This document shows, piece after piece, positions 1-47,146 of a DNA stretch of 47,146 nucleotides. Position 1 is the first letter of the stretch. Every line of letters begins with the position of its first letter. The stretch lies in the NCBI GenBank assembly GCA_028290905.1, contig JAQGIW010000231.1:1-47146 (forward strand). Reading direction: 5' to 3'. The position numbers were made by a program, and so were the translations under genes. Under the pieces are notes generated by a model. That model made no database searches. It had not been told where the DNA came from and saw only the letters and a program-made list of their open reading frames with translations. This DNA comes from Caulobacteraceae bacterium (lineage in GTDB: Bacteria > Pseudomonadota > Alphaproteobacteria > Caulobacterales > Caulobacteraceae).

Positions 1-307
1 TCGTCAAGCTATCAGCCAGATGCTCCGCGACCTGCATGATCGCGGCCTGGTGGTGGTGCGGGACGACCCCGACGATGGGCGCGCCCGAATCGTGCACTTC
101 AGCCCGGCGTCGGAGTCGCTCCGCAACGCCGCCCGCGATGCGCTCGAGGCGCTGGAGCGGCAGTTGGAGGCGCGCATCGGCGGCAAGGACGATAGGTCGC
201 TGCGGGCCGCCCTGCTGAAAAATTGGGGGGACCCCCCTCTCGTGCAAATCCAGCTGGCCGCGCCGTCGCAGCCCTCCACGGGTCGGCCGGGCGACAGCGG
301 ACGCTAG
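1..307 (+). CDS. MarR family regulator, C-terminal part (5' end outside window)
   Basis: The reading frame is open from position 2 to the TAG at 305-307 and has no start inside the window. The first visible residues (RQAISQMLRDLHDRGLV, then VRDDPDDGRARIVHFS) are the recognition helix and beta-wing of a MarR winged helix, with the usual DPxDGRAR wing motif. A dimerisation helix follows (ALEALERQLEARIG). The last ~30 residues, after a GGGGGG-A-CCCCCC stretch at 225-237, are Pro/Gly-rich and unlike MarR tails, so the natural C-terminus may have been changed by a slip in that run. It lies upstream of, and in the same direction as, the flavin monooxygenase at 563, so it may be the local regulator (inference). 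A palindromic repeat overlaps its stop codon. Confidence 0.8.
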   Translation, partial: RQAISQMLRDLHDRGLVVVRDDPDDGRARIVHFSPASESLRNAARDALEALERQLEARIGGKDDRSLRAALLKNWGDPPLVQIQLAAPSQPSTGRPGDSGR

Positions 308-355
308 AGCAGGATGATTTTAGGCGGAACCGCCTAAAATCTGAATCATGCTCTA
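304..355. repeat. Palindromic intergenic repeat with CTAGAGCA / TGCTCTAG ends
   Basis: An imperfect inverted repeat of about 52 bases starts with CTAGAGCA and ends with TGCTCTAG. Its core is the perfect stem ATTTTAGGCGG / CCGCCTAAAAT around AA. It begins at the stop codon of the MarR fragment, so it could also act as a transcription terminator hairpin. Elements of this look are common between genes in alphaproteobacteria. The ends recur at 31765-31820 with a different core. Confidence 0.75.
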
Positions 356-368
356 GAATCAAACATGT

Positions 369-420
369 AGAGCCTGATTCAGACTTTGGTTCTGTTCCGT
401 CCAAAGTCATCAGGCTCCTA
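369..420. repeat. Second, diverged palindromic repeat next to the first
   Basis: An imperfect inverted repeat runs from TAGAGCCTGATT to AATCAGGCTCCTA-like sequence (the right arm reads CATCAGGCTCCTA), with an inner stem ACTTTGG / CCAAAGT and a loop of about 11 bases. It starts 13 bases after the first repeat and has the same overall size and end pattern, but a different core. It is probably a diverged member of the same class of dispersed element. Confidence 0.6.
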
Positions 421-496
421 GGGCGCCTCGCTCTCCGAGTTCGATCGGCCGCAAGCTCGGGCTTGCAGGCGGGTGTTGCAAACACCGCGGCTTGTT

Positions 497-513
497 TGTA
501 AAGCAAGTTAACA
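497..513. promoter_or_regulatory. Putative operator TGTAAA-N5-TTAACA upstream of the flavin monooxygenase
   Basis: The 17 bases TGTAAAGCAAGTTAACA form a spaced inverted repeat (TGTnAA / TTnACA, 5-base spacer). In this copy it extends to TTTGTnAA / TTnACAAA over 495-515. It ends 49 bases before the ATG at 563. The same arrangement recurs at 2548-2564 before the TonB-receptor gene. A dimeric regulator, perhaps the neighbouring MarR protein, is the likely binder (inference). Confidence 0.5.
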
Positions 514-562
514 AATTGGCTGAACCACACTGCGCGTCTCGACAGCGAAGGGCTGGGAACAA

Positions 563-1810
563 ATGACAGGTGGCGCGTATCAGGCTCTGGCGGATCGGCG
601 GATACCAAACGGCGACGACTGGCTCTCGTCCGCGGAGCTGGGTTCGCTCACCCCGGCGGAACTGGTGCGGCGGACGGCCGAACTGAAGCCCTTGCTGCAA
701 GCCCATAGCCGGGAAGCCGAGCAGTTGCGCCGCCCCGTTGACGCCGTCTGGAGCGCGATCCGCAAGTCCGGCGTCTTCTACCATTTCGTCCCGAAGAAAT
801 ACGGCGGCCTGGAATTCGGCGTCGACACCTTTATAGACGCGATGCTTCCTCTGGCGGAGGGGTGCTCCTCTACTGGTTGGGTCACGTCCTTCTGCGTAGA
901 ACACAATTGGATGCTTTCCCAATTCCCCGAGGCTGCGCAGGACGAGATCTTCGGCGGCGGCTTCCCCTACGTCATAGCCCCGGGCGTCACCAATCCGCCC
1001 GGCGCCGTCACACCGGTTGAGGGCGGCTATCGCCTGACCGGCCGCTGGAAATGGGGCACGGGCGTAATGCACGCCGACTGGGTGTTGGCGGCCGGGGTCG
1101 TGCCCGGCGAGAGTCCGCCCAACGTGCTGTTCTTCGCCATTCCAGCGCGCGAGGTCGCCGTGCTCGACACCTGGCACGTCGACGGGATGGTAGGTACTGG
1201 CAGTAACGACATCGTAGCCCAGGAAGTCTTCATCCCCGCCCATCGGGTGCTGCTCATGGCCGAGATGCGCGAAGGCCGGGCGGCCGGCTCCAGGCTCTAT
1301 GGCAATCCCATCTACCGGATGCCGATGCTTCCATTCCTGGCGGTGACCGCGGCGATCCCCGCCGTGGGCACGGCCAGGGCCGCAGTCGGCCTGTTCCGGC
1401 AAATGCTCGCCGAGCGGCTCGTCTTCGGCACGGACATGAAGCATGCGGAGAAGCCGGCCGCCCAGATGCGCCTCGCCCGAGCCGACCTGGCGACGCGGAC
1501 GGCCGAGCTCCTGATCCGCGACGCCGCGCGCAAGAACCTGGAGATCGGCGACCGTACCGAGTTGGCGACGCCGGCCGAGCGCATCAGCCTGCGCGCGCAA
1601 ATCGCCTACGCCATGGAGCTGTGCCGGGACGCGATCCGCACCGTTTGTGAGGCTAGCGGTTCGGGGGCGCACTTCCTCGACAACCCTATGCAGCGGGCCC
1701 TGCGCGACGTGAACGTAATGTCGAGCCACGTGGTCTATGATCTCGACGGTGCAACCGAGCTACACGGGCGGTCGATGATCGGCCTGCCCCCGAACTCTCC
1801 ACTCACCTAA
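563..1810 (+). CDS. Flavin-dependent monooxygenase, HsaA/HpaB-like (acyl-CoA dehydrogenase fold, group D)
   Basis: The 415-residue product has the acyl-CoA dehydrogenase fold of two-component flavin monooxygenases that hydroxylate phenols with reduced flavin supplied by a partner (family examples: HsaA of steroid breakdown, HpaB-type hydroxylases). Visible signs: an N-terminal helical domain with FVPKKYGGLEFG (~75-90), a mid-domain beta barrel with GGYRLTGRWKWGTGVMHADW (~155-175), DTWHVDGMVGTGSNDIV (~195-212), and a C-terminal helical domain ending in SSHVVYDLDGATELHGR. The WKWGTG and GTGSND segments are typical of the hydroxylase branch rather than true acyl-CoA dehydrogenases, which would carry a catalytic Glu. 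ATG at 563 is the first start after the promoter region. It is followed after 29 bases by an AzoR-type reductase, so the two may form one operon. The substrate is unknown. Confidence 0.85.
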   Translation: MTGGAYQALADRRIPNGDDWLSSAELGSLTPAELVRRTAELKPLLQAHSREAEQLRRPVDAVWSAIRKSGVFYHFVPKKYGGLEFGVDTFIDAMLPLAEGCSSTGWVTSFCVEHNWMLSQFPEAAQDEIFGGGFPYVIAPGVTNPPGAVTPVEGGYRLTGRWKWGTGVMHADWVLAAGVVPGESPPNVLFFAIPAREVAVLDTWHVDGMVGTGSNDIVAQEVFIPAHRVLLMAEMREGRAAGSRLYGNPIYRMPMLPFLAVTAAIPAVGTARAAVGLFRQMLAERLVFGTDMKHAEKPAAQMRLARADLATRTAELLIRDAARKNLEIGDRTELATPAERISLRAQIAYAMELCRDAIRTVCEASGSGAHFLDNPMQRALRDVNVMSSHVVYDLDGATELHGRSMIGLPPNSPLT

Positions 1811-1839
1811 GGCGCGGCGGTGACGGAGCCGAGGGAAGG

Positions 1840-2463
1840 GTGACCACCGTCCTGCACATAAGCGCCAGCCCCAAGGGCGCACAATCTTCGTCGGGCCAGA
1901 TCGCGGAGGCATTCCTTACGGAGTACGCCGCGGCGCACCCCGACGATGAGATCGTCAGCTTGCCGTTGTTCGCGGCGGACCTTCCCGAGTTTGGCGTGGT
2001 GGAGACGGAGGCGAAGTTCGCCCCGATCTACGGCGAGGCGCTGACGTCCGCGCAAGCCGCCGCATGGAACAGGGTAGAGGCGGAGATTGAACGGCTGAAG
2101 CGCGCCGACAAGGTCCTGCTGTCGTCGCCGATGTGGAATCTGGGCATTCCCTATAAGCTCAAGCAGTACATCGACATCATCGTCCAGCCGCGGCTCAGCT
2201 TCACCTACGACGTTCAGAGGATGGAACACGTGGGCGTCCTGGAGAACCGGCCACTCCAGTTGATACTGACCAGGTCATCAGTGCTTCCCGGCGACTTCTC
2301 GGACTTCCAACTGCCGTATCTAAAGTACATCTTTGAGTTCATCGGAATCAGAGACGTCAGGGCCCTGATAGCTTGGCAGACGACCCAGCCCACGGCCGAT
2401 GACCGCCTCGCCTATTTGACCTCGTTCTTCGAACCGGCGCGGGCTGCCGCCCGCATTTTTTGA
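1840..2463 (+). CDS. AzoR-type FMN-dependent NADH:quinone/azo oxidoreductase
   Basis: The 207-residue flavodoxin-like protein matches the AzoR family. It has an N-terminal FMN-phosphate loop (HISASPKGAQSSSGQ, ~6-20) and the family's SPMWNLGIPYKLKQYIDIIV segment (~95-115) followed by RLSFTY. Such enzymes reduce quinones, azo dyes or flavins with NAD(P)H. The start is GTG at 1840, preceded by a good ribosome site GAGGGAAG at 1831-1838. It sits 29 bases after the monooxygenase gene. An oxidoreductase that supplies reduced flavin or removes quinone products would make sense here (inference); the usual HpaC-type reductase is not present in the window. Confidence 0.88.
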   Translation: MTTVLHISASPKGAQSSSGQIAEAFLTEYAAAHPDDEIVSLPLFAADLPEFGVVETEAKFAPIYGEALTSAQAAAWNRVEAEIERLKRADKVLLSSPMWNLGIPYKLKQYIDIIVQPRLSFTYDVQRMEHVGVLENRPLQLILTRSSVLPGDFSDFQLPYLKYIFEFIGIRDVRALIAWQTTQPTADDRLAYLTSFFEPARAAARIF

Positions 2464-2547
2464 CGCGAAGGGCGGGCGCCGGACACCTCGGCCAATGAAT
2501 CCGGCGCGCCAGGCGAGGTCCTTAGATTGCTAATGGTCTTGACATAA

Positions 2548-2564
2548 TGTGAATTTAGTTGACA
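2548..2564. promoter_or_regulatory. Putative operator TGTGAA-N5-TTGACA upstream of the TonB receptor
   Basis: TGTGAATTTAGTTGACA has the same spaced inverted repeat (TGTnAA-N5-TTnACA) as 497-513. Over the wider 21-base alignment 14 positions agree between the two sites. It lies 97 bases before the GTG start at 2662, in an AT-richer stretch that also carries TTGACA at 2539-2544 and 2559-2564, so it probably overlaps the promoter. Confidence 0.5.
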
Positions 2565-2661
2565 AACTCCATGCTTGGCCGGTCACAACCAATGACTGAC
2601 TGGCAAAGGGAAAACGTCCATTTCGGCGCCTAACCGCGCCCACCACAGGGGGGAAGCCATA

Positions 2662-4829
2662 GTGTCGCTCCGAACTTGCTTGTCGTCGGCGTACGCGCTT
2701 TCGGCCCTCGCCTTTCCGATGGCGGTTTCGGCGGCCACGACCGCCGCCGACTCCGATACCCATGTGGAGACGTTGATAGTGACGGCCCAGAAGCGGGCTG
2801 AGAACGTCCAGAACGTGCCTATCTCGATCGAGGTGGTCCGCGGCGAACAGATCAATGACCTCGGCGTGCGCCGCTTCGAAGACCTGGCCAAATATGTGCC
2901 CAACCTGACCGTCCAGCCGACGCCCGGCGCCAACCAGATATACATCCGCGGCATTGGCTCAGGCGCGCAGAACTTCGCCTTTGAGCAGGACGTCAGCCTC
3001 TACATCGACGGCGTCTACGCTGGCCGCAACCGGCAATTCATGTCGCCCTTCTTCGACGTCGAACGGGTGGAGGTGCTGCGGGGACCACAAGGCGCCCTGC
3101 TGGGCAAGAACACGGCCGCGGGCGCGATCAGCATCATCTCGGCGCAACCGACGTCAGTCGCCAAGGCGGGCGTCGATGTCCAGACCCTGTTCGGACGGGC
3201 CGGAATAGACGCTTCAGCCTTCGTTTCTGGACCGCTGACGGAGGCCCTCAGCGGTCGTCTGGCGGTGAAGTTCATCCGCCAGGACGGCTATGTGCACAAC
3301 CGATACACCGGTCAGGATGTGCCGCGCGAAGAAGACAACCTAGTCCGGGGTATCCTGCGCTACCAACCCAGCGACAGCTTCAACATCTCGGCGAAGGTCG
3401 AGTACACGGACTATACGGTAAAAGGCACCCAGGCGATCGCGATCTTCCCGGGAAGCACGGACTTCCAGCGCGCCCAGAAGAACGCCCAGCCCCCCTTCGG
3501 CGTGCCGGAGTCCGACCATACCGAATCCTGGAACGGGGTTGTCACGGCGAACTACCGGGCGGGTGATTTCACCCTGACGTCACTGACAGGCTACTCCACC
3601 TATAATGCGCTCAAATTCACGGCCGCCGGCTCCGACGTGCCGGAGCTATGGCTTTCGCGGCAGGTGGAGAAGTTCGATCAAACCTCGCAAGAGGTCCGCC
3701 TGCTCTCTCCGACCGGGCGCACCTTCGAGTTCATCGTGGGCGGCTACGTTGACGAGAGTACCTTCAAAACTCAATTCGATACGCTCTACACGATATTTGT
3801 CGCAGGCCACACCAACCAGCTGTTCGACCAGAATACCCATACCTGGTCGATCTTCGGACAGGGCGTCGCAAATCTGGGAGACAGGTTCCGCGTGCTGGGG
3901 AGCCTCCGCTACAGCAGCGAACGCAAGCGGGCGACTTATGACGCGATCACCATCTCGGGGATCCCGCTGAACGCTCCCCGCTCGATCGCCGGATCACGCG
4001 GCGAGAGCAATCTGGATCCCTCCGTCACGCTGCAATATCGGCCCTGGAAGCACGTCATGCTGTACGCGACCTACGCCCAGGGCTCGAAGGCGGGCGGCTT
4101 TGTCAGCAATACGGGAAACGTGACGCCGGCGACATTCGAGTTCTCCGGCGAGCACTCGACCAACTATGAAGTCGGATTGAAGTCCACCCTGCTTCGCGGC
4201 GCCGCTTTGTCAACATCACGGCGTTCGATACCAAGTTCAAGAACCTTCAAGTCAGCAACTACATCCCGGTCATCGGTCTGGTTATCGGAAACGCCGGATC
4301 GGCGACGACCAGGGGAGTCGAAGCCACCCTCGCCCTGAAGCCGCTGGCGGGACTCGAAGTGTCCAGTTCGGTGGCCTACCTCGACTCCAAGTACGACAAT
4401 TTCCCGGGCGGCCCCTGCATCTATCCGAACCTTTCCTGCAACCCAGCTACCAACAACATCGCCGGCACCCGAATCCCGAACACCTCGATGTGGTCGGGCA
4501 ACGTGCAGGGCGAATACACCCGGCGCCTCTCCGACAAGCTCAAGCTGACCGGATCCGTTATCTCGACCTTCCGCAGCTCCTACTTCGTCGAGGCCAATCT
4601 CAATCCCACGAGCCGGCAGCCCACCTACGCCAAGGTCGACGCCAGGCTCGAGCTGGCCGATGCAGGGGACCATTGGGCCGTGTCGCTCTTCGCGCGTAAC
4701 CTTACCGACGAGCACACCTTCAACTTCAGCTATTTCTGGCCCTTCGCGGCGGCGTCCAGCGCGCCCCATCAGCTGCGCTATCTCGAAGAGACCCGCGTCG
4801 TTGGAGTGGCCGCGAGATGGCGCTACTAG
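2662..4829 (+). pseudogene. TonB-dependent receptor, broken by a single frameshift near 4200
   Basis: The GTG at 2662 follows a strong ribosome site (AGGGGGGAAG, 2647-2656) and begins a signal peptide. A TonB box/plug domain follows (VETLIVTAQKRAENVQNVPIS, IRGIG, FFDVERVEVLRGPQGALLGKNTAAGAI). The barrel continues to ~4190 (YEVGLKSTLLRG). There the frame is lost: the original frame ends at 4338, while the matching barrel sequence (RFVNITAFDTKFKNLQ onward, to the C-terminal VVGVAARWRY at 4829) continues one frame over. One base appears to be missing in GCGGCGCCGC, about 4196-4206. Restored, the protein would be about 722 residues, a normal length. It could be a true mutation or a sequencing error; the downstream half looks intact, so any decay is recent. 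The receptor would import a bulky nutrient across the outer membrane for the surrounding enzymes. Confidence 0.85.
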
Positions 4830-4865
4830 CGCTTCGGCGCACAGGGAAGGACGAATAGGCCGCGC

Positions 4866-5969
4866 ATGGATTTTTCGCCGCTTTTCACGCCCTACTCGGT
4901 GGGGCCGCTGACCTTGCCGAACAGGTTCATCATGCCCGCCATGCAGCGGGAACTTTCTCCAGGCGGCGTGCCGAGCGAAGAGATGGCGCGGCACTATCGG
5001 GAGCGCGTTGAGGGAGGCGTCTCCCTGGTGATTGGGGAGGCCACCGCCGTCGATCACCCGACCTCGACGCACTACTGGAAGTACGCGCGCCTGACCGGCC
5101 CCTCGCTCGACGGCTGGAAACGCGTGCGCGACGCCGTGAAGGACGCTGGCGGCGCCTTGTTCATCCAGCTCTGGCACGAAGGCGCCGTGCGCAAAGAGGG
5201 TGAAGGCCCGCACCCCGATGTGCGGACGATCAGCCCGTCGGGCCGGATCCAGGCCAGCGAACCGGTGGGCCGCGCCATGGCGCCCGGTGACCTGGTCGAA
5301 ATCAAGGACGCCTTCCTGCGCGGCGCGCGCACGGCGCGTGAGCTTGGCGTCGACGGCATCGAGATCCACTGCGCCCACGGATACCTGTTCGACCAGTTCC
5401 TGTGGGGCGAGACGAACGCGCGTACCGACGGCTATGGCGGCGATCACGTGGGCCGCACGCGTTACCCCTGTGAGGTGATCAGCGCCATCCGGTCGGAGGT
5501 CGGCCCCGACTTCCCGATCTCGGCGCGCATCTCGCAGTGGAAGGAACGAAACTTCGACGGCCGGATCGCGGACACGCCCGATCAGCTGCACGACATCCTG
5601 GCGGCGTTCCGCACCGCGGGCGTCGACGTCTTTCACGCCTCCACGCGGCGTTTCTGGACGCCGGAATTCGAGGGCTCCGACCTGGGTTTCGCCGGCTGGG
5701 TAAAGTCGCTCACCGACGCTTCGGTGATCACGGTGGGCAGTGTCGGACTCGACAATGACATCATGGCGAGTCTGTACGGCGAGCATGCCAGTTCGACGGG
5801 CAGACCCGGGCTGCAGGAACTGCTCCGCCGGTTCAGGAACAACGAGTTCGACCTCGTCGCCGTCGGCAGGTCGATCCTGGGCGATCCGAACTGGGTGCGA
5901 AAGGTGCGGGAGGGGCGCTTCGACGAGCTGAGGCCCTTTACCAAGGCCGACCTCGCGTTCCTGACCTAG
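4866..5969 (+). CDS. NADH:flavin oxidoreductase, old yellow enzyme family
   Basis: This 367-residue TIM-barrel FMN enzyme reduces activated C=C bonds or related substrates with NAD(P)H. Signs: N-terminal FTPYSVGPLTLPNRFIMPAM (~6-25), QLWHEGA (~101), and the long family block EIHCAHGYLFDQFLWGETN followed by ARTDGYGG (~165-192), which contains the substrate-binding His residues and the Tyr region. The phosphate-binding end is FDLVAVGRSILGDPNWV (~338-354). Loop sequences differ from the textbook HSANGYL pattern (here HCAHGYL), so the substrate class is uncertain. It lies 36 bases after the receptor gene and 22 bases before the DUF3237 gene, in the same direction, so co-transcription is likely. 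Confidence 0.88.
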   Translation: MDFSPLFTPYSVGPLTLPNRFIMPAMQRELSPGGVPSEEMARHYRERVEGGVSLVIGEATAVDHPTSTHYWKYARLTGPSLDGWKRVRDAVKDAGGALFIQLWHEGAVRKEGEGPHPDVRTISPSGRIQASEPVGRAMAPGDLVEIKDAFLRGARTARELGVDGIEIHCAHGYLFDQFLWGETNARTDGYGGDHVGRTRYPCEVISAIRSEVGPDFPISARISQWKERNFDGRIADTPDQLHDILAAFRTAGVDVFHASTRRFWTPEFEGSDLGFAGWVKSLTDASVITVGSVGLDNDIMASLYGEHASSTGRPGLQELLRRFRNNEFDLVAVGRSILGDPNWVRKVREGRFDELRPFTKADLAFLT

Positions 5970-5991
5970 TGAGCTGAGGGAAAAGCAGACC

Positions 5992-6462
5992 ATGCGCCAA
6001 CCGGAGACGCGGCATCTGTGCCGCTATCGCGCGAAGCTGGCTTCGCCGCAGCAGCAGGTCGGTGAAGCTCACTTTGGGCGCCGCATGATCGCCCAGGTGA
6101 TCGGTGGCGACTTCGAAGGCGAGCGCCTCCGCGGAAAGGTGTTGCCGGGAGGGGGCGACTGGGCCACCATCGACGGCTCCGGGACGTTGCGCCTTGACGC
6201 CCGGGCGACCTTGGAGACCGACGACGGCGCACAGATCTACGTCAACTACCGCGGTGTGCTGCGGCCGCTGGCGGTGGCCCAGGCCCACGCCATCAAGGGT
6301 GGTCCAAGCAGCGAGGCGGAGGCGCGGGAGCTTTACTTCCGAACCACGCCGATTTTCGAGACGGGCGACGCCCGGTACCAATGGCTGAACGACATCGTCA
6401 GCGTTGCGCTGGGCTCCACCCTCGGCGACGCCGTCGAGTACGAGGTCTTCGAAGTCCTCTAG
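5992..6462 (+). CDS. DUF3237 family protein
   Basis: The 156-residue protein has the DUF3237 pattern: an N-terminal strand ending in GRRMIAQVIGGDFEGERLRGKVLPGGGDW (~30-58), then LDARATLETDDGAQIYVNYRGVLRP, then YFRTTPIFETGDARYQWLNDIVSVALG near the C-terminus. The family is a small beta-barrel fold with no established reaction. Members are often found near oxidoreductase genes for aromatic or steroid-like compounds, which fits this site. The ATG at 5992 has a GAGGGA site at about 5975. It is the last gene of part A. Confidence 0.85.
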   Translation: MRQPETRHLCRYRAKLASPQQQVGEAHFGRRMIAQVIGGDFEGERLRGKVLPGGGDWATIDGSGTLRLDARATLETDDGAQIYVNYRGVLRPLAVAQAHAIKGGPSSEAEARELYFRTTPIFETGDARYQWLNDIVSVALGSTLGDAVEYEVFEVL

Positions 6463-6900
6463 GAGCTTTCTTGGGACTCGGCGTGCCGAACGCCGTCGGC
6501 ATAGGGCTTCAAACCCAGCGCTAGGATTTCTGCGGCCAGGCAGGACGATTACGATACCGGACAGGCATCCAAACTTCAGGGTGGCTCGGCGCCCGCGGCC
6601 GTTCACGTGGACGTCCCAGGCCGAACGATCGAACATCCATCGATTGTGTTCAAACGTGAGCCCCGAGCCAGCCGCCGTTACAACCGCATTGCGCCAGGTG
6701 CGGCCACTGGCAGGGCTCCAGAAGCTCGCCGTTGCAGCCCCTGGATCGCCAGCTGCACCACCGGCGAGCTATGGCCTACCACTGTTTCGCCGCCCGCTCC
6801 GATATCTGCCAGGACCTGCCCGCGGCCCCACTTCCCGCACCCGCTGGAACTCGCCGACCTGCCCTGACCGAACGCCATCGGCGCGCGATCTTTCCCATCG
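6463..6900. other. 438-base gap between converging genes, no convincing gene
   Basis: The gap separates the DUF3237 gene (+) from the Baeyer-Villiger monooxygenase gene (-). A short hairpin, TGCCGA / TCGGCA with a 6-base loop (6484-6501), may help termination. Several reading frames of 60-200 codons cross the gap on both strands, but they are Pro/Arg/Ser-rich, start without ribosome sites and show no family motif, so I take them as chance frames. It could hold the remains of a decayed gene; I cannot identify one. Confidence 0.5.
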
Positions 6901-8538
6901 TCAATCAACGGATTCGGCCCGTTCGCGGCCGATTCCGCCGACGAACCGGAATCCCTCGTACCCCCGCTGCGCCACCGCCTCGCACTGCTTCCGGTAGTTG
7001 GAGAACCCGCCGACATAGACGCCGAAGCGCCGCGGCTTGCCGGGGATGTTGGAGCCGAAGTACCAGGAGTTGGACCGCGGATAGAGGGTGTGGGAGACCA
7101 CCTCGGCCGCATGGTCGACCCAGGCCTGCTCGGCGCCTTCGTCGGCCTCGATCGCGCGCAGGCCCTCCCGGCGCATGTGGCCGATGCAGCCGGCGATCCA
7201 GTCGACGTGCTGTTCCACCGCCGTGGGCATGTTGGCCAGCACCGAGGGACTGAGGGGCCCGGTGATCGTGAACAGGTTCGGAAAGCCGGCGACGGCGAGC
7301 CCCAGGTAGGATTGCGGTCCCTGGCTCCAGTGCTCGGCCAGACGCGCCCTGCCGCGCCCCCGGATGTCCATGGCCAGGAGCGCCCCCGTCATGGCGTCGA
7401 AGCCGGTGGCCAGGACGAGGTCGTCGAGCTCATGCACCGCCTCGGGCGTGATCACCGAGTGTCCCTCGACACCGGTGATCGGCCACGCCCGAACATCGAC
7501 CAGCTCCACGTTGTCGCGATTGAAGGTCTCGTAATAGTCGTCGTCAACCGGCGGGCGCTTCACCCCGATGGGCTGGTCCTTCGGGATCAACCCCCCGGCC
7601 ACTATGGGGTCGCGCACCACGGCGCGGATGTGGTCGCGGACGAAGGCCTGGGCGGTCTCGTTGGCCGCCGGGTTGGTGAACAGGTCGGTGAAGGCGCTGA
7701 AGAACCGCATGCCGCCGATCCCCCACAACCGCTCGTAGACCGCCCGCCGCTCCTCATCGGTGACGTCGAAGGCCGACCGCGTCGCGCCCTCGAAGGGCAC
7801 CGCCCCCGGTGAGTTGAGGCATTTGTCCCGGATCTCGCCGTAGTTGGCCTTCACCCAGGCGTTGAATTCGGCGGCGGTTCTGGCGTTGCGCGCCGGCAGC
7901 ACCCAGTTGGCCGTCCGCTGGAACACCGTCAGGTGGCGCGCCTGGGCGGCGATGCGCGGGATGGCCTGGACGCCCGAGGCGCCCGTGCCGATGACGCCGA
8001 CGCGCCGGCCGGTGAAATCGACGGGCTCTTTGGGCCAGGCCGCCGTCCAGAAGACCCGCCCCTCGAAGGTGTCCAGGCCCGGTATGTCGGGCCGCTGGAT
8101 CTGGGAGAGGCACCCCGCCGCCGTCACCAGGAACTGGCCCTCCGCGGAACGCCCGTCGGCCGCCGTCACCCGCCAGGTCGCGCTTTGCTCGTCGAACTCG
8201 GCCCGGGTGACCGGCGCGCCGAAGCGGATGTGGCGCTTGAGGTCGAAACGGTCGGCCACATGCCGCAGATAGCCCAGGATCTCGGGCTGCTCGGAATACC
8301 TCAGGCTCCAGTCCCACGCCTGCTGCAGCTCGTTGGAGAAGGAGTAGCTGTAGTAATAGCTCTCGCAGTCGCAGCGGGCGCCTGGATAGCGGTTCCAGTA
8401 CCACACCCCGCCCACGTCATCGCCCTTCTCGAAGGCGATCACCCGGTAGCCCAGGCTCGTCAGCCTGTGGATGGCGTAGAGCCCGGCGAAGCCGGCGCCG
8501 ACCACCACCACGTCGCAGGCCTCGGGCGGCTCGCTCAT
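6901..8538 (-). CDS. Type I Baeyer-Villiger monooxygenase (FAD/NADPH) with altered fingerprint
   Basis: The 545-residue protein has two Rossmann motifs: GAGFAGL (14-20) for FAD and GTGASG (~188-193) for NADPH. It has the GGVWYWNRYPGARCD block (43-57) and the Arg-containing region GVKRPPVDDDYYETFNRDNV, equivalent to the active-site Arg region of phenylacetone monooxygenase. These enzymes insert oxygen next to a ketone to give an ester or lactone. The family fingerprint FxGxxxHxxxWP is present as FEGRVFWTAAWP from residue 158, so the conserved His is Trp164 (codon TGG, 8047-8049). The ATG at 8538 has a strong GGGGAGGA site. A putative TetR operator lies 20 bases upstream. It is transcribed away from the SDR gene at 8655. 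Possible substrates are cyclic or aryl ketones; none can be read from the sequence. Confidence 0.92.
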   Translation of the reverse strand: MSEPPEACDVVVVGAGFAGLYAIHRLTSLGYRVIAFEKGDDVGGVWYWNRYPGARCDCESYYYSYSFSNELQQAWDWSLRYSEQPEILGYLRHVADRFDLKRHIRFGAPVTRAEFDEQSATWRVTAADGRSAEGQFLVTAAGCLSQIQRPDIPGLDTFEGRVFWTAAWPKEPVDFTGRRVGVIGTGASGVQAIPRIAAQARHLTVFQRTANWVLPARNARTAAEFNAWVKANYGEIRDKCLNSPGAVPFEGATRSAFDVTDEERRAVYERLWGIGGMRFFSAFTDLFTNPAANETAQAFVRDHIRAVVRDPIVAGGLIPKDQPIGVKRPPVDDDYYETFNRDNVELVDVRAWPITGVEGHSVITPEAVHELDDLVLATGFDAMTGALLAMDIRGRGRARLAEHWSQGPQSYLGLAVAGFPNLFTITGPLSPSVLANMPTAVEQHVDWIAGCIGHMRREGLRAIEADEGAEQAWVDHAAEVVSHTLYPRSNSWYFGSNIPGKPRRFGVYVGGFSNYRKQCEAVAQRGYEGFRFVGGIGRERAESVD

Positions 8539-8558
8539 GGATCGTCCTCCCCTTTTGC

Positions 8559-8572
8559 GTAACAGACGTTAC
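8559..8572. promoter_or_regulatory. Putative TetR operator GTAACAGACGTTAC
   Basis: GTAACAGACGTTAC is an inverted repeat (GTAAC / GTTAC, 4-base spacer) directly upstream of the ribosome site of the monooxygenase gene (minus strand). It is the most symmetric member of a motif, rTAACA-nn-yGdTAy, that recurs at 8626, 13481, 14248 and 14278, all in promoter regions around the TetR gene at 13484-14140. Confidence 0.6.
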
Positions 8573-8625
8573 GGTGCTGCCGGGCTTGAACGCAAGCGCG
8601 AATGGCTCCCAAGGCCGTTGCAAAC

Positions 8626-8639
8626 ATAACAGATGATAT
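8626..8639. promoter_or_regulatory. Putative TetR operator ATAACAGATGATAT
   Basis: ATAACAGATGATAT matches the motif of 8559-8572 with weaker symmetry. It ends 15 bases before the SDR start codon at 8655, and no ribosome site is visible between them, so the SDR message may be leaderless, with this site overlapping the -10 region (inference). Confidence 0.5.
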
Positions 8640-8654
8640 GTAACCGCTGTCGCC

Positions 8655-9470
8655 ATGAGTCAGGGAACGGGACGCGTCGAGGGAAAAACAGCGCTGGTCA
8701 CCGGCGCCGCCAGCGGCATCGGCCGGGGCTGCGCCATCGGCCTGGCCCGGGAAGGCGCCACGGTGATCGTCGCCGATGTCGATCTGGAGGGCGCGCGGGA
8801 GACCTGCGGCGCCATCCAGGCCCAGGGCGGCGTGGCCAGGACGCAGGCGCTTGATGTCGCCGATGAAGCCGCCTGGGCGGGCGCCATCGATGGCCAGCGG
8901 CGGGAAGGGGCGGGGCTCCACATCCTCGTCAACAACGCGGCCCTGTGCATCCGGGCGTCGGTGCTGGAAATGAGCCTCGAAGCGTGGCGGCGCCAGGCGT
9001 CGGTGAACCTGGACGGGGTGTTCCTCGGCGTCCGGGCCGCCCTACCTCTCATGGCCGAGTCGGGGGGCGGCTCGATCGTCAACATCTCGTCGGTCGCCGG
9101 CCTGAAAGGGATTGCCGGCCTGTCGGGCTATTGCGCCACCAAGGGTGGCGTGCGGCTGTTCACCAAGGCCGTGGCGCTGGAATGCGCCCAGGCCCGAAAC
9201 GGTGTCCGGGTGAACTCGGTCCACCCCGGCAGCATCGAGACGCCGATCTGGGTGAAGATGGGGAACGCCGGCGAGATGCCGAAGATCGGCGCCAATTCCG
9301 TCGGGCACATCATGGACGAGATCCGCACCGTCGCCGCGGAGGCGACCCCGCTCGGGTTTTCCGGCGCGCCGGAGGACGTCGCCGAAGCCGTCCTCTACCT
9401 CTGTTCGCAGGCCGCGCGCTTCGTCACCGGGGCGGAACTGGTCGTCGACGGCGGCGTCTACGCCGGGTGA
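8655..9470 (+). CDS. Short-chain dehydrogenase/reductase (classical SDR)
   Basis: The 271-residue Rossmann oxidoreductase carries the classical SDR marks: TGAASGIG (~17-24) for NAD(P), NNAA (~93-96), the catalytic Ser in VNISSVAG (~141) and YCATK (~158-162) with Tyr and Lys. An Asp at the end of the second strand (VIVADVD) suggests NAD(H) preference. It probably oxidises an alcohol to the ketone used by the divergent Baeyer-Villiger enzyme, or reduces one (inference). ATG at 8655 has no ribosome site in front, and the N-terminus (RVEGKTALVTG) is normal for the family, so a leaderless start is plausible. It converges with the cyclase-family gene. Confidence 0.9.
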   Translation: MSQGTGRVEGKTALVTGAASGIGRGCAIGLAREGATVIVADVDLEGARETCGAIQAQGGVARTQALDVADEAAWAGAIDGQRREGAGLHILVNNAALCIRASVLEMSLEAWRRQASVNLDGVFLGVRAALPLMAESGGGSIVNISSVAGLKGIAGLSGYCATKGGVRLFTKAVALECAQARNGVRVNSVHPGSIETPIWVKMGNAGEMPKIGANSVGHIMDEIRTVAAEATPLGFSGAPEDVAEAVLYLCSQAARFVTGAELVVDGGVYAG

Positions 9471-9492
9471 TGCGCCCCGGTCGGCGGCTGTC

Positions 9493-10428
9493 TCAGAACA
9501 TGGCGATGGGATTGAGCGGCGAGCCGGTCCCACCCGGAACGCGCAGCGGCGCCAGGGTCAGCAGGAACTCCCAACGGCCTGCCGCGATGCATGCCGCGCT
9601 CACCGCCTCGAGATCGAGGTTGTCGAGCAGATGCAGCCCCATCGAGACCAGCCCCACCATATGGATCGGCATGGGCCAGCCCGGCGCGCATCGACCGGAG
9701 GGGATGGGGTCATGGACCCCATCGCCGCCAAGCACCGCCACCTGTCGCTCGTGGAGCCACGCCGCCACCTCGGGATCCAGCCCAGGCACCGCCTGGTCGG
9801 TGACGGTTTCGCGCCGGGCGTCCCGCCCGAGGCGGATCAGCAGGATATCGCCCTTGCCGACCCTGAGGCCCTGCGCCGCCTCGGTCGCCTCCAGTTCGCC
9901 CACCGTGGTCAGGTGATCCGGGTCCATGAACGCCCTGCCCAGCGCCCGTGGGACATCGAGCAGCACGCCGCGGCCCGCCAGACCCTCCTTGAGCGTCATC
10001 ACCGTATTGCGCCGCGCGCCGGTGCTCTTCACCTCCGATGCGGGGTGTCCATTGTACATGCGGCCGCCCTGGAAGACGTGACACAGGGCGTCCAGATGGC
10101 TCGAGGCCATCCCGTGGAAGGCGATGCCGATGTAGTCGGTGGACACCTCCAGACCGTCGACCCCCGGGACGCAGGGATCGTCGCCGGCGATCACCATGTG
10201 GTGGTGGGCCGGCCAGGGGTTCTCCGGGCCCGGCTGGATCGGAAAGTCGCGTGACAGGCTGACCGTGCGCCCCAGGCAGACGAGGCCGGCCGCGGCGCGC
10301 GCCTCCGCCGAGGTCAGGTGGTTCAGGGCGCCGCGCTCGTCGTCCGGGCCCCAGCGGCCCCAGTTGCAGACCGACGAGAACAGGGCCTCCATGTCGGCGT
10401 CGGACATCTCCCGCGACAGCTTGGCCAC
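9493..10428 (-). CDS. Cyclase-family metal-dependent hydrolase (kynurenine formamidase/isatin hydrolase fold)
   Basis: The 311-residue protein has the cyclase-family metal site HGMASSHLDALCHVF (family pattern HxGTHxDxxxH), N-terminal WGRWGPDDERGALNHLT and C-terminal GWPMPIHMVGLVSMGLHLLDNLDLE, typical of the longer members. Characterised relatives cleave cyclic amides or formamides (isatin hydrolase, kynurenine formamidase) with Mn or Zn. Here it may open a ring or lactone made by the oxygenases (inference). The start is GTG at 10428, 3 bases after the VOC gene stop, so the two genes are translationally coupled in one operon that also includes the TonB receptor upstream. Confidence 0.85.
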   Translation of the reverse strand: MAKLSREMSDADMEALFSSVCNWGRWGPDDERGALNHLTSAEARAAAGLVCLGRTVSLSRDFPIQPGPENPWPAHHHMVIAGDDPCVPGVDGLEVSTDYIGIAFHGMASSHLDALCHVFQGGRMYNGHPASEVKSTGARRNTVMTLKEGLAGRGVLLDVPRALGRAFMDPDHLTTVGELEATEAAQGLRVGKGDILLIRLGRDARRETVTDQAVPGLDPEVAAWLHERQVAVLGGDGVHDPIPSGRCAPGWPMPIHMVGLVSMGLHLLDNLDLEAVSAACIAAGRWEFLLTLAPLRVPGGTGSPLNPIAMF

Positions 10429-10431
10429 GCC

Positions 10432-10944
10432 CTACGCCTGCTTGAGCAGGGCTTCGTTGGCCCGCGAGTGACGGACGCCCGGCTGCAGCTCGATCAGTTC
10501 GATGAGATTGCCGTTGGGATCGTAGCAGCAGCATGACCCCACCAGGCCGAGATCCTCCTCCGGCACGAAGACGTCGCGGCAGAACCTGACGCCCTTGGCG
10601 GTCAGCTCGGCCCAGGCGGCGTGAACCCCCTCGGTGCGGAAGGCGATGATGCGTGGGACCTGCTCGGCGGCCCGCCCGGGGTCGGGAAACTCGGCCCTGG
10701 GCTCGACCCACTCGATCAGGTCGATCATCGGCCCGTGCGGATCCGAGGGCAGAACCATCAGAACGCCGCGCCCCTTGGCCCGCTTCATGCCGAAGATCGT
10801 CGCCACGAAGTCCGGCCACTCCACCTTGCGTCGGTCATTGAGGACGTCGAAGCCGAGCAGCTTGTAGAAGGCCACCGACTCGTCGAGGGCCCGGACGTTG
10901 ACCACCGTGTGGTAGAGGCTTTGCAGTTTCCAGCTCTGGGCCAC
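10432..10944 (-). CDS. VOC (glyoxalase/bleomycin-resistance/dioxygenase) family protein
   Basis: The 170-residue protein has two beta-alpha-beta-beta-beta modules. It opens with LYHTVVNVRALDESVAFYKLLGFDV (His in YHT is the expected first metal ligand), has an acidic ligand candidate in MIDLIEW and ends with DPNGNLIELIEL (Glu ligand). The position where a second-module His is common (HIAF) reads IIAF, so the metal site may be incomplete. It resembles the other VOC protein of this cluster (15527-16063) across its whole length. VOC enzymes include isomerases, ring-cleaving dioxygenases and lyases; the reaction here is unknown. GTG start; 106 bases separate it from the receptor stop. Confidence 0.88.
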   Translation of the reverse strand: MAQSWKLQSLYHTVVNVRALDESVAFYKLLGFDVLNDRRKVEWPDFVATIFGMKRAKGRGVLMVLPSDPHGPMIDLIEWVEPRAEFPDPGRAAEQVPRIIAFRTEGVHAAWAELTAKGVRFCRDVFVPEEDLGLVGSCCCYDPNGNLIELIELQPGVRHSRANEALLKQA

Positions 10945-10963
10945 GGGATGGCGCTCCGTCCTG

Positions 10964-11007
10964 AGTGCGTTCCGAAAAGCGGGAACTGGCTTTCCGATGA
11001 AACGCGC
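10964..11007. repeat. Imperfect palindromic repeat of the GCGTTCCGAAAAGC type
   Basis: The sequence starts TGCGTTCCGAAAAGC and ends GCTTTCCGATGAAACGC around a short GGGAACTG centre, forming an imperfect hairpin. Repeats that look like this occur between genes in many alphaproteobacterial genomes (general knowledge). It sits inside the receptor-VOC-cyclase operon, between the receptor stop and the VOC start, where it could weaken downstream expression. Confidence 0.4.
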
Positions 11008-11050
11008 GTGAAAAAGACCGGCGGGACCGGCGATCTGCTCTCTCGGATCT

Positions 11051-13369
11051 CTAGCGACCGAAATTGACCGTCACCCGGGCGCCGTAGGTGCGCGGCGGGA
11101 AGTAGGCGAAGTTGTCCGGTTCCAGCGCCTGCTGGCCCAGGGTGATCGACTGTAGGCCGTCGTTGGAGATGACGTTGGCGTTTTCCAGGTTCTTGGCGAA
11201 CAGCTCCACCTGATAGCGGCCGTTCAGGCTCGTCCACGTCAGATGCAGATTGGTCAGGTGATAGGCCGGCTGCGTCGAGGTGTAGTAGTTGTCCGGCAGG
11301 AACTGGACGCGCCCGGAGAGATAGCTGTCGACGCGCGGCGTGATCGTGCCGATGTCGGTATGGAACGTGTAGGCGAGGCCCAGGTCCAGCGTATAGGGCG
11401 GCGTCTGGTTGAGTTCATTCCCCTGGAAGTTGCAGAGCTTGGTGACCGGGTCGCAGCCCGGACCCGGACCGCCGAAGCGGGTGTCGGTGGTGATGTACCG
11501 GCCGTACTTGGCGTCGGTCAGGGTGAGAGTGGCGTTGAAGCGCAGGTTGGGGACCGGAACGGCGGTGAACTCGGCCTCCAGGCCGTTGACGAAGGTCGTG
11601 CCGTTGACGTTGTTGATGCCCGACTGGGTGGAGCTCTGTATGAACACCTGCAGGCTGCTGATCGCCTCACGATAGGCCGCGATGTCCAGCTGCAGGCGAT
11701 CGTCCCAGAAGCGCGACTTGAAGCCGGCTTCATAGGACCACATGGTCTCGGGCCCGTAGACGTGGGCGAGGCCGATGATGTTGCCGCCGGCCAGATAGCC
11801 GCGCGAGACCGAGGCATAGGCCATCAGCCGATCGGTGATCTGATAGGCCAGGCCGAACTTGCCGGTCAGCTGGCCCCAGGTGTTGGTGAAAGGCCCGTGG
11901 ATGGCTCCGCATGAGCCGCCGCAGGCGAGCGGCAGCTGGTAGTCCAGGTAGTTGAAGCCGTACTTGGTGTCGTTGCTGTAGCGCAGTCCCGCGGTTATCG
12001 TCAGGGGCACGCGCAGAGACGTCTTGGCGAGATCGAAGTCGATCTGGCCAAAAGGTGCGTATGATTTGGTCTTGGTGAATCCGTTGCTCAGAAAATTGAA
12101 TTCGTCGAATATCCCCGGCAGCGGGAAGGTGTCGTTGTAACCGGTATCCGAATAGGTGAACCTTTCCTGGTCGTCGGCATAGAAGTAGATGAAGCCGGCG
12201 AGCCATTTCAACGGCGAGTCCGAGGGCAGTGACGCCAGCCGCAGTTCCTCGGAGAACTGCTCGCTGTGCATGATCCAGGTCGGGTCGAAGGAGATCGGCA
12301 GGTTGGAGCCGTCGCCGTCGCTGGTCTGGTTGACGTTGCTGTGGCTGTAGGCGGTCACCGAGGTGAACTGGGCGAACGGCAGGCGCCAGTCGAAGGTCGC
12401 GGAATAGAGTTGCACCCGGTTGTCGGCGAAGGCCGGATAGTCCTGGCAGAATTTCCGGGGATTGAACTTCGCCGCGGTGCTGAAGTCGCAAGGCGACCCC
12501 GCCGGAATTCCCCCGGGGGGATTGGTGTAGCGCGCCGGCGTCTGCCACCACGCGGTGTTGGTGGCGGTGGGATCGCCGTTCTCGCTCGAGGTGGCGGACA
12601 CCAGCAAGGAAACGTCGGGTGAGAACTCGAACTTCAGCTGTCCACGCACCATCCAGTACTTCTGCGCATCCTGGTTGTGGGTGGCGGTGGGTGCGGTGGA
12701 GAGGTTGACCGAATAGGGATCGTGGTTGGCGGAGACCGCCGTCAGGCGCCCCGTGACCTTGACACCCCCGGCGTCGAACAGCGGCCCGCTGATGAAGCCA
12801 CGGAAGATCCGGGTGTCGAAGTTGCCGAACAGGGCGTCCACCGACGCCTGGTAGGTGTCGGTGGGCTTGCGGGTGACGATGTTGATCGAACCCCCGACCG
12901 AGTTGCGGCCGTACAGGGTCCCTTGCGGGCCGCGCAGGACCTCGATCCGGTCGATGTCGTAGAATTCGGGGTCGATGGCGGTGGTCTGCTGGAGATAGAC
13001 GCCGTCGACGTTGTAGGCCACGGGCGAGTCGCCCCCGGGCGTGGTGTTCTGGCTGCCCAGCCCCCGCATCGTGATGACGTTCTCGCCGCCCGTCACCCCC
13101 GCGCCGAAGCGCAGGGAGGGAACCGCCGTTCCAAGGTCCTGGAAGCCTTCGACTCCCTGGGCCTGCAGCGCCGGGCCGGTGACGGCGGAGATGGCGATTG
13201 GCACCTTCTGCACGTCCTCGGCCCGGCGCTCGGCGGTCACCACCACCTCCCCCACGGTGGCGACGGCGTTCTCCGCGCCGGCGGCGGCGGAATCGGCGCC
13301 GAAGGCGGCCGCCGGACAGACCAGCGTCAGCGCGGTCGCGCCGAACCACAGCAATCGCTTCCCTGTCAT
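11051..13369 (-). CDS. TonB-dependent receptor
   Basis: This intact 772-residue outer-membrane receptor imports a substrate with TonB energy. The ATG at 13369 follows a GGGAGGGTGA ribosome site and begins a signal peptide (MTGKRLLWFGATALTLVC, AAAFG). Next come a TonB-box-like stretch (VGEVVVTAERRAEDVQKVPIAIS), the plug (MRGLGSQNT, FYDIDRIEVLRGPQGTLYGRNSVGGSIN) and the barrel, ending in the aromatic-poor but typical TYGARVTVNFGR. An open frame extends 26 codons further upstream, but only the ATG gives a signal peptide. It belongs to the sucrose/vanillate-like or oligosaccharide-like group common in Caulobacterales; the ligand is unknown. The VOC and cyclase genes follow. Two putative operator copies lie within 130 bases upstream. 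Confidence 0.93.
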   Translation of the reverse strand: MTGKRLLWFGATALTLVCPAAAFGADSAAAGAENAVATVGEVVVTAERRAEDVQKVPIAISAVTGPALQAQGVEGFQDLGTAVPSLRFGAGVTGGENVITMRGLGSQNTTPGGDSPVAYNVDGVYLQQTTAIDPEFYDIDRIEVLRGPQGTLYGRNSVGGSINIVTRKPTDTYQASVDALFGNFDTRIFRGFISGPLFDAGGVKVTGRLTAVSANHDPYSVNLSTAPTATHNQDAQKYWMVRGQLKFEFSPDVSLLVSATSSENGDPTATNTAWWQTPARYTNPPGGIPAGSPCDFSTAAKFNPRKFCQDYPAFADNRVQLYSATFDWRLPFAQFTSVTAYSHSNVNQTSDGDGSNLPISFDPTWIMHSEQFSEELRLASLPSDSPLKWLAGFIYFYADDQERFTYSDTGYNDTFPLPGIFDEFNFLSNGFTKTKSYAPFGQIDFDLAKTSLRVPLTITAGLRYSNDTKYGFNYLDYQLPLACGGSCGAIHGPFTNTWGQLTGKFGLAYQITDRLMAYASVSRGYLAGGNIIGLAHVYGPETMWSYEAGFKSRFWDDRLQLDIAAYREAISSLQVFIQSSTQSGINNVNGTTFVNGLEAEFTAVPVPNLRFNATLTLTDAKYGRYITTDTRFGGPGPGCDPVTKLCNFQGNELNQTPPYTLDLGLAYTFHTDIGTITPRVDSYLSGRVQFLPDNYYTSTQPAYHLTNLHLTWTSLNGRYQVELFAKNLENANVISNDGLQSITLGQQALEPDNFAYFPPRTYGARVTVNFGR

Positions 13370-13445
13370 CGTCACCCTCCCTTTTGGGCGGTCGGCGGTC
13401 GGATCGGAATACCGCCGCGCGCCGCCGTGTTTTATTGAAGGTAAC

Positions 13446-13494
13446 ATAACGCTGGTTTTGTATAAGGGAAGGGCCTTTTCGTATCAGTTGTTAT
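13446..13494. promoter_or_regulatory. Putative TetR operator region upstream of the TonB receptor
   Basis: On the minus strand 13494-13481 reads ATAACAACTGATAC, a good match to the rTAACA-nn-yGdTAy motif. On the plus strand 13446-13459 reads ATAACGCTGGTTTT, a weaker match. Their centres are 35 bases apart. The better copy overlaps the stop codon of the TetR gene (13484-13486), so the receptor promoter starts inside the end of the regulator gene. Confidence 0.45.
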
Positions 13495-14140
13495 GCAAAA
13501 GGCCTTGGGCAGGGCTTGCTGGCGCGTGGCGCGCCGGGCGCCCGATGCGGCCCTCGGCCAGGCTCTCGATCCAGGAATCGATGATCTGCCACTGGCGCGC
13601 GACGGGGATGCGTCCGCTGCCGAGCAGCACCTGCACGCTGACGCCATCGATCAGGGCCACGAGTTCCTGGGCGGCCAGCTCGGCGTCGAAGCCGCCGGCG
13701 GCCTCGCCCTCGTCCTGGGCCCGCCGGATGATCACGGCCAGGCGCCCGCGCCATTCCTCGTAGCGGTCGCGCATCACCCGCTTCACCTCGGGATTGTAGC
13801 TGGCGCGCTCCCAGAACCCCACCCAAATGCGCCAATAACCCCGGACGAGCGGCGTGATTGGCAGAGACTCTCCTACGACCCGGCGCAATGCGGTCAAGGC
13901 CGACTTGTGGCGTGCGGCGCGCTCCATGCGGGGCCGCACCAACTTGGCGGACACCTCCGACGCCTCGATCAGCACCTGATCCTTGGAGGTGAAATAGTGG
14001 GTCAGGGCGCCCGTCGTGAACCCCGCCTCCTTGGCCACTTCCCGCACCGTCAGGCCGTCGACACCGGCGCGCATGATCACCCGCAGGGCGGCCATGGCGA
14101 AGACCTCCCGCCGCTCCTTGTGGTCGGCTTGCCTAGCCAT
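13484..14140 (-). CDS. TetR family regulator, probable local regulator of the part B cluster
   Basis: The 218-residue protein has an N-terminal TetR helix-turn-helix: ERREVFAMAALRVIMRAGVDG, then LTVREVAKEAGFTTGALTHYFTSKDQ (~30-55, TTGALTHYF being the recognition helix), followed by an all-helical ligand-binding domain. HYFTSKDQVL is typical of the BetI-like branch. It lies between the receptor gene and the divergent luciferase-like gene. A shared operator-like motif is found at both of these promoters and at the BVMO/SDR promoters, which supports a regulator of the whole 8.5-16 kb cluster (inference). The ATG at 14140 is 108 bases from the closest motif copy. Confidence 0.9.
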   Translation of the reverse strand: MARQADHKERREVFAMAALRVIMRAGVDGLTVREVAKEAGFTTGALTHYFTSKDQVLIEASEVSAKLVRPRMERAARHKSALTALRRVVGESLPITPLVRGYWRIWVGFWERASYNPEVKRVMRDRYEEWRGRLAVIIRRAQDEGEAAGGFDAELAAQELVALIDGVSVQVLLGSGRIPVARQWQIIDSWIESLAEGRIGRPARHAPASPAQGLLHNN

Positions 14141-14247
14141 GCCTGCCTCGCCCCTCGGCCAAAGCTCGATCCCGTCCTAGCACAAATCCGCTCCCCGACC
14201 CTGGGTCCCGACGGCCCCGGGGCGCCGCGAAGCTGCGAAAATCTTCG

Positions 14248-14291
14248 ATAACATCCGTTACGTGGTTCACACCAAACAAAACGCCTGTTAT
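14248..14291. promoter_or_regulatory. Paired putative TetR operators in the TetR / LLM divergent promoter
   Basis: ATAACATCCGTTAC at 14248-14261 (plus strand) and ATAACAGGCGTTTT read on the minus strand at 14291-14278 face each other, with centres exactly 30 bases apart, about three helical turns. Both lie between the TetR start (14140) and the LLM start (14322). This is the arrangement expected for autoregulation plus control of the LLM-VOC operon. Confidence 0.6.
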
Positions 14292-14321
14292 GTGAACGGT
14301 CAACGAAGGGGAGCGCCGCCG

Positions 14322-15527
14322 ATGAAATTCGACCTGTTCTGCGAAATCCAGCGGGCCTTCCCCTGGGCGGAGCGCGAAGAAGCCGACCTGTTTGCGGAGA
14401 TCGTCGATCAGGCCAAGGCGGCCGACGAGGCTGGGTTCGAGACCTGGTGGCAGGTGGAACACCACGGCGCTCCGGAGTTCAGCTATTCCTCCGCCCCCGA
14501 GGTGGTCCTCGCCGCCCTGGCCATGGCGACGCGCCGCCTGCGTGTGGGCCACGCCGGCGTGCTCGCCCCGTTCAAGATCAACAATCCCTTGAGGGTCGCC
14601 GAACGGTCGGCCACGCTCGACATCCTGTCGGGGGGCCGGTTCGAACTGGGCCTGGCCAAGTCCGGCGGCAAGGAGTGGGAAACGTTCGGGGTCGACGCCG
14701 CCGCCGCTCGCGACGAGGTGCGGGAAGCCATGCACATGATCCCGCGCATGTGGACGGAGCCGGAGTTCTCCTGGAACTCCCCCACCTACACGATGCCGCC
14801 TCGGTGTGTGGTCCCCAAGCCGCTGCAGAAGCCGCACCCCCGGCTCTGGCAGACCTGCGGCTCCCCCGAGAGCTTCTTCATGGCCGGCGAGATGGGAGTC
14901 GGGGCGCTCGGCACCACCCTCCTCAGCCCCATCGCGTTTCTCGGCCAGATGATGCGCGAGCATGACCGGGGGCTGGCCGCCTGCCGGCAACCGGCGGGAC
15001 TGGCGGTCAATCCCGAGAAGGGCGCCTTCACCTTCGTCCACGTGGCCGAGAGCCGGGCCGCCGCCATCGCCAGCGGCGCGGCCTGGTCGGCCTTGTGGTA
15101 CGTCAACGCGGCCGCCGTCACCTTCAAGGTGCCCAGGCGGGTGTGGTACGACATGATCAAGGCCGGCCTCCATCCGAACTCGGCGCGGGACACTGCCGCC
15201 ATGGCCGAGCTGGATCCGCATGAAACCACCATCCAGCCCGATGACCCGCCGGTGCTGGTGGTGCTCAAGCGCCTCGCCCAGGGCGAGGCCATCAGCCGCG
15301 AGGAAGCCCATGAGGTGCTCGAGCCGCTCGACTGCGTGGTCATCGGCGATCCGGACCACTGCATCGAGAAGTTCAAGGGCTACCGGTCGATCGGCGTCGA
15401 CCGGATGATGTGCATGGTGCAGTTCGGCGCCATCGCGCCCGAAGCGGTGATCCGCTGCATCGAGTTGGCCGGGCGCTATTGCATCCCCGCCTTTTCCGGT
15501 GAGACGGCGATCGAGAGGGTCGCCTGA
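14322..15527 (+). CDS. LLM-class (luciferase-like) flavin-dependent oxidoreductase
   Basis: The 401-residue TIM-barrel protein belongs to the bacterial luciferase superfamily, which uses FMNH2 or F420. Visible: FETWWQVEHHG (~43-52, the His pair typical of the family), PEVVLAALAMATRRLRVGHAGVLAPFKINNPLRVAE (~60-95), LDILSGGRFELGLAKSG (~100-116) and the C-terminal VVIGDPDHCIEKFKGYRSIGVDRMMCMVQFG. FMN-dependent alkane or ketone monooxygenases (type II Baeyer-Villiger enzymes) are possible relatives. The ATG at 14322 has a GAAGGGGAG ribosome site at 14305-14313. A longer frame starts at 14262 but lacks this site and family homology. Its stop overlaps the VOC start by one base. Confidence 0.9.
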   Translation: MKFDLFCEIQRAFPWAEREEADLFAEIVDQAKAADEAGFETWWQVEHHGAPEFSYSSAPEVVLAALAMATRRLRVGHAGVLAPFKINNPLRVAERSATLDILSGGRFELGLAKSGGKEWETFGVDAAAARDEVREAMHMIPRMWTEPEFSWNSPTYTMPPRCVVPKPLQKPHPRLWQTCGSPESFFMAGEMGVGALGTTLLSPIAFLGQMMREHDRGLAACRQPAGLAVNPEKGAFTFVHVAESRAAAIASGAAWSALWYVNAAAVTFKVPRRVWYDMIKAGLHPNSARDTAAMAELDPHETTIQPDDPPVLVVLKRLAQGEAISREEAHEVLEPLDCVVIGDPDHCIEKFKGYRSIGVDRMMCMVQFGAIAPEAVIRCIELAGRYCIPAFSGETAIERVA

Positions 15528-16063
15528 TGAGCGCAGCCCCGATGAGCGAAGATTGGGCGCTCGAGCGGTTCTATCACACCATCATCAACGCCAGGGACAT
15601 CGACGAGACGGTCCGCTTCTATCAGGATCTCGGCTTCGAGATCGTCCGTGATCGCCGCCGGATGACCTGGCCACCCGGGGGCGGCCTCGCGTTCGGCCTG
15701 ATGCCCGACGTCAAGGGGCGCGGCGGAACCCTGATGGCCCTGCCCAGCGATCCGCCTCCGGAGGGACCGATGCTGGACATCATCCAGTGGATCGAGCCGG
15801 AGGCGACCTTCAACGAGATATCGCCCACCACCATTCCGCGTGTCACCGCGTTCCGCACCCGCAACGTCCGGGCGGCGATCAAAGCCATGCAGGCGAAGGG
15901 ATACCGCACCACCACCGCCGAGGCGCTGGACGCCAATGCGGCGGCGGGGATCCTGTTCGTCGGCGGGGTGTATGATCCCAATGGTAACGTGATCGAGCTG
16001 ATCGAACTCGCGCCCGGTCTCGTCACGTCCCGGCTCCAGGAGGTACACGGTACGGACGAATAG
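15527..16063 (+). CDS. VOC family protein, paralogue of 10432-10944
   Basis: The 178-residue two-module VOC protein reads RFYHTIINARDIDETVRFYQ at the start and DPNGNVIELIELAPG at the end, the same framework as the other VOC protein of the cluster. Both also share a middle LPSDP and an I(I/Q)WIEPEA-like or LIEWVEPRA segment. The usual second-module His is replaced (VTAF). The ATG overlaps the LLM stop (TGATG), so the two are translationally coupled and may act on the same substrate or on successive intermediates. Reaction unknown. Confidence 0.88.
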   Translation: MSAAPMSEDWALERFYHTIINARDIDETVRFYQDLGFEIVRDRRRMTWPPGGGLAFGLMPDVKGRGGTLMALPSDPPPEGPMLDIIQWIEPEATFNEISPTTIPRVTAFRTRNVRAAIKAMQAKGYRTTTAEALDANAAAGILFVGGVYDPNGNVIELIELAPGLVTSRLQEVHGTDE

Positions 16064-16366
16064 GCTGGAGCCGCCGCCGGACGCGCAGAGGCTCCCCGAC
16101 GACGTTACAGGGGAACGCCAGGGGCCGCGTGAGGCGTTGGCCCGAGCCACGAGGGGCAATTGACAGCTTAGCCGTGGCGCTTGTACGGACAAGGGTCATC
16201 CTGTCACAGCGGTCGGGCGCCGGCCTCGCGGGCCTTGTGACAGCCTGCTCGGGGCTTGCCGCATTGCAAAGACCACCGCCGGTCACCGGCCCATGGATAG
16301 TCGAGGCAGCGGATTCCGCGTGCTGCCGGCATTCCCGGCCGTGACATCCGTGGAACCGGCCGGGCC
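16064..16366. other. 303-base region between the catabolic cluster and the sugar operon
   Basis: This stretch contains no convincing gene. TTGACA at 16160-16165 could be a -35 element for the sugar operon, but no clear -10 lies at the right distance. A half copy of the TetR motif (GACGTTAC, near 16101) lacks the second half. It marks the boundary between the catabolic island and the nucleotide-sugar genes. Confidence 0.45.
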
Positions 16367-17437
16367 GTGAGCGGAGAACCGCGCAAGGTCGCCCTGATCA
16401 CTGGCGTCACCGGCCAGGACGGCGCCTGCCTGGCCGAACTGCTGCTGGCCAAGGGCTACACCGTCCACGGACTCAAGCGACGTTCGTCTTCGTTCAACAC
16501 CGGCCGCATCGACCACCTCTTCCAGGACCCCCACGATCCCGATCCCCGGTTCATCCTCCACTTCGGAGACATGACCGACGCCAGCAACCTCATCCGCATC
16601 GTCCAGAGCGTCGCCCCCGACGAGATCTACAACCTCGCGGCCCAATCCCATGTGCTGGTGAGCTTCGACACCCCGGAATACACCGGCAACGCCGACGGCC
16701 TGGGCGCCCTGCGGCTGCTGGAAGCCGTGCGGCTGCTCGGCCTCAGCCGCTGCCGGGTGTTCCAGGCGTCGACGTCCGAGCTCTACGGCAATGCCGACGA
16801 GAGCCCGCAGACCGAGACCACGCCGTTTCGGCCGCGCAGCCCCTACGGCGTGGCCAAGCTCTATGCCTATTGGATGGTGGTCAACTATCGCGAGGCCTGG
16901 GGCCTGCACGCCTCCAACGGGGTCATGTTCAACCACGAGAGCCCGGTGCGTGGGGAAACCTTCGTCACCCGGAAGATCACGCGGGCGGCGGCGGCCATTC
17001 ATCTGGGGCGGCAGGAGCGGCTGTTTCTCGGCAACCTCGACGCGCGGCGCGACTGGGGCCACGCCCGCGATTTCGTGCGCGGCATGTGGTTGATCGGTCA
17101 GCAGGCGGCGCCCGACGACTACGTCCTCGCCACCGGCCAGACCCATTCCGTGCGGACTTTCGCCGAACGGGCCTTCTCCCGCGTCGGCGTCACGCTCGCC
17201 TGGCGCGGGCGGGGAGTCGAGGAGGTCGGCGTCGACGCGGCGACCGGGGTGGTGCGGATCCAGGTCGATCCCCGCTACTTCCGCCCCGCCGAGGTCGACG
17301 AACTGGTCGGCGATGCGAGCAAGGCCCGCGACCGCCTGGGCTGGCGGCCGGAGTTGGATTTCGACACCCTCGTCGCAGACATGGTGGACGCCGACCTGCG
17401 CGTCGCCGCCGGCGAGCGCGAGGGGGTGCATCGCTGA
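16367..17437 (+). CDS. gmd: GDP-mannose 4,6-dehydratase
   Basis: The 356-residue extended SDR converts GDP-D-mannose to GDP-4-keto-6-deoxy-D-mannose. Signs: [23 protein letters not shown] (~9-31, NADP motif GxxGxxG), [38 protein letters not shown], the STSELYG catalytic Thr/Glu site, and [12 protein letters not shown] carrying the Tyr-x3-Lys pair. The start is GTG at 16367. Its stop overlaps the start of the next gene (TGATG at 17435-17439), so translation is coupled. It supplies the intermediate used by the two enzymes that follow. Confidence 0.95.
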
Positions 17438-18639
17438 TGGCCCGCGGAGCCGAGCCCTTCCGTTATCCCCTGGCGCTCGACACCTGGGGCGAGGGCGAGC
17501 GACGCGCCGCCATCGCCGTCATCGAGAGCGGCCAGACCAGCATGGGCCGTCGGGTGGCCGCCTTCGAGGCGCGCTTCGCCGCCCACTTCGGGGCCCGCCA
17601 TGCGGTGATGGTGAACTCGGGCTCGTCGGCCAACCTCCTGGCCGTGGCGGCCCTGTTCCATGCGCGCCCGCCCCTGGTGCGCGAGGGCGCCGTGGCCATC
17701 GTCCCGGCCGTTTCCTGGTCGACGACCTATTTTCCCCTGTGCCAGCACGGGCTCACCCTGCGCTTCGTCGACATCGACCGCGACACCCTTAATTTCGATC
17801 TGGGCGCCCTGGAACGGGCGCTGGACGACCGTGTCGGCGTCGTGTTCGCGGTCAACCTGCTGGGCAACCCCAACGACTACGACGCGATCGCGGGCCTCCT
17901 GGCCGCCCGCGACATCACGCTTATCGAGGACAACTGCGAATCGATGGGCGCCCGGCTGGGCGGCCGGTGGACGGGCCGGTTCGGCCGCATCGGAACATTC
18001 AGCACCTTCTTCAGCCATCATCTCTCGACGATGGAGGGCGGCGTCTGCCTCACCGACGACGACGAACTTCATCAGATCCTGCTCTCGCTGCGCGCCCACG
18101 GCTGGACCCGGGGCCTGACCTGGCCCAACCGCCTCGCCGGGTCCGATCCGCGCGGGCAATTTCACGACGCCTTCCGCTTCATCCTCCCGGGCTACAACGT
18201 CCGTCCGCTGGAGGTCTGCGGCGCCGTCGGCCTCGCCCAGATCGAGCGCCTGCCGGGGTTTGTCTCCCGCCGGCGGGAGACGGCCCGGCGCCTGCGGGAG
18301 CGCTTCTCTGATCTGCGCGGGGTGCGCCTGCAACGCGAACTCGGCGAGAGCAGCTGGTTCGGTTTCGCCTTCATCCTCACCGAGGAGGCGGAGGTGAGCC
18401 GGGACGTGGTGGTGGCGCGCCTGGCGACGGCGGGCGTCGAATGCCGGCCGGTCGTGGCCGGCAACTTCACCCGCCAGCCGGTGATGGCCCATCTGCGCCA
18501 CGAGCCTCCCGGCGCCTTGCCGAACGCCGACGAGGTCCACGACCGGGGATTCTACATCGGCAACAATCCCATGGACGACGACGACCTCGAGCGCCTGCAC
18601 GGGGCGTTCCGGGCGGCCCTGGCCCGGGCGCGGCCGTGA
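17437..18639 (+). CDS. colD: GDP-4-keto-6-deoxy-D-mannose 3-dehydratase (ColD-like; PLP lysine replaced by His)
   Basis: The 400-residue protein has the DegT/DnrJ/EryC1/StrS aminotransferase fold: AVMVNSGSSANLL (~58-70), IVPAVSWSTTYFPL, FVDIDRDTLNFDL, VNLLGNPNDYDAI, EDNCESMGA and LPGYNVRPLE. In aminotransferases a Lys binds PLP in the SFHPAKHITTGEGG-type motif. Here the motif is FSTFFSHHLSTMEGG, and the Lys position is His194. This is the hallmark of ColD, where the equivalent His (His188 in the E. coli enzyme; this protein has six extra N-terminal residues) makes the enzyme remove the C3 hydroxyl instead of transaminating. CDP-sugar dehydrases of the RfbH type share the His, but the gmd neighbour favours the GDP-sugar enzyme. 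The assignment is strong; substrate specificity is inferred. Confidence 0.88.
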   Translation: MARGAEPFRYPLALDTWGEGERRAAIAVIESGQTSMGRRVAAFEARFAAHFGARHAVMVNSGSSANLLAVAALFHARPPLVREGAVAIVPAVSWSTTYFPLCQHGLTLRFVDIDRDTLNFDLGALERALDDRVGVVFAVNLLGNPNDYDAIAGLLAARDITLIEDNCESMGARLGGRWTGRFGRIGTFSTFFSHHLSTMEGGVCLTDDDELHQILLSLRAHGWTRGLTWPNRLAGSDPRGQFHDAFRFILPGYNVRPLEVCGAVGLAQIERLPGFVSRRRETARRLRERFSDLRGVRLQRELGESSWFGFAFILTEEAEVSRDVVVARLATAGVECRPVVAGNFTRQPVMAHLRHEPPGALPNADEVHDRGFYIGNNPMDDDDLERLHGAFRAALARARP

Positions 18640-19556
18640 AGATCCTGGTGACCGGCGCGGGGGGCATGGTCGGGCGCAACCTGCTCGCCGATCCGCGCGC
18701 CGCGCGCCACCAGATACTCTCGCCGTCGCGAAGCGAGCTGGATCTGACGGATTCGGTAGCCTGCCAGAGCCTTCTGGTACGCGAAAAGCCGGATTTGATC
18801 ATCCATCTGGCGGCGGTGGTGGGGGGGCTGCAGGCCCACATCGACGCTCCCGCGACCTTCCTGGCCGACAACCTCGCCATCGCCCTCAATCTGCTCGGCG
18901 CCGCCCGGCGGGCGGCGATCCCGCGCCTCATCAACCTGGGCAGCAGCTGCATGTATCCGCGGGGCCGGGAGGGCGCCCTGGGCGAAGACCAGCTGCTCTC
19001 CGGACCGCTGGAGCCCACCAACGAGGGCTATGCGCTCGCCAAGATCGCGGCCTGGAAGCTGACGCAGGCCTTCGGCCGCGAAGACCCCGGCCGCCTCTGG
19101 CGCACTCTCATTCCCCCCAATCTCTATGGTCCTCACGATCGGTTCGACGCCGCCCGCTCGCATCTGGTGGCGGCGGCCATCGCCAAGATCGACCACGCCC
19201 TTCGCGCGGGCGCGAATGAGGTGGAGATCTGGGGCGATGGGACGGCCCGCCGCGAGTTCCTGTTCGTCGGTGATCTCGCCGACTTTGTCTGGCGCTTTCA
19301 CGATCGCCTGGAGGACCTGCCGGAAACCCTGAACGTCGGCGTCGGCGAGGATGCCACGGTGGACGACTACTACGGCGCCGTGGCGGGGGTGATGGGCTAT
19401 CGCGGCGCGTTCCGTCACGACCCGCGCCGACCTGTCGGCATGCGCCGCAAGCTCCTGGACGTCACCGGCCAGACCCTCCTGGGATGGCGCCCGGCGACGT
19501 CACTTGTCGAGGGCGTCGCCGCCGCGGTCGCCGTCTATCGTCGCGGCCCGGACTGA
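18636..19556 (+). CDS. colC: GDP-L-colitose synthase / GDP-L-fucose synthase-like epimerase-reductase
   Basis: The 306-residue SDR carries VTGAGGMVGRNLL (~5-17), the catalytic LGSSCMYP (Ser and Cys), NEGYALAKIAAWK (Tyr-x3-Lys), PPNLYGPHDRF and SHLVAAAIAKI (His), all as in GDP-fucose synthase, a C3/C5 epimerase plus C4 reductase. ColC is its close relative, acting on the 3-deoxy product of ColD. Sequence alone does not separate the two; the ColD gene directly upstream makes GDP-L-colitose the likely product. GTG at 18636 overlaps the previous stop by four bases. No glycosyltransferase or transporter for the sugar is in the window. Confidence 0.8.
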   Translation: MKILVTGAGGMVGRNLLADPRAARHQILSPSRSELDLTDSVACQSLLVREKPDLIIHLAAVVGGLQAHIDAPATFLADNLAIALNLLGAARRAAIPRLINLGSSCMYPRGREGALGEDQLLSGPLEPTNEGYALAKIAAWKLTQAFGREDPGRLWRTLIPPNLYGPHDRFDAARSHLVAAAIAKIDHALRAGANEVEIWGDGTARREFLFVGDLADFVWRFHDRLEDLPETLNVGVGEDATVDDYYGAVAGVMGYRGAFRHDPRRPVGMRRKLLDVTGQTLLGWRPATSLVEGVAAAVAVYRRGPD

Positions 19557-19562
19557 CCCGGG

Positions 19563-19586
19563 AAGGCGGGATGCCCGTCCCGCCTT
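19563..19586 (+). terminator. Hairpin after the GDP-sugar operon
   Basis: AAGGCGGGA (19563-19571) and TCCCGCCTT (19578-19586) form a 9-base perfect stem with a 6-base loop, seven bases after the colC stop. No run of T follows, so it is a weak or Rho-assisted terminator candidate. Confidence 0.5.
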
Positions 19587-19782
19587 CACAAAACATTCAC
19601 GGCAACCCTCCGGAAATGCTTTGCGTTGTGTGAGCGTAATGAGTCAAAACAAGATAAATCCAGCTTAACTTTGCGCCGTCAGACAAAATGCCACGTAATA
19701 AATGGCGTGGATAGTGTCGCGAGCGGTCGAATTGACCTCATCTTCGACGCCAGACGATCTGGCAATTTCCAGGGAGCTTAAC

Positions 19783-20889
19783 ATGTCATCACTCGGACGA
19801 ATTTCCTATTCGACATCGGCCGTGTCGTTGCTGATCGGCCTGGGCATGGTTGCAGCGGCCAATTCCGCGGTGGCGGCTGTCACCGTCGCCCCCGGCTACT
19901 CGCTGAGTGTTTTTGCGGGACCGCTGGCGGGCAGCTCCGCCCCCGATTCGATCGCCACCGTGGGCGCAGATGTGTTCGTCGGCTATGGCAATGGCGGCAA
20001 TCCGGACGGTTCGGGCGGCGCCACCAGCACGATCGCCGAATATACGAACAAGGGGGCGTTCGTCGGATCGATCACCGTCACCGGCCACAACGACGGCCTG
20101 CGCTACGACGCCGCCACGGGCCAGCTCTGGGCTATCCAGAACGAGGACGGCAATCCGAACCTCGTGCTGATCAATGCGAAGACCCTGTCGCCCTCGGCGC
20201 CGCTGTCGTTCTCGAGCACCCCCCATGGGGGCGGCTACGACGACGTGGCCTTCGGTCAGAACGGGACCTACATCAGCGCCTCCAACCCGCAATCCAATCC
20301 GAACACCGCCCCGGCCATCGTCAGCGCCACCGTCGCCGGTGGCACGGTGAACGTGGCCGGCGTGCTGAGCGGCGCCGCCACCGCGACCGTGATCAACGGC
20401 GGCGGAACGACGACGCTGAACCTGCAGGATCCCGACTCGATGGTCTTCTCCCGCACCGGCGCCCTCGTCCTCGACAGCCAGGCAGACAAGCAGCTCGTGT
20501 TCGTCAATGGGATCGGCACGGTGTCGCAGGCGGTGAGCGTGCTCAACCTTCCTTCGACCGTGGACGACACCATCTTCGGGGGCGCAGGCCAGCAGCGCCT
20601 GCTCTTCACCGATCGGGGCTCGGGACTTGTGTATGCACTCACCGGCGCCTTCAGCTTCAATCAGGCGATCTCGGCGGCCGACACCCTCAATGAGATCGTC
20701 CTGGTCAATCCGACAACGGGCGCCTTTACCCCCCTGGTCACCGGTCTCAACGGGCCGCACGGAGAAGTCCTCACGGACGTTGTGTCTTCCTCGGTCCCCG
20801 AGCCCGCGGCCTGGTCGACGATGCTCGGGGGCCTGTTTGGCGCGGGCGCTCTCCTGCGCCGCCGCTTGGTGGCGTCCGCGCGCACATAA
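19783..20889 (+). CDS. Secreted PEP-CTERM (PEPxxW) sorting-signal protein
   Basis: The 368-residue protein has an N-terminal signal peptide (VSLLIGLGMVAAANSAVAA). The middle is rich in Gly, Thr, Ser and Asn (DSIATVGADVFVGYGNGG, LQDPDSMVFSRTGALVLDSQADKQ) and looks like beta-propeller or NHL-like repeats. The C-terminus is SVPEPAAWSTMLGGLFGAGALLRRR, cut into PEP motif, hydrophobic segment and Arg cluster. This is the exosortase sorting signal (PEPxxWA-CTERM subtype), so the protein is exported, processed and perhaps attached to surface polysaccharide. ATG at 19783 follows AGGGAG at 19771-19776. The upstream 200 bases are AT-rich and probably hold its promoter. No exosortase gene is in the window. 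It directly follows the colitose operon. Confidence 0.88.
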   Translation: MSSLGRISYSTSAVSLLIGLGMVAAANSAVAAVTVAPGYSLSVFAGPLAGSSAPDSIATVGADVFVGYGNGGNPDGSGGATSTIAEYTNKGAFVGSITVTGHNDGLRYDAATGQLWAIQNEDGNPNLVLINAKTLSPSAPLSFSSTPHGGGYDDVAFGQNGTYISASNPQSNPNTAPAIVSATVAGGTVNVAGVLSGAATATVINGGGTTTLNLQDPDSMVFSRTGALVLDSQADKQLVFVNGIGTVSQAVSVLNLPSTVDDTIFGGAGQQRLLFTDRGSGLVYALTGAFSFNQAISAADTLNEIVLVNPTTGAFTPLVTGLNGPHGEVLTDVVSSSVPEPAAWSTMLGGLFGAGALLRRRLVASART

Positions 20890-20895
20890 GGCGCG

Positions 20896-21540
20896 CTACT
20901 TCGCCCCGCTGCCGGCCCTTGGGTCCAGCTTGGCGGCCGGGGCGAGGCGCAGCACCTCCGCCTGGTAGCGCTCGTCCTCGCCGGCGGCGAGGAGGGGCGC
21001 CGCCTCGGCGCAAGCCTCCAGGAGCTGCTTCACCCAGGGCAGTTCTACCTTGTGGAAGTCGGACAGGACATGTCCCATGACCCGGTCCTTGTGCCCGGGG
21101 TGTCCCGACCCGAGGCGCGCACGGCGAAAATCCGGGCCGATGTGGGCGGTGATCGAGCGGATGCCGTTGTTGCCGGCCGCGCCGCCGCCGGTCTTCATCC
21201 GAAACCGGCCGGGAGCGAGGTCGATCTCGTCGTAGAACGCCACCACGTCGGCGGGACGCAGCTTGAAGAACTTCAGGGCCTCGCCGACCGCCCGGCCGCT
21301 CTCGTTGTAGAAGGTCTGCGGCTTGAGGATCAGGGCGCGGACCGCCCCGCCCGCCGGACCCTCCGCCGACAATACCTGCGGCAGGGGAATCTCGCCCTCT
21401 CGCGCCAGGCTCGAGAAGCGCTTTCGCTCGGCGCCGAAACGCCAGCGATCGGCGATGGCGTCCACCGCCATCGCCCCGAAGTTGTGCCGGTTGTCCGCGT
21501 ATTGCGGACCTGGATTGCCGAGGCCCGCGAGGATCAGCAT
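20896..21540 (-). CDS. pth: Peptidyl-tRNA hydrolase
   Basis: The 214-residue protein releases peptides from peptidyl-tRNA that dropped off the ribosome. It has LAGLGNPGPQY (Asn9), NRHNFG (catalytic His19), LKPQTFYNESG, FYDEIDL (Asp) and GGGAAGNNGIRSI. Two usual residues differ: the TFMN motif is TFYN, and the GHNG motif is GNNG. The active-site His, Asp and both Asn are present, so it is expected to work. Its gene follows the L25 gene in the same direction, a common alphaproteobacterial pair, and ends 6 bases from the converging PEP-CTERM gene. Confidence 0.95.
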   Translation of the reverse strand: MLILAGLGNPGPQYADNRHNFGAMAVDAIADRWRFGAERKRFSSLAREGEIPLPQVLSAEGPAGGAVRALILKPQTFYNESGRAVGEALKFFKLRPADVVAFYDEIDLAPGRFRMKTGGGAAGNNGIRSITAHIGPDFRRARLGSGHPGHKDRVMGHVLSDFHKVELPWVKQLLEACAEAAPLLAAGEDERYQAEVLRLAPAAKLDPRAGSGAK

Positions 21541-21577
21541 GGCGTGCTGGCGAGCCGCCGCCCGCCGCTCCCTCTGG

Positions 21578-22189
21578 TCAGGCCTCGGGCTGTTGTTCTT
21601 CGGCTTCTTCTTCGGCCGAACTCATCGCCGAGGACGTGCTGATCGAAGCGACGATCGCGTCGCGATGGTGGGTGTGAACCTGGACGCCTTCGGGGAGAAC
21701 GAGGTCCGTGGCCCGGATCGTCGCGCCGATGTCCAGCCCCGTGAGGTCCACAGGGATCTCCTCCGGAATGGCGTCGGCCGGCGCCATCACCTCGACCTCG
21801 TGCAGGTCGACGTTGAGCGCCCCGCCGCGCTTGAGGCCCGGGGAGGCGTCGTGATTGTAGAACTGCACGGGCACCGCGATCCGGATCGCGGCGTGGGCGT
21901 CGACCCTGAACAGGTCGAAATGGACCGGCTCGTCCCTCACCGGATCAAACTGCACGTCCTTGGCGATCACCGACTGCAGCTCTTCCCCATATTGCAGGGT
22001 GACGAGGTGTCCGAGCAGCTTGCCCGTGTGCAGGGCCTTGCGGAAATCGCCCGCCTTGACCGCGATCGGCACGGGCGCCTTGTCCGCGCCGTAGAGGACG
22101 CCGGGAACCAGCCCGGCGTTGCGGGCCGCGCGAGCGGCGCCGGTGCCCACGCGGTCACGGACTTGCACGTTCAGGATGATTTCGGCCAT
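21578..22189 (-). CDS. rplY: 50S ribosomal protein L25 / general stress protein Ctc
   Basis: This 203-residue long-form L25 binds 5S rRNA. N-terminal AEIILNVQVRDRVGTGAARAARNAGLVPGVLYG (~2-34) is the L25 domain. A C-terminal TL5/Ctc domain (VHFDLFRVDAHAAIRIAVPVQFYN, VMAPADAIPEEIPVDLTGLDIG) follows, then an acidic tail (EEEAEEQQPEA). I use the ATG at 22189 because GAGG lies 7 bases before it; an upstream GTG at 22195 is too close to that site. It lies 37 bases upstream of pth. Confidence 0.95.
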   Translation of the reverse strand: MAEIILNVQVRDRVGTGAARAARNAGLVPGVLYGADKAPVPIAVKAGDFRKALHTGKLLGHLVTLQYGEELQSVIAKDVQFDPVRDEPVHFDLFRVDAHAAIRIAVPVQFYNHDASPGLKRGGALNVDLHEVEVMAPADAIPEEIPVDLTGLDIGATIRATDLVLPEGVQVHTHHRDAIVASISTSSAMSSAEEEAEEQQPEA

Positions 22190-22319
22190 GGCCACGCCTC
22201 AAAAGGAGACGCCGCGCGAGGTGTCTGCGCGCGGCGACTTGGTCGGAGGTCCCGCTGGACCCCTGGAAAATGGTGCGCGTAGATACACGCCTCGGGACGC
22301 CCGCGCAACGCCTTCCTGA

Positions 22320-23372
22320 CTAGGCCTTATGGCGCCGCGCGTGGTGTACGGCAGGCTTGGGCGTGAACGGCGGCGGGATCGGGAGCGGCTCCGGCGGCAG
22401 CAGGACGCCGGCTGCATCGGCCAGGCAGGCGCCGGTGTCCTGCAGGCCGTGCTGGCCGATGCAGAAAATGTCCTCATAGTTCGGCTTGGCGACCGCCAGG
22501 CATTGATGAAAGTTCCGCTTCGCCGCGCCGAGACAGGCGGAGGTGTCATTATCCGCCATCAGCACGGACAACTGGTCGACATTCTCGTTTCGGGCTTCCC
22601 CGAGCGCCGCGATGGCCGCCAGCTGCAGCGCGTGGGCCACCATGGGGGTGTACGGCGGCGAGAGCGGCGCAGCGGCAGTGGGAAGCGCGGTCGCTCCGCT
22701 GGCCGACTGCTTTTCTTGCGCCACGACGTCGGGATCGGAGCTCATCTCGCCACTGGCCGCCGCCTCGGCCGCCGCCAGCCGGCCGTTCAGGTCGGCCACC
22801 TCGATTTTTGACCACCCCTGCCTTTGAATGTCGTAGGCGGCCTGGTGCACGGCCTTGCCGACGGCGTGCAGCCGAAGCGCCCTTGGCCCCAAAGCCTCCT
22901 GCGCGAGGCCCGCGGCGACATTCGAGTCCTTGAAATATTGGACATAGGCGGGATTGGCCACGATGTAGCCGACCATGTCTTGGCGGTGCTCGGGGGTATT
23001 GCCCGCCTCTCGGACCGAGGCGACGAAGGCCGGGTCCTGCAGCGCTGCGATGGCGGCGTAGGCCACTGCGCCCCGGACGAGGGATTTCGGGGCATAGGCC
23101 CGCGTATAGCCCATGGCCTGGGACACCGACGCCGCGTCAGTGAAGGCCGGGGTGATGGCAATCGCCCGTTTCATGTAGCTGTCGTAGGCGGCGGCGTCCT
23201 GGATCATCCGATCGGGGAGTCCGACTGGCCCGGGCGGGGGGGGCGGCGGCGGCGGCGCCTCGACGACCGGCGGCTTCCGCGATCGGGCGAGACTGTCCGC
23301 GGCGGGCAGGCCCACGATCAGGCCAACGGCCCCGACCAGGAACAACGCGCGCCGGGGGGTAAACATTCGCAT
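22320..23372 (-). CDS. Secreted hypothetical protein with proline-rich N-terminal linker
   Basis: The 350-residue product was not assigned to a family. It has a hydrophobic N-terminal segment (ALFLVGAVGLIVGLPAADSLA) that reads as a signal peptide or anchor, then a proline run at ~38-47 and a mostly helical, Ala-rich body. Four Cys residues in the last third (SACLGAAKRNFHQCLAVAK and DIFCIGQHGLQDTGACL) could form two disulphides in the periplasm. The C-terminus is Pro/His/Arg-rich. It lies between rplY and prs on the same strand but with gaps of more than 80 bases, so it is probably a separate unit. Function unknown. Confidence 0.75.
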   Translation of the reverse strand: MRMFTPRRALFLVGAVGLIVGLPAADSLARSRKPPVVEAPPPPPPPPGPVGLPDRMIQDAAAYDSYMKRAIAITPAFTDAASVSQAMGYTRAYAPKSLVRGAVAYAAIAALQDPAFVASVREAGNTPEHRQDMVGYIVANPAYVQYFKDSNVAAGLAQEALGPRALRLHAVGKAVHQAAYDIQRQGWSKIEVADLNGRLAAAEAAASGEMSSDPDVVAQEKQSASGATALPTAAAPLSPPYTPMVAHALQLAAIAALGEARNENVDQLSVLMADNDTSACLGAAKRNFHQCLAVAKPNYEDIFCIGQHGLQDTGACLADAAGVLLPPEPLPIPPPFTPKPAVHHARRHKA

Positions 23373-23458
23373 GCCAGGAGAGTCTCAGAGTTTCGGGGGG
23401 AGACCCGCTCCATGCTCGATCCGATTGGCGTTATTGTGACACGGATCCTGACGTGGCG

Positions 23459-24397
23459 TCAGTCGAACAGCTTGGAGACCGATTCCTCGTTGGCGATGCG
23501 CCGTATCGCCTCGCCCAGCAGGGCCGCACAGCTGACGACGCGGATGCGACCGCCGGACGCCCCGAGCCGGCCGTTGGTCTCGATCGAGTCGGTGACCACC
23601 AGTTCCTTAAGCACCGAGGCGTTCACGCGCTCTATGGCGGCGCCGGAAAGGACGCCGTGGGTGATGTAGGCCGACACCTCCGCCGCGCCGGCGTCCATGA
23701 GGGATTGCGCGGCGCTACACAGGGTCGTCGCCGAATCGGTGATGTCGTCGAAGATGATCAGCCGGCGGCCGGCGACGTCACCGATGATGTTGGCGACTTC
23801 CGATTGGCCCGGCCCCTTGCGGCGCTTGTCGACAATCGCCAATCCGGCGTTCAGCCGGCTGGCCAGAGCCAGGGCCCGGACGACCCCGCCCGCGTCCGGC
23901 GAGACGATCAGGATCTCGTCCGTCTTGCCGTAGTGGGCCTGGATATCGGCCGCCATCAGGGGGGCGGCCTGCAGGTTGTCGGTGGGGATGTCGAAGAAGC
24001 CCTGAATCTGGCCGGAGTGGAGGTCTATCGTCAGAAGGCGGTCGGCCCCGGCCCGGGTGATCAGATTGGCCACCAGCTTGGCGGAGATGGGCGTACGGCC
24101 GCCCGTTTTCCGATCCTGCCGGGCGTAACCGAAATAGGGAGTCACCGCCGTGATTCGCCGCGCCGACGCCCGCTTGAGCGCGTCGATGCAGACCAGCAAC
24201 TCCATGAGGTTGTCATTGGCCGGATAGCTGGTGGACTGGATCACGAACACGTCCTCGCCGCGAACGTTCTCCTCGATCACCACCCACGCCTCGTCGTCGG
24301 CGAAGCGCTTCACCTGGGCCCGGGTGAGCGGAATATCCAGCGACGCCGCGATCGCCTCGGCGAGCGGCCTGTTCGAGTTGCCGGCCAGCAGCTTCAT
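23459..24397 (-). CDS. prs: Ribose-phosphate pyrophosphokinase
   Basis: The 312-residue enzyme makes PRPP from ribose-5-phosphate and ATP for purine, pyrimidine, His and NAD synthesis. Signs: [53 protein letters not shown] (ATP site), [18 protein letters not shown] (metal/ATP region) and the PRPP loop [14 protein letters not shown]. The usual loop is DDxxDTGGT or DTAGT; here the second Gly is Thr (SATT), an unusual replacement. The ATG at 24397 is chosen because the family begins with MKLLxGN; 25 upstream codons lack family sequence. Confidence 0.95.
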
Positions 24398-24484
24398 GAA
24401 GGTCCCCGTACCGCGAGTCTCGAGGACGCGTCGCGGCGGCCGAGCCTTTATCAGCGCGCCGCCCCGCGGCAAAGCCCCGCGAGT

Positions 24485-25267
24485 CTACGGGCTTTCTTGC
24501 AGTACGATGGCGGACAGGAGCCGACCATAGTCCGCTTCGCCCCGACGGAATGCCCGGCGATTCGAGAAGAACTCGTCCTCCTCGGCGCAGGTGTCACGGC
24601 CGATCCATTCGCTCGATCCCACGCCGGCGGCGGCGAGACGGGAGACGACGAATCCCGGCAGGTCGAACTGCCGCTTTTCGGGCGTCGCTCCGGGCGAAAA
24701 GAACCGGCGATAGCTGTGGTCGCAGGCGGCGAACTGCGCCATGAAGTCCATCCCTACCTCGTAGGACTCGCGGGCGATGCACGGACCGACCGCGGCGACC
24801 ATTCGGTCCGGCGAGCCGCCGCGTTCGACCATGGCCGCCACCGCCGCTTCGACCACCCCCGCCAAGGCGCCGCGCCAGCCCGCATGAACCGCGGCCACGA
24901 GCCGCGCAGGTCCATCGGCGATCAGCACCGGCGCGCAGTCGGCGGCGAGGGCGCCGCAGACCAGGCCCTGGCGCGCCGTCACCACCGCATCGCCCTGCGG
25001 GCGGTCGGAACCCCAGGGTGATGCGGCGATCTTCACTGTGGCTGAGTGAACCTGGTAGCATGTAGCCAGGGCCTCGGAGGCCACGCCCAGAGCAGCCGCC
25101 GCGCGCCGACGGTTCTCGCGCACGGCCACGGCGTCATCGCGGGAACCCAGCCCGACGTTGAGACTCTCGTAGAGGCCGCGCGAGACCCCGCCCCGCCGGG
25201 TGAAGAAGGCGTGGCCGACGCCGGCCACGGACGCCAGCAGCGGCGAACTCAGGATGGGCGGGACCAT
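24485..25267 (-). CDS. pgeF: Laccase-domain purine nucleoside phosphorylase / polyphenol oxidase (YfiH, PgeF)
   Basis: The 260-residue protein has the multicopper-oxidase-like YfiH fold: HAFFTRRGGVSRGLYESLNVG (~19-39), QVHSATV, ADCAPVLIADG and AAVHAGWRGALAGV, with the His/Cys metal site, and GPCIARESYEVG. Family members act as purine nucleoside phosphorylase/adenosine deaminase or in cleaning up peptidoglycan precursor errors. It ends in FSNRRAFRRGEADYGRLLSAIVL, the usual C-terminus. The ATG at 25267 lies two bases after the methyltransferase stop, so the two are co-transcribed with lgt. Confidence 0.92.
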   Translation of the reverse strand: MVPPILSSPLLASVAGVGHAFFTRRGGVSRGLYESLNVGLGSRDDAVAVRENRRRAAAALGVASEALATCYQVHSATVKIAASPWGSDRPQGDAVVTARQGLVCGALAADCAPVLIADGPARLVAAVHAGWRGALAGVVEAAVAAMVERGGSPDRMVAAVGPCIARESYEVGMDFMAQFAACDHSYRRFFSPGATPEKRQFDLPGFVVSRLAAAGVGSSEWIGRDTCAEEDEFFSNRRAFRRGEADYGRLLSAIVLQESP

Positions 25268-25269
25268 GG

Positions 25270-26340
25270 TCAAGACACCGTCTCGAATCCGGGGACGCGA
25301 AGGCCCGGCTGGTGAACAACGGCCGCCTTGAACAGGACTCCCATCTGGTCGGGGGCGCTCAGCCGGTCCAGCTGGCGTTGGATGCTCGTGGCCCGGTCTG
25401 GACGCGCCTTCGCGAGGGCTGCCGCGCGGACGCCCACGCCCATATCGTTCAAGAACGCGCCCTGGGTCCGGATCGGCCCCACTGCCGCGCCCGCGGCTTG
25501 CGCCGCGGCCAGGAAAGCCGGGAAGTCGACGTGCGCGGTCAGGTCGGCCTGGCCGGGATTGGCCAGGGGGCTCTCCTTGCGATGGCCTCTCAAGGCCTGC
25601 AGGGTATCTCCGGCCCCGGGCTCGTCGCGCCCGTAGTCGATGAACACGGCCGCGCCGCCCGTCTTCGCCAAGAGGGCCCCGATCATCGCGCCCACTCTGT
25701 TCAGGGCGTCCGACCACTCGACGACCGTTCCCAGGGGGAGGCGGGCGAGGCCATCCGGCGGTGTGATCGGCTCCGCCGGGGAGAAGGCCAAGCCGCCGTC
25801 TGAAGCCAGGCCCACCCGCCGCTCGCGCCAGCCATCCGCCGTGCGGACCGCTTGGCGGATGGGCAGGCAATCAAGGAATTCGTTGGCCAGCAGGATCAGC
25901 GGCGCGTCGGCGGGCACATCCTCGAGGCGCGCCGTCCATTGGGCGCGCGCCGCTCCCTGAAAAACCGTAGCCTGTCGCTGGCGGAGCGGCGCGCTGGTTT
26001 CGACGAGCCATACCTCGGAGGCCTCGAGGAAGCCGCTGGCCAGCTTCGCCGCGCGCAATGCATCGCCCAGCATCACGCCGTGTCCGGGACCGAGTTCCAC
26101 GAGCCGCACCCGTTCAGGTCGCCCCAGCCGGATCCAGACCTCGGCGGCCCACAGCCCGAGGATCTCCCCGAACATTTGCGAGACCAGGGGAGCGGTGATG
26201 AAATCGCCAGCCTCGCCCAGCCGAGGGCGGGTGGCGTAGTATCCCTCCTCCGGGTCATGGAGGCAGATGTCCATGTAGCGGGCGACCGAGAGGGGACCCT
26301 CGCGGGCGATCAGGCCCCGCACCCGGTCAAGCAGGGTCAC
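25270..26340 (-). CDS. Class I SAM-dependent methyltransferase, NDUFAF7/COG1565 family
   Basis: The 356-residue protein shows SVARYMDICLHDPEEGYYATRPRLGEAGDFITAPLVSQMFGEILGLW (~18-64) and the SAM motif VRLVELGPGHGVMLGDALRAA (~77-97). It also has LLANEFLDCLPIRQ and LGTVVEWSD, the signature of NDUFAF7-like Arg methyltransferases. The mitochondrial member methylates a complex I subunit; the bacterial role is less certain. The GTG at 26340 overlaps the lgt stop by 14 bases, which shows coupling. Order lgt, methyltransferase, pgeF is common in alphaproteobacteria. Confidence 0.9.
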   Translation of the reverse strand: MTLLDRVRGLIAREGPLSVARYMDICLHDPEEGYYATRPRLGEAGDFITAPLVSQMFGEILGLWAAEVWIRLGRPERVRLVELGPGHGVMLGDALRAAKLASGFLEASEVWLVETSAPLRQRQATVFQGAARAQWTARLEDVPADAPLILLANEFLDCLPIRQAVRTADGWRERRVGLASDGGLAFSPAEPITPPDGLARLPLGTVVEWSDALNRVGAMIGALLAKTGGAAVFIDYGRDEPGAGDTLQALRGHRKESPLANPGQADLTAHVDFPAFLAAAQAAGAAVGPIRTQGAFLNDMGVGVRAAALAKARPDRATSIQRQLDRLSAPDQMGVLFKAAVVHQPGLRVPGFETVS

Positions 26341-27244
26341 GGGCGTCCGGTTGGGCGGCGATGCGGAAGCCCCGCCAGACCAGCAAGGCGCCGGCCAGGA
26401 CCATGGGTACGGACAGCAGGATGCCGACGGTAAGGCCGAACGGAAGATCGCGCAGGCCTTCGTCAGGCATGCGGACGTTTTCAAGGGCTATGCGGAAGAG
26501 GCCATAGAACATCAGGAAGAGGCCAGTAACCTGTCCGGGGCGGGAGAGGCAGTGAGCCCGATGGGTCGCGAGCCGCAGAATCAAGAACAGGAGCAGCCCC
26601 TCGAGCGTGGCTTCATAGAGCTGGCTGGGATGCCGTGGCAGCGGGCCGGCGATGCAACTGCCGTCGGCATAGGTCTCGATGTGCCGCCCACAGAACACCA
26701 TGCCCCAGGGGAGGGTGGTGACTCGGCCCCACAGCTCCCCGTTGATGAAATTCGCGATGCGGCCAAAGCCGAGGCCGATGGGCACGCAGGCGGCGGCCAC
26801 ATCCGCCAGGCTGAGGAGAGGGAGGCGCTGCGCCCGGGCGAAAGCGACCAGGGCGACCGCCACCCCGATGGCGCCGCCGTGGAAGCTCATCCCGCCATGC
26901 CATAGGCGGACGATCTCCACGGGGTCGTGCAGGAGGGTCTCACGGCCCGTGGCCAGAGGGAGCATGTAGAACAGAATGTAGCCCAGCCGCCCGCCCAGAA
27001 TGACGCCGAGGGTGATCCAGAGGATCATGTCGTCAATCTGGGCGGCGCTCGCCGGCGCACCGGCCGGTCCCCACAGCTTGGCGTTGCGCACCAGCCGGAC
27101 GGCGTAACGCCACCCCAGGAGGATGCCGGCGATGTAGGCCAGGGCGTACCAGCGCACCGCGAACGGGCCAAGCGTGAGGCCACCGACCTCGACCGCCGGC
27201 AGGCTGAAGACTTCACGGGGAATATCGGGAAAGATCAGGGCCAT
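26327..27244 (-). CDS. lgt: Prolipoprotein diacylglyceryl transferase
   Basis: The 305-residue integral membrane enzyme moves diacylglycerol from phosphatidylglycerol to the Cys of prolipoproteins. It has about seven membrane segments and the family motifs VRWYALAYIAGILLGW, HGGMSFHGGAIGV (the HGGL-like catalytic region) and GRIANFINGELWGRVT (Arg and Asn/Glu motif). ATG at 27244 has an AGGAG ribosome site. It starts a three-gene operon (lgt, methyltransferase, pgeF) and diverges from ubiK. Confidence 0.95.
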   Translation of the reverse strand: MALIFPDIPREVFSLPAVEVGGLTLGPFAVRWYALAYIAGILLGWRYAVRLVRNAKLWGPAGAPASAAQIDDMILWITLGVILGGRLGYILFYMLPLATGRETLLHDPVEIVRLWHGGMSFHGGAIGVAVALVAFARAQRLPLLSLADVAAACVPIGLGFGRIANFINGELWGRVTTLPWGMVFCGRHIETYADGSCIAGPLPRHPSQLYEATLEGLLLFLILRLATHRAHCLSRPGQVTGLFLMFYGLFRIALENVRMPDEGLRDLPFGLTVGILLSVPMVLAGALLVWRGFRIAAQPDARDPA

Positions 27245-27344
27245 GGCTGCTCCTGTACCGCGATCCGCCGTTCTGGGGGGAGGGGTGATCGGCGTCGGAG
27301 TCGAGACCCTTCGCATCGAGGGGGATTTTGCGCTAGAAAGGCGC

Positions 27345-27572
27345 ATGCAGACTCAAAATCCCTTTCTGGATGAGATGGCCAAGCTGACGCAGGCTGCGGT
27401 CGGCATCGCTCAGGCCGCGGGCGAGGAAGCCCGGACAGCGTTTCGCGCCCAGTCCGACAAGTGGGCCGCCGATCTCGACCTGATCCGGCGTGAGGAGTTC
27501 GAAGCCCTGAAAGCGGAAGTCGCGACGTTGAGGACACGGATCGACGCCCTCGAAAGCGGCCAGAAGATCTGA
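27345..27572 (+). CDS. ubiK: UbiK family ubiquinone biosynthesis accessory factor (BMFP/YqiC)
   Basis: This 75-residue helical protein begins TQNPFLDEMAKLTQAAVG and ends in the coiled coil REEFEALKAEVATLRTRIDALE, the BMFP-domain pattern. UbiK helps the aerobic ubiquinone-making complex in proteobacteria and binds membranes as a trimeric coiled coil. It diverges from lgt with 100 bases between starts. Confidence 0.88.
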   Translation: MQTQNPFLDEMAKLTQAAVGIAQAAGEEARTAFRAQSDKWAADLDLIRREEFEALKAEVATLRTRIDALESGQKI

Positions 27573-27644
27573 CTTCCTATATCTGCGCGAGACGCGCGGC
27601 GCGAAGCAGATTAGCCTGACGCCCGTTCGCCAGTGTTCCACCCC

Positions 27645-27663
27645 CGCGGGGTCTCTCCCCGCG
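27645..27663 (+). other. GC-rich hairpin upstream of the YbjN gene
   Basis: CGCGGGG and CCCCGCG pair around TCTCT, a 7-base perfect stem. It ends 25 bases before the ATG at 27689 and follows ubiK by 72 bases. It might end ubiK transcripts or shape the leader of the YbjN gene; no T run follows. Confidence 0.35.
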
Positions 27664-27688
27664 AGCCCAAAGGACGCCAGACGGCCCC

Positions 27689-28198
27689 ATGGACATTCCT
27701 AGACCCGAAGAAGACGACACCCTCATCGCCCTCGATCCCCTGGATGTGGTCGAGCGGGTGTTGGCCGCCGAGAACCTTTCGTTCGACCGCACGGACGATG
27801 GCGACCTCGCCTTCGCCCTGACCGGCGATTGGAGGGATTTCGAACTGTGGTTCGCCTGGCGGCCCGAGGCCGACTGCCTCCAGCTCTGCCTGTCGGTCGA
27901 TCTCAAGGCCGGCAAGGGGCTGCGCGAGTCCGCGCACGGGCTGATCAACCTGATCAACCAGCGCGTGTGGCTCGGCCATTTCGAAGTCTGGGCTGATGAT
28001 GGCGAAATCGTCTTCCGCCACGCCCTGTCCCTGCCGGATGGCGAACGGCCCAGCATGGCGCAGACGGCCTCGATGATCGACGCGGCCATGGAAGCCGCCG
28101 ACCGCTTCTATCCGGCGTTCGACTTCCTGATCAGCGGTGGAAAGTCACCTGAAGAGGCGATGGCCGCGTGCATGTTCGAGACCATGGGGCACGCCTAG
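27689..28198 (+). CDS. YbjN domain-containing protein
   Basis: The 169-residue protein has the YbjN fold (T3S-chaperone-like alpha/beta): LDVVERVLAAENLSFDRTDDGDLAFALTGDWRDFELWFAWR (~17-58), LINLINQRVWLGHFEVWADDGEIVFRHALSL (~89-120) and a C-terminal helix pair. YbjN proteins are linked with stress responses and protein-interaction roles; the exact task is not known. It lies upstream of proC, a pairing that is often seen in alphaproteobacteria. Confidence 0.88.
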   Translation: MDIPRPEEDDTLIALDPLDVVERVLAAENLSFDRTDDGDLAFALTGDWRDFELWFAWRPEADCLQLCLSVDLKAGKGLRESAHGLINLINQRVWLGHFEVWADDGEIVFRHALSLPDGERPSMAQTASMIDAAMEAADRFYPAFDFLISGGKSPEEAMAACMFETMGHA

Positions 28199-28307
28199 GC
28201 CCTGATGATTCCGCCCTCAGACCCGGTCCCGGCCGCGCATCCGGACTGCGGGGCGGCGCTCCCGCGCGAGGCGATATCGCCCGCGTCGGCGCCGGCGCAG
28301 TAAGCGC

Positions 28308-29114
28308 GTGGCCGCCCCTCTGACCCCGGTGCTCATGGTGGGAGCCGGCCTCATGGGCGGCGCCCTGATCACCGGCTGGCGCCGGGCGGGCGCGGTGTCG
28401 GCGGCCGAGCTTATTCTGCGCGACCCGGCGCCCGGAGACGCCGCTCTGGTGGCCGCGCGTGACGGCGCCAGCCTGAACGGCCCGCCGGCCGGTCTCGGAA
28501 AGGCGCGGACGGTCCTGCTCGCCGTCAAGCCCCAGGCCTGGCGCTCGATGGCGGACGAGGTCGCCCCCCATCTGGCGCGCGACGCGGTCATCATCTCGAT
28601 TATGGCCGGCGTCCCGACGCGCGACCTTTCGGAGGCATTTCCCGGAAGGCCGATCGTACGGGTGATGCCCACCACCTCCGCCGCGACCCTGAAGGGCGCG
28701 GCCAGCATCTGGACGGCGGACGGGCAGGCACGCGAGGTGGCGCACCGCCTGTTCGAGCCCCTCGGGGTGGTGGCGGACCTGGCCGAAGAGGCCCAGATGC
28801 ACGCGGCCACCGCCGCCTCCGGCTCGGCGCCGGCCTATTTCTACGCCGTCGTGGAGGCGCTGGAAGCCGCGGCAGTCGATGCGGGACTGTCCGCGGCCGC
28901 GGCGCGCCAACTCGCCCGCTCGGCTCTCATCGGGGCCGCCGCGTTGATGGAGGGGACAGGCGCTGAGGCGAGCGAGCTGCGCCAGCAGGTGACCTCGCCG
29001 GGTGGAACCACCGAAGCGGCCTTGCGCGTGCTGACCGGAGAGGGGGGCCTGGGTGACCTGGTGACGCGCGCCGTCCGGGCGGCGGCCGCCCGCTCGCGAG
29101 AGCTGGGGTCTTGA
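28308..29114 (+). CDS. proC: Pyrroline-5-carboxylate reductase
   Basis: The 268-residue NADPH enzyme makes proline from pyrroline-5-carboxylate in the last step of proline synthesis. Signs: VLMVGAGLMGGALITGWRRAG (~8-28, Rossmann), VLLAVKPQ, ISIMAGVP, RVMPTTSAATLKGA and the C-terminal family block TAASGSAPAYFYAVVEALEAA, then QVTSPGGTTEAALRVL (the typical TSPGGTT). The start is GTG at 28308. Its stop overlaps the following ATG (TGATG), giving tight coupling to the TetR/COQ9-like gene. Confidence 0.95.
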   Translation: MAAPLTPVLMVGAGLMGGALITGWRRAGAVSAAELILRDPAPGDAALVAARDGASLNGPPAGLGKARTVLLAVKPQAWRSMADEVAPHLARDAVIISIMAGVPTRDLSEAFPGRPIVRVMPTTSAATLKGAASIWTADGQAREVAHRLFEPLGVVADLAEEAQMHAATAASGSAPAYFYAVVEALEAAAVDAGLSAAAARQLARSALIGAAALMEGTGAEASELRQQVTSPGGTTEAALRVLTGEGGLGDLVTRAVRAAAARSRELGS

Positions 29115-29659
29115 TGGCTGGGCCACCGGACCAGGCCCGCGCCGCCGGCTGCGCGGCCCTCCTCGCACTCGCCACGGAACGGCCGTGGCGCCAGATCACG
29201 CTGCGTGACGTCGCCGAGCGAGCCGGCTTGCCGTTGGCCGAGCTATATTCCGTGGCCTCCAGCAAGGAGGCCCTGCTCGCCGATCTCGCCGCTCGCCAGG
29301 ACACCGCCGCCCTGGCCACGGCGGAGACCCCCTCGGACGATGTCCACGACCGGCTGTTTGACGCCACCATGGCCCGGGTCGAAGCCATGCAGCCCGACCG
29401 CGCGCCCCTGATCGCGATCGCGCGGGAGGCGTCGGCTCTGGTTTTGGCCCCGCACTTCCCACGCACGGCCCGGGCCATCCTCGAGGCGGCCGGCGTCGAG
29501 GCGACGTCGGCGCGCGTGATCGCCATGACGCTGGTCTGGGCGCGGGTGGCCCAGGTCTGGCGGGACGACGAGGGCGCCCTCAACCGGACCATGGCCGAAA
29601 TCGACCAGCGCCTGAAGCAGATGCGCGTGCGCCTCGCCCGCATCGGCGCTGGCTTCTGA
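29114..29659 (+). CDS. TetR-fold protein with COQ9-like C-terminal half
   Basis: The 181-residue protein starts with a TetR-like HTH (WRQITLRDVAERAGLPLAELYSVASSKEALLADLAARQ). The second half reads VHDRLFDATMARVEAMQPDRAPL and then VWARVAQVWRDDEGALNRTMAEIDQRLKQM, which looks like the C-terminal part of COQ9-type lipid-binding proteins. Whether it binds DNA or a ubiquinone intermediate cannot be decided here. It is coupled to proC by a one-base overlap. UbiK lies 1.7 kb upstream on the same strand. Confidence 0.7.
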   Translation: MAGPPDQARAAGCAALLALATERPWRQITLRDVAERAGLPLAELYSVASSKEALLADLAARQDTAALATAETPSDDVHDRLFDATMARVEAMQPDRAPLIAIAREASALVLAPHFPRTARAILEAAGVEATSARVIAMTLVWARVAQVWRDDEGALNRTMAEIDQRLKQMRVRLARIGAGF

Positions 29660-29680
29660 CCCGGTCCTGGCCAATCCGTT

Positions 29681-31024
29681 TTACGGCAGGGTGACCGTCG
29701 CGCGTAGGCCGCCTAGGGGCGAGGCGCTCAGGGTCACGTCGCCGCCGTGGCCGCGCGCCACGTCCCTGGCGATCGCCAGGCCGAGGCCGACGCCCTTGGT
29801 GTTGGGGCCTCGCGCGGCCTCCAGGCGACTGAACGGCGCGAAGGCGTCGTCATAGCGATCGGGAGATATCCCGGGCCCATCGTCATCGACGTGAATCTCC
29901 ACGCCGCCCGACAGAGTGTTCCGGGCGGTGATCTCCACCCGGCCGCCGTGACCCACGGCGTTGCTCACGAGGTTGGTCAGGGCGCGCTTGAGGGCGCCGG
30001 GGCGGACGTGCGCCAGGACGTCGGGCGCGGCGTCGACCACCACGCCCACACCCGACCGCGCCGCGCCATCGCGCACGTCGTCGATGATATCCACCACCCG
30101 GACGGTCTCCACGTCCTCTCCTCCCTCGCCCCGGGCGAAGGCGAGGTACTCGTCGATCATGTGCTCCATCTCGGCCAAGTCCGCCTTCATCGCCTCGATG
30201 CGGGAACCGGGCGGCGAGAGGGCCAGCTCCAGCTTCAGCCGGGTGAGCGGCGTGCGAAGGTCGTGGCTGACGGCGGCGAGCAGGATGGTGCGCTGATCGA
30301 CATGCCGCTGGATTCTCGCCTTCATCGCCAGGAACGCGCGGGCCGCCAGGCGCACCTCGCGCGCGCCGTGGGGGCGAAAGGCGACGTCCGCCCCGCGGCC
30401 GAAGGCGTCCGCGGCGTAGGCCAGCCGCTCGATGGCGCGCACCTGGTTGCGGATGAACACGATCGAGATCCCGGTCAGCAGCACCGTGGCGGCCGTTAGC
30501 CAGAAGATGAAGATGTGGCCGCGGGTGGCGAACACCCGATCCTTTGGGGCGATGATCCGCAGGACGCCTCCGGGGACCTTCACGCGAACGTCCACGTAGG
30601 CGGGATAGCGGCCGGTGTCGAACCAGAACGGGACGTCTATCCGGTCGGACAAAGCCTTCCTCAGGGAACGGTCGACGGCGACGAACAGCGACGGGCGGCG
30701 TCCGCGCGGCAGCACCCCGCCATCCTGGAACATGATCGACAGGTCCAGATTGGCCTGGGCGCGGTCCTCCAGGCGTTTGAGGCTCGCCGCGCTGGGATCC
30801 TCCTCGTAGGTTTGCAGGATCAGGGCCACGTCGCCCGCGAGGCCCTCGGTGAGGTGGCTGTTCACTGTCTGCCAGTGGGCGTCGAAGAATACATAGGTGA
30901 CCGCGATCTGCATCAGCGCCACGGGCAGCACTATGATGAGCAGGCTACGGCCGAACAGGGATGTCGGCGTCAGGCGCTTCAGCGACCGCCAGAACAACCG
31001 GGGCCAGGGCCTGGGGAGGCGCAT
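29681..31024 (-). CDS. Sensor histidine kinase, EnvZ-like
   Basis: This 447-residue inner-membrane kinase has two membrane segments (~26-46 and ~172-192) enclosing a ~125-residue periplasmic sensor, then a HAMP linker, the H-box LLAAVSHDLRTPLTRLKLELAL (~245-265), the N-box LTNLVSNAVGHG, DDDGPGI and the G-box GVGLGLAIARDVARGHGG. It phosphorylates the OmpR-type regulator encoded directly upstream; the two overlap by one base. The family senses osmotic or envelope signals. The N-box has His-Gly in place of the usual aromatic residue, a small oddity. Confidence 0.92.
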   Translation of the reverse strand: MRLPRPWPRLFWRSLKRLTPTSLFGRSLLIIVLPVALMQIAVTYVFFDAHWQTVNSHLTEGLAGDVALILQTYEEDPSAASLKRLEDRAQANLDLSIMFQDGGVLPRGRRPSLFVAVDRSLRKALSDRIDVPFWFDTGRYPAYVDVRVKVPGGVLRIIAPKDRVFATRGHIFIFWLTAATVLLTGISIVFIRNQVRAIERLAYAADAFGRGADVAFRPHGAREVRLAARAFLAMKARIQRHVDQRTILLAAVSHDLRTPLTRLKLELALSPPGSRIEAMKADLAEMEHMIDEYLAFARGEGGEDVETVRVVDIIDDVRDGAARSGVGVVVDAAPDVLAHVRPGALKRALTNLVSNAVGHGGRVEITARNTLSGGVEIHVDDDGPGISPDRYDDAFAPFSRLEAARGPNTKGVGLGLAIARDVARGHGGDVTLSASPLGGLRATVTLP

Positions 31025-31725
31025 CAGTCGGGCGTGAGCATGTAGCCGCGGCCGCGGACGGTTCGAAGGTACCGCGGGTTGGCCGGGTCGGCTTCGATCT
31101 TGCGACGTAGCCGGGTGACCTGGATGTCGACGGCCCGACCGCCCGCGTCGGTGTTGGCGCCCACCAGATCGAGGCGATCGACTGCGGCGTGGGCCGCCCT
31201 GGCCAACACCCTCAGCAGATGCGCCTCGCTTTCGGTCAGCCTAACAGCCGCGCCGTCGGCGTAGAGTTCGCCGCGGCCGGTGTCGAAGACACAACGACCG
31301 AGCTTGACTTGTCGCGCCGCCGGGGGCGCCTGGGCGGCGCGGCGCAGGATCGCCTCGACTCGCAGGACCAGTTCCTCCGGATCGAAGGGCTTGGCCAGGT
31401 AGTCGTCCGCCCCCAGCCTCAGGCCCTCGATGCGATCGTCCGGCTGACCGCGGGCCGTGAGGATCAGGACCGGGGCCGCGCCTGCCTCCCCCGCCAGGCT
31501 TCGGAGCCACCGTGTGAGGGAGAGGCCGTCCTCGCCGGGCATCATCACGTCCACGATCAGCAGATCGAAGCACAGGGCGGAGAGCAGACGGCGGGCTCCG
31601 GCGGCCTCGGCCGCGGTGCTGACGCGAAACCCCTTGCGGGTCAGATACTCCTTGAGCAGATCACGGATGCGGTTGTCGTCGTCGATCACCAGCAGGTGGC
31701 GACGATCGTCATCGACGGCCATCAT
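31024..31725 (-). CDS. OmpR-family response regulator
   Basis: The 233-residue protein has a receiver domain (LLVIDDDNRIRDLLKEYLTRKGF, phospho-acceptor Asp in DLLIVDVMMPGEDG, Thr in LILTARGQ, Lys in YLAKPFDPEEL) and a winged-helix DNA-binding domain (LTESEAHLLRVLARAAHAAVDRLDL, VDIQVTRLRRKIEADPANPRYLRTVRGRGYML). It is the partner of the kinase at 29681-31024. ATG at 31725 or 31722 are equal candidates. A palindromic repeat lies between it and the divergent ilvE. Confidence 0.93.
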   Translation of the reverse strand: MMAVDDDRRHLLVIDDDNRIRDLLKEYLTRKGFRVSTAAEAAGARRLLSALCFDLLIVDVMMPGEDGLSLTRWLRSLAGEAGAAPVLILTARGQPDDRIEGLRLGADDYLAKPFDPEELVLRVEAILRRAAQAPPAARQVKLGRCVFDTGRGELYADGAAVRLTESEAHLLRVLARAAHAAVDRLDLVGANTDAGGRAVDIQVTRLRRKIEADPANPRYLRTVRGRGYMLTPD

Positions 31726-31764
31726 CGGCGCGCCAATTCGTTTGACGGGCGCGGCAAGGCAGCG

Positions 31765-31820
31765 TCTAGAGCAAACCCCGATCGGGTGAGATCACCCGAT
31801 CGGGGACAATTTGCTCTAGA
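31765..31820. repeat. Palindromic intergenic repeat with TCTAGAGCAAA / TTTGCTCTAGA ends
   Basis: This 56-base inverted repeat begins TCTAGAGCAAA and ends TTTGCTCTAGA. Its core is the perfect stem CCCCGATCGGGTGA / TCACCCGATCGGGG around GA. The ends agree with the repeat at 304-355 while the core is wholly different. It lies between the two-component pair and ilvE, where the promoters of both should be. Confidence 0.75.
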
Positions 31821-31918
31821 AACTAGAGTTTGCGCGCTTCCCGCTCGCCCAACCAGTTCCCACTTGGGCGGGAAGCGCGTAGGCGCACGGCTTTCGGCGG
31901 AAGGGGGTTTGCGGCCCA

Positions 31919-32797
31919 ATGTCATTGGTTCCCTACGATGATCGTGACGGCTGGATCTGGTTCGACGGCCAGTTCACACCCTGGCGCGAGGCCAAGGTGC
32001 ACATCCTCACCCACGCCCTTCACTACGCATCGGCCGTGTTCGAGGGTGAGCGCATGTACGGCGGAGAAATCTTCAAGCTCCGCGAGCACACCGAGCGGTT
32101 GTTCAGATCGGCCGAAATCCTCGACTTCACGATACCCTTCACGATGGCTCAGATCGATGAGGCGTGCAACGCGACCTGCGCGCGCAACGGCCTCGACGAC
32201 TGCTACGTGCGACCGATCGCCTGGCGCGGGTCCGAGACGATCGGCGTTTCCGCCCAGAACAGCAAGATTCACGTGGCGATCGCCGTCTGGGATTGGCCCA
32301 GCTACTTCAATCCGGAGGAGAAGGCCAAGGGGATCGCCCTGACCTGGGCCAAGTACCGCCGGCCGTCCCCGGACACCGCCCCCACCGCGTCCAAGGCGGC
32401 GGGGCTCTACATGATCTGCACCATCTCCAAGCATGCCGCTGAACGGGACGGCTACGCAGACGCCATGATGCTGGACTGGCGCGGCTATGTCGCGGAGGCC
32501 ACCGGGGCCAACGTGTTCTTCATTCGTGACGGCGTGCTGCACACGCCCGACCCCGATTGCTTTCTCGACGGCATCACCCGGCGGTCGGTGATCGACCTCG
32601 CCAAGGCCAAGGGCTTCGAAGTAGTGCAGCGGCACATTCTGCCCGAGGAACTCTCGACGTTCTCGGAGTGCTTCATCGTGGGCACCGCCGCCGAGGTGAC
32701 GCCGGTCGCTCAGGTGGGCGAGTATCGCTTCCGCCCCGGCAACATCTCGCTCGCGCTGATGGACGACTATGCGCGGTTCGTCCGCCGGCAGGGCTGA
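31919..32797 (+). CDS. ilvE: Branched-chain amino acid aminotransferase
   Basis: This 292-residue PLP fold-type IV enzyme makes Ile, Leu and Val from their keto acids. Signs: IWFDGQFTPWREAKVHILTHALHYASAVFEGERMY (~13-47), TASKAAGLYMICTIS with the PLP Lys (~159), DAMMLDWRGYVAEATGANVFFI, DGITRRSVIDLAKAKGFEV and ECFIVGTAAEVTPV. ATG at 31919. It is transcribed away from the response regulator. Confidence 0.95.
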   Translation: MSLVPYDDRDGWIWFDGQFTPWREAKVHILTHALHYASAVFEGERMYGGEIFKLREHTERLFRSAEILDFTIPFTMAQIDEACNATCARNGLDDCYVRPIAWRGSETIGVSAQNSKIHVAIAVWDWPSYFNPEEKAKGIALTWAKYRRPSPDTAPTASKAAGLYMICTISKHAAERDGYADAMMLDWRGYVAEATGANVFFIRDGVLHTPDPDCFLDGITRRSVIDLAKAKGFEVVQRHILPEELSTFSECFIVGTAAEVTPVAQVGEYRFRPGNISLALMDDYARFVRRQG

Positions 32798-32805
32798 CGC
32801 CTCCT

Positions 32806-33180
32806 TCAGATCGTCCACGTTTCGGGGTGCGGAATGGCCTCGTTGCGGAACAGACGCATCAGGCCGACCGCGCAACGGACGATGAACCACAGGAACACCA
32901 GCGGCAGCAGCGCGAAGCCGATGAGCAGGGCACAGAGCACCAACGCGATCACGAAATAGAGCAACCCCATCCAGAAGGTGCGGATCAGGTACGTGTAGTG
33001 TGACTGCAGCCAGGGCGGGGCGCTATCGCGAGCGACATAGGCCATGATCAGGCCGATCACGTGGGTGAGTCCGCCCAGCGGCGCCAGGAAGAGAATGTAA
33101 ATGATCAGCGCCATCTGCCTCTCGTCGACCAGCGGGGACGGCGTCGAGGGCGGGGGCGGCGGCTCCAGGGACTGGGTCAT
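32806..33180 (-). CDS. Small membrane protein, DUF4870-like
   Basis: The 124-residue protein has a proline-rich N-terminus and then LVDERQMALIIYILFLAPLGGLTHVIGLIMAYV, PPWLQSHYTYLIRTFWMGLLYFVI and FALLPLVFLWFIVRCAVGLMRLFRNEAIP. This pattern of three to four membrane helices with a Tyr/Arg-rich loop occurs in DUF4870/Tic20-like proteins. Role unknown. ATG at 33180, 29 bases after the folB stop on the same strand. Confidence 0.8.
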   Translation of the reverse strand: MTQSLEPPPPPSTPSPLVDERQMALIIYILFLAPLGGLTHVIGLIMAYVARDSAPPWLQSHYTYLIRTFWMGLLYFVIALVLCALLIGFALLPLVFLWFIVRCAVGLMRLFRNEAIPHPETWTI

Positions 33181-33209
33181 CGGCGACCTTCCTGTTGGTT
33201 CGGCGCAGC

Positions 33210-33602
33210 CTAATCCCGCTCCACGATAATCTCCACCCCGGCGGCTTGCGCCTGAGGCGCCAGGGCGTGAGGTTTTTCCACCCGCACCCGGGCGCGCAGA
33301 GCGCACGGTTCGGCGAGGCAGGCGCGGGCCAGGCGCCAGGCGAAGGTCTCCACAAGCAGGATGTGGCCGCTGTCGGCCAAGTGGCGTGCGTGGCCGACGA
33401 TACGCTCGTAGTTCACCGTCTCCCCAATGGTGCGCCAGCCGCCGGCGGCCACATCCAGTTCGACATCCACGATCAACGGCTGTCGCCGGCCTCGCTCGTG
33501 AGCGTGGACGCCGATTTCTGCATCTACCGTCAGGCCGCGAACGAAGACCTTGGCGGAGACGAACCGCGGCGAGGTCGGCTTGGAGTCACTCACCGACGAC
33601 AT
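33210..33602 (-). CDS. folB: Dihydroneopterin aldolase
   Basis: The 130-residue enzyme converts dihydroneopterin to 6-hydroxymethyl-dihydropterin in folate synthesis. Signs: VFVRGLTVDAEIGVHAHERGRRQPLIVDVELDV (~19-51), TVNYERIV, HILLVETFAWRLARACL (catalytic Glu/Tyr region) and RVRVEKPHAL. Its start overlaps the stop of the SDR gene by 17 bases, so they are one operon. Confidence 0.9.
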   Translation of the reverse strand: MSSVSDSKPTSPRFVSAKVFVRGLTVDAEIGVHAHERGRRQPLIVDVELDVAAGGWRTIGETVNYERIVGHARHLADSGHILLVETFAWRLARACLAEPCALRARVRVEKPHALAPQAQAAGVEIIVERD

Positions 33603-34329
33603 CCGGCGTCTGCCACGCCAAGTGCTGGCCTCCGTCGACGGCTATCATGAGGCCGGTCACGGAAGAGGCTTCGATGAGATAGACGACAGCCCGCCCGATC
33701 TCGCGCGGATCGACCGCCGCGCCGAGCGGCGTGGCGGCTGCCTCGGCCGCGAAGATCTCCGGCGTCTGGTGCGCCGATGGCAGGGTCGGGCCAGGAGCGA
33801 CGCCATTGACGCGTATGCGCGGCGCCAGGGCCTGGGCGAGGGTCTGGGTCGCGGTCCACAGCGCCGCCTTGCTCAGGGTGTAGCTGAAGAACAAGGGGTT
33901 CAGGCGCCAGACGCGCTGGTCGAGAATGTTGACGATCAACCCACGCTGATCCGGCGGCAGGGCCTCCGCGAAGGCCTGCGCCAGTAGCACCGGGGCGCGC
34001 AGATTGACCGCGTAGGCGGTGTCGAGACCGACGACGTCGAGGGTGCTGATCTCGTCGGGTTCGAAGACCGAGGCGCAGTTGATCAACAGGGTCGGCGGCG
34101 CTGGACAGGCCTCCAGCAGCAGTCGCGGGGTGCGTGGATCGGCGAGATCGCCGCCGCACGTCCGGGCCCGGCGACCCAGGGCGCGCACTTCCGCCGCCAC
34201 GCCGTCCGCGTCGGCAGCGGTGCGGGAATGGGCCACGACGTCGAAGCCTGCTTCGGCCACGCACTGCGCCAGGGTCCGGCCGATGCGGCGCGCGGCTCCG
34301 GTGACCAGGGCCCAGCCCCGATCCTCCAC
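33586..34329 (-). CDS. SDR oxidoreductase of the FolM/pteridine-reductase type
   Basis: The 247-residue SDR carries ALVTGAARRIGRTLA (TGxxRRIG, the Arg-Arg-Ile-Gly form of pteridine reductases and FolM), NCASVFEPDE, VNILDQR, YTLSKAALW with the Tyr-x3-Lys pair, and VNGVAPGPTLPS. FolM reduces dihydromonapterin and dihydrofolate. The 17-base overlap with folB supports a pteridine role (strong context, specific substrate inferred). The start is GTG at 34329, seven bases after the small membrane peptide gene. Confidence 0.85.
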   Translation of the reverse strand: MEDRGWALVTGAARRIGRTLAQCVAEAGFDVVAHSRTAADADGVAAEVRALGRRARTCGGDLADPRTPRLLLEACPAPPTLLINCASVFEPDEISTLDVVGLDTAYAVNLRAPVLLAQAFAEALPPDQRGLIVNILDQRVWRLNPLFFSYTLSKAALWTATQTLAQALAPRIRVNGVAPGPTLPSAHQTPEIFAAEAAATPLGAAVDPREIGRAVVYLIEASSVTGLMIAVDGGQHLAWQTPDVVGE

Positions 34330-34336
34330 GATGGGG

Positions 34337-34423
34337 TCAGTCGAAACGGCCGAACTCGATACGGTTCAGGATACCGAAAGCGACCAGGAAGAGCAGGATG
34401 ATCCCGACGGCGGGCAGGGTCAT
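34337..34423 (-). CDS. 28-residue single-pass membrane peptide
   Basis: MTLPAVGIILLFLVAFGILN and then RIEFGRFD form one hydrophobic helix of about 18 residues with a short charged C-terminal tail. The ATG at 34423 follows GGAG seven bases earlier, so it looks translated. It lies seven bases upstream of the FolM-like gene, in the same operon. Function unknown; it may be a regulatory or structural small membrane protein. Confidence 0.6.
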   Translation of the reverse strand: MTLPAVGIILLFLVAFGILNRIEFGRFD

Positions 34424-34644
34424 GGGCGCTCCGATTATTTGCGGGCCAGGGTCGACGAGCCCCTTTAGCGAGGGCGGTCCGCCGCCGCAAGCTGCGTCGC
34501 CGGCCCCGAATTCCGGGCCGCCATGCGCAAGGGCTCTTCCCCGATGAAGCTCTATCACTCATATAGCCTGCGGAAGAGGCCCCGCAGTGGAACCGGGGGT
34601 CCGCCAGAACGCCACGTCCTAAGCGCCACGCCAGGGAGATCCGC

Positions 34645-36084
34645 ATGCGCGAATACATGAAATTCTATATCGACGGTCAGTGGGTCGATCCGGTCACCCG
34701 CAAGAGCCTCGATGTCATCAACCCCGCCACCGAGGAAGTCTGCGGCCACATCTCGGCCGGCTCGGCCGCCGACGTGGACAAGGCGGTCGCCGCCGCCCGC
34801 AAGGCGTTCGAGACCTATTCGCAGACCAGCCGCGAAGAGCGCATCGATCTGCTCGAGCGGATCCAGGCCGAATACCAGAAGCGCTTCGGCGACATCGCCA
34901 AGGCGATCACCGAGGAAATGGGCGCCCCGGCCAGCCTGGCGCAACGCGCCCAGGCCCCTATCGGCATCGCCCACATCGCCACCGGCATCCAGGTGCTCAA
35001 GACCTTCCAGTTCGAGGAAGATCGCGGCCCGACGCATCTGGTGAAGGAGCCGATCGGCGTCTGCGGCATGATCACGCCGTGGAACTGGCCGATCAACCAG
35101 ATCGCCTGCAAGGTGATCCCAGCGCTCGCCACCGGCTGCACGATGGTGCTGAAGCCGTCTGAGGAATCGCCGTTCTCGGCGATCATCTGGGCGGAGGTCA
35201 TGCAGGCCGCCGGCGTGCCGGCGGGCGTGTTCAACCTCGTCAACGGCCTGGGCGCCGAGGTCGGCGCGGCCATCTCCAGCCACCCGGGGATAGATATGGT
35301 CTCGTTCACCGGCTCGACCCGGGCCGGCGTCGAGGTGGCCAAGGCCGCGGCGACCACGGTCAAGCGCGTGGCGCAGGAGCTGGGTGGCAAGAGCCCCAAC
35401 ATCATCCTGCCCGACGCCGATATGCAGACCGCCGTCAGCGGCGGCGTCAAGCACGTGATGCAGAACTCCGGCCAGTCCTGCAACGCCCCCACCCGCATGC
35501 TGGTGCCGGCGGCCAAGATGGGCGAGGCGATCGTCATCGCCAAGGAAGCCGCGGAATCCACCACGGTGGGCGATCCCAACGGCAACGCCCAGATCGGCCC
35601 GGTGGTCAACAAGACCCAGTGGCAGAAGATCCAGCGCCTGATCCAGGCCGGTATCGACGAAGGGGCGACCCTGGTCACCGGCGGCACCGGGCGCCCGGAA
35701 GGCCTCGACAAGGGCTTCTATGTGAAGCCGACGGTGTTCGCCAACGTCACCAACGACATGACGGTCGCCAAGGAAGAGATCTTCGGTCCGGTGGTCTCCA
35801 TCCTCGGCTATCAAAGCGTCGATGAGGCCGTGAAGGTCGGCAACGACACCGAGTACGGCCTGGCGGCCTATATCTCGGGCACCGACATGGACAAGGTCCG
35901 CGAAGTGGCCTCCAAGCTACGCGCCGGCCAGGTGTCGATCAACGGCGGCGGCGGCGACATGATGGCCCCGTTCGGCGGCTACAAGATGAGCGGCAACGGC
36001 CGCGAATGGGGCGAGCACGGCTTCACCGAATACCTCGAGGTCAAGGCCGTCCTCGGCTACACACCCAAGCAAGCCGCCGAATAA
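34645..36084 (+). CDS. NAD(P)+-dependent aldehyde dehydrogenase
   Basis: This 479-residue aldehyde dehydrogenase oxidises an aldehyde to the acid. Signs: FYIDGQWVDPVTRKSLDVINPATEE, GMITPWNWPINQIACKVIPALATGCTMVLKPSE, FTGSTRAG, QELGGKSPNIILPDAD with the general-base Glu, and NSGQSCNAPTRMLVP with the catalytic Cys. EEIFGPVVSI and PFGGYKMSGNGREWGEHGFTEYLEVKAV close the chain. The substrate cannot be set. It begins its own unit and is followed by a strong terminator. Confidence 0.93.
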   Translation: MREYMKFYIDGQWVDPVTRKSLDVINPATEEVCGHISAGSAADVDKAVAAARKAFETYSQTSREERIDLLERIQAEYQKRFGDIAKAITEEMGAPASLAQRAQAPIGIAHIATGIQVLKTFQFEEDRGPTHLVKEPIGVCGMITPWNWPINQIACKVIPALATGCTMVLKPSEESPFSAIIWAEVMQAAGVPAGVFNLVNGLGAEVGAAISSHPGIDMVSFTGSTRAGVEVAKAAATTVKRVAQELGGKSPNIILPDADMQTAVSGGVKHVMQNSGQSCNAPTRMLVPAAKMGEAIVIAKEAAESTTVGDPNGNAQIGPVVNKTQWQKIQRLIQAGIDEGATLVTGGTGRPEGLDKGFYVKPTVFANVTNDMTVAKEEIFGPVVSILGYQSVDEAVKVGNDTEYGLAAYISGTDMDKVREVASKLRAGQVSINGGGGDMMAPFGGYKMSGNGREWGEHGFTEYLEVKAVLGYTPKQAAE

Positions 36085-36109
36085 GTCACACTACTGAGAA
36101 TTGAAGGCG

Positions 36110-36143
36110 CCCTCCTTCCCGGCGACGGGAAGGAGGGTTTTTT
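36110..36143 (+). terminator. Strong intrinsic terminator after the aldehyde dehydrogenase gene
   Basis: A perfect 12-base stem (CCCTCCTTCCCG / CGGGAAGGAGGG) closes on a GCGA tetraloop, and six T residues follow (36138-36143). It starts 26 bases after the stop codon and also separates the converging M3 peptidase gene. Confidence 0.9.
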
Positions 36144-36170
36144 CTGTCTCGACCATTCCCTCCCCGGAAT

Positions 36171-38303
36171 TCAGGCCTTCGTGGGGACCGGGAAGCCCCG
36201 GTCGCGCATCAGGGCGTCGATGGTGACGTCCCGGCCGCGGAAACGGCGGAAGGCCTCGGCCGCGTCGATGGTGTTGCCGACGCTCATGATCGCGTCGTGC
36301 AGCCGGCGGGCGGCGTCCTTGTCGTAGAACCCTCCCGGCGACTCGACGAAGGCTTCGGCGGCATCCGCGGTCAGGGTGTCGGCCCAGATGTAGTCGTAGT
36401 AGCCCGCCGCATAACCTTCGCCCCCGAAGATGTGCCCGAAGTGCGGCATGCGATGGCGCAGGACGATCTCGCGCGGCATGCCGATCTCGCGCAGGGTCGC
36501 CGCCTCGAAGGCGCGGGGTTCGATGGGGGCGGCGCCGGCGAGGTGGGCCTTCATGTCGACGATGGCGGAGGCCAGGTACTCGACCGTTCCGAAGCCCTGG
36601 TTGAACGTGTGCGCCCTCTTGATCTTGGCTACCAGGGCGTCCGGCATGGGCTCGCCGGTCTTGTAGTGCAGAGCGAAGCGGGTGAGCAACTCGTGGGTGG
36701 GCAGCCAGTGCTCGTTCAGTTGGCTAGGGAACTCCACGAAGTCCCGCACCACCCGTGTGCCGGCCAGCGTTGGATAGCTCACGTTTGAGTTGAGGCCGTG
36801 GAGGGCGTGGCCGAATTCATGGAACAGGGTGACCGCGTCGTTCCACGAGACGAGGACGGGCTCGCCTGGGGCGGCCTTCACGAAATTGGCGTTGTTGGAG
36901 ACGATCGGCGTCACTTCGCCGGCGAAGCGCTCCTGGGGACGGTATTCGCTCATCCACGCGCCCGACCCCTTGCCGGGGCGGGCATAGGGATCGAAGTACC
37001 AGAGGCCGACCGGGCGGACCCCATGCCGGACCTCGAAGATCCGGACGTCCGGATGGGCGACCGGAAGGCCGTTCACCTGCACGAACTCGAAACCGTAGAG
37101 GTGGCCGGCGGCCCAGAACATGCCCTCGCGCAGTTTTTCCAACTGCAGGTAGGGTTTGATCTCGCTCTCGTCGAGATCGTACTTAACCTTACGCACCTTC
37201 TCCGAATAGTAGCGGTAGTCCCACGGCTCGATCCGCGTGCCGGGCGCCTCGACGTCGGCGAGCGCCTGCATGTCGGCCACCTCCTGGACGACCCTCGCCT
37301 TGGCGGGGGCCCAGACCTTCATCATCAGGTCCATGGCGGCGTCGGGGGTCTTCGCCATCTGATCGTCGGTGATCCAGTGGGCGAAGGTCGGGAAGCCGAG
37401 CAACCTGGCCTTCTCCGCGCGCAAGGCCAGGATTTCGGTAATGAGGGCGTTGTTGTCGCGGGCGTCGCCGTTGTCGCCCCGCATCGTCCATAGACGGAAG
37501 CCCTTCTCCCGGAGGTCCCGCCGGCTGGAATAGGTGAGGAACGGCTCCATCGCCGAGCGGGTGTTGGTGATCAGCCATGCGCCCGTGAGGCCCTTCGTCC
37601 TGGCCGCTTCCGCCGCCCCGGCAATGAGTGAGGGTGGCAGGCCGGCCAGGTCGGCCTCGCTCGTCAGGGTGAGGGCGTAGGCCTCCTCGTCGGCCAGCCC
37701 GTTCTGGCTGAAGGTGGTGTACAGCGTGGCGAGCCGCTGGTTGATAGCCGCCATCCGCGTCTTCTGGTCAGGCGTGAGCGCCGCCCCGCGGCGCGCGAAA
37801 TTACGATAAACTTCGTCGGTGAGGCGTTGCTGTTCAGGTGTCAGGCCCGAGGTCTCGCGGGCGTCGTGGACGGCCTTCGCGCGCGCGAAGAGGGCCGCGT
37901 TCTGCACCACCTCGTCCTCGAAGGCGGCCAGCACGGGGGCCATTTCCTGCTCCACCGCCTGCATGGCCGGATCATTGAGGGTCGAGGTCCAGACGTTGAA
38001 GATCGCGGAGACGCGGTTGAGCGTCCGCCCGCTGTTCTCCAGGGCCGCGATGGTGTTGGCGAAGGTCGCCGGCGCCATATTGCCGGCGATGGCGGTGATC
38101 TCGGCCCTGTTCTCCGCCATGGCGACCACAAGAGCCGGCGTGAAGTCGCCGACAGCGACCCTGTCGAACGGCGGGGCGCCGTTGTGCGGACCCGTCCAGG
38201 GAGCGAGCAGCGGCGGGGTGGGGGGAGCGGCATGGGTCAAGGGAGCAATTCCGGCGAGAGCGACGGTAGCGGTGGCGGCCACGAAGAGATGGCGTCCGTC
38301 CAC
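36171..38303 (-). CDS. M3 family metallopeptidase (peptidyl-dipeptidase Dcp / oligopeptidase A type), exported
   Basis: The 710-residue protein has the zinc motif HEFGHALH at ~495-502 and the third ligand Glu524 in FVEFPSQ, 25 residues after the second His, as expected for M3 thimet-type peptidases. Other signs: VSWNDAVTLFHEFGHALHGL, NEHWLPTHELL and the C-terminal YYDYIWADTLTADAAEAF. The GTG at 38303 opens a signal peptide (LFVAATATVALAGIAPLTHAA), so it acts in the periplasm. A longer open frame reaches into the divergent murI gene at 38407 without a plausible start. Ends converge with the aldehyde dehydrogenase terminator. Confidence 0.9.
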   Translation of the reverse strand: MDGRHLFVAATATVALAGIAPLTHAAPPTPPLLAPWTGPHNGAPPFDRVAVGDFTPALVVAMAENRAEITAIAGNMAPATFANTIAALENSGRTLNRVSAIFNVWTSTLNDPAMQAVEQEMAPVLAAFEDEVVQNAALFARAKAVHDARETSGLTPEQQRLTDEVYRNFARRGAALTPDQKTRMAAINQRLATLYTTFSQNGLADEEAYALTLTSEADLAGLPPSLIAGAAEAARTKGLTGAWLITNTRSAMEPFLTYSSRRDLREKGFRLWTMRGDNGDARDNNALITEILALRAEKARLLGFPTFAHWITDDQMAKTPDAAMDLMMKVWAPAKARVVQEVADMQALADVEAPGTRIEPWDYRYYSEKVRKVKYDLDESEIKPYLQLEKLREGMFWAAGHLYGFEFVQVNGLPVAHPDVRIFEVRHGVRPVGLWYFDPYARPGKGSGAWMSEYRPQERFAGEVTPIVSNNANFVKAAPGEPVLVSWNDAVTLFHEFGHALHGLNSNVSYPTLAGTRVVRDFVEFPSQLNEHWLPTHELLTRFALHYKTGEPMPDALVAKIKRAHTFNQGFGTVEYLASAIVDMKAHLAGAAPIEPRAFEAATLREIGMPREIVLRHRMPHFGHIFGGEGYAAGYYDYIWADTLTADAAEAFVESPGGFYDKDAARRLHDAIMSVGNTIDAAEAFRRFRGRDVTIDALMRDRGFPVPTKA

Positions 38304-38406
38304 GGGCGCGCCACGAGACCTATCGCACTGGCTCCTTAGGGCCAACCGGCCATCGGGTCCTCCGCGCCCGGATGGACGCCGGAGCCGAGGGTCGCTACAC
38401 GGCGCC

Positions 38407-39258
38407 ATGGCCATCGGCGTGTTCGATTCCGGCATCGGGGGACTAAGCGTCCATCACGCCCTGGTCGCCCGCCTGCCCCGCGCTGACTTCGTCTACCTCG
38501 CCGATCAGGCCAACACGCCTTATGGGGGGCGGCCCGGCGAAGAGATCGTCGACCTCGTCCGGGCCGGCTGCGATCGCCTGTTCGCGGCCGGGTGCGACCT
38601 CGTGATCCTGGCCTGCAACACCGCAGCGGCCGTCGCCCTGCGCCGGCTCCAGCAGACCTGGCTGCCGGATCATCGGCGCGCCCTCGGCCGTCGGATCAAT
38701 GTGCTTGGAATCATCGTGCCGACCATCGAGGCGGCCACCGGCCTTCCCTGGGAGCATGAACTCGAGCACCGGGGCGACAAGGTCGAACAGCTGGACGTGC
38801 TGGGCGTGTTCTCGACCCCGGCTACGGCCAGGAGCCGGGTCTATGAGATCGAGATCGACAAGCGCCGCCAGGATGTGGCGGTGTTCTCCGAGGCTTGCCC
38901 GGAACTCGCGCGTCTCATCGAGGGCGGCGCCCCCGCTGGCGAACTGAAGGGCGTGGTGGAGAGCCATGTCAGAGGACTCACGCGCCGGATCGGCCGGCCG
39001 CCGGACCGCGCCATCCTCGGCTGCACCCACTATGAGATTACCGCCGATCTTTTCCGGGCGGCCTTGCCGGCCGGGACGCCGCTGATCCATCAGCCGGGCG
39101 CGACGGCGGACGCCATCGAGCGCTACCTCGTCCGCCATGCGGAATACGATCCCGGCCAAGGCGGCGCGCGTCGCTTTTTGACGACCGGGCGCCCCGGGGC
39201 GCAGAATGGCCTCGTCGAGCGGTTCTGGGGCGCGCCACTGGTGTTCGACTCTCTCTAG
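38407..39258 (+). CDS. murI: Glutamate racemase
   Basis: The 283-residue enzyme makes D-Glu for peptidoglycan. Signs: IGVFDSGIGGLSV (~3-15), FVYLADQANTPYG, VILACNTAAAVA with catalytic Cys and LGCTHYEI with the second catalytic Cys. ATG at 38407; the divergent M3 peptidase starts 104 bases away. Confidence 0.95.
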   Translation: MAIGVFDSGIGGLSVHHALVARLPRADFVYLADQANTPYGGRPGEEIVDLVRAGCDRLFAAGCDLVILACNTAAAVALRRLQQTWLPDHRRALGRRINVLGIIVPTIEAATGLPWEHELEHRGDKVEQLDVLGVFSTPATARSRVYEIEIDKRRQDVAVFSEACPELARLIEGGAPAGELKGVVESHVRGLTRRIGRPPDRAILGCTHYEITADLFRAALPAGTPLIHQPGATADAIERYLVRHAEYDPGQGGARRFLTTGRPGAQNGLVERFWGAPLVFDSL

Positions 39259-39287
39259 GCGCCGGTCGTCCACGAAAGGGATCCGCC

Positions 39288-39821
39288 ATGGTCCGCGTCA
39301 CCGCCGCATCGCTCCTCGCCTGTCTGCTCGTCGACGGCGCGGCGCGGTCCGAGGTGGTCGATAGCCAGTCGGGCGGGTTCACGGTGCGCGAAAGCCGGGT
39401 CGTCGCGGCCCCGCCCGCCAAAGTGTGGGCTGTGCTCGTTGAGCCCGCCTCCTGGTGGAGTTCGGATCACACCTTTTCCGGCGACGCCCGCAATCTGACG
39501 CTGTCGGCGAAGCCTGGTGGGTTCTGGCAGGAGGCTCTGCCGGGGGGCGGCGGCGTGCGCCACATGGTGGTGGTGTTTGTCGATCCTCCCTCGGCGCTTC
39601 GCCTCGAGGGCGCCCTTGGGCCGCTGCAGGCCTTAGGCGTGGCTGGCCACCTCACGTTTAAGTTGGGCGCCCAAGGCGGCGGCACCGTGGTCACCGAGAC
39701 CTACGACGTCGGCGGTCACGCCCCGGGCGGCCTGGACAAGCTCGCCGGGACCGTGAACGAGGTGCTCGACGATCAGCTGGGTCGGCTCAAGGCGCGCGCG
39801 GAGACTGGCGGCGCCCCCTGA
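39288..39821 (+). CDS. SRPBCC-fold secreted protein
   Basis: The 177-residue protein has a signal peptide-like N-terminus (VTAASLLACLLVDGAARS) and a START/Bet-v-1-like fold: FTVRESRVVAAPPAKVWAVLVEPASWW (~31-57), GGFWQEALPGGGGVRHMVVVFVDPPSALRLEG and GTVVTETYDVGG, the usual SRPBCC end. Such folds bind hydrophobic ligands in a deep pocket. Role here unknown. It lies 29 bases after murI. Confidence 0.8.
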   Translation: MVRVTAASLLACLLVDGAARSEVVDSQSGGFTVRESRVVAAPPAKVWAVLVEPASWWSSDHTFSGDARNLTLSAKPGGFWQEALPGGGGVRHMVVVFVDPPSALRLEGALGPLQALGVAGHLTFKLGAQGGGTVVTETYDVGGHAPGGLDKLAGTVNEVLDDQLGRLKARAETGGAP

Positions 39822-39883
39822 GCGGGGCAAGATCGTGTCGATCGGCAATGACGCTGCCATCGCCGGAACCTATATAAACCCCC

Positions 39884-40801
39884 ATGCTCCCGACGCTCCG
39901 ACAGCTTCAGTACCTCAAGCTCCTCGCCCAGCACGGGTCCTTCAGCCGCGCCGCCGAGGCGGCCCATGTCACCCAACCGACCTTGTCGGCGGGTGTCCAG
40001 GAGCTGGAGAAGATCCTTGGCGCCCCCATGGTCGACCGCAATCGCTCCGGCGTGATCCTCACCGCCGCCGGGGCCGAGGCGGTCGCCCGGGCGGGCGCCA
40101 TTCTGGCCCAGGCCGAGGATCTGGTGCAGGCGTGCCGGAGCGCCGGCCAGCCGCTGGAGGGCAGGTTGCGACTGGGTGTGATCCCGACGGTCGCCCCTTT
40201 CCTGCTGCCCGCCGCCCTGCCGGTGCTGCGCGCCCGCTTCCCCCGGCTGCGCCTCTTCCTCCGCGAGGACATGACCGCGCGGCTGATCGCCGACCTCAAG
40301 AGTGGAGCCCTCGACGTGACCCTGATCGCCCTGCCCTATGACTCCGCCGGGCTGGAGTGGGCCCATGTCAGCGACGATGAACTGCTGGCGGCCTTCCCCT
40401 CGGGCCATCCCCTGAGCGCCGCGCCCACGGTCTCCACGGGCGCCCTGGACGGCGAGAACCTTATCCTTCTGGAAGACGGCCACTGCCTGCGCGACCACGC
40501 GCTGGCCGCCTGTGGCCTGGGCCCGCAGAAGTCCACGCACGAAGAGGGGTTCGCGGCCACCTCCCTGGCCACGCTGGTACAGATGGTGGGCTCGGGCCTG
40601 GGGGTCACCCTGCTGCCGGCCATGGCCGTGGACGCCGGCCTCGCCCAGGCGGCCCAGGTGGACGTGCGCCGGCTAGAGCCGGACCTCGCCAGTCGGGAGA
40701 TCGTGGTCGCCTGGCGCGCCGGCTCGACGCGCGCCACCGAGGGGCGGCTGCTCGCCGAGGTGTTTGCGGGCCGCCTCAGCCAGGCAGGCGCCGCGGCCTA
40801 G
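39884..40801 (+). CDS. oxyR: OxyR, hydrogen-peroxide-sensing LysR-type regulator
   Basis: The 305-residue LysR protein has the N-terminal winged helix (LRQLQYLKLLAQHGSFSRAAEAAHVTQPTLSAGVQELEKILG) and the OxyR redox block DGHCLRDHALAAC. In this block Cys201 and Cys210 keep the nine-residue spacing of the E. coli pair 199/208, the disulphide that senses peroxide. It should switch on catalase/peroxidase genes; none is in the window. It overlaps the converging GNAT gene by four bases. Confidence 0.92.
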   Translation: MLPTLRQLQYLKLLAQHGSFSRAAEAAHVTQPTLSAGVQELEKILGAPMVDRNRSGVILTAAGAEAVARAGAILAQAEDLVQACRSAGQPLEGRLRLGVIPTVAPFLLPAALPVLRARFPRLRLFLREDMTARLIADLKSGALDVTLIALPYDSAGLEWAHVSDDELLAAFPSGHPLSAAPTVSTGALDGENLILLEDGHCLRDHALAACGLGPQKSTHEEGFAATSLATLVQMVGSGLGVTLLPAMAVDAGLAQAAQVDVRRLEPDLASREIVVAWRAGSTRATEGRLLAEVFAGRLSQAGAAA

Positions 40802-41556
40802 GGCCGGAGTTCCCAGCCGCGGACGCTGGCCAGGGCCTGGAAGCCGATGCGCTCCAGGATCGGCCGGCTGGTCTCCGCCGCGTCGACCGTGAGGTAGTTG
40901 ACGCCGCGCCGCACGGCCTCCTCGGCGCGGGCCGAGACCAGGGCGCGATAGAGTCCCAAACCGCGCCATATTGGCCGTACGCCGCCTCCATAGAGCCCTG
41001 CGAACGGCCGGTTCAGGGGCGCTTCCAGCCGCCCGGAGGCCGCGGGTCGGCCATCGACGTAGCCCACGTAGAGCGAGAGCGCCGGGTCGGCCAGCCGCGC
41101 CGCCAGTTCCTGTCGCAGGGCTGTGTGCTCGCCCCCGAACGCCTCGGCCCTGACGGTCAGGACGTCGTCCAGGCCGGCGCCGTCGGCGACCCGGCGCACG
41201 GTCACGCCGGCCGGGAGCGGACCGACGTCCGGGCGATCGGCGAGGTCGAAGACCATGAAGGTCTCCGCCGGTTCGGGGGCGAAACCCGCCGCGGCCAGCG
41301 CGGCCTCTAGGTTCGGCGGTCCGTCGTGACTGAAGACCCGCCACTCGACCGCCTGGCCGGTCCGGCGGAAGTGCGCAGCCTCGGCGGCCGTGGCGGCCTC
41401 GGCTCCCGCGGCGTCGAAGGTCCAGTGTTCGATGAAGGCGCGCACGCCCAATCGGCGCAGCACCGGCCCCGCCCACTGACGGGTGAGCCCGATTTCGGCG
41501 GGCGGATCGGCCCGCATCAGGGCGTCATAGAGGGCGAGTACGGTCCCAGAGTCCAT
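40798..41556 (-). CDS. GNAT family N-acetyltransferase
   Basis: The 252-residue protein has an N-terminal alpha/beta half (residues ~1-115) and a typical acetyl-CoA-binding GNAT half: VTVRRVADGAGLDDVLTVRAEAFGG, LYVGYVDGRPAASGRL, AGLYGGGVRPIWRGLGLYRALVSA (the Q/RxxGxG/A-like loop reads RGLGLY) and ILERIGFQALASVRGW. Substrate unknown. ATG at 41556 is only 39 bases from the divergent dapF start, so the two share a very short promoter space. Confidence 0.85.
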   Translation of the reverse strand: MDSGTVLALYDALMRADPPAEIGLTRQWAGPVLRRLGVRAFIEHWTFDAAGAEAATAAEAAHFRRTGQAVEWRVFSHDGPPNLEAALAAAGFAPEPAETFMVFDLADRPDVGPLPAGVTVRRVADGAGLDDVLTVRAEAFGGEHTALRQELAARLADPALSLYVGYVDGRPAASGRLEAPLNRPFAGLYGGGVRPIWRGLGLYRALVSARAEEAVRRGVNYLTVDAAETSRPILERIGFQALASVRGWELRP

Positions 41557-41595
41557 CAGGTGGCTTTCCCGGAAAACCTGTCTATCTGTCCTTCC

Positions 41596-42429
41596 ATGAC
41601 CTTCCCGTTCGTAAAGATGAATGGCCTTGGCAACGACTTCGTGATCGTCGCCGCCGACCATAGGCCGTTCGAGCCCAGCGTCGCCTGGGCCCGCGCGACG
41701 GCGAACCGTGAGCAGGGCATCGGCTGCGACCAGCTGATCGCCGTCAGCGCGTCGGAACGGGCCGACGCCGCCATGCGCATCTGGAACGCCGACGGAGGCG
41801 AGGTCGAAGCCTGCGGCAACGCCGCCCGCTGCGTGGGCTGGCTGATGATGGAGGCGACCGGCCGCGACCGGGTCGAGATCGAAACGTCGGCGGGGATCCT
41901 CCGCGCCCGCCGCGCCGGCATCCAGATGGTGACCTTGGACATGGGCGAGCCGGGCCTCGACTGGCGCGACATCCCGCTCGCCTGGGAGATGGACACCCGG
42001 GAGATCTACTTGGCGGTCGATCCCCGCCTGCGCTCGCCCGGCTGCGTGTCGATGGGCAACCCGCACGTGGTGTTCTTCGTCCCCGACGTGGAGACCGCGC
42101 CGGTGAACGAGGCCGGCCCGGCGATCGAGAAGCACTGGCTGTTTCCCAGGCGCGCCAATGTCGGCTTCGCCCAGATCAAGGGGCCGCACAACATCCGCCT
42201 GAAGGTGTGGGAGCGCGGCGTCGGCCAGACGCTGGCCTGCGGCACCGGCGCGTGCGCGGCCCTGGTCGCCGCGCATCGCCGGGGCTTGTGCGAGCGCAAA
42301 GCCGTGCTGGAGTTGGATGGCGGAGAGCTCTCGGTGGAGTGGCGGGCCGAGGACAACCATGTGCTGATGACCGGCCCCGTGGCCGTCGAATTCAACGGCC
42401 GTATGCCGGAACCAGGACCCTTGCCATGA
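41596..42429 (+). CDS. dapF: Diaminopimelate epimerase
   Basis: The 277-residue enzyme turns LL- into meso-diaminopimelate for lysine and peptidoglycan. Signs: FVKMNGLGNDFVIV (~5-18), EACGNAARCVGWL with the first catalytic Cys, GCVSMGNPHVVFFV, ERGVGQTLACGTGACAALVAA with the second Cys. No clear ribosome site precedes ATG 41596, so the transcript could be leaderless. It overlaps the next gene by four bases (ATGA). Confidence 0.95.
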   Translation: MTFPFVKMNGLGNDFVIVAADHRPFEPSVAWARATANREQGIGCDQLIAVSASERADAAMRIWNADGGEVEACGNAARCVGWLMMEATGRDRVEIETSAGILRARRAGIQMVTLDMGEPGLDWRDIPLAWEMDTREIYLAVDPRLRSPGCVSMGNPHVVFFVPDVETAPVNEAGPAIEKHWLFPRRANVGFAQIKGPHNIRLKVWERGVGQTLACGTGACAALVAAHRRGLCERKAVLELDGGELSVEWRAEDNHVLMTGPVAVEFNGRMPEPGPLP

Positions 42430-43274
42430 GCCAGCACCCCGCCATCGAGGCCGGACGAACCGCGGTGATCACCGGAGCGGCGAGCGGCATCGGACTGGCC
42501 GCCGCCCTGCGCCTCGCCGGGCTTGGGCTCAACGTGGTCATGGCCGACCACGAAGAGGGCGCGCTCGCCGAAGCCGGGCGGGCGGTGTCGGCGGCGGCGC
42601 GCGCCGGCGCGCGCGTCGAGACGGCTCCGACGGACGTGGCGGACTATGATCAGGTGGCGCGCCTTCGCGACCTCGCCCTGGGCCGCTATGGGGATGTCGC
42701 GGTGCTGATGAACAACGCCGGCGTCGGCGGCGGCGGCCACGCCTTCGCCAACCGCGACGGCTGGGTGCGACTGCTGGGGACCAACCTGGGCGGGGCGATC
42801 AACGGCGTCCAGGCCTTCACGCAGGTGATGATCGATCAGAACCGTCCGGCGGCGATCGTCAACACCGGCTCCAAGCAGGGCATCACCACCCCGCCTGGCG
42901 ACACCGCCTACAATGTCAGCAAGGCGGGTGTGAAGGTTCTCACCGAAGGCCTGCAGCACACGCTGCGCGAGACGCCCGGCTGCCAGGTCTCCGCACACCT
43001 GCTGGTCCCCGGCTTCACCTTCACCGGCATGACCCGCCGGGCGGCCGAGAAGCCACCGGGCGCCTGGACGCCGGCCCAGGTCATCGATTTCGCGCTGGAG
43101 CGCCTGGCGGCGGGCGACTTCTACATCATCTGCCCGGACAACGAGGTGACCCGCGAGATCGACAACGCGCGCATCGCCTGGGCCGCCCAGGACATCACCG
43201 AGAACCGCCCGCCGCTGTCGCGCTGGCATCCGGACTGGAGGGACGCCTTTGCGGCCTACATGGCGCGGGTCTGA
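42426..43274 (+). CDS. SDR family oxidoreductase inside the dapF-mtaB operon
   Basis: The 282-residue classical SDR has AVITGAASGIGLAAALRLAG (~13-32), MNNAGVGGGG, IVNTGSKQG (catalytic Ser), YNVSKAGVK (Tyr-x3-Lys) and LLVPGFTFTGM. The segment VNTGSKQG and the long C-terminus (WHPDWRDAFAAYMARV) place it in an SDR group I cannot name. It is translationally coupled to dapF, though dapF and mtaB are usually direct neighbours in related genomes (from memory). Its job is unknown. Confidence 0.88.
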   Translation: MSQHPAIEAGRTAVITGAASGIGLAAALRLAGLGLNVVMADHEEGALAEAGRAVSAAARAGARVETAPTDVADYDQVARLRDLALGRYGDVAVLMNNAGVGGGGHAFANRDGWVRLLGTNLGGAINGVQAFTQVMIDQNRPAAIVNTGSKQGITTPPGDTAYNVSKAGVKVLTEGLQHTLRETPGCQVSAHLLVPGFTFTGMTRRAAEKPPGAWTPAQVIDFALERLAAGDFYIICPDNEVTREIDNARIAWAAQDITENRPPLSRWHPDWRDAFAAYMARV

Positions 43275-43359
43275 CATCGGCTTCGCCGGTCGCGGGACGG
43301 CAAACGTTCTGTTATGAGCCCACCGGTCGCCGCTTTGGGCGGCGGCGCGTTCTCTCGTG

Positions 43360-44682
43360 ATGGCTGACGGATTCCACATCGCCGAAAGCACCAGGGCCCA
43401 AGGGGGCCGTGGGGGCGCCGCCGTCGAGGTTGTGACCTTCGGCTGCCGTCTGAACGCCTGCGAGTCCCAGGCCATCCGCGAGCGGGCGCAGGCCGATGGC
43501 GTCACCGACACGGTCGTGTTCAACACCTGCGCCGTCACCGGCGAGGCCGTGCGCCAGGCCCGCCAGGCCATCCGCAAGGCCAGACGCGAGCGGCCTGGCG
43601 CCCGGCTGGTCGTCACCGGCTGCGCCGCCCAGATCGATCCCGCAGGCTTCGCCGCCATGGACGAGGTGGACCTGGTGCTGGGCAACGCCGAGAAGGCGGC
43701 GCCCCGGGCGCTGGTCCAAGAGGGCCTGCGGATAAGGGTGGGCGACATCATGTCGGTAAGCCGCACCGCGGGCCATCACATCGCCGGCTTCGCGGACCGC
43801 GCCCGCGCGCATGTGGAGATCCAGAACGGCTGTGACCATCGCTGCACCTTCTGCGTGATCCCGTTCGGCCGAGGGCCTTCCCGCTCGGTCCCGGCGGGGT
43901 TGGTGGTCGACCAGGTGCGCGCCCTCGCCGCGGCCGGCTTCAACGAGGTGGTGCTCACCGGGGTCGACCTGACGAGCTGGGGCGACGACCTGCCCGGCGC
44001 GCCGCGGCTGGGCGGCCTCGTCCGGCGGATCCTGAAGGGCGTTCCAGAGCTTCCGCGCCTGCGCCTGTCGTCCATCGACACCGCCGAGGTGGATGAGGAC
44101 CTGATGGCGTGCCTCGCTCACGAGCCGCGCCTGATGCCCCACCTGCATCTCTCCCTTCAGGCTGGGGACGATATGATCCTCAAGCGGATGAAGCGGCGGC
44201 ACAGCCGCTCCGACGCCCTGAACCTGATCGCCGCGGTCCGCCGTCTGCGGCCAGAGGTCGCCTTCGGCGCCGACCTGATTGCCGGTTTTCCCACCGAGAC
44301 GGACGCCGCATTCGAAAACACGCTGGCCCTGGTGGTGGAAGCGGGCCTCGCCTTCCTGCACGTCTTCCCCTTCAGTCCCCGCCCCGGAACCCCGGCGGCC
44401 CGCATGCCGCCGGTAGCCCCGGCGGTCGTGAAGTCGCGCGCGTCGCGCCTGCGCGCGGCGGGCGCCGCCGCCTACCGGGGCCATCTCGACCGCCTGGTCG
44501 GCCGGTCCGCACGCGCCCTGGTGGAGCGTGAGGGACGGGCGCGGGCAGAGGACTTCACCGAGGTGGCGTTCGAGGGCGAGGCGTCTCCCGGCGCGGTGAT
44601 CGCCGGCGTGATCTCGGGCCACGATGGCCGGCGCGCCATCCTGAACGCCTGGAGCCTGGGCGCCGGGAGTCCTCTGGTGTGA
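43360..44682 (+). CDS. mtaB: tRNA t6A37 methylthiotransferase MtaB
   Basis: This ~440-residue radical-SAM enzyme adds a methylthio group to t6A37 of tRNA. It has an N-terminal UPF0004 domain (VVTFGCRLNACESQ, NTCAVTGEAVRQARQ, VVTGCAAQ) with three Cys for one iron-sulphur cluster. The radical-SAM motif CDHRCTFC (~160-167) holds the second cluster, and a C-terminal TRAM-like part follows. GCRLN and ADLIAGFPTET are typical of the MtaB branch. ATG at 43360 is preceded by an in-frame GTG at 43357. It overlaps ftsY by four bases. Confidence 0.94.
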   Translation: MADGFHIAESTRAQGGRGGAAVEVVTFGCRLNACESQAIRERAQADGVTDTVVFNTCAVTGEAVRQARQAIRKARRERPGARLVVTGCAAQIDPAGFAAMDEVDLVLGNAEKAAPRALVQEGLRIRVGDIMSVSRTAGHHIAGFADRARAHVEIQNGCDHRCTFCVIPFGRGPSRSVPAGLVVDQVRALAAAGFNEVVLTGVDLTSWGDDLPGAPRLGGLVRRILKGVPELPRLRLSSIDTAEVDEDLMACLAHEPRLMPHLHLSLQAGDDMILKRMKRRHSRSDALNLIAAVRRLRPEVAFGADLIAGFPTETDAAFENTLALVVEAGLAFLHVFPFSPRPGTPAARMPPVAPAVVKSRASRLRAAGAAAYRGHLDRLVGRSARALVEREGRARAEDFTEVAFEGEASPGAVIAGVISGHDGRRAILNAWSLGAGSPLV

Positions 44683-45623
44683 GCGAGCGTCGCCAAGGGT
44701 GGTTTTCCCGTTTGACCGACGGGCTGTCGCGGTCGTCGCGCGAGATGACCGAGCAAATTTCCCAGGTCCTGGTCGCCCGGCCGCTTGACCAGTCGAGGCT
44801 GGATGCGCTGGAGGAGATGCTCATCGAGGCCGACCTCGGCCCCTCGGCGGCGGAACGCATCACCCGGGCGTTCGCCGCCCAGAAGTTCGGCAAGTCCGCC
44901 AGCGAGGAGGAGGTCAAGGAGGCGCTGGCGGAGGCGGTGGCGGCCGAGCTCGTCCCTCGCCAGGGCGTGTTCGATCCTCTTGCCGGGCCGCGGCCCTTCG
45001 TCGTGCTGTTCATCGGCGTCAACGGGTCGGGCAAGACCACGACGCTCGGCAAGATTGCCGCCGATCTGACCGGCCGCGGGGCTCGGGTGCTGATCGCGGC
45101 GGGGGATACGTTCCGCGCGGCGGCGGTGGAACAGCTGAAGGTTTGGGCCGAACGGGCGGGAGCCGACTTCATCTCGCGGCCCAGCGGCTCGGACGCCGCC
45201 GGCCTTGCCTATGACGCTTTGGAGCGCGCGCGCGCCGAGCACTACGATGTGCTGCTCATCGACACCGCCGGGCGGCTTCAGAACAAACAGGGACTGATGG
45301 ACGAGCTCACGAAGATGATCCGTGTCCTCCGCAAGCTCGACCCGGAGGCCCCGCACGAGGTTCTGCTGGTGCTCGACGCCACGGTGGGACGCAACGCCCT
45401 GGCTCAGGAGAACATCTTCGGCAACGCCATCGGGGTTAGCGGCATCGTGATGACCAAGCTCGACGGCACGGCGCGGGGCGGCGTCCTGGTCCCGGTGGCC
45501 CAGGCATCCGACTCGCCGATCAAGCTGATCGGCGTCGGCGAGGGGGTGGAGGATCTGCTGCCGTTCGACGCCCGCGCCTTCTCGCGCTCGCTGGTCGGCC
45601 TGGAGGGCCCTTTCCATGGCTGA
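44679..45623 (+). CDS. ftsY: Signal recognition particle receptor FtsY
   Basis: The 314-residue GTPase docks SRP-ribosome complexes at the membrane. It has a short N domain (helices up to ~90), G1 GVNGSGKTTTLGKIAADL (~112-129), DTFRAAAVEQLKVWAERAG, G3 DTAGRLQNKQGLMDEL, G4 TKLDGTARGG and the end GVEDLLPFDARAFSRSLVGL. The acidic A domain of E. coli FtsY is missing, as in many alphaproteobacteria. The start is GTG at 44679. Its 3' end overlaps yciB by eight bases. Confidence 0.96.
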   Translation: MSERRQGWFSRLTDGLSRSSREMTEQISQVLVARPLDQSRLDALEEMLIEADLGPSAAERITRAFAAQKFGKSASEEEVKEALAEAVAAELVPRQGVFDPLAGPRPFVVLFIGVNGSGKTTTLGKIAADLTGRGARVLIAAGDTFRAAAVEQLKVWAERAGADFISRPSGSDAAGLAYDALERARAEHYDVLLIDTAGRLQNKQGLMDELTKMIRVLRKLDPEAPHEVLLVLDATVGRNALAQENIFGNAIGVSGIVMTKLDGTARGGVLVPVAQASDSPIKLIGVGEGVEDLLPFDARAFSRSLVGLEGPFHG

Positions 45624-46212
45624 TCGCACGTCCGCCACGTCCTGGGTGCGGATGACCGTCGACGGCGCGCCCGCGGTTCTCTTCCTGATCGTCCTTCTGG
45701 CCACCCGGAACTTCCCCCTGGCGACTTGGTTCGTGGTCGGCGGGTCGGTCGTGGCCCTGGCCGTGGGTCTCATCGTCGAGCGCCGGCTTGCGCCCCTGCC
45801 GGCCTTCAGCGGCGCCCTGGGCGTCGTGTTTGGAACCGCCAGCCTGGTTTTTCACCGGGCCGACATCCTGCAGATGAAGATGACCATCGTCGACGGCATC
45901 CTGGGGGCGGTGCTTTTCGGCGGCCTGGCGATGAAGAAGAATCCGTTGAAGGCGCTGCTGGGCGGCGCGTTCGATCTTCCGGATCGGGCGTGGAAGGTGC
46001 TGGCGATCCGCTACGGCGTGTTCTGGTGGGCCTGCGCCATCGCCAACGAGGTCATCCGACGCACCCAGAGCGCCGAGACCTGGGCCGTGTTCAGGGTCGC
46101 GGTGCTGATCGCCGCCGTGGTCTTCGCCCTGGCGCAGACGCCATTTCTGCTGAAGCACAATCGTGCCGGCAGAACCACCGACATTCCCGAGCCCCCGGAG
46201 TCAGGTCTCTAG
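45616..46212 (+). CDS. yciB: Intracellular septation protein A family (YciB/IspZ) inner-membrane protein
   Basis: This 198-residue membrane protein has about five or six helices: APAVLFLIVLLATRNFPLATWFVVGGSVVALAVGLIVERRL, then PAFSGALGVVFGTASLVFHRADILQMKMTIVDGILGAVLFGGLAMKKNPLKALLG and WKVLAIRYGVFWWACAIANEVIRRTQSAETWAVFR. These are the family motifs (KPTIVNxLF-like KMTIVDGILG). It takes part in cell-envelope and division processes. The eight-base overlap with ftsY marks one operon. Confidence 0.9.
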   Translation: MADRTSATSWVRMTVDGAPAVLFLIVLLATRNFPLATWFVVGGSVVALAVGLIVERRLAPLPAFSGALGVVFGTASLVFHRADILQMKMTIVDGILGAVLFGGLAMKKNPLKALLGGAFDLPDRAWKVLAIRYGVFWWACAIANEVIRRTQSAETWAVFRVAVLIAAVVFALAQTPFLLKHNRAGRTTDIPEPPESGL

Positions 46213-46342
46213 AACGCGACTCCTTTGGCGCGCCGCGACGGGCCCTCGGCGCCACCGGACGTCCACGGATGGTCTGTCGTGAAATCGACTTGAAATTCGG
46301 CTATGCGACTTGACGGTATGTCGGGGCGCTAAGGGGCACGCG

Positions 46343-46948
46343 ATGGCCAAGGGCAAAGGGAAGATCGTCAGGGACGGGCTGAACGGCTCGGTGACGCATC
46401 TGCTGCACCGCACGTTGCAACTGGCCCTCGATTACCACGCCGACGCCGCGGGATCCGCCTCCCTCACCCAGAGGCAATTCACGGTGCTGGCCGCCGCGGC
46501 CTCCGCCGATGGCATGACCCAGAACGATCTCGTGCGCGCCACCGGGATCGACCGTTCCACCCTCGCCGACCTCGTCGCGCGCATGCTCGCCAAGGGGCTG
46601 CTCCTGCGCGAACGCTCAGCCAACGACGCGCGCGCCAATACGGTTCGCCTGTCCGATGCCGGCCGCGAAGCCCTGGGCGCGGGGGCGGGCGCGGCGGCGG
46701 ACGCCGACGAGCGGCTGCTCGGCCTGCTGTCGCCGAAGAAGCGCGAGACCTTCCTCAAGACCCTGGCTGGTCTCGCCGCGGCGGCCGACGAACCGATCAA
46801 GACCAGGGCCGCCAGGAAGCCCGCCCCCGTCAAGGCGGAGCCGCAGGCGAAAAAGAAAAAGAAGACCAAGAAGACCAAGGACGCCAAGGCGGTCAAGGAG
46901 CCCAAGACCGCCAAGACGCCCAAGCCGAAGGCCGAGGTCGCCGCCTAG
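46343..46948 (+). CDS. MarR family regulator with lysine-rich histone-H1-like tail
   Basis: The 201-residue protein has a MarR winged helix (SLTQRQFTVLAAAASADGMTQNDLVRATGIDRSTLADLVARMLAKGLLLRERSANDARANTVRLSDAGREAL, ~35-105), a helical dimer end (ADERLLGLLSPKKRETFLKTLAGLAA), and then about 45 residues made mostly of Lys, Ala, Pro and Thr (QAKKKKKTKKTKD, EPKTAKTPKPK). That tail resembles AlgP/AlgR3 and histone-H1-like extensions and would bind DNA non-specifically. ATG at 46343. The gene probably ends the chromosomal segment before the insertion sequence. Confidence 0.88.
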   Translation: MAKGKGKIVRDGLNGSVTHLLHRTLQLALDYHADAAGSASLTQRQFTVLAAAASADGMTQNDLVRATGIDRSTLADLVARMLAKGLLLRERSANDARANTVRLSDAGREALGAGAGAAADADERLLGLLSPKKRETFLKTLAGLAAAADEPIKTRAARKPAPVKAEPQAKKKKKTKKTKDAKAVKEPKTAKTPKPKAEVAA

Positions 46949-46964
46949 TCTTACTGAGTCAGAA

Positions 46965-46986
46965 AATCCCCTGATGCTGGGGGATT
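46965..46986 (+). terminator. Hairpin after the MarR gene
   Basis: AATCCCC (46965-46971) pairs with GGGGATT (46980-46986) around TGATGCTG, 17 bases after the stop codon. No T run follows. It could belong to the end of the insertion sequence that starts nearby instead. Confidence 0.4.
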
Positions 46987-47095
46987 CGCGGAAGGGGCGG
47001 ATTTGCTAAAGCACGCCGTCTTTTGACGGAATCGGGATTCCCAAATCAGGGCTGATCTGATTCAGAGTCCATGCTGGGCGAGGAGGCCAGCCTGG

Positions 47096-47146
47096 ATGAC
47101 GGCTCCGTACTCTATCGATCTTCGGGAACGGGCGCTGGCCCGGAAG
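47096..47146 (+). mobile_element. Start of an IS630-type transposase gene (runs off the window)
   Basis: The last 51 bases read from ATG at 47096 as MTAPYSIDLRERALARK, the opening of IS630/Tc1-mariner-like transposases in alphaproteobacteria (PYSxDLRERxL). This is the helix-turn-helix N-terminus that binds the inverted repeats. The left inverted repeat should lie in 46949-47095 but cannot be fixed, because the other end is outside the window. Confidence 0.75.

Follow-up and report, generated by a model that had tools for sequence, protein, structure and literature searches.

Gene content of the cluster

The window, which is the whole 47,146-nucleotide stretch analyzed here (contig JAQGIW010000231.1 of a Caulobacteraceae bacterium), carries eight genes that an earlier note on this DNA had read as one catabolic system with a dedicated importer. 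All eight are real, as a profile scan of the window found each of them at the coordinates below and above its Pfam cut-off:

6901..8538, minus strand: type I Baeyer-Villiger monooxygenase (BVMO), accessory arm; FMO-like Pfam match
8655..9470, plus strand: short-chain dehydrogenase (SDR), accessory arm; adh_short_C2, E 2.3e-56
9493..10428, minus strand: cyclase-family (PF04199) metal-dependent hydrolase, core; Pfam match and His/Asp motif
10432..10944, minus strand: VOC1, core VOC protein; Pfam match
11051..13447, minus strand: TonB-dependent outer-membrane receptor; plug and beta-barrel domains
13484..14140, minus strand: TetR-family regulator; TetR_N and TetR_C_6
14322..15527, plus strand: luciferase-like flavin monooxygenase (LLM), core oxygenase; Bac_luciferase PF00296, E 7.2e-48
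15527..16063, plus strand: VOC2, accessory VOC protein; Pfam match, paralogue of VOC1 (45%)

The LLM reading frame opens at 14262, the ATG at 14322 being its probable start, and the true start of the TonB receptor may be an internal ATG near 13369. VOC1 belongs to a VOC subfamily that occurs mainly in this module. When the two VOC proteins of the window were aligned with 29 of 36 VOC1 and 4 of 6 VOC2 sequences, H12, D75 and E149 were invariant in all 35, while the second His position, judged by eye, was not kept; in glyoxalase I the metal ligands are H, E, H and E.

Conservation of the module and a shared palindrome

LLM orthologues (76-78% identity) were confined to 7 of 149 Caulobacteraceae genomes, always within this cluster, and matches to the VOC partner (E 1.3e-40 or better) fell in the identical seven genomes, again all in the cluster. 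Over all searches, orthologues were 75-80% identical to the window LLM. We found 139 stretches from public genomes that encode an LLM relative and analyzed the best 80, several of which are the same contigs as in the 149-genome survey, so that the two counts are not independent. Most of the loci examined come from metagenome bins, that is, from bacteria not in culture. The first 43 by locus number (L055 to L097) were counted as module loci and the other 37 as controls, a division that tracks LLM rank roughly and includes among the 43 two loci without the module (L091 and L095). The remainder (L098 to L134), actinobacterial, myxobacterial and other LLM relatives at about 40-46%, served as the controls; no neighbor family recurred in more than 4 of these 37.

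Among the best 80 of 139, the LLM, TetR, the TonB receptor, VOC1 and one hydrolase occurred together in 33 of the 43 module loci, the BVMO in 9 of 43 and the BVMO plus the SDR in 8 of 43. The SDR orthologues adjoining the BVMO showed 65-71% identity in type-B loci and 61% in L082. A biotin-dependent carboxylase repeatedly adjoined the module (9 of 43 loci, among the best 80 of 139), and few further flanking genes were shared around the module loci. A plasmid search with VOC1 gave a single match, at 34%. The conserved core consists of TetR, the TonB receptor, VOC1, one hydrolase and the LLM, with the BVMO, SDR and VOC2 as accessory genes. The set recurs in other genomes, and the grouping therefore exceeds chance, but the eight genes are not equal members: five form the core and the remaining three are optional. 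A scattering of orthologues among relatives, named beforehand as counterevidence, was not seen for the core genes.

A palindrome, RTAACNNNNGTTAY, precedes the LLM, TonB receptor and BVMO/SDR genes, and we regard it as the putative TetR operator:

8559..8572: exact copy, GTAACAGACGTTAC, between the divergent BVMO and SDR genes
8626..8639: operator-like copy with two mismatches, ATAACAGATGATAT, before the SDR gene
13446..13459, minus strand: operator-like copy with two mismatches, before the TonB receptor gene
13481..13494: operator-like copy with two mismatches, GTATCAGTTGTTAT, between the TetR and TonB receptor genes
14248..14261: exact copy, ATAACATCCGTTAC, between the divergent TetR and LLM genes
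14278..14291, minus strand: operator-like copy with one mismatch, before the LLM gene

It was first spotted in the window, whose own count is thus not independent. Among the best 80 of 139 loci, the exact form occurred 84 times across 38 of the 43 module loci and never in the 37 controls, and 83 of the 84 sites lay near a module gene. Dinucleotide-matched random sequences yielded 0.2 sites, and none of 11 arm-permuted palindromes gave more than 6. An exact site was present in 31 of the 33 full-core loci (among the best 80 of 139), the other two (L080 and L083) having only one-mismatch copies. The 5.2-Mb genome of the window contains two exact copies, both inside this cluster, and of the 17 exact sites in the other six module genomes, 14 likewise fell within the cluster. 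The whole-genome count was no higher than that of the backward control, either over the seven module genomes (19 versus 29) or in the window's own genome (2 versus 4); the signal lies in the position of the sites. Sites outside the cluster, seen in three genomes (G095, G108 and G147), were in or beside genes without an evident link, as judged from translations only. A TTGAL motif in the recognition-helix region of TetR was shared by 34 of the 37 TetR sequences aligned, and a scan of sigma-70 promoters and terminators gave no signal above chance.

The association of RTAACNNNNGTTAY with the module genes is new in this analysis. Because the palindrome stands at module genes, is absent from the controls and has its own-genome copies in the cluster, a single TetR regulon spanning the module is likely. 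Conserved co-occurrence and the shared operator together support the earlier view of a single system that has its own importer and is probably controlled by one TetR. The same evidence, with the conserved gene content, contradicts the notion that unrelated catabolic genes are merely adjacent, which we find hardly credible even though BVMO and LLM paralogues are numerous in the genome. The operator is also of practical use, in that release of TetR from RTAACNNNNGTTAY by a compound would indicate the substrate without cultivation of the host.

VOC proteins also occur in antibiotic resistance, and the exact operator sites of the window's genome flank module genes only, none of which belongs to a lower pathway. 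Both points would suit a system whose role is to render a toxic natural product or a signal molecule inactive rather than to support growth, as would the LLM pair AbmE2/AbmZ, which inactivates an antibiotic according to the excerpted text of PMC12239570. However, a TonB receptor homologue was present in 34 of the 43 module loci (among the best 80 of 139), which would be odd for pure protection, and we consider detoxification or signal breaking quite unlikely.

Catabolic-looking genes extend upstream of the cluster to about position 563:

about 563-6462: HsaA-like flavoprotein, AzoR-like flavodoxin, second TonB receptor, OYE and DUF3237 protein

These genes were rejected as part of the module: no copy of RTAACNNNNGTTAY was found in this stretch, allowing two mismatches; DUF3237 homologues are widespread (42 of 149 Caulobacteraceae genomes); and orthologues of the HsaA-like gene sit on other contigs, where a different TonB receptor is nearby. 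The stretch looks like a neighboring, separate locus, although DUF3237 does occur in two of the 43 module loci (L074 and L082, among the best 80 of 139), which leaves some chance of a link.

Oxygenases, hydrolases and the proposed pathway

The LLM has the luciferase-like domain that marks type II (FMN) Baeyer-Villiger monooxygenases, although LLM proteins catalyze many reactions apart from Baeyer-Villiger oxidation. FMN may be likelier than F420 as its cofactor, on the indirect ground that the F420 marker CofG was above cut-off in one of seven module genomes. A start-motif filter kept 37 LLM frames, L058 was then omitted, and the alignment comprised the window protein and 36 of 83 LLM reading frames. 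Type II enzymes with known roles are few, judging from excerpts of PMC12239570 and PMC9836352. Type I enzymes are recognized by the fingerprints [A/G]GxWxxxx[F/Y]P[G/M]xxxD and FxGxxxHxxxW[P/D] (PMC9836352, in part). Compared with solved structures, the BVMO matched phenylacetone monooxygenase (E 4.5e-180) and steroid monooxygenase (E 2.3e-178) best. The first fingerprint was found by eye in its translation (GGVWYWNRYPGARCD), whereas in the second (FEGRVFWTAAWP) Trp takes the place of a His that is retained by orthologues from seven type-B loci. Despite a strong alignment over its full length, the protein departs from strict fingerprint membership at this one residue, which makes the activity of the predicted enzyme less sure.

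The cyclase-family hydrolase combines a PF04199 match with the metal-ligand motif of that family, H105, H111, D113 and H117 being invariant in 21 aligned sequences (the window protein and 20 of 28 available). Its nearest solved relative is 5IBZ, a metal-dependent esterase. This esterase (MGS0169), isatin hydrolase, trans-dienelactone hydrolase and dihydrophloroglucinol cyclohydrolase all belong to PF04199 and keep the same His/His/Asp/His residues in the available parts of PMC5341072 and PMC10470551; the module cyclase differs in a motif longer by two residues (H-x5-H-x-D-x3-H instead of H-x3-H-x-D-x3-H). Among the best 80 of 139 loci, 27 of the 43 module loci had only the cyclase, 10 only an amidohydrolase, none both and 6 neither. 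The amidohydrolase, unrelated to the cyclase that it replaces, is found in one Phenylobacterium-centered clade, and the exchange needs one change on the LLM tree versus a shuffled mean of 8.0. The amidohydrolase matches structure 4dlf, which we take to be a COG3618 lactonase. This mutual exclusion is new here and, because the two hydrolases never co-occur and a single exchange suffices, it suggests that both perform one shared hydrolytic step. Two unrelated hydrolases that probably share a step mark where assays can focus.

The same regulon might serve other chemistry, with the LLM hydroxylating a ring and the cyclase cleaving a cyclic 1,3-diketone at a C-C bond through retro-Claisen hydrolysis. 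The profile of the module cyclase also reaches isatin hydrolase (E 2.3e-5), and the family includes a C-C hydrolase, dihydrophloroglucinol cyclohydrolase (PMC10470551, in part). Nevertheless, opening of an ester or lactone fits better, because the cyclase exchanges with a lactonase-like amidohydrolase, and C-C cleavage seems to us unlikely.

What is observed directly comprises the genes present, their conservation, the palindrome they share and the swap of hydrolases; from these we infer TetR binding, the reactions, an inducer and a substrate as follows. The module would couple TetR-repressed import to flavin oxygenation of the Baeyer-Villiger type and then metal-dependent hydrolysis of a ketone-bearing compound, a scheme to which we give slightly better than an even chance. 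Without ligand, TetR would occupy the RTAACNNNNGTTAY sites and silence three promoter regions (TetR|LLM-VOC2, TonB-VOC1-cyclase and BVMO|SDR), until the substrate or a product binds the regulator and relieves repression. The TonB receptor would then take up the compound, and the LLM would work as a Baeyer-Villiger enzyme of type II, drawing reduced FMN from a reductase encoded elsewhere and adding oxygen beside the carbonyl. The resulting ester or lactone would be opened by the cyclase-family hydrolase or, in the Phenylobacterium-centered clade, by the lactonase-like amidohydrolase. VOC1 would provide a core step, perhaps an isomerization, and the SDR, BVMO and VOC2 might together act as an optional arm by which a second ketone is made and then oxidized, letting more substrates enter. 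Neither a CoA ligase nor a beta-oxidation enzyme or flavin reductase turned up among the genes flanked by the operator, and the scheme accordingly stops short of complete catabolism. The step order, the VOC cleavage and the terpenoid or polyketide-like substrate suggested earlier would be conjecture.

Comparison with known systems

The earlier statement that no described pathway has this combination of genes stands within the open-licence PMC papers searched, where the whole combination was not found. The module may represent an undescribed pathway of Alpha- and Gammaproteobacteria dedicated to importing and cleaving one class of natural product, with a new TetR operator, a separate type II Baeyer-Villiger LLM subfamily, a catalytic VOC subfamily specific to the module and two hydrolases that swap at ring opening; we hold this broader proposal tentatively, at a little short of even. 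Plasmid pJCM12687 of Mycobacterium branderi also has an LLM, two cyclase-family genes and a BVMO (53%) adjacent to each other, and in the same neighborhood a gene annotated as coniferyl-alcohol dehydrogenase, presumably an SDR like that of the window. However, its cyclases are just 30% and 37% identical to the window cyclase, its LLM and dehydrogenase gave no blastp match at E 1e-8, and, unlike the window cluster, it has CoA-pathway genes nearby and no listed TonB gene.

The pdc cluster of Caenibius tardaugens likewise combines a TetR gene with genes for a type I BVMO and for an LLM, and its LLM and BVMO both convert progesterone to an ester by Baeyer-Villiger oxidation (PMC12239570, in part). 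Reading the window cluster as a counterpart of pdc that acts on progestogens (steroid side-chain) would also agree with the best BVMO matches, phenylacetone and steroid monooxygenases, and we had been led toward steroids by these and by the upstream HsaA-like gene. We now rate the steroid link lower, and an equivalent of pdc very improbable: the marker of steroid ring breakdown, KshA (KshA_C), occurs in only two of the seven module genomes and in 9 of 149 Caulobacteraceae genomes overall, and the window LLM lies outside the pdc-type clade. It is 31% identical to the LLM of N. aromaticivorans, itself 88% identical to the pdc LLM in the excerpted PMC12239570, and falls in a separate clade, on a tree whose long branches leave the deep order unsure. 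As far as the excerpts of that source go, the four-gene pdc cluster has a LuxR regulator and, unlike the window cluster, lacks genes for a TonB receptor, a VOC protein, a cyclase and an SDR; a Pfam scan of 13 window proteins (563-16063) revealed no LuxR-type regulator.

In the anthraquinone genes of Sphingobium sp. AntQ-1, an LLM is paired with a hydrolase, as in the window, while a lactone hydrolase accompanies a BVMO; both pairs are induced on anthraquinone (PMC9836352, in part). An outer-membrane transporter gene, BtuB, adjoins them and is comparable to the window TonB receptor, whereas the hydrolase paired with the LLM carries an alpha/beta hydrolase domain, unlike the window cyclase, and the gene set differs (same excerpts). 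On the evidence of these partial sources, pdc and AntQ-1 carry out related chemistry with fewer parts than the window module.

Conservation of the module

The eight genes that the earlier note had grouped into one catabolic system (BVMO, SDR, a PF04199 cyclase, VOC1, TonB receptor, TetR, luciferase-like monooxygenase [LLM] and VOC2) are all present where it had placed them, and the Pfam family agrees for each. Their contig is part of a 5.23 Mb assembly that is 96% complete. None of the window module proteins had an NCBIfam match at the curated cut-off among the matches listed (best 25 for the longest lists), and the cyclase had no NCBIfam match at all.

In a search of 149 Caulobacteraceae genomes, full-length LLM orthologues of 76 to 78% identity were found in six (G093, G095, G108, G113, G135 and G147) and in the window's own genome; the match in G105 is a 68% fragment. 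VOC2 gave 20 matches in total, with E values of 1.3e-40 or better in exactly the seven LLM-bearing genomes and 1.4e-8 for the best match below them. Matches of the LLM and of the VOC2 search share an identical 7 of 149 genomes and always lie within the cluster, a co-occurrence of the kind that the earlier note had proposed looking for. Cyclase orthologues (69 to 77%) were detected in G093, G095 and G135, and the same search gave no close match in G108, G113 or G147. On reading the loci, two types could be distinguished:

Type A (G093, G135, G095): TetR, TonB receptor, VOC1, cyclase, LLM
Type B (G108, G113, G147): BVMO, SDR, TetR, VOC1, TonB receptor, Amidohydro_2 protein, VOC2, LLM

The window holds a mixed set, with the cyclase as in type A and BVMO, SDR and VOC2 as in type B. 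The order and orientation of cyclase, VOC1, TonB receptor, TetR and LLM are identical in the window and in G095 (locus L040). A second LLM lies within the L040 block (6032-7282), and others were seen in or beside some modules (L074, 194-1414; L084, 4713-6002); these are ca. 50% identical and form their own clade. The module is flanked in the window by the following:

563-6462, forward strand: neighbouring catabolic-looking set (HsaA-like flavoprotein, AzoR-like flavodoxin, TonB receptor, OYE, DUF3237)
2662-4829, within that set: its TonB receptor (the second of the window), in two frames (2662-4338; 4359-4829) owing either to a real frame break or to an assembly error
16367-19556, after the module: GDP-mannose dehydratase-like, aminotransferase-like and GDP-fucose synthase-like genes, recognized by eye from translations

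The best matches elsewhere of the HsaA-like gene (68 to 70%) are in the type B genomes, on other contigs.

Searching 84,980 species genomes with an alignment of the LLM provided 80 loci (the best 80 of 139 stretches). The first 43, which include Alphaproteobacteria and bins named Pseudomonadales (gene order LLM, cyclase, TetR, TonB receptor, VOC1), comprise 35 loci with TetR, 36 with VOC1, 34 with the TonB receptor and 37 with a hydrolase, and 33 with all four together. BVMO and SDR occurred together in only 8 of the 43, so that this arm is optional. The fullest set outside Caulobacteraceae was found in L082:

L082: BVMO (truncated at the stretch end), a VOC protein, DUF3237, TonB receptor, SDR, two TetR, VOC1, cyclase, LLM

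A biotin-dependent acyl-CoA carboxylase, which may be part of a lower pathway, was observed as a single chain after the LLM in L055, L056, L058, L059, L060 and L065, and before TetR in L077, L081 and L090. A Mycobacterium branderi plasmid (L135, 8766-15371) carries an LLM, two cyclases, a BVMO and a dehydrogenase together; the low identities suggest a separate assembly in this actinobacterium. VOC1 matched 1 plasmid record of 72,556.

Exchange of the hydrolase

The cyclase was present in 27 of the 43 loci, the amidohydrolase in 10 and neither in 6, and both were never found in one locus, even at E 1e-4. In three of the six (L071, L086 and L090), the LLM is at or near the end of the available stretch, and L086 retains 90 residues of a cyclase. 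Two others, L091 and L095, come from Chloroflexi bins and have no module, while L094 holds part of the module (SDR, TetR, VOC2, LLM) as a second copy, apparently from the same metagenome bin as L062 judging by contig prefix. The LLM tree, which took in 9 of the 10 loci with the amidohydrolase, places these in a single group (95/86), and the exchange requires one change versus 8.0 in shuffles. Since the tree was rooted at the midpoint, the direction of the exchange (cyclase first) is inferred. The window LLM falls into a group with G095 (L069), a cyclase locus.

By sequence, the solved relatives of the amidohydrolase are 6uvz and 4dlf, the latter presumably a COG3618 lactonase. The occupation of one position by two unrelated hydrolases suggests that both serve a single hydrolytic step. 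The closest solved relative of the cyclase is 5IBZ. This protein is reported as a metal-dependent esterase, and other members of the cyclase family as opening isatin, trans-dienelactone and a cyclic 1,3-diketone (PMC5341072, PMC10470551).

A probable palindromic operator and its putative regulator

A repeated palindrome was first spotted by reading the intergenic DNA of the window. With up to 2 mismatches, RTAACANNCGTTAY has 11 strand matches in the 47 kb versus 1.27 expected, a count that is not independent because the pattern was taken from the window itself. Ten of them, at six places, precede BVMO/SDR, the TonB receptor and the LLM, and one is elsewhere. Exact RTAACANNCGTTAY occurs in 40 of 137 loci, a number that includes copies of the window and loci that duplicate each other. 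The pattern was then loosened for counting to the symmetrical RTAACNNNNGTTAY, which gave 84 sites in 38 of the 43 loci (697,659 bases; 0.2 expected from dinucleotide-matched random sequences); the 718,052 bases of the 37 control loci have no site. For all but one of the 84, the 5' end of a module reading frame, most commonly that of LLM, TonB receptor or SDR, is no more than 350 bases away, although these ends are approximate, as frames were taken from stop to stop. The arms are constant and the two central bases free to vary, and 165 of the 168 half-sites carry a purine immediately inside the arm. When the arms were permuted, the eleven resulting palindromes gave 6, 1 or 0 sites each. An exact site is lacking in L071, L080, L083, L091 and L095. 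A contig end truncates one of these loci and two have no module; L080 and L083 possess the full core (TetR, TonB receptor, VOC1, one hydrolase and LLM) and one-mismatch copies close to the expected places.

Genome-wide, both exact sites of the window's own genome are inside the cluster. The other six genomes with the module have 17, of which 14 are in the cluster, and seven genomes without a full module have 4 altogether. However, five of these seven module-bearing genomes have a backward control pattern as often as the palindrome or more often (29 versus 19 summed over all module genomes), so the operator claim rests on position and not on number.

The conserved regulator of the module is TetR, and 34 of 37 aligned TetR proteins, with identities as low as 35%, retain the motif TTGAL[TV]HY in the recognition helix region (it is absent from a second TetR in L082, L083 and L089). 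Given this conservation of gene and motif, TetR is likely to bind the palindrome. Conserved gene content and a shared operator bear out the gene system of the earlier note more strongly than its reader could, and the module is conserved and probably under a single regulator.

Enzymes and published parallels

The chemistry of the module is a reasoned guess. The LLM represents a subfamily of its own: LLM proteins of the type found in pdc, the progesterone degradation cluster of C. tardaugens, are placed apart in a tree of long branches and unsure deep order, and the identity to the N. aromaticivorans protein of that type is 31%. FMN seems a more likely cofactor than F420, since only one module genome of the seven had CofG over the cut-off. 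Along its full length, the BVMO can be aligned with phenylacetone and steroid monooxygenases. In its second fingerprint, Trp replaces the usual His, which is present in the orthologues of seven type B loci; the residue is Tyr in L082 and M. branderi. The window's genome gave 28 BVMO-like matches, of which some are fragments of a single gene. VOC1 and VOC2 are 45% identical, H12, D75 and E149 are invariant across 35 VOC sequences, and the profile weakly matches glyoxalase I, methylmalonyl-CoA epimerase and others (best E 4.1e-7).

The earlier note knew no described pathway with this combination, and we likewise found no description of it in the open-licence PMC literature, mostly at title and abstract level. 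Partial parallels are reported. For PinX, a DUF3237 protein, a decarboxylation that also opens a ring of a lignan acid has been proposed (PMC12607616), a hint for the genes neighbouring the module, DUF3237 among them. Beside a TetR of C. tardaugens lie a BVMO and an LLM, each of which converts progesterone to testosterone acetate (PMC12239570). In Sphingobium AntQ-1, anthraquinone induces two oxygenase-hydrolase pairs, one of LLM and hydrolase and one of BVMO and lactone hydrolase; the same paper cites labelling work linking Phenylobacterium with anthraquinone use (PMC9836352).
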